A stretch of 22,324 nucleotides of DNA from a virus. The translations under genes and the position numbers were made by a program. The notes under the pieces were generated by a model. That model searched no databases. It worked only from the letters and a program-made list of their open reading frames with translations, and had not been told where the DNA came from. Positions 1 to 22,324 of the stretch are shown one piece after another (the first letter of the stretch is position 1; every line of letters starts with the position of its first letter). Where the stretch lies: positions 1-22,324 of IMG/VR virus record IMGVR_UViG_3300037264_000632. One strand, 5' to 3'.

Positions 1-1598
1 CCTGAAGAACCACTTACTCCAGACGTTCCAGAAGTACCAGCAGTTCCGGATGTTCCACTTGTTCCTGAAGTTCCGTTTGTTCCACTTGTTCCTGAAGAAC
101 CACTCACTCCTGATGTTCCAGATGTACTTGAAGTTCCTGATGTTCCACTTGTTCCTGATGATCCACTTATGCCAGATGTACCTGAAGTACCAGCAGTTCC
201 CGAAGTTCCTGTTGTACCGCTAGTTCCAGATGAACCACTTACTCCAGATGTACCGGATGTACCAGCAGTTCCTGATGTACCTTCTGTTCCACTCGTACCT
301 GATGTACCCGATGTACCTTCTGTTCCACTCGTACCTGATGTACCACTACCTCCCCCATTTAATGAAAATGACGCGGTTAAAGTATAGGAAGAAGATATTA
401 CATTAAGTGCCCACGAGGAAGTAATAGGATAAGTTGATCCAGTAGTTAAATTTGACCCCCCACCACTTGTTCCACTTGTTCCTGAAGAACCGCTTCCTCC
501 CGACGTTCCTGAAGTACCTGAAGTTCCCGATGTGCCTCTTGTTCCACTTGTGCCAGACGAACCAGCCGTTCCACTTGTTCCCGATGAACCACTCACTCCT
601 GATGTACCAGATGTTCCCGATGTACCCTTTGTTCCGCTTGTACCTGAAGTACCTTCCGTTCCACTGGTTCCCGATGATCCACTCACTCCCGATGTTCCAC
701 TCGTACCAGACGAACCAGCCGTTCCACTTGTTCCCGATGAACCACTCACTCCTGATGTACCAGATGTTCCCGATGTACCACTTCCTCCCCCATTTAATGA
801 AAATGAAGCGGTTAATGCATATGAGGAAGATACTGTATTAAGTGCCCATGAAGAAGTAATAGGATAAGTTGATCCGGTGGTTAAAGTTGTTCCCGATGTA
901 CCTGATGTTCCGGATGTACCTCTTGTGCCCGAAGAACCACTTACTCCAGATGTTCCGCTTGTTCCTGTTGTGCCTGCTGTTCCACTAGTTCCAGATGAAC
1001 CACTCACTCCTGATGTTCCAGATGAACCACTTATTCCTGATGTACCCGAAGAACCATCAGTTCCACTAGTTCCAGATGAACCGCTCACTCCTGATGTTCC
1101 TGAAGAACCGCTCACTCCTGATGTTCCTGAAGAACCACTCACTCCTGATGTTCCTGAAGAACCTCTTGTGCCACTTGTACCTGAAGAACCACTAGTTCCT
1201 GATGTACCCGAAGAACCTCTTGTGCCACTTGTACCTGAAGAACCACTTACTCCTGATGTTCCTTCTGTTCCACTAGTGCCCGAAGTACTACTTCCGCCAC
1301 CATTTAATGAAAATGAAGCGGTTAATGCATATGAAGATGAAATGGTATTAGTACTCCACGACGCGGTTATTGGATATAATGATCCAGTAGTTAAACTTGA
1401 CCCGCCACCACCACTAATTCCACTAGTTCCAGATGAACCACCAGACATCAACGATGAAGTAGATATAAAAACCAAATCATTTGCCGCGTTAGTAACTAAC
1501 GCGGAATTAGGTTGTACAACCAAGGGATATTCTTCAAATTGACCGTTGGTAAGTTTTCTAGTTAAGAATATATCTTTTGCTTTTTGATAGTTGGGCAT
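1..1598 (-). CDS. Collagen-like (Gly-Thr-Ser) phage fibre protein, 3' end outside window
   Basis: This minus-strand frame is open from ATG at 1598 to the left edge, giving at least 532 codons with no stop. Residues 1-50 (MPNYQKAKDIFLTRKL...) form a non-repetitive head, probably for attachment. The rest alternates Gly-X-Y tracts, mostly G-T-S, G-V-S, G-S-S and G-T-E, with three copies of a roughly 36-residue module containing LTTGSxYPIT(S/A)SW followed by SSSYALTASFSLNGGG. Strict glycine at every third residue is the collagen signature, so a trimeric rod with small globular interruptions is likely. The gene follows the gp15-like stop by three bases and belongs to the same minus-strand unit. 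No good Shine-Dalgarno precedes the ATG. A tail or whisker fibre is the best guess; attachment site and receptor cannot be read. Collagen-like character is well supported, function less so. Confidence 0.8.
   Translation of the reverse strand, partial: MPNYQKAKDIFLTRKLTNGQFEEYPLVVQPNSALVTNAANDLVFISTSSLMSGGSSGTSGISGGGGSSLTTGSLYPITASWSTNTISSSYALTASFSLNGGGSSTSGTSGTEGTSGVSGSSGTSGTRGSSGTSGTSGSSGTSGTRGSSGTSGVSGSSGTSGVSGSSGTSGVSGSSGTSGTDGSSGTSGISGSSGTSGVSGSSGTSGTAGTTGTSGTSGVSGSSGTRGTSGTSGTSGTTLTTGSTYPITSSWALNTVSSSYALTASFSLNGGGSGTSGTSGTSGVSGSSGTSGTAGSSGTSGTSGVSGSSGTSGTEGTSGTSGTKGTSGTSGTSGVSGSSGTSGTAGSSGTSGTRGTSGTSGTSGTSGGSGSSGTSGTSGGGSNLTTGSTYPITSSWALNVISSSYTLTASFSLNGGGSGTSGTSGTEGTSGTSGTSGTEGTSGTAGTSGTSGVSGSSGTSGTTGTSGTAGTSGTSGISGSSGTSGTSGTSSTSGTSGVSGSSGTSGTNGTSGTSGTSGTAGTSGTSGVSGSS
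349..1414 (-). repeat. Three copies of a ~36-aa fibre module between Gly-X-Y tracts
   Basis: Near-identical segments lie at about 1294-1414, 784-889 and 349-464 on the minus strand. Each reads as an LTTGS-YPIT-SW motif, then SSSYALTASFSLN, then a short poly-glycine linker leading into the next Gly-Thr-Ser tract. The Gly-X-Y tracts fill 890-1293, 465-783 and 1-348. A related LTTGS-YPITSSW motif occurs in the plus-strand fibre gene at about 19140 and 21321, so the module is shared between fibre genes on opposite strands. Confidence 0.85.
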
Positions 1599-1601
1599 AG
1601 T

Positions 1602-2768
1602 TTATGAAAATTTACCTATTGCAACTCTTCTCCATAATCCTTTAGAATAAATATAAAAATATTTATCGTCATAAGATACTTGTCCTTCGTTCCCCGGACC
1701 ATTTGTATTGGTAGGAGGACTTACTATTTGAAGAGTATTTGAACAAACCGGAGTTCCGGTATCTATTGTTTCTAATGGAGATCCACCATTAATGGAGTTT
1801 AATGTATTAAGAATTGTGGCAGTCATTGAAGAATCTTCTATATCATCTACAACAGTAATTCCCGGTTTCGGTATTATTTCATCTTTTGGTAGATTTGGAT
1901 AATCTGGGTTTCTCCATTTTTCTCTGTTTTTATCCAGCGTACTCATATCAAAATCGGAAGAAACAACTTCCGCACCAATAATAATTTTTTTTGGCGTAAA
2001 AAATTTCTCAGTAGTTAATTTCTGATTTTCTAGAGTAGTAATTGTTTCTGGCAAAATGTATCCATGAGTTACTAAATCAAATTCGGTTTTTACAATTCTA
2101 TCTTCTCCAGCTTGTAATTCAGTAGTATGAGTATAAGATTCAACTTTTGTTCTAAATTTAAATCCATTTTTACTTCCCCAATAATCCTTGGTACTAAATT
2201 GAATATTTTCTACCAAAATATTCATTTGTTCAACATATTCGGTCCAAAGAATAAAATGATAATTTATAATCATGTGGCTCGGAAAAACAATATTATAAAC
2301 TTCATTAACAGGTGCATTTTGTCCGGATAATAGCGAAAATTTTGTATATTTATTTTTAGTAGAATATTTTTTCATTACCGCAGAATGCAAATAACGATTA
2401 AAATATTGCAATGTAGCATCGTTTTCCGACGATGTACGTTTGAAAACCGCCAGAGGAAGAATAATTTTACCTTGTTTATCACGGAGATATCCATCTCTTC
2501 TAGCTGAAGTCCAAAGTTCGGGGGAACCATACATGACAGGAACTTGAATTGTTTCTCCTGCATCTGTTACTTGAAGGTTAATTCTTTTTAAATGTTCCAA
2601 TATCGTCTCATCAATGTCATAAAATCCAATTGTTATATTTTTTTGCTGGTCAGTATCACGTCTTACATGCGTTGACCTATTATCTTCAATTGGCTTTTCT
2701 GATAGAGATATTGATTCTCTAACAATGTTAGGCGCGGGATTTGTTTTATTGCCTTTCCATGATGGCAT
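1602..2768 (-). CDS. 15: T4 gp15-like tail-sheath stabiliser/completion protein with extra C-terminal module
   Basis: The 388-residue product resembles T4 gp15, which caps the tail tube and sheath and joins the tail to the neck. Visible gp15-like features in order are GETIQVPVMYGSPELW near residue 75, a basic stretch ending ILPLAVFKR, PSHMIINYHFILWTEYVEQM (compare the T4 segment around SIFTRYEDDMFQIVEQIL), and a late LVTHGYILPE (compare T4 FEVNGWMYPP). T4 gp15 is 272 residues, so about 110 residues are extra. The last 35 or so (NEGQVSYDDKYFYIYSKGLW and on) look like the short terminal module of many phage fibres. The start is set at ATG 2768, because GGAGG lies eight bases upstream; a GTG five codons earlier would put that motif inside the gene. 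The position after gp13- and gp14-like genes supports the call. The assignment comes from remembered family patterns, not a search. Confidence 0.68.
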   Translation of the reverse strand: MPSWKGNKTNPAPNIVRESISLSEKPIEDNRSTHVRRDTDQQKNITIGFYDIDETILEHLKRINLQVTDAGETIQVPVMYGSPELWTSARRDGYLRDKQGKIILPLAVFKRTSSENDATLQYFNRYLHSAVMKKYSTKNKYTKFSLLSGQNAPVNEVYNIVFPSHMIINYHFILWTEYVEQMNILVENIQFSTKDYWGSKNGFKFRTKVESYTHTTELQAGEDRIVKTEFDLVTHGYILPETITTLENQKLTTEKFFTPKKIIIGAEVVSSDFDMSTLDKNREKWRNPDYPNLPKDEIIPKPGITVVDDIEDSSMTATILNTLNSINGGSPLETIDTGTPVCSNTLQIVSPPTNTNGPGNEGQVSYDDKYFYIYSKGLWRRVAIGKFS

Positions 2769-2772
2769 TTTA

Positions 2773-3852
2773 TTATCCTCCACAGATTAATCCATCATAT
2801 GCTCCATCCCCCAAATAAAGATTGTATTCTCCATATGATTTAGCTGCGTGTGTTAATTGTTTTCCTATTTTTTCTTTTTTTGGGTTTTTATATCCCCGAT
2901 CCCAAAATCCGGTTCCGTGACTATTTCTTGTAAACCAGAAATCCCGTCCGGCCTCAATATCGGACCAATCTCCTTGTTCATATAATTCTCTATATTTTTT
3001 CTGAAAATCTTCACAATCCATAGACATTTTCATTAAAGTTTGTCCACAAATATCATAAATGGTATATTTTTTATCTAGTGGTGCCCCACCACTTGGAGTT
3101 AGATTATCTGTTGAAGAAAACAATGCAGCTTCAACATAACCTTGTGTAAAAGCATCCAAGTTTTTGGCATGTAATCTTCTTATTAAATTTGCACCTTCTG
3201 GAGAATCTGTACCTTCATAGTCTTTCGCTTCTTCAATAAGACCACCCCCGCCCAATTCAGCAAGATCTCTTACATCTTTGGAGGTAAGTTTTTCCAAACC
3301 ATGTATATTTGTAGCTTTAGATGCAACTTCCAATGCTTTTATAATTTCAGCGGCATTTATAAATTTATCCATGATAGTTGTTTGAGTATTATGGATGGAA
3401 TTATTTATTCTATCAATGTATGTAAAAACATTTTTTCTATCACTTGCTTTAGAAAGATTTTCTAAAAATTCTGCAATTTGTATCCATGCTGTATTTTCTC
3501 TTGGTGCTCCTTGTTTAATGGCTCTATCAGAACGTTTTGTTAATTTCATTTGTTTATCCAACTCATCGAATGAAGAATTTAAAGAAGCTTTAGATTTATC
3601 GAACCCCGGTTCTATTCTATCTGGACGAGATGCATATTTTAAAAGTTGATTGACAAGCAGTTTTTTAAAAATGGATAAATATTTCTGCTTTAATCCATAT
3701 ATTCTTTGATTTATGACATGACTTGCATAGTCATTATTTGCAATTGAAGGTGATCGTGTCACTATGTTCCACAGAAAATAGAAATCATAAATATCTACGG
3801 GTGATAAAGATTCTCCGATTGAACCTTCCAATAATAAATCTTTGAGTTTCAT
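2773..3852 (-). CDS. Conserved phage protein of unknown function with capsid-targeting-like N-terminal tag
   Basis: The 359-residue product starts MKLKDLLLEG, the same tag seen on six plus-strand proteins, ending in LLE as in a gp21-type cleavage site. Residues about 10-200 are mostly helical and charged, with no domain I recognise. The last 130 or so residues carry a pattern I associate with a widespread phage domain of unknown function: FTQGYVEAALFSS, a DCEDF motif, AGRDFWFTRNSHGTGFWDRG, and a closing LYLGDGAYDG. The invariant-looking Asp, His and Trp residues suggest an active or binding site, but I cannot assign a reaction. The gene sits between the gp14-like gene (one base upstream) and the gp15-like gene (four bases downstream), a place where T4 has no extra gene. 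If the tag works as proposed, the protein would enter the head rather than the neck. Confidence 0.72.
   Translation of the reverse strand: MKLKDLLLEGSIGESLSPVDIYDFYFLWNIVTRSPSIANNDYASHVINQRIYGLKQKYLSIFKKLLVNQLLKYASRPDRIEPGFDKSKASLNSSFDELDKQMKLTKRSDRAIKQGAPRENTAWIQIAEFLENLSKASDRKNVFTYIDRINNSIHNTQTTIMDKFINAAEIIKALEVASKATNIHGLEKLTSKDVRDLAELGGGGLIEEAKDYEGTDSPEGANLIRRLHAKNLDAFTQGYVEAALFSSTDNLTPSGGAPLDKKYTIYDICGQTLMKMSMDCEDFQKKYRELYEQGDWSDIEAGRDFWFTRNSHGTGFWDRGYKNPKKEKIGKQLTHAAKSYGEYNLYLGDGAYDGLICGG
2777..2781 (-). promoter_or_regulatory. Strong Shine-Dalgarno that fixes the gp15-like start
   Basis: The minus strand reads GGAGG followed by eight bases and ATG at 2768. The motif overlaps the last codons of the upstream gene, whose TAA is at 2775-2773. 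It is the clearest ribosome-binding site in the window; most other genes have none or rely on overlap with the gene before. Confidence 0.75.
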
Positions 3853-3853
3853 A

Positions 3854-4327
3854 TTATGTTTGTCTCTTTACTACATTAAGTTTGCTTAATCTTGAATAGT
3901 GAGTATTTACTATTATAGAAAAGGATTTTTCTGGAATACCGCCCAAAAATTGTTCCTGAACTACATTATCAATTTCATGATAACGCGCATTGAATTCTAT
4001 AATATCTCCAACTTCTGGGAAAAAATTGACTAATCTTAGCATTTTTTCTCTAAATTTGAATACTACATCTTGTTTTCTCGTAGGACCAAAATCATCCTGT
4101 TCAGTGCCAATTTCTGCTCGGTCAATATGACATGTCATTTCAATGCCGGGATAAAACATTTTTCCTTCTTCTGGTTTGGATTCTCCATAAATGTTAGTAT
4201 TAGTTATATCTGGAGCTAATTTATATAAAAAAACTTCGGTTTGAATCATTTCACCTAAAAGTTCTGCATTTATGCTATGTATAAATCGCATATCTCGTTC
4301 TGACATCCATCTTCCTAATAATCCCAT
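3854..4327 (-). CDS. 14: T4 gp14-like neck (head completion) protein
   Basis: This 157-residue protein fits the gp14 neck family, which with gp13 closes the filled head and receives the tail. Features shared in pattern with T4 gp14 (256 residues) are an early SINAELLGEMIQTEVFLYKL segment (T4 has ADVLVAESIQMRGVECYYV), TNTNIYGES (T4 LIFGED), and a central PEVGDIIEFN with EIDNV (T4 PKEGDLIYFP and FEINWV). It is much shorter than T4 gp14 and lacks its acidic C-terminal part. It starts one base after the gp13-like stop and ends one base before the tagged unknown gene, consistent with translational coupling; no Shine-Dalgarno is visible. Order gp13-gp14-x-gp15 supports the assignment. A divergent neck protein of another family is the main alternative. 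Confidence 0.62.
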   Translation of the reverse strand: MGLLGRWMSERDMRFIHSINAELLGEMIQTEVFLYKLAPDITNTNIYGESKPEEGKMFYPGIEMTCHIDRAEIGTEQDDFGPTRKQDVVFKFREKMLRLVNFFPEVGDIIEFNARYHEIDNVVQEQFLGGIPEKSFSIIVNTHYSRLSKLNVVKRQT

Positions 4328-4328
4328 A

Positions 4329-5618
4329 TTATAAAATATCTTTGATTGTTATAAGTGTAAAACAAGATATAAAAAGTCCTACATAAATAAAGTTTGGTAC
4401 TCTCTTAAGAGTTTCTTGTAATTGTTCTGCCATTTGAGATTGTTTTTCCATTTGATTAAATCGTCCAGCTTGTTCAAGCATTTCTCTTAAATTAACCAAT
4501 AATTTTTCTTTTTCATCTTTAGATTCTGCTCTTAATTCTCCACCATCTAATGTTATATCTCCACCAGCAATTGGAATAACTTGAATTTTTTGTCTTATAG
4601 CTCCAAGTATTTCTTTACAACATGCTAAAAAGTAATTTCTTATCCATTGTCTACCAGCATCGTTAATATCAGAATAAACATGGAAAGAATAAGGCATATC
4701 TGCAAAATCAGATGCAACATTTTGAGGAGTACCATTTTCTCCGCTTGTTCCTCCAACTATAGATCCTTTATCTCTATCCGATTCATTAATATATTCTAAC
4801 CACAAATTATATCCGTAAGTTGGAATAGGAAAAATTCTAAGTTTATTGTTTTTTATTTCAAATGAATATGCAGATTTACGAACCATATCGTTAAATTCAA
4901 TAGATTGCATTCTCAATAAATCTTCAAAAATAGGAGTCATTAAAAATTGAACGGCTGGTGAATATGCTCCAAATCCTAATTCTTGGAGAACATTAGAATA
5001 ACTCATTCCTGTCATTGAAAATGGATCATAGATACGAGCGGATGCTGGTGGTACATCATGAAAAATTTTTTTTATTTCTATACGATCACATCCTTCCAAT
5101 GAATCTCCTATAAGAGATTGAAGATCATAGTCTTGGATACCCGGTAGCACTTTGATAGAGGTCTTTTTCCAATCAACTTTACCACCAGTTCCTACTTCCG
5201 ATCCATAATCTTTTGCCAAATTAATAGCATAGGACAATCCAGATCCTATAATTGCTTGTCCTGTTACATTCGCTTTTTTTGTTGCAGTTCCCCCAAGGTC
5301 TGTCATACTCTTACCTTGAAGGAAAAATATATTATTTATTATATTATATTGGTTAACTTCTTTGCTGTATTCGTTTACAGCTTCTTCAAATGCCATATAA
5401 AATTGTCTATCAATAAGTTCAATATCAACAATTGGATATCCTAATCTATGAGCAGCCCAAACCATTGAATTATAACAATCCAACTGAAATGTTGAATCGG
5501 CATCATAAAATCCAAATGCAGTATTCCCAGGAACTTGTGACCCGCTTCCCGGCCAGCGTACTCTATCTTGATCTATTAATGTGGTCGGCATTCTATCTTG
5601 ATCTGTTAGTGTTGACAT
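4329..5618 (-). CDS. 13: T4 gp13-like neck protein (virion structural)
   Basis: The 429-residue product matches a family of T4-like aquatic-phage structural proteins treated as gp13 equivalents, needed to seal the head and join the tail. The most telling stretch is residues about 36-92: FGFYDADSTFQLD, RLGYPIVDIELIDRQFYMAF and EEAVNEYSKEVNQYN. Later come KVLPGIQDYDLQSL, a beta-rich NNKLRIFPIPTYGYNLWLEY, and a helical, charged C-terminal part (about 335-405). T4 gp13 is 309 residues, so this one is long. The first 20 residues contain an internal duplication (TDQDRMP, IDQDRVR), and ATG at 5591 is a possible alternative start. The final 20 or so residues are strongly hydrophobic, which is odd for a neck protein. 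It is the first gene of the minus-strand unit and should be read late in infection. Confidence 0.62.
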   Translation of the reverse strand: MSTLTDQDRMPTTLIDQDRVRWPGSGSQVPGNTAFGFYDADSTFQLDCYNSMVWAAHRLGYPIVDIELIDRQFYMAFEEAVNEYSKEVNQYNIINNIFFLQGKSMTDLGGTATKKANVTGQAIIGSGLSYAINLAKDYGSEVGTGGKVDWKKTSIKVLPGIQDYDLQSLIGDSLEGCDRIEIKKIFHDVPPASARIYDPFSMTGMSYSNVLQELGFGAYSPAVQFLMTPIFEDLLRMQSIEFNDMVRKSAYSFEIKNNKLRIFPIPTYGYNLWLEYINESDRDKGSIVGGTSGENGTPQNVASDFADMPYSFHVYSDINDAGRQWIRNYFLACCKEILGAIRQKIQVIPIAGGDITLDGGELRAESKDEKEKLLVNLREMLEQAGRFNQMEKQSQMAEQLQETLKRVPNFIYVGLFISCFTLITIKDIL

Positions 5619-5763
5619 AAAAGTGATAAAATCTGATGTATCTACCTGTATTCAATAAATATGACGCGACAATTCTTTATCTATAAAATAATGAGTATCT
5701 ATTTGCTTTGCTTTTTACTATTTATTTAAGTGTAGAGGTATATACTTCTCGTTGCACACATTT
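5619..5763. promoter_or_regulatory. Divergent intergenic control region with candidate late promoters
   Basis: This 145-base AT-rich gap lies between the divergent gp13-like and Nudix genes, so promoters for both directions should be here. T4 late promoters need only TATAAATA near -10. AATAAATA (7 of 8) occurs on the plus strand at 5654-5661 and on the minus strand at 5726-5719, about 100 bases from the gene each would serve. TATAAAATAA on the plus strand near 5682 is a weaker candidate. An AGAGG near 5734-5738 lies too far from ATG 5764 to be a normal ribosome-binding site. No strong hairpin terminator was seen. Placement within the gap is uncertain. Confidence 0.4.
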
Positions 5764-6738
5764 ATGCATATTAAACTTAAATCTATTTTACTAGAAGAAT
5801 ACTATGGTAAACGAGGTGCAGGTGTTATCTTTTTTTCTATTAAAACTGGTAGATTTTTATTTGGGTTAAGGTCAGCGGAAGTTATGGAATCTTATACGTG
5901 GGGGGGATTTGGAGGTAAATCTGAAGGAAATGAAAATCCTGAAGTTACTGCCCGACGAGAATCTCGTGAAGAAACCGGATATAATCCTAATCAATTAGAA
6001 TTAATATATATTTTCGAAGACGAAGAATTTGAATATTATAATTATGTAGGAATTGTAAATGATGAATTTGATCCCACATTGAATTGGGAAAACGACGAAT
6101 ATGTTTGGGTTGAATACGGAGATTGGCCAGATCCGCTTCATTTTGGAATGGAAAAAACCTTAATACACGGAAGGAATAAACTAGAAAGTATTATTTCTAA
6201 ATATAAAAATAAGGAAGTAAAAGAAGATGTTTATACCCCGCCGCCCGCCATTGTACAACATCAACCCGCAAAACCACCTCCAAAGGAAATTCAAACTGCT
6301 AAAAAGTTAAATGACGCATATGTTGTCACTGCTACTATTTGGGGAGAAGCAAGAGGAGAGGGATATCAAGGAATGCAAGCGGTTATGAATGTTATAATGA
6401 ATAGAGCAAAGGGGAATTTCCAAACCGCAAGAAACGTAGTATTAAGTCCAAAGCAATTTTCTATATGGAATGATATTTCAAATCCTGAACAATATTCTGT
6501 AAATCTTGCTAAAAAGGCAGCATCTAATGCATTAAAAGACGACAAAAGTTATAAACAAGCTCTTCATATAGTTCATCAAGCAATGACTGGAAACTTAAAA
6601 GACATAACGGATGGTGCCACTTTTTATTTCAATCCTAAATTAGCACAACCCAAATGGGCTAAAAAGTTAAGATTTATTAAAAAAATAGGAAATCACGATT
6701 TTTATGGAATCCCAAGAAACAAAAATAGAACTAAATAA
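5764..6738 (+). CDS. Tagged Nudix hydrolase fused to SleB-type cell-wall hydrolase
   Basis: The 324-residue protein begins with a tag (MHIKLKSILLEE) followed at once by a Nudix domain (residues about 15-145). The Nudix box is complete: G51-x5-E57-x7-R65-E66-x2-E69-E70-x-G72-Y73, so hydrolysis of a nucleoside diphosphate-X substrate is likely, though the substrate is unknown. A Pro-rich linker (about 155-170) leads to a Hydrolase_2/SleB-like domain (about 180-320), recognised by TATIWGEARGEGYQGMQAV with putative catalytic Glu195, then VMNVIMNRA and SPKQFSIW, and typical of lytic transglycosylase-type wall enzymes. ATG 5764 is chosen over TTG 5752 because it aligns with the tag in the other genes. 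It is first in the plus-strand cluster and overlaps the next gene by 35 bases. A cytosolic and a periplasmic activity in one chain is unusual. Both domain calls are strong; the tag's role is inferred. Confidence 0.85.
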   Translation: MHIKLKSILLEEYYGKRGAGVIFFSIKTGRFLFGLRSAEVMESYTWGGFGGKSEGNENPEVTARRESREETGYNPNQLELIYIFEDEEFEYYNYVGIVNDEFDPTLNWENDEYVWVEYGDWPDPLHFGMEKTLIHGRNKLESIISKYKNKEVKEDVYTPPPAIVQHQPAKPPPKEIQTAKKLNDAYVVTATIWGEARGEGYQGMQAVMNVIMNRAKGNFQTARNVVLSPKQFSIWNDISNPEQYSVNLAKKAASNALKDDKSYKQALHIVHQAMTGNLKDITDGATFYFNPKLAQPKWAKKLRFIKKIGNHDFYGIPRNKNRTK

Positions 6739-7042
6739 AAGAGGATTGGTAGATGATGGCGTTTTGGGATATACTTTGAAATTTCCAAATAAATCCATAT
6801 TGGAATTTGGAATTCATCAAGGAACCCGTCCTCAAAAATTTGTAATTTTTAAAGTATTTACTTATCCAAATGAACAGCATAAAGGATATGCTACAAAATT
6901 ATTAAATGCTTTTTTTCAAATAGTAAAAAAAATGAACGGATATTACGAAGTCAGTCATTTTACAAAATCTGGAAAAGATTATATTCGTCATGTTATAGAT
7001 AAATTATCAAAAAAATATGATGTAAAAGTAACTAATTTATGA
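6704..7042 (+). CDS. Small GNAT-like acetyltransferase
   Basis: This 112-residue protein looks like a minimal GNAT fold. The acetyl-CoA-binding motif A is visible as FKVFTYPNEQHKGYATKLLN, with Q-x-x-G-x-A at its core, preceded by a beta strand and followed by a helix (AFFQIVKKMN). The N-terminal part is short for the family, and the substrate is unknown. It begins 35 bases inside the Nudix-SleB gene in the +1 frame; an in-frame TAG near 6686 shows it is not simply a continuation of something upstream. It is the only member of this cluster without the shared N-terminal tag, starting MESQETKIEL. It may therefore act in the infected cell rather than in the particle, or be carried by a partner. 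It overlaps the next gene by ATGA. Confidence 0.6.
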   Translation: MESQETKIELNKRGLVDDGVLGYTLKFPNKSILEFGIHQGTRPQKFVIFKVFTYPNEQHKGYATKLLNAFFQIVKKMNGYYEVSHFTKSGKDYIRHVIDKLSKKYDVKVTNL

Positions 7043-7560
7043 TAAGTTTAAAATTATTATTAGAAGGAAGATATGATTATGGTTGTCTTATGGGAATTAT
7101 AGACGAAGAAATTTCCAGAAAAATTCTTGACTTTAATTATAATTTGATAGAAGACAAGCATTTATACAAAGACGGAAAAAATTATGGAAGAGAACATCAT
7201 CCTCATGTTACAATAAAATATGGATTTACAAAAAGTTATACCGAAAAACAAATGAAAAAAATGCTCGGTAAAATAAAACCATTTAAAGTAAAAGTAACTG
7301 AAATAGATATATTTGAAAATGATAAATGCGACGTTATTATATTGAATATTAAAAGTGATGTATTAGAAAAATTGAATAAAAAATTTTCAGAATTACCCAA
7401 TGAAGATGAATATCCTAATTATAAACCACATATAACTTTAGCATATGTCAAAAAAGGAACTGGTAAAAAATTCATAAAAAATTCCAAAACTTTTTCTAAT
7501 GTTCCTATAAAATATATTCAATATTCCGATAAAGGAGAGAAAACTTTTTATAATTTATGA
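7039..7560 (+). CDS. Tagged 2H phosphoesterase (LigT/2'-5' RNA ligase-like)
   Basis: The 173-residue product carries the tag MISLKLLLEG and then a 2H phosphoesterase domain. Both signature motifs are intact: His56-Val-Thr58 in EHHPHVTIKYGF and His131-Ile-Thr133 in YKPHITLAYVKKG, 75 residues apart as expected for the two-lobed fold. Members act on 2'-5' or cyclic phosphodiesters: LigT/ThpR on RNA ends, and phage Acb1 (T4 57B) on the cyclic nucleotides of CBASS defence. The sequence alone does not choose between tRNA-end processing and signal destruction. The gene is coupled at both ends by ATGA overlaps (7039-7042 and 7557-7560). The enzyme domain starts immediately after the tag, so the tag is an addition rather than part of the fold. 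The family call is confident; substrate unknown. Confidence 0.85.
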   Translation: MISLKLLLEGRYDYGCLMGIIDEEISRKILDFNYNLIEDKHLYKDGKNYGREHHPHVTIKYGFTKSYTEKQMKKMLGKIKPFKVKVTEIDIFENDKCDVIILNIKSDVLEKLNKKFSELPNEDEYPNYKPHITLAYVKKGTGKKFIKNSKTFSNVPIKYIQYSDKGEKTFYNL

Positions 7561-9908
7561 GAACACTGAAGTCGTTGCTTTTTGAGTTAGAATATCCTTT
7601 AGCTAATAAAGAGAATTTACAATCTTTTAAAGGAATGGCGGGTTGGAAAGGTAAAATTATATGGATGCCACCAGAAAAATTTTTAAGATTAGTCCATCCA
7701 TTGCCCGATGAATTTTTCAATGCAATATCATATGAAAATATAAAAAATAGAATGATAAAAGGATTGCCTTTAGATTTTTTAGTTTTGGAAATCGATATGG
7801 TAAGAAGAAAAGTTATCTCACACGAAGGACGACATAGAGCAAAAGCAGCAATAGAATTGGGTATACAACAAGTTCCTGTTTTCATTTATACAGGAAATAG
7901 ATTTAAACGAGTTCCTACTTGGTCGCCAGAAGATCACGATGTTATAGATAAAGCTGAATTTGATCCGGAATGGAAAAAAGAATTACAAGAAAATAATCGA
8001 CCAATAATCATTGTTGGCGTAGTTAATTATCTCGGGGCAATTGAGTCTAAAGTTGGCGGGAATCATTATCAGCTTCCTCGGGGAGGAAAAGGAAAACAAT
8101 GGAGATATAATAGTGATACCAAACGAGTATATTGGTATCATGATTTTGATCCAGAAGAAGAAGATAGAGTAAAAAGATATTTAGAAAAATATGGTTATAA
8201 TGTTGAACGACAAGACAATATAGAAAAGTGGGAACCCGAAGCATATATGAAAGCAATGGACATTGCTCATGGGGTAACGCCAGATATTCATGAAGGAATT
8301 CATTTAGATAACATAACTCAACAAATAAAAGACCTCGAAGATGAGTGGGAAGAATTGGATAGTCAAGGGACTGGTCATGGCAGACAAATTGTAATACAAA
8401 AGCAATTGGTAAGATTGTGGAAAGATAAAAAAAGATGGGATGATTTGTACGCGGCAGTAAAAAATCCTTCTAAAAGAATAAATGAAGGTAAAAAATTGGT
8501 TATGGAAGGTGTAAAGGCAAAACAAGTAGAAGCATTTTTAAAAGATACCATCGCCGGAACAGAGTGGGAAAACAAAGTATTTGCTGTTGGTGGATATGTT
8601 AGAGATGAAATAATGGGAAAAATTCCAAAAGACCTTGATGTTGTTGTGGATAAGCATCAAGGAGGTATAGAATTTACTGAATGGTTGGCAAATAAAATTG
8701 GAAATTATAAAGAAGGTAGTAATCCAGTAACTTTTCCAAAATTTGGGACGGCAAAGATGGTATTAGATGGAGCTAACTATAATGGAATAGATTTGTCCGG
8801 AGAAGATCTTGAAGCAGTAATGCCACGGGCAGAACAATATCATGATACGTTTACAAGAAAACCAACTGATGTAAAATATACAGACTTAAAAGGAGATGCT
8901 CAACGAAGAGATCTTACAATAAATGCAATTTATAAAAATATTTCTACTGGACAAGTTGTAGACCCTGTGGGTGGTGTACAGGATATAAAAAATAAAGTAG
9001 TTAGACCTCCATCTAATCCAGATTTAATTTATGCCGATGATGCTTTACGTATGTTTAGAGTTATTAGATTTGCTACCAGATTTGGATGGGAATTAACGCC
9101 CGAAGTAGCAGATGGAATTAAACGCAATTTACATCGTTTACATAATACATCTAAAGAACGAATTAGAGATGAATTAAATAAAATTATTACTAGTGATAAT
9201 CCAGATAGAGGTATCAAAATGCTTAAAGATACTGGATTATTGCCATATATTGCGAAAGAACTCCAACAAATGGTAGGAATGATACAAAACGTTCATCATA
9301 AAGATGATGTATTTGATCATACGATGGAAGTTCTTAGAAATACAAATCCTGATTTAATACAAAGATTGATGGCATTATTTCACGATATTGGAAAAGTAAC
9401 TACAAGGTCGGAAACTCCAACTGGCGTTCATTTTTATGGACATGAAAATATTGGGACAGAAATTGTTGAAAGAGTAATGAGAGACTTAAAATATCCAACT
9501 GATTTAATAGATGCTGTTAAAGTTGGCGTTGGAAATCATATGAGATTAAAATCTGGTGGAGATACTTCGGTTGCCTTGTCCGATAAATCTTTGAGAAAAT
9601 TTAAAGTAGAAATAGGAAATCAATTAGAAAATGTATTAAATCTAATTCATGCGGATAATATCTCTCATACCGATGCGTCATCCATGCCTAATCAAATTGA
9701 TCATGTAAGAAAAAGATTGGCGGCATTGGATGTTAAAGTATCCAAACCAAATCTTCCTATTAATGGAAATGATTTAATGAGCTTAGGATTAAAGCCCGGA
9801 CCTATTTTTTCTCAAATCTTAAGTGCTGTGACAGATAAATGGTATGAAAATCCAAATATCAGTAGAGAAGAGGCAATCCAAATTGCTAAACAAATGGCAA
9901 ATATATGA
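7557..9908 (+). CDS. Tagged ParB-like / CCA-adding tRNA nucleotidyltransferase / HD fusion
   Basis: At 783 residues this is about twice the length of a bacterial CCA-adding enzyme. It starts with the tag MRTLKSLLFE. Residues about 30-125 look like a ParB/sulfiredoxin-type domain, with FLVLEIDMVRRKVISHEGRH and the core H89-E-G-R-H-R94. Residues about 145-215 hold an unrecognised domain (YQLPRGGKGKQWRYN, VYWYHDF, RVKRYLEKYGY). From about 335 comes a class II nucleotidyltransferase: VGGYVRDEIMGKIPKDLDVV with catalytic D359 and D361, then RRDLTINAIY, DPVGG, and DDALRMFRVIRFATRFGWEL, all standard for Cca/PcnB proteins. An HD domain follows (ALFHDIGK with H609-D610, and later GNHMRLKSGG). The expected role is adding or repairing the tRNA 3' CCA; the HD part may be a phosphohydrolase. 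The ParB-like part might bind or cut nucleic acid. ATGA overlaps couple it to both neighbours. Confidence 0.85.
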   Translation: MRTLKSLLFELEYPLANKENLQSFKGMAGWKGKIIWMPPEKFLRLVHPLPDEFFNAISYENIKNRMIKGLPLDFLVLEIDMVRRKVISHEGRHRAKAAIELGIQQVPVFIYTGNRFKRVPTWSPEDHDVIDKAEFDPEWKKELQENNRPIIIVGVVNYLGAIESKVGGNHYQLPRGGKGKQWRYNSDTKRVYWYHDFDPEEEDRVKRYLEKYGYNVERQDNIEKWEPEAYMKAMDIAHGVTPDIHEGIHLDNITQQIKDLEDEWEELDSQGTGHGRQIVIQKQLVRLWKDKKRWDDLYAAVKNPSKRINEGKKLVMEGVKAKQVEAFLKDTIAGTEWENKVFAVGGYVRDEIMGKIPKDLDVVVDKHQGGIEFTEWLANKIGNYKEGSNPVTFPKFGTAKMVLDGANYNGIDLSGEDLEAVMPRAEQYHDTFTRKPTDVKYTDLKGDAQRRDLTINAIYKNISTGQVVDPVGGVQDIKNKVVRPPSNPDLIYADDALRMFRVIRFATRFGWELTPEVADGIKRNLHRLHNTSKERIRDELNKIITSDNPDRGIKMLKDTGLLPYIAKELQQMVGMIQNVHHKDDVFDHTMEVLRNTNPDLIQRLMALFHDIGKVTTRSETPTGVHFYGHENIGTEIVERVMRDLKYPTDLIDAVKVGVGNHMRLKSGGDTSVALSDKSLRKFKVEIGNQLENVLNLIHADNISHTDASSMPNQIDHVRKRLAALDVKVSKPNLPINGNDLMSLGLKPGPIFSQILSAVTDKWYENPNISREEAIQIAKQMANI

Positions 9909-10504
9909 TAAAATTAAAATTTTTATTAATAGAAAATTTGGATTATGATGCTGCCGAAGATTTCTTCCGTCGAAGAGACGAACAGTTGGCAGAACTTGCG
10001 GATCTTCTTAAAAAAAGCGGAGGAAAGGGAAAATTGCCTTGGAAAACTATACCTGCTAAATTATTAATGAAGGTGTGGTTGCAATTTGGAAAATATCATC
10101 GAATTAATACTAATGATTTAGATAAAATTTCAGACCAAATGCTTACAAATATTGCCAGATTACGAGCATCTACAGAAATGATGGGTCACACTTCATATGA
10201 TGTTAGGCCAGAGTTGGAAGATATAGGATATTTTTTTACAGATGAAGAATGGAAAAATTGGATGTCAAATTATTTTACAGATAAAAGAGGAGGATTTCTT
10301 TTAACTGATTATGGATTGCCAAAATTAGAAAAATTATATGGAGATATATTCACTGCTAACACCGATGAAGAAAAATTATATGCTGTAGATAAGGCATTGA
10401 ATGTAATTCATCGTAGAAGCGATTTAGCATCTATGTTTGTTGAAGGCGGAAGTAAAACTCTTAATATTATTCAATCTCAAGGCGGATATTCAAGCAATAT
10501 ATAA
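9905..10504 (+). CDS. Tagged conserved phage protein of unknown function
   Basis: The 199-residue product begins with the tag MIKLKFLLIEN, ending in LIE. No enzymatic motif is recognised. It is largely helical and rich in charged residues: an early DFFRRRDEQLAELADLLKK helix, a central TNIARLRASTEMMGHTS, and a C-terminal EEKLYAVDKALNVIHRRSDL leading to FVEGGSKTLNIIQ. The C-terminal stretch resembles segments I associate with other phage proteins of unknown function. The start overlaps the CCA-fusion stop by ATGA (9905-9908), and the next gene begins four bases after the stop. Presence of the tag and position inside the enzyme run suggest it belongs to the same set. It could be a partner, a regulator or a packaged effector; nothing in the sequence decides. 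Confidence 0.68.
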   Translation: MIKLKFLLIENLDYDAAEDFFRRRDEQLAELADLLKKSGGKGKLPWKTIPAKLLMKVWLQFGKYHRINTNDLDKISDQMLTNIARLRASTEMMGHTSYDVRPELEDIGYFFTDEEWKNWMSNYFTDKRGGFLLTDYGLPKLEKLYGDIFTANTDEEKLYAVDKALNVIHRRSDLASMFVEGGSKTLNIIQSQGGYSSNI

Positions 10505-10508
10505 ATAT

Positions 10509-11723
10509 ATGATTAAATTAAAATCATTATTAGTTAAAGAAAATGTGGGAAAAATAGAAGTTCCACAAGAACCCGGGACTGTTCCTATTCCACCCAATCA
10601 TTTAAGATTATATCATTACACTTATACCGATCCTACTATTTTAAAAAAAGAAGGATTAAAACTTTCTCGCGCCAAAGGAACAACTTACGGAGAACCAAAC
10701 TTTGTTTGGGCATCTTTACAACAACCTTCTGACACGAAAATATATGTAGAATTTTCAATGCCAATAGATGATCCCAGATTTTCAAGAATGGGAGCCAAAC
10801 CAGATCCGACTTGGGGAGTGGAATTTTATAAAGGAAAAGGTAATGATTTTACTATTTTGGGAGATGTTTCTCCTTCGGAATTCATAGCAGTTCACGAGCC
10901 TTGGCATCATCACTATAGATATATGATCGAAAATGGACTTGTAGATGGTGTTTTAAAGGGAGAATATGATTATATAGATGATAAATTTCCAAATGAAAAG
11001 AAAGCACTGGAGACTATAAAGCGAAATTTTTCAATTTCGGATATTAGTGAGCAAAGAGATGACTTTAATGAAGTAAACAAATATGAAATAGAAGATTTAA
11101 ATAATAAAGAGGAAATTATTCAATATTTGCAAGTACGTGGTAAATCTCCTGAAATTATTAATCTTGGTGGTGATGAATATATTATTTGGGAAGATTATAT
11201 TATAGATCCGGAATTTCCAAGATTAGAAAAGAAAAGAGACTGGATAAATGATACTCAGGCGTGGAGATTGGTTGGTAAACTTATATATATGATGGAAGAA
11301 AGATTTAATAAACAATTTTGGGAACATCCTCAGACATTATACCACGCAACTCCTCTTGAAAATGTGGATTCCATTCGTAAAGATGGTTTACAAATGATTC
11401 ATAAAAGTAGAGGATTAGCTAATAAGCATATAAGAGCAGCGGTTTTCACAAGCACTGAACCAGACTGGGCTACTTTCAGTTACGGTCCCGTTCAAGTAGT
11501 TATAAATACAGATGCTATGAAAAAAGATGGATTTATGCCATTTGTGACTAAAGAACCAAATCATACCGAGTCAGATGTAGTTAATTTTATTGCTCGAAAA
11601 ATAGGAGATTGGGAAGAGGATAAAGATTATACAGGTTCTTATGGAGAAGGAACTACGGAAGATACAGTTGTTGTTTATGATGATATTCCACCAAAGTATT
11701 TAGAAATAGAGGAACCAAAATGA
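10509..11723 (+). CDS. Tagged protein with two ART-like domains
   Basis: The 404-residue protein starts MIKLKSLLVKEN, a tag variant ending in VKE rather than LxE. The N-terminal domain (about 30-140) opens with LRLYHYT (H36-Y-T38), continues GLKLSRAKGTTYGEPNFVWA, and closes PSEFIAVHEPWHHHYRYM. The C-terminal domain (about 275-400) opens QTLYHATPLENVDSIRKDGL (H279-A-T281) and continues AAVFTSTEPDWATFSYGPVQ. Both openings match the first motif of ADP-ribosyltransferase-fold proteins (KptA, DarT and many phage ARTs), followed by the usual S-I-x-x-x-G-L. A linker of about 130 charged residues separates them. Catalytic glutamates cannot be placed with confidence. The start is ATG 10509, four bases after the upstream stop, not a TTG 24 codons earlier, since only 10509 gives the tag. 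NAD-dependent modification, or tRNA 2'-phosphate removal as in KptA, are both possible. Confidence 0.62.
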   Translation: MIKLKSLLVKENVGKIEVPQEPGTVPIPPNHLRLYHYTYTDPTILKKEGLKLSRAKGTTYGEPNFVWASLQQPSDTKIYVEFSMPIDDPRFSRMGAKPDPTWGVEFYKGKGNDFTILGDVSPSEFIAVHEPWHHHYRYMIENGLVDGVLKGEYDYIDDKFPNEKKALETIKRNFSISDISEQRDDFNEVNKYEIEDLNNKEEIIQYLQVRGKSPEIINLGGDEYIIWEDYIIDPEFPRLEKKRDWINDTQAWRLVGKLIYMMEERFNKQFWEHPQTLYHATPLENVDSIRKDGLQMIHKSRGLANKHIRAAVFTSTEPDWATFSYGPVQVVINTDAMKKDGFMPFVTKEPNHTESDVVNFIARKIGDWEEDKDYTGSYGEGTTEDTVVVYDDIPPKYLEIEEPK

Positions 11724-12382
11724 TAAAATTAAAGTCATTATTATTAGAAAAAACATTATATCATGGTACGGTAATTGATAATGTTCCGTCTATTGAAAAA
11801 TATGGATTAATTCCGGGTACGGGAAATTTTGTATCTGATGCGTATGGTGAATATGAAGATGCTGGAATAGAACTTCCGGAATTAGTGTTTGCGACAGAAA
11901 AATCAAAGTTGAGTGCTGCTGTTACAGCAGCAACGCATCATATAGGTAAAAAATTAAATAAAAATTTTCATGATGTATCTGATGCTGAGTTTTTCAAATA
12001 TGCTGTAATTATAAAAATATATGACGGAGAGGAATATTTTAAATATAGAGAAAAGACGGATGCGTTAAATTATGCAGATGAACATCCGCCCCAAGTAGAG
12101 CCAGGAGATTATTATTCAGAAGATTCTGTAGGAGTAGATGAATTTTTGACTGGGAATTCTATGGTAAGATTATTAAAAAGATATAATTTATGGCCAAGAC
12201 CGTTTGGAGAAATAAAACGCGATAAAACTTATGATGAAATGAGAGATTTTCTTGTAAAATTTACTTTAAACAAAAAAGATGTAGAATTATCCAAACAAGA
12301 AATAATAGATAAGATAAAAAAATTATCGCCAAAAGATTTATTTTATTGGTATAACAGATATCAACGGGAAATGGAACGGTAA
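11720..12382 (+). CDS. Tagged ART-like protein
   Basis: This 220-residue protein begins MIKLKSLLLEK, then within three residues enters an ART-fold start: LYHGT (H15-G-T17), DNVPSIEKYGLIPG, then LPELVFATEKSKLSAAVTAA. This is the common opening of phage and toxin ADP-ribosyltransferase-like domains, where the His-containing strand contacts NAD. The domain probably spans residues 12-165; the last 50 or so residues are Lys-rich and helical. If the tag is removed after Glu10, the mature protein would start almost at the catalytic strand. It overlaps the two-domain ART-like gene by ATGA and ends the tagged cluster. T4 has three ARTs (Alt, ModA, ModB), of which Alt is packaged in the head and processed. 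The acceptor is unknown and the catalytic Glu could not be fixed. Confidence 0.65.
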   Translation: MIKLKSLLLEKTLYHGTVIDNVPSIEKYGLIPGTGNFVSDAYGEYEDAGIELPELVFATEKSKLSAAVTAATHHIGKKLNKNFHDVSDAEFFKYAVIIKIYDGEEYFKYREKTDALNYADEHPPQVEPGDYYSEDSVGVDEFLTGNSMVRLLKRYNLWPRPFGEIKRDKTYDEMRDFLVKFTLNKKDVELSKQEIIDKIKKLSPKDLFYWYNRYQREMER

Positions 12383-12423
12383 TATTTAAATAAGTATAAT
12401 AAAATAATAAGGTATATTTATAG
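12383..12423 (+). promoter_or_regulatory. Short AT-rich spacer between tagged cluster and structural genes
   Basis: These 41 bases are almost pure A/T and separate the ART-like gene from the next gene. An AAGG at about 12409-12412 lies 11 bases before ATG 12424 and is a weak ribosome-binding site. No hairpin is visible. A promoter is possible because the gene classes change here, but no convincing plus-strand late motif is present. Confidence 0.25.
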
Positions 12424-12759
12424 ATGAAAGTAATTTGCTACAAGTGGGGAGAGTGTGATGTTCTTTGGAAAAATGCTAATTGGAGATGGTCAGAATGTCA
12501 ATTAGTCGACGAAATTATTGGTGGGATACGACCGGGTGTTCCGGGGGATTTAGTACAACCACAATGGTTGCAAGAACCTAAGACCGAAGAAGATAAGAGA
12601 AAAAGAAAACGGTTTATAAGATTGATATGTAAAGTTAAAGGATATCCAGAATTTGATGAGAAAAAAGAAGTTAGAGAAAATATAAAAATAACAATTGAAG
12701 ATATAAGATTGGTTGTTCGTGCAGTTAAAGGCATAGACATCCAAGTAATTGAGGAATAA
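12424..12759 (+). CDS. Conserved phage protein of unknown function
   Basis: The 111-residue product has a Trp- and Cys-rich start (CYKWGECDVLWKNANWRWSE), a middle IGGIRPGVPGDLVQPQWLQE, a strongly basic KRKRKRFIRLICKVKG, and a C-terminal IKITIEDIRLVVRAVKGIDI. I recognise the overall pattern as one found in T4-like aquatic phages next to structural genes, but know of no assigned role. The two early cysteines are too few for a clear zinc site. It has no tag, which fits with the tagged series having ended. The next gene's ribosome-binding site overlaps its last codons, so the two are likely made together. A small virion or assembly protein is a reasonable guess only. Confidence 0.65.
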   Translation: MKVICYKWGECDVLWKNANWRWSECQLVDEIIGGIRPGVPGDLVQPQWLQEPKTEEDKRKRKRFIRLICKVKGYPEFDEKKEVRENIKITIEDIRLVVRAVKGIDIQVIEE

Positions 12760-12763
12760 ACAT

Positions 12764-13297
12764 ATGCCATATACTATTTATACCGACCGCAATGAAGAAT
12801 TCATGTGTGAGGTTGCCGTCAAAAATGCATCATTAAAAAATGCATTTGCTAGAATGATTGTAGAATCATCGGAATTAACCTTAATGTTCGAGGGTAAGTT
12901 AGAAAATGGCAAATGTATTGTACCAATTCGTCGCTTAAAAGGTGTTTTAAATGAAAATTCTAAAGGAAAAATGTATCTTGAAGTCATTGTTGAAGATACA
13001 TATTTTAAGCCTTGGCAGGATAATTTTATTGTCGAAGAACATACTTCTGTCAAAGTTAAAGTAAATGAGCAAAGAAAATCAACTAAACCAATTGTAGAAG
13101 TTAGAACTATGCAAACGCCTTCATTGCCAGCAAAAGAAATTGCTATTATTTGTGAAAAGGTGGGTATTACAAGAAAAACATTACTTAAAAAGGGAAAAGA
13201 TTTCAAAGAAGTTATAAAAGAATATTTTAAAGCAAGTCCAGAATTTAAGAAAAATGGAAAAAGATATATTCGGGAAGCGATAATGTTAATAAAATGA
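12764..13297 (+). CDS. Conserved T4-like phage protein, probably structural
   Basis: The 177-residue protein starts MPYTIYTDRNEEFMCEV. The first 110 residues look like a beta-sandwich: VKNASLKNAFARMIVESSEL, LMFEGKL, CIVPIRRLKGVL, MYLEVIVEDTYFKPWQDNFI, then VEEHTSVKVKV. The C-terminal 45 residues are helical and basic (IICEKVGITRKTLLKKGKDF and on), like a small nucleic-acid or protein-binding domain. I associate the N-terminal pattern with unnamed proteins of marine T4-like phages; no function is established to my knowledge. ATG 12764 is preceded by GAGG nine bases upstream, which is why it is preferred to a TTG at 12749. The preceding gene ends at 12759, so the two do not overlap with this start. 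Confidence 0.68.
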   Translation: MPYTIYTDRNEEFMCEVAVKNASLKNAFARMIVESSELTLMFEGKLENGKCIVPIRRLKGVLNENSKGKMYLEVIVEDTYFKPWQDNFIVEEHTSVKVKVNEQRKSTKPIVEVRTMQTPSLPAKEIAIICEKVGITRKTLLKKGKDFKEVIKEYFKASPEFKKNGKRYIREAIMLIK

Positions 13298-13309
13298 TAG
13301 TTATGAATT

Positions 13310-13954
13310 ATGAGATTTGCAGAACGTGATTTGACGGAACAATACATTAGTTCATCATATCAAGATGTATTACAACAGTATTTAACTAATCCAACCTTTT
13401 ATGTATTAGATGGTTTGGGAAATGTAGTATTTACTATTCCATCATCTTCTCTTGGAACTTCAGTAATAACAAGTGACATAACATCTTCAATGTTTGTTGG
13501 TACATCTTCTATTGCTATAACATCATCTTATGCATACAATTCTGCAAATTCTCTTACGGCAGATTATGCATTAGATAGTTTTCATGCTCTGAGTTCGTCT
13601 TATACATTATCATCTTCATACGCTGTTAATACATTATCAGCAAGTTATGCATTATCTGCATCGTATGCTTTTTCAAAAATCGAATCATACAAAACCGTAA
13701 CGGGAAGTTATACGGCTTTAAATACAGATTTTACTTTATATGCTAGTGCATCTACAGCAAATATTATTATAATACTTCCTTCTACATCATCGGTCGCAGG
13801 TCAATTTTTTAGAATAAAAAAGATAGATTTTACTGGATATAATATAATTATAAGCAGTAGTGTTAATATTGATTATGATAAAGAATTAAGATTGACCCAG
13901 CGTGGTTCAGCGGTAACATTACATTGCGATAACATTCAATATTGGATACATTAA
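13310..13954 (+). CDS. Small fibre-type structural protein with Ser-Tyr-Ala repeats
   Basis: The 214-residue product has three parts. Residues 1-60 are a head (MRFAERDLTEQYISSSYQDV, FYVLDGLGNVVFTIP) of the kind that docks a fibre to a base. Residues about 65-125 are Ser-Ala-Tyr repeats including LTADYALDSFHALSSS and SASYALSASYAF. Residues about 130-214 form a beta-rich end (SYTALNTDFTLYASASTANI, later VTLHCDNIQYWIH), similar in style to the tail-fibre caps that close phage appendages. TADYALDS-HA recurs in the giant fibre gene at 16284, so the proteins probably belong to the same appendage or evolved by module exchange. The preferred ATG is 13310; an ATG at 13303 in another frame stops after eight codons. 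No ribosome-binding site is clear. Confidence 0.68.
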   Translation: MRFAERDLTEQYISSSYQDVLQQYLTNPTFYVLDGLGNVVFTIPSSSLGTSVITSDITSSMFVGTSSIAITSSYAYNSANSLTADYALDSFHALSSSYTLSSSYAVNTLSASYALSASYAFSKIESYKTVTGSYTALNTDFTLYASASTANIIIILPSTSSVAGQFFRIKKIDFTGYNIIISSSVNIDYDKELRLTQRGSAVTLHCDNIQYWIH

Positions 13955-13960
13955 AAATAT

Positions 13961-15217
13961 ATGGCATACTTTGAAAAAACCGGAATATACGCAACAGATT
14001 CTCCGAGTATAGATGCGTTTGGTAGGTGGCGAACTTCCACTCCTAGAACAATTTTTGATAGTAAACTTTTGACACAAGAATCATTAAATATATATTGGTC
14101 ACAAAGAACTTGGGAGAATGCTACATCATCATATAATGCATATCAATCATTAACTATTATGGGTGTTGGGACATCTTCGGGATCACGCGCAATTGATCAA
14201 ACAATTAGGAGATTTGTATATGAACCCGGAAAATCTTTATTAATTATAGTGACTGGTTTATTCGGTAATTACGTTGATGGGATTGAAAAATACATGTTAT
14301 ATGGAGATGATTATTATGGATTGGGATTTTGTCAAAGTGGATCGTCTTTTGGAGTAATAAAACGAAATACGAATTCTGAAACTACAACCGTCATGTTTGT
14401 AAGTCAGTCTGAATGGAATTTAGATACCTATGATGGAAATGGTCCAAGTGGCAATCGTTACGATGTATCCAAATGTCAAATTCATTTTATTGATATGGAA
14501 TGGCTTGGAGTTGGAAGAGTAAGATATGGAATTTTTCAAGGTGGTAAACCTACATATGTACATGAATTTGGACATATTAATGAACTTGTCGCTCCGTATA
14601 TAAACAATCCCAATCTTCCTGTTAGATATGAAATTGTTAATAAAATAGGATCATCGGTTACAAGTTCTATGAAACATATTTGTTGTTCTATTGTTTCTGA
14701 AGGAGGCACCGACAACCTTGGAATTCAATGGTCCATAGATAGTGGAAGTGGATCGGTTTCTGTTGGTGTAGGGCCTGTAATTGGATTATTATTTGTTAGA
14801 CAAGTTACAGGATCGATATCGGATGGATATAAAGCAAATAGTTCTCGCATATTACCAGCAGAACTTTCTATTTTTCCAGATGGAAACTCGAATGTAAAGT
14901 GGGGACTTTATGTTAATCCTATAGTTAATAATTCCGGATCACTTCGGTTTGATAGAATTTTGAGTTCAAGTATTGAGTATGCTACCGGATCTGTTAATAC
15001 TAATTTAATTTCTTTAGGAAGATCTGTTAGTTTAGGATATATTCCTGGAGGAACCACTCAAGCAGGATCAAATAACTTAATAACAAATTTAGATCCATTT
15101 TTCTCTTTAGGTGAAGATTTATATGGAAACAGGGATGTTTTTGTTCTTGCTGTACAAAATATAGAAGGCGGAACAATTCCTTGTTATGCACACATGTCAT
15201 TTAAAGAAGTACTTTAA
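13961..15217 (+). CDS. Conserved phage structural protein, probable tail or appendage
   Basis: The 418-residue protein shows the pattern of a phage structural family I recall from many large phages: SIDAFGRWRTSTPRTIFDSK near the start, EPGKSLLIIVTGLFGNY, SEWNLDTYDGNGPSGNRYDV, then CQIHFIDMEWLGVGRVRYGI and VHEFGHINELV, ending LPVRYEIVNKI. It is beta-rich throughout, without repeats, signal peptide or membrane segments. Its exact location in the particle is not known to me; carbohydrate binding or a fibre-associated role is plausible from the neighbouring fibre genes. It follows the preceding gene by six bases and has no clear Shine-Dalgarno. HEFGH superficially resembles a zinc-protease HExxH but lacks the required spacing (His-Glu-x-x-His), so a protease is not proposed. 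Confidence 0.7.
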   Translation: MAYFEKTGIYATDSPSIDAFGRWRTSTPRTIFDSKLLTQESLNIYWSQRTWENATSSYNAYQSLTIMGVGTSSGSRAIDQTIRRFVYEPGKSLLIIVTGLFGNYVDGIEKYMLYGDDYYGLGFCQSGSSFGVIKRNTNSETTTVMFVSQSEWNLDTYDGNGPSGNRYDVSKCQIHFIDMEWLGVGRVRYGIFQGGKPTYVHEFGHINELVAPYINNPNLPVRYEIVNKIGSSVTSSMKHICCSIVSEGGTDNLGIQWSIDSGSGSVSVGVGPVIGLLFVRQVTGSISDGYKANSSRILPAELSIFPDGNSNVKWGLYVNPIVNNSGSLRFDRILSSSIEYATGSVNTNLISLGRSVSLGYIPGGTTQAGSNNLITNLDPFFSLGEDLYGNRDVFVLAVQNIEGGTIPCYAHMSFKEVL

Positions 15218-15241
15218 TTGTTTTCCTCTGTTTTTATAGTG

Positions 15242-15249
15242 CATAAATA
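15242..15249 (+). promoter_or_regulatory. Candidate T4-type late promoter element
   Basis: CATAAATA differs from the T4 late consensus TATAAATA by one base and lies 41 bases before ATG 15291, inside a 73-base AT-rich gap, the largest within the plus-strand structural region. Its position would suit transcription of the two following fibre genes. The base composition makes chance matches common, so confidence is low. Confidence 0.3.
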
Positions 15250-15290
15250 ATTGATTCTTTGTATATTTATCATTAAGCGATATATAAATT

Positions 15291-16280
15291 ATGCCGTTTA
15301 ATGATACTCCAACCAGATTAGAAGCTGTATTCGTCCAAAGAGATGATTTAAACAGATATTATGAACAGATTAATATATCTGGATCTAATCTTATTGTTTA
15401 TTTAAATGAAGAGGGAAAAATTGATGTAGATAAAATTCCAGCATTTTTAGATAAATATTTTCCCGGTACAGGATTTGCTGGAAGTGCGTCATGGGCATCT
15501 TCTTCATTAAGTTCTAGTTATGCAGAAACCGCGAGTTATGTTCCTTTTAATGGAGATCGTCCTATTACTCGTCAAGACAGTGAATGGCAAGGAATAAATG
15601 TCGGAGGCGAACATGTGGTTGAATTTTTAGATAATTTCTTTTTTCCATTTAATGCAGCTACCGTATCTATAACAAATCCGTCATCTACTATTTATTATGA
15701 AACGGGATCGGTTCAAACTAGAACTATTACATCAACAATAACACCCAATAGTGAAACTCTATTTGGAACGGGAAGTGTTAAAAAAGATGGATTAGCATGG
15801 AATACCATTGCTGTCATCCCGCCATATACTCCAGCATTTACCAATACAAATTTTTCTTCAAGTCATACATATCAAACATTTATTCAAACAAACAATAATG
15901 GGGCACCTTTGGTTATTTCCTCTAATATAAGAAGTATTTTATTTATTTATCCTTATTTGTGGGGATTAAATTCAACTCCGGGGTTGGAAGGAACTACTTT
16001 ATATACAACAATGCAATCAAAAAGTATAACTACCGAGAATGATAAATCTGGATATTTTTGGGGTACAGGAACATATATTTATTTTACGTATCCATCATCA
16101 TATGCATCATTAATATCTATATTAGATCCAAATAATTTTGAACTTTTACCATCATTTGAATACTCCGCATCTGTTCCCGTTACAAGTTCGGGACTAACTT
16201 ATAACTGGATGAGAACATATAAAGTATATCGTCTTAAACTATTAGCTAGTCCACAAGGACTTTTCCAATTTCTTAATTAA
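15291..16280 (+). CDS. Tail fibre or baseplate-associated structural protein
   Basis: The 329-residue product begins MPFNDTPTRLEAVFVQRDDL, then IDVDKIPAFLDKYFPG. A short Ser-rich linker follows (ASWASSSLSSSYAETASY at about residues 64-84), the same repeat type that dominates the next gene. The rest is beta-rich: WQGINVGGEHVVEFLDNFFF, a Thr-rich stretch with IYYETGSVQTRTITST, and a C-terminal domain ending YKVYRLKLLASPQGLFQFLN. The shared linker places it in the fibre system, perhaps as an adaptor between baseplate and rod. No enzyme motif is seen. It begins after the candidate late promoter and ends three bases before the giant fibre gene, so the two are likely co-transcribed. Role inferred from context; coding status is secure. 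Confidence 0.68.
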   Translation: MPFNDTPTRLEAVFVQRDDLNRYYEQINISGSNLIVYLNEEGKIDVDKIPAFLDKYFPGTGFAGSASWASSSLSSSYAETASYVPFNGDRPITRQDSEWQGINVGGEHVVEFLDNFFFPFNAATVSITNPSSTIYYETGSVQTRTITSTITPNSETLFGTGSVKKDGLAWNTIAVIPPYTPAFTNTNFSSSHTYQTFIQTNNNGAPLVISSNIRSILFIYPYLWGLNSTPGLEGTTLYTTMQSKSITTENDKSGYFWGTGTYIYFTYPSSYASLISILDPNNFELLPSFEYSASVPVTSSGLTYNWMRTYKVYRLKLLASPQGLFQFLN

Positions 16281-16283
16281 TAT

Positions 16284-19200
16284 ATGATTAGCGTAGTAGC
16301 AGGATTTGATATTACTAATTCCGAACCAGTTGATAAAAAACTGATTCAGACGGATATTACATCTAGAAATGCTATTCCTAGTTTCAATCGTTATATTGGA
16401 TTGACGGTATATGTTAAATCTGAAAATACAGATTATCGCCTCGTAGATGGAATAACCGATGCACATTGGCAAAAGATTACAGCAAGTGCGGCAATTAGTT
16501 CTAGTTATGCAGTTACATCTAGTTATTCTTTTTTTGCCGAAACTGCGTCGTGGGCAAGAACATCTAGTTATTCTGAGTTTATTTATTATAATGTTACTGA
16601 ATCGGCGCTGTTTACCACATCTTCTATTTACGCAACACAATCTATTTATGCATTATCAGCATCATGGGCATCGAGTTCAATAAGTTCATCATATGCATTG
16701 TCAGCATCATGGGCACCATCAAGTGATTTGGCCGGAACAGCATCGTGGGCAACACAATCTATTTACGCATTATCGGCATCATGGGCATCGAGTTCTATTT
16801 CATCATCATATGCATTAACTGCTAGTCATGCTATTGAATCTATTAGCTCATCCCATGCATTACATGCAATAACAAGTGTAACTGCTGACTATGCGTTGGA
16901 TAGTTTACATGCTTGGACTTCTTCGTTTGCATATGCAAGTGTAACTGCTGACTATGCATTGGATAGTTTACATGCTTGGACCGCATCATATGCTTTAAGT
17001 TCATCCGAAGCATCTTCGTCAAATTTTGCAAGATCTGCATCATATTCCTTAAATTCAACATCTGCATCATATGCTCAAACAGCATCATTTGCGATAGATG
17101 CAATATTTTCGATTTTTGCTCAACAAGCAACATATGCTACTCAATCTTTATTTGCTACTCAGTCTAGATTTGCTACTCAATCTTTATTTGCTACTCAGTC
17201 TAGATTTGCTACTCAATCTTTATTTGCTACTCAATCTTTATTTGCTACTCAATCTTTATTTGCTACTCAGTCTAGATTTGCTACTCAATCTTTATTTGCT
17301 ACTCAATCTTTATTTGCTACTTTTGCTACTCAATCTTTATTTGCTACTTTTGCTACTCAATCTTTATTTGCTACTCAATCTTTATTTGCTACTCAGTCTA
17401 GATTTGCTACTCAATCTTTATTTGCTACTCAGTCTAGATTTGCTACTCAATCTTTATTTGCTACTCAATCTATTTATGCATTGTCGGCATCGTGGGCATC
17501 GAGTTCAATAAGTTCATCATATACTTTATCAGCATCATGGGCACCGTCTAGTGATTTTGCTAATACAGCATCTTGGGCAAGTCATTCTTTGTTTTCTATA
17601 TCGGCGTCTTGGGCATCTAGTTCGATAAGCTCATCATATGCATTATCTGCTTCGTGGGCACCATCAACAGATTTTGCTGGAACATCGTCTTGGGCAACAC
17701 AATCTTTTTATGCATTATCAGCATCGTGGGCTTCTAGTTCTATTTCGGCATCCTATGCCTTATCATCATCCTATGCTTACACATCTAGTTATTCTATAAC
17801 AGCAAGTTACGTAAGTAGTGCGTTTTCATCTATTTCGGCATCACACGCAGATGTAGCGGATCAAGTAATAAGTTCATCATATGCATTATCAGCATCATGG
17901 GCACCTTCTGTACCAAGTGATTATGCGTTAATTGCAATAAGTGCATCATGGGCTTCTAGTTCACTTTCTTCCAGTTATGCATTATCAGCATCATGGGCAC
18001 CTTCTGTACCAAGTGATTATGCGTTAATTGCAATAAGTGCATCATGGGCTTCTAGTTCACTTTCTTCCAGTTATGCATTATCAGCATCATGGGCACCATC
18101 AACAGATTTTGCAGGAACATCGTCTTGGGCAACACAATCTTTTTATGCATTGTCTGCGTCGTGGGCTTCTAGTTCACTTTCTTCCAGTTATGCATTATCA
18201 GCATCATGGGCACCTTCTGTACCAAGTGATTATGCGTTAATTGCAATAAGTGCATCATGGGCTTCTAGTTCACTTTCTTCCAGTTATGCATTGTCAGCGT
18301 CACACTCAGAAACATCGAGTTTTTCTATAACATCTATTTTTGCAAATAGTGCATCTTTCGTTGAATCTTCATCTTATGCTCTTACCTCAAGCTATGCAGT
18401 AACTTCAAGTCATGCAATTACAGCATCATATGCCGTAACTCCGAGCGGAACATCTGGAACATCAGGAGTAAGTGGTTCGTCTGGAGTAAGTGGATCAAGC
18501 GGAACCTCGGGAACATCTGGAGTAAGTGGATCATCAGGAACGTCGGGAACAAGTGGGACAGCAGGAACAAGAGGAACATCCGGAACATCTGGAGTAAGCG
18601 GATCAAGTGGAACCTCGGGAACATCTGGAGTAAGTGGATCAAGTGGAACCTCGGGAACATCTGGAGTAAGTGGATCAAGTGGAACCTCGGGAACATCTGG
18701 AGTAGATGGAACTTCAGGAACAAGTGGAACGGCTGGTTCATCTGGATTAGATGGTAATCCTGGAATTCCTGGTGTAGATGGAACCTCTGGAACTAGTGGA
18801 ACAAAAGGTACTTCGGGAACGTCTGGAGTTTCTGGAGCAGAAGGTACATCTGGTACAAGTGGTACAAGAGGCACATCAGGAACATCAGGAACATCTGGAA
18901 TAAGTGGATCATCTGGTACAAGTGGCACAAGAGGTTCATCGGGAACATCTGGTACAAGTGGAACAGCAGGAACCGCAGGAACATCTGGAGTGAGTGGTTC
19001 ATCAGGAACATCTGGAGTGAGTGGTTCATCAGGAACATCTGGAGTGAGTGGTTCATCAGGAACATCTGGAGTGAGTGGTTCATCAGGTACATCCGGTACG
19101 AGTGGAACATCCGGTTCATCAGGAACAAGTGGAATAAGTGCTAATTTCACAACTGGGTCACTATATCCAATTACATCATCTTGGGCCGAAAGTGCATCTT

Positions 19201-22200
19201 ATTCATTGGATGCCTTAAGTGCATCATATGCATTGAGTGCATCATATATAGGAGAAGGGGTTGATAACTACGTTCCAAAATGGCAAAACAACACCTTAAC
19301 TCCTACAAGTTTAATTTATGAGGATGGAGTAGATGTAGGAATTGGCACGATACTTCCAACCAATAGATTACATGTATCTGCCACTGTTGATCCACTACGA
19401 TTACAAAATGTAATAGAATCATCAGATATTGATTTATTGACCATTGATATTAGTGGAGTTGTTCACTCGAATAAAACAGCATCTTATGCTTTATTTGCAA
19501 GGGAAGCATTATCAGCCTCGTACACTTTAAGTGGAAGTTATTTTAAATTATATGATGTAACTCAATCTCTAACATTCGTTGTATCGGCATCATGGGCTTC
19601 TAGTTCACTTTCTGCATCATATGCATTAACATCAAGTCATGCAATAACAGCATCGTATGCTATAACTCCAAGCGGTACATCAGGAACGTCGGGAACAAGA
19701 GGAACATCGGGAACAAGAGGAACATCGGGAACGTCTGGGACAAGCGGAATATCTGGTTCATCGGGAACAAGTGGAACATCTGGAGTAAGTGGTTCTTCGG
19801 GCACCAGTGGAACAGAAGGTACTTCTGGAACAAGTGGAACATCGGGAATAAGTGGATCATCAGGAACGTCGGGAATAAGTGGATCATCAGGAACGTCGGG
19901 AATAAGTGGATCATCGGGAACATCGGGAATAAGTGGATCATCGGGAACGTCAGGAACATCGGGAATAAGTGGATCATCGGGAACGTCAGGAACATCGGGA
20001 ATAAGTGGATCATCGGGAACGTCAGGAACATCGGGAATAAGTGGATCATCGGGAACGTCGGGTACAAGTGGAACGGAAGGTACATCGGGAACAAGTGGAA
20101 CGGAAGGTACATCGGGAACAAGTGGAACATCAGGAACGTCAGGAATAAGTGGATCAAGCGGAACAAGTGGAACAAGAGGAACTTCGGGAACAAGAGGAAC
20201 TTCGGGAACAAGTGGAACAGAAGGTACGTCTGGAACAAGTGGAACAGAAGGTACGTCTGGAACAAGCGGAACGGAAGGTACGTCTGGAACAAGCGGAACG
20301 GAAGGTACATCTGGAACAAGCGGAACGGAAGGTTCATCGGGAACAAGCGGAACAAGAGGTTCATCTGGCACAAGAGGTACTTCAGGTACAAGTGGCACAA
20401 GAGGTACATCTGGTACAAGTGGTGCAGAAGGCACGTCTGGAACAAGTGGAACGGAGGGTACGTCTGGAACAAGCGGAACGGAAGGTACGTCTGGAACAAG
20501 CGGAACGGAAGGTACATCTGGAACAAGCGGAACAAGGGGTTCATCAGGAACATCCGGTACATCAGGAACATCTGGAGTAAGTGGTTCATCAGGAACATCT
20601 GGAGTAAGTGGTTCATCTGGAACAAGTGGAACAAGAGGAACTTCGGGAACAAGTGGAACAGAAGGCACGTCTGGTACAAGTGGAACAGAAGGTACGTCAG
20701 GAACAAGCGGGACGGAAGGCACGTCTGGTACAAGTGGAACATCAGGAGTAAGTGGGTCATCCGGAACGTCTGGTACTTCAGGAACAAAAGGTACTTCAGG
20801 AACATCAGGCGTAAGTGGGTCATCAGGAACAAGTGGAACATCAGGAGTAAGTGGGTCATCCGGAACGTCTGGTACTTCAGGAACAAGAGGTACTTCAGGA
20901 ACATCTGGTATTAGTGGAACAAGTGGAACAGAAGGAACATCTGGTACAAGTGGAACATCAGGAGTAAGTGGGTCATCCGGAACGTCTGGTACTTCGGGAA
21001 CAAAAGGCACTTCGGGAACATCAGGAGTAAGTGGGTCATCAGGAACAAGTGGAACAGAAGGTACATCTGGTACAAGCGGAACATCAGGAATAAGTGGGTC
21101 ATCTGGAACGTCTGGTACTTCAGGAACAAGAGGCACTTCGGGAACATCTGGAGAGGGCGGTTCATCTGGAACGTCTGGTACTTCAGGAACAAGAGGCACT
21201 TCGGGAACATCAGGAGTAAGTGGATCATCTGGAACAAGCGGAACAAGGGGAACATCAGGAGTAAGTGGATCATCTGGAACGAGTGGAACAGCAGGTTCAT
21301 CCGGAACAAGTGGAATAAGTGCTAATTTTACAACCGGGTCATCATATCCAATTACATCATCTTGGGCATTATCCGCTTCATATGCATTGAGTGCATCTTA
21401 CATCGGAGAAGGGGTTGATAATTACGTTCCAAAATGGCAAAATAATACCTTAACTCCTACGAGTTTAATTTATGAAGATGGAGTAGATGTAGGAATTGGC
21501 ACGATACTTCCAACCAATAGATTACATGTATCTGCCACTGTTGATCCATTACGATTAGAAAGTGTCCAAGCATCGACAGATATTGATTTATTGACCATTG
21601 ATGTTAGTGGAGTTGTTCATTCAAGTAGAACAGCATCTTATGCATTATTTGCAAAGGAAGCATTATCAGCCTCGTACACTTTAAGTGGAAGTTATTTTAA
21701 ATTCTTCGATGTAACTCAATCTCTAACATTCGTTGTATCGGCATCATATGCATCAGGATCAACCTCTGCATCATATGCATTAACATCAAGTCACGCAATA
21801 ACAGCATCGTATGCTATAACTCCAAGTGGTACGTCTGGTACAAGTGGAACAAAAGGAACATCAGGAACGACCGGAACAAGCGGTACAAGTGGAACAAAAG
21901 GAACATCAGGAACAAGCGGAATAAGTGGGTCATCAGGAACAAGTGGAGTAAGTGGTTCATCGGGAACGAGTGGAGTAAGTGGTTCATCGGGAACAAGTGG
22001 AACAGAAGGAACGTCGGGAACAAGTGGAACAGAAGGAACGTCGGGAACAAGTGGAACAGAAGGAACGTCGGGAACAAGTGGAACAGAAGGTACATCTGGA
22101 ACAAGCGGAACAAGGGGTTCATCAGGAACATCCGGTACATCGGGTACAAAAGGTACGTCAGGAACATCTGGAATAAGTGGATCATCGGGTACAAGTGGTA

Positions 22201-22324
22201 CAAAAGGCACATCAGGTACTTCGGGAACATCTGGAGTAAGTGGTTCTTCAGGAACATCTGGTACATCGGGAGCGAATGGATCATCAGGTACGAGTGGAAC
22301 AGAGGGAACATCGGGAACCAGTGG
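16284..22324 (+). CDS. Giant modular collagen-like tail fibre protein, 3' end outside window
   Basis: From ATG 16284 this frame stays open to the right edge, at least 2013 codons. Residues 1-65 form the attachment head (MISVVAGFDITNSEPV, NRYIGLTVYVKSENTDYRL). Residues about 70-280 and 395-720 are Ser-Ala-Ser-Tyr/Trp repeats such as YALSASWASSS. Between them is an Ala-Thr-Gln-Ser-(Leu/Arg)-Phe array (17136-17459). Then come Gly-X-Y tracts at 18447-19139, 19674-21320 and 21828 onward, separated by two near-identical globular modules containing NYVPKWQNNTLTP and VGIGTILPTNRLHVSA. That GIGT...P..RLHV motif is common in phage and bacterial adhesins that often end in an S74 self-cleaving chaperone, which could lie beyond the window. 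Frame was checked at several points (17100, 17460, 18441, 19674, 21828, 22260). A trimeric host-recognition fibre is the likely role. Confidence 0.85.
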   Translation, partial: MISVVAGFDITNSEPVDKKLIQTDITSRNAIPSFNRYIGLTVYVKSENTDYRLVDGITDAHWQKITASAAISSSYAVTSSYSFFAETASWARTSSYSEFIYYNVTESALFTTSSIYATQSIYALSASWASSSISSSYALSASWAPSSDLAGTASWATQSIYALSASWASSSISSSYALTASHAIESISSSHALHAITSVTADYALDSLHAWTSSFAYASVTADYALDSLHAWTASYALSSSEASSSNFARSASYSLNSTSASYAQTASFAIDAIFSIFAQQATYATQSLFATQSRFATQSLFATQSRFATQSLFATQSLFATQSLFATQSRFATQSLFATQSLFATFATQSLFATFATQSLFATQSLFATQSRFATQSLFATQSRFATQSLFATQSIYALSASWASSSISSSYTLSASWAPSSDFANTASWASHSLFSISASWASSSISSSYALSASWAPSTDFAGTSSWATQSFYALSASWASSSISASYALSSSYAYTSSYSITASYVSSAFSSISASHADVADQVISSSYALSASWAPSVPSDYALIAISASWASSSLSSSYALSASWAPSVPSDYALIAISASWASSSLSSSYALSASWAPSTDFAGTSSWATQSFYALSASWASSSLSSSYALSASWAPSVPSDYALIAISASWASSSLSSSYALSASHSETSSFSITSIFANSASFVESSSYALTSSYAVTSSHAITASYAVTPSGTSGTSGVSGSSGVSGSSGTSGTSGVSGSSGTSGTSGTAGTRGTSGTSGVSGSSGTSGTSGVSGSSGTSGTSGVSGSSGTSGTSGVDGTSGTSGTAGSSGLDGNPGIPGVDGTSGTSGTKGTSGTSGVSGAEGTSGTSGTRGTSGTSGTSGISGSSGTSGTRGSSGTSGTSGTAGTAGTSGVSGSSGTSGVSGSSGTSGVSGSSGTSGVSGSSGTSGTSGTSGSSGTSGISANFTTGSLYPITSSWAESASYSLDALSASYALSASYIGEGVDNYVPKWQNNTLTPTSLIYEDGVDVGIGTILPTNRLHVSATVDPLRLQNVIESSDIDLLTIDISGVVHSNKTASYALFAREALSASYTLSGSYFKLYDVTQSLTFVVSASWASSSLSASYALTSSHAITASYAITPSGTSGTSGTRGTSGTRGTSGTSGTSGISGSSGTSGTSGVSGSSGTSGTEGTSGTSGTSGISGSSGTSGISGSSGTSGISGSSGTSGISGSSGTSGTSGISGSSGTSGTSGISGSSGTSGTSGISGSSGTSGTSGTEGTSGTSGTEGTSGTSGTSGTSGISGSSGTSGTRGTSGTRGTSGTSGTEGTSGTSGTEGTSGTSGTEGTSGTSGTEGTSGTSGTEGSSGTSGTRGSSGTRGTSGTSGTRGTSGTSGAEGTSGTSGTEGTSGTSGTEGTSGTSGTEGTSGTSGTRGSSGTSGTSGTSGVSGSSGTSGVSGSSGTSGTRGTSGTSGTEGTSGTSGTEGTSGTSGTEGTSGTSGTSGVSGSSGTSGTSGTKGTSGTSGVSGSSGTSGTSGVSGSSGTSGTSGTRGTSGTSGISGTSGTEGTSGTSGTSGVSGSSGTSGTSGTKGTSGTSGVSGSSGTSGTEGTSGTSGTSGISGSSGTSGTSGTRGTSGTSGEGGSSGTSGTSGTRGTSGTSGVSGSSGTSGTRGTSGVSGSSGTSGTAGSSGTSGISANFTTGSSYPITSSWALSASYALSASYIGEGVDNYVPKWQNNTLTPTSLIYEDGVDVGIGTILPTNRLHVSATVDPLRLESVQASTDIDLLTIDVSGVVHSSRTASYALFAKEALSASYTLSGSYFKFFDVTQSLTFVVSASYASGSTSASYALTSSHAITASYAITPSGTSGTSGTKGTSGTTGTSGTSGTKGTSGTSGISGSSGTSGVSGSSGTSGVSGSSGTSGTEGTSGTSGTEGTSGTSGTEGTSGTSGTEGTSGTSGTRGSSGTSGTSGTKGTSGTSGISGSSGTSGTKGTSGTSGTSGVSGSSGTSGTSGANGSSGTSGTEGTSGTS
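16875..17000 (+). repeat. 63-bp direct repeat in fibre gene
   Basis: A unit encoding SVTADYALDSLHAWT starts at 16875 and again at 16938, exactly 63 bases (21 codons) apart and almost identical in DNA. The same TADYALDS motif occurs once in the small fibre protein at 13310-13954. This is one of several layers of internal duplication in the gene. Confidence 0.75.
17136..17459 (+). repeat. 18-bp tandem array encoding ATQSLF / ATQSRF
   Basis: The array contains 17 copies of an 18-bp unit plus two 9-bp partial units (GCTACTTTT). Twelve or thirteen copies are GCTACTCAATCTTTATTT (Ala-Thr-Gln-Ser-Leu-Phe); the others carry CAGTCTAGA and give Arg instead of Leu. Copies of each type are identical in DNA, which points to recent slippage or unequal recombination. 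All lengths are multiples of three, so copy-number change would lengthen or shorten the fibre without breaking the frame. The flanks (ATYATQS, ATQSIYALSASW) are degenerate versions of the same unit. Confidence 0.92.
17880..18284 (+). repeat. 96-bp near-identical tandem units in fibre gene
   Basis: Units of 96 bases (32 codons) start at 17880, 17976 and 18189 and are nearly identical; a related but longer 117-base unit fills 18072-18188. Each unit encodes YALSASWAPSVPSDYALIA followed by ISASWASSSLSSS. The variant unit swaps in STDFAGTSSWATQSF, which resembles sequence at about 17670-17710, so it looks like a local gene-conversion product. Confidence 0.88.
18447..19139 (+). repeat. Collagen-like Gly-X-Y tract 1
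   Basis: This is 231 codons with glycine at every third position, mostly G-T-S, G-V-S and G-S-S. At about 18744-18782 it contains GLDGNPGIPGVDG, classic collagen triplets with proline in the Y position, which ties the proline-poor G-T-S tracts to true collagen-like sequence. Codons for each residue vary freely while the residues do not, indicating selection on the protein. Confidence 0.9.
19140..19673 (+). repeat. Globular fibre module, copy A
   Basis: This 534-base module lies between Gly-X-Y tracts 1 and 2. It encodes ANFTTGSLYPITSSWAES, then SASYIGEGVDNYVPKWQNN, VGIGTILPTNRLHVSATVDP, and an end of SSHAITASYAITPSG. It differs from copy B by a 27-base insertion (nine residues after the first SSWA) and by scattered substitutions. 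The GIGT...LHV motif recurs in many trimeric adhesins, where it forms a beta-rich knob between rods. Confidence 0.88.
19674..21320 (+). repeat. Collagen-like Gly-X-Y tract 2 (longest)
   Basis: The tract has 549 codons, all Gly-X-Y. X is nearly always Thr, with Val, Ile and Ser next; Y is Ser, with Arg, Lys and Glu at intervals (GTRGTS, GTKGTS, GTEGTS). Proline is essentially absent. Alternating acidic and basic triplets could set the register of a trimer. An isolated GEGGSSG occurs near 21150. Confidence 0.92.
21321..21827 (+). repeat. Globular fibre module, copy B
   Basis: This 507-base module repeats copy A with high identity (for example NYVPKWQNNTLTPTSLIYED and the GIGTILPTNRLHV core are unchanged), lacking the 27-base insertion. 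Differences cluster in short patches (LESVQASTDIDLL against LQNVIESSDIDLL; FKFFDV against FKLYDV). Together with the flanking tract it suggests that a module-plus-tract cassette was duplicated in tandem. Confidence 0.88.
21828..22324 (+). repeat. Collagen-like Gly-X-Y tract 3, continues past window
   Basis: It opens GTSGTSGTKGTSGTTGTSG and stays in Gly-X-Y register to the last base. Four consecutive copies of an 18-codon-scale GTSGTEGTS pattern near 21990-22100 are almost identical in DNA. The reading frame is the same as that of ATG 16284. The end of the protein is outside the window. Confidence 0.9.

Follow-up and report, generated by a model that had tools for sequence, protein, structure and literature searches.

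Bacteriophage T4 loads several internal proteins into its prohead by means of a short N-terminal leader. In IPIII, about ten N-terminal residues direct targeting to the prohead, with residues 4 and 7 needed for targeting and residues 8 and 10 for cleavage (PMC9026906). Cleavage sites are known for T4 gp24 (MAKINELLRE/S; the slash marks the cut), gp21 (MNEPQLLIE/T) and gp23 (SFLTE/A) (PMC9958956). The injected internal proteins are anti-restriction factors that block type IV restriction enzymes (PMC12373910), and T4 Alt is an ADP-ribosyltransferase (PMC9026906). The idea of effector domains delivered together with DNA is also familiar from the polyvalent proteins of phages and conjugative elements (PMC5512222).

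The gene described here resembles those for T4 IPI, IPII, IPIII and Alt in its leader of about ten residues, with glutamate at position 9 or 10 and hydrophobic residues at positions 4, 7 and 8, in the presence of one leader on unrelated proteins, and in belonging to T4-like phages with a gp21-type protease. It differs from the genes for the T4 internal proteins in the leader itself (MIKLKxLLxE here, MKTYQEFIAE in T4), in its unrelated cargo, and in its location in a neck operon instead of the ip locus; injection of its product is a prediction.

The target gene is part of a late neck operon. We analyzed a stretch of viral DNA of 22,324 nucleotides (the window), in which the open reading frame of the target encodes a protein that begins MKLKDLLLEGSIGES (Table 1). 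A single base separates the end of the gp14-like gene from the target ATG, and the probable gp15-like ATG directly follows the target stop, indicating that the target belongs to the operon. The gp15-like family aligned with T4 gp15 (94%, E 8.6e-8, hhalign), and the gene upstream in the window matched phrog_211, the head-tail adaptor Ad2 that corresponds to T4 gp13. One member of the 157-aa gp14-like family matched phrog_679 (head closure Hc2, T4 gp14), and the alignment of that family with T4 gp14 itself was weak (hhalign). The six other tagged genes (5764-12382) are on the opposite strand. The first-pass annotation had placed the tag MKLKDLLLEG on a gene inside the neck operon, on the strand opposite the tagged cluster, and both the reading frame and the neck assignments were confirmed. 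Domain and PHROG profile searches found no match to a neck family in the target protein. Both ends of the window (1-1542 and 16,900-22,324) contain long repetitive reading frames, with VPDVPxVP repeats in antisense, that are probably collagen-like fibre genes.

Table 1. Positions of the target gene, its parts, its neighbors and the other tagged genes in the window.
Feature	Position	Strand	Basis or remark
Target gene: leader, helical middle region and phrog_1915 domain	2773..3852	-	359 aa, ATG at 3852
Leader MKLKDLLLE/G, predicted to be cut by the prohead protease after E9, at bases 3826/3825	3823..3852	-	same leader on other window genes and in relatives
Residues 10-225, helical by prediction, low confidence	3178..3825	-	structure prediction; no relatives found
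phrog_1915 domain, residues 226-350, motif AGRDFWFTRNSHGTGFWDRG	2803..3177	-	profile match, E 2.4e-23
gp15-like tail sheath stabilizer, downstream neighbor	1602..2768	-	hhalign to T4 gp15
gp14-like head closure protein, upstream neighbor	3854..4327	-	position; phrog_679 Hc2 in one family member
gp13-like head-tail adaptor Ad2	4329..5618	-	phrog_211, E 1.3e-9
Tagged: MHIKLKSILLEE, Nudix and cell wall hydrolase	5764..6738	+	
Tagged: MISLKLLLEG, 2H phosphoesterase (Pfam Acb1 / 2'-5' RNA ligase)	7039..7560	+	
Tagged: MRTLKSLLFE, tRNA nucleotidyltransferase / HD	7557..9908	+	
Tagged: MIKLKFLLIE, no assignment	9905..10504	+	
Tagged: MIKLKSLLVKE, RNA 2'-phosphotransferase-like	10509..11723	+	weak match
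Tagged: MIKLKSLLLE, unassigned, starts with LYHGT motif	11720..12382	+	

The leader of the target is shared by genes for otherwise unrelated proteins of the same phage, as is the case for internal proteins that bear a capsid-targeting sequence (CTS). It recurs on the six other tagged genes of the window and on about 34 genes of close relatives. A fixed tag pattern matched 7 of the 23 window genes, compared to 1 of 1,413 genes in 80 unrelated viral loci; the same pattern was found in 12 of 386 genes of a 369-kb relative (G001) and 22 of 169 genes in five other close relatives, and at 0-0.28% of internal methionines. Among 25 tags of ten residues, positions 4 (L), 5 (K) and 10 (E) were invariant, position 7 was L or I, position 8 was L, I or V, and positions 6 and 9 varied. 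The tags thus have hydrophobic residues at 4, 7 and 8 and a terminal glutamate in the form [LI]xE. The leader of the target is one residue shorter than these, with LLE at positions 7-9. More distant T4-like relatives (L109, L112, L115 and G001:98025-98810) have a second type of tag, MKKSxLKxIIRE, on several genes, one of them located in the gp13-gp14 slot.

The LLxE end of the tags agrees with the cleavage sites of T4 gp21, gp23 and gp24. The propeptides of T4 gp24 and gp21 are close to MKLKDLLLE/G in both length and LLxE end; these are capsid and protease proteins, unlike the target, which would be cargo. Relatives of the window encode a gp21-type protease (Peptidase_S77) and Gp23; Flavobacterium phage immuto and Microcystis phage Mel-JY01 are relatives that have been isolated. 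In eight relatives, the gp23 propeptide ends in QLISE, QIVSE, QLIDE, QLVYE, QLLDE, QLVTE or QLIEE followed by A or S, and these ends line up with the T4 site in the form Q[LI][VIL]xE. Both the protease and the matching gp23 site are known from relatives, since the window, a 22-kb fragment, lacks gp21, gp22 and gp23. The gp21-type prohead protease of G001 (71400-72503, equivalent to L142:11400-12503) contains an apparent mini-intein directly after its GELDHP motif, with junctions GELDHPDS/CLTQSGQ...FWSGN/SVVNLK.

The C-terminal domain of the target is widespread. The first-pass annotation had called this domain widely conserved in phages, and this was borne out: it matched phrog_1915, a PHROG family without an assigned function (named Pham177 in two annotated phages) with conserved columns Y, DC, TR and HG.GFWD in an alignment of 71 rows. 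The family was detected by Tblastn in 430 of 50,697 phage records using a more typical member as query (289 with the window protein as query), and also on several plasmids and in bacterial genomes. In five phages that we examined, phrog_1915 was a stand-alone protein that did not have the leader of the target and was encoded among hypothetical genes (for example, in the terminal repeats of a Caulobacter phage). Carriers of the family include the cluster E mycobacteriophages Lilac and Nala and the Caulobacter phage CcrSwift. In other cases, it was embedded in proteins of approximately 1,040-2,440 aa (L009, L011, L017, L019, L026, L028, L045, L054 and L059), and Pfam searches of the large fusion proteins found no informative partner except an AdoMet decarboxylase in L044. 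Most members of the family are untagged, stand-alone and acidic, whereas the window member carries a tag, is joined to a unique helical region and is nearly neutral. The net charge of the window domain was -1, in contrast to a family mean of -15, and the window domain may therefore have diverged in function. An idea that the family mimics DNA, suggested by the mean charge of -15, was dropped because of the charge of the window member.

Searches by structure and profile gave little further information about the domain. Neither Pfam nor NCBIfam covers it, and our literature search found no paper that names it. An AlphaFold2 model of residues 220-359 was confident (pLDDT 95.5) and all-helical with a small hairpin; Foldseek found no match to it in the PDB at E <= 0.001, and in BFVD matched only unnamed or uncharacterized phage proteins, including those of Synechococcus phages. 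A motif-only PDB profile match to ananain (E 0.085) raised the idea of a papain-like protease, which we rejected because the model is all-helical and without a PDB match. The N-terminal 220 residues were predicted to be helical with low confidence. No relatives of the full-length target turned up when viral contigs were searched with the single protein, and the L035 protein as query found nothing beyond L035 itself. The target has some likeness to polyvalent proteins in that ART-PolyVal domains are found on co-tagged proteins and phrog_1915 lies inside proteins of 1,400-2,400 aa elsewhere. Unlike in polyvalent proteins, no known LPD or other polyvalent domain was found in the target, and phrog_1915 is the one domain recognized in it.

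Shared leaders on phrog_1915 genes were concentrated in T4-like phages. For 95 loci, we compared the N-terminus encoded by the phrog_1915 gene with those of the other genes on its own contig. Carriers that were positive for Gp23, or syntenic to a Gp23-positive contig, were classed as T4-like, giving 12 T4-like carriers and 83 others, some of which may still be T4-like if they are fragments without a Gp23 match. At a score of at least 40, sharing was found in 5 of 12 T4-like carriers versus 2 of 83 others (p=2.5e-4), and at a score of at least 34 in 6 of 12 versus 3 of 83 (p=7e-5), with the caveats that carriers of one lineage are not independent and that start codons were picked mechanically (some leaders begin with GTG). 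One carrier, L036, was classed as T4-like by synteny only, with the Gp23-positive G028; recounting it as not T4-like gave p values of 0.003 (at least 40) and 0.0008 (at least 34). The match in L088 was proline-rich low complexity and was rejected as a leader; it is still counted in the 2 of 83. The pairwise score of the window itself was 34, against a 99th percentile of 33 for the null, a narrow margin that reflects the short leader; the case for the window rests on the motif counts given above.

The T4-like carriers had five mutually unrelated families of leaders, all ending in [LI]xE or L[VL]E, indicating that the label was acquired repeatedly. In addition to the window leader, these are MKITENKLKEIIGKVVRRKLDE/ (KLDE/) in L035, in a block that directly precedes gp22 and gp23, with MKLTKVQLKEMIRQAVRQQLGE/ in its relative L080; MKVKSGLTRRLVE/ (RLVE/) in L036; MNKLNEQVSRMRAIMGISE/ (GISE/) in L294; and MRAKQLVNRLLE/ (RLLE/) in L261, the last two each on the phrog_1915 gene and four more genes. 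The proteins in L013 and L014 start with MKAAQILEALVE/, which resembles the leader in L261, and no neighbor has the same start. About half of the T4-like carriers (for example, L038, L054 and L072) had no clear shared leader. Among the others, the phrog_1915 gene and its neighbors in L039 and L041 (approximately 5,000-10,400; G042:89587-94849) have in common a leader, ISDxGxxRI, without an LxE end, in a myovirus-like phage that has no Gp23 match and is not T4-like. The comparison that had been proposed for homologues of the domain thus supports the idea behind it, with tags often present in T4-like phages and mostly absent elsewhere.

Based on these results, we consider it likely that the target is packaged in the prohead, cut between E9 and G10, and injected with the DNA. 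Packaging, cleavage and injection are all inferred from the leader and its distribution. The earlier suggestion that carriage of the tag marks the domain itself as injected gains support from the concentration of shared leaders in T4-like carriers.

It is unlikely that the target is instead a structural protein or assembly factor of the neck or the prohead core, comparable to gp67, gp68 or a neck accessory protein, with a leader that docks to the scaffold and an action within the particle. The location of the target inside the gp13-gp14-gp15 operon is what would be expected of such a component, and tagged genes recur in the neck operons of relatives, which fits the reading as injected cargo as well. 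L089 has a tagged gene (MINLKKLITE) between gp13 and gp14, and the protein in this slot is conserved in L089:11165-11674, L095:13289-13858 and L096:10797-11411 with a changing leader and a retained L[IL]TE site; the homologues in L095 and L096 have another start and keep LLTE. The proteins inserted in other neck operons had no homology to the N-terminal region of the target. There are phrog_1915 genes near neck or tail genes in L022 and L036 as well. However, the domain is absent from the 16 close relatives with the same neck that were searched, and its stand-alone members away from structural genes and its presence on plasmids do not fit a part of the neck. A consistent location of the homologues in the neck had been named as grounds for abandoning the idea of injection; the homologues are not consistently neck genes, and this objection fails.

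The possibility that the shared N-termini have no role in targeting and are recombination or translation-start cassettes passed from one gene to its neighbors appears very unlikely. Some tags do have identical codon runs (TCA TTA TTA), and the tagged genes are tandem and overlapping. However, all six leucine codons (TTA, CTC, CTT, CTG, TTG and CTA) are used and vary freely while positions 4, 5, 7, 8 and 10 hold, indicating that the amino acids are conserved and that the tag is not a DNA repeat. Additionally, the leaders of other T4-like lineages are unrelated and converge on [LI]xE, which a DNA cassette would not predict. Least probable of all is a leader that sends the target elsewhere in the infected cell (the replication compartment or the membrane) and ends in LxE by coincidence: jumbo genomes occur among the relatives (369 and 321 kb) and not all carriers have LxE leaders, but the length and residue pattern fit the T4 CTS and the gp24 propeptide, and in G001 several tagged genes lie together in the stretch from gp23, the major capsid gene, to the neck gene gp13.

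If the target is an injected head protein, then its first nine residues, MKLKDLLLE, would act as a capsid-targeting sequence. The protein would be made late from the neck operon and join the prohead core, and the gp21-type protease would cut after E9. The mature protein (GSIGES...) would remain in the head and enter the next host with the DNA. Phages without the tag would express phrog_1915 as a stand-alone protein instead. Once in the host, the domain might act as the T4 internal proteins do and block a host defence or some other host function as infection begins, a suggestion that we make tentatively and by analogy. An anti-defence role is a reasonable guess, given that type IV restriction enzymes are what the T4 proteins block.

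The other tagged proteins appear to be effector-like, as expected of early host-directed proteins. Pfam matches among 40 tagged proteins of the clade included tRNA nucleotidyltransferase (five), ART-PolyVal (four), GNAT (three) and Nudix (two); an Acb1-like 2H phosphoesterase, a thymidylate kinase and a cell wall hydrolase were each found once. The tagged 2H phosphoesterase of the window matches Pfam Acb1 (anti-CBASS), and, if injected, this enzyme would counter CBASS ahead of phage gene expression. The Nudix and cell wall hydrolase reading frame and an overlapping acetyltransferase-like reading frame (together 5764-7042) correspond to a single protein in L089 and L090, and the window may therefore contain a frameshift or a recent split at this position.

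The kind of protein to which the target appears to belong, the T4-type internal protein, is already known. The novelty is that a widespread orphan domain turns up repeatedly as tagged cargo, and does so with several independent leaders. The repeated occurrence of phrog_1915 behind head-loading leaders in T4-like phages provides a first directional clue to its role, namely that its action in the host likely begins within the first minutes of infection. With slightly less confidence than the proposed block of a host function, we suggest that phrog_1915 may be a phage-wide early anti-host module that T4-like phages turned, on at least five independent occasions, into head cargo for injection by way of lineage-specific leaders. 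If so, the targets of phrog_1915 would be early and widespread host defences, and families of leaders would allow injected proteomes to be predicted from nothing more than the sequence. The analysis also shows that capsid-targeting leaders can be picked out in T4-like phages that have not been cultivated, giving a list of candidate injected proteins, here including ADP-ribosyltransferase, Acb1-like and tRNA-repair enzymes, for tests against bacterial defences.
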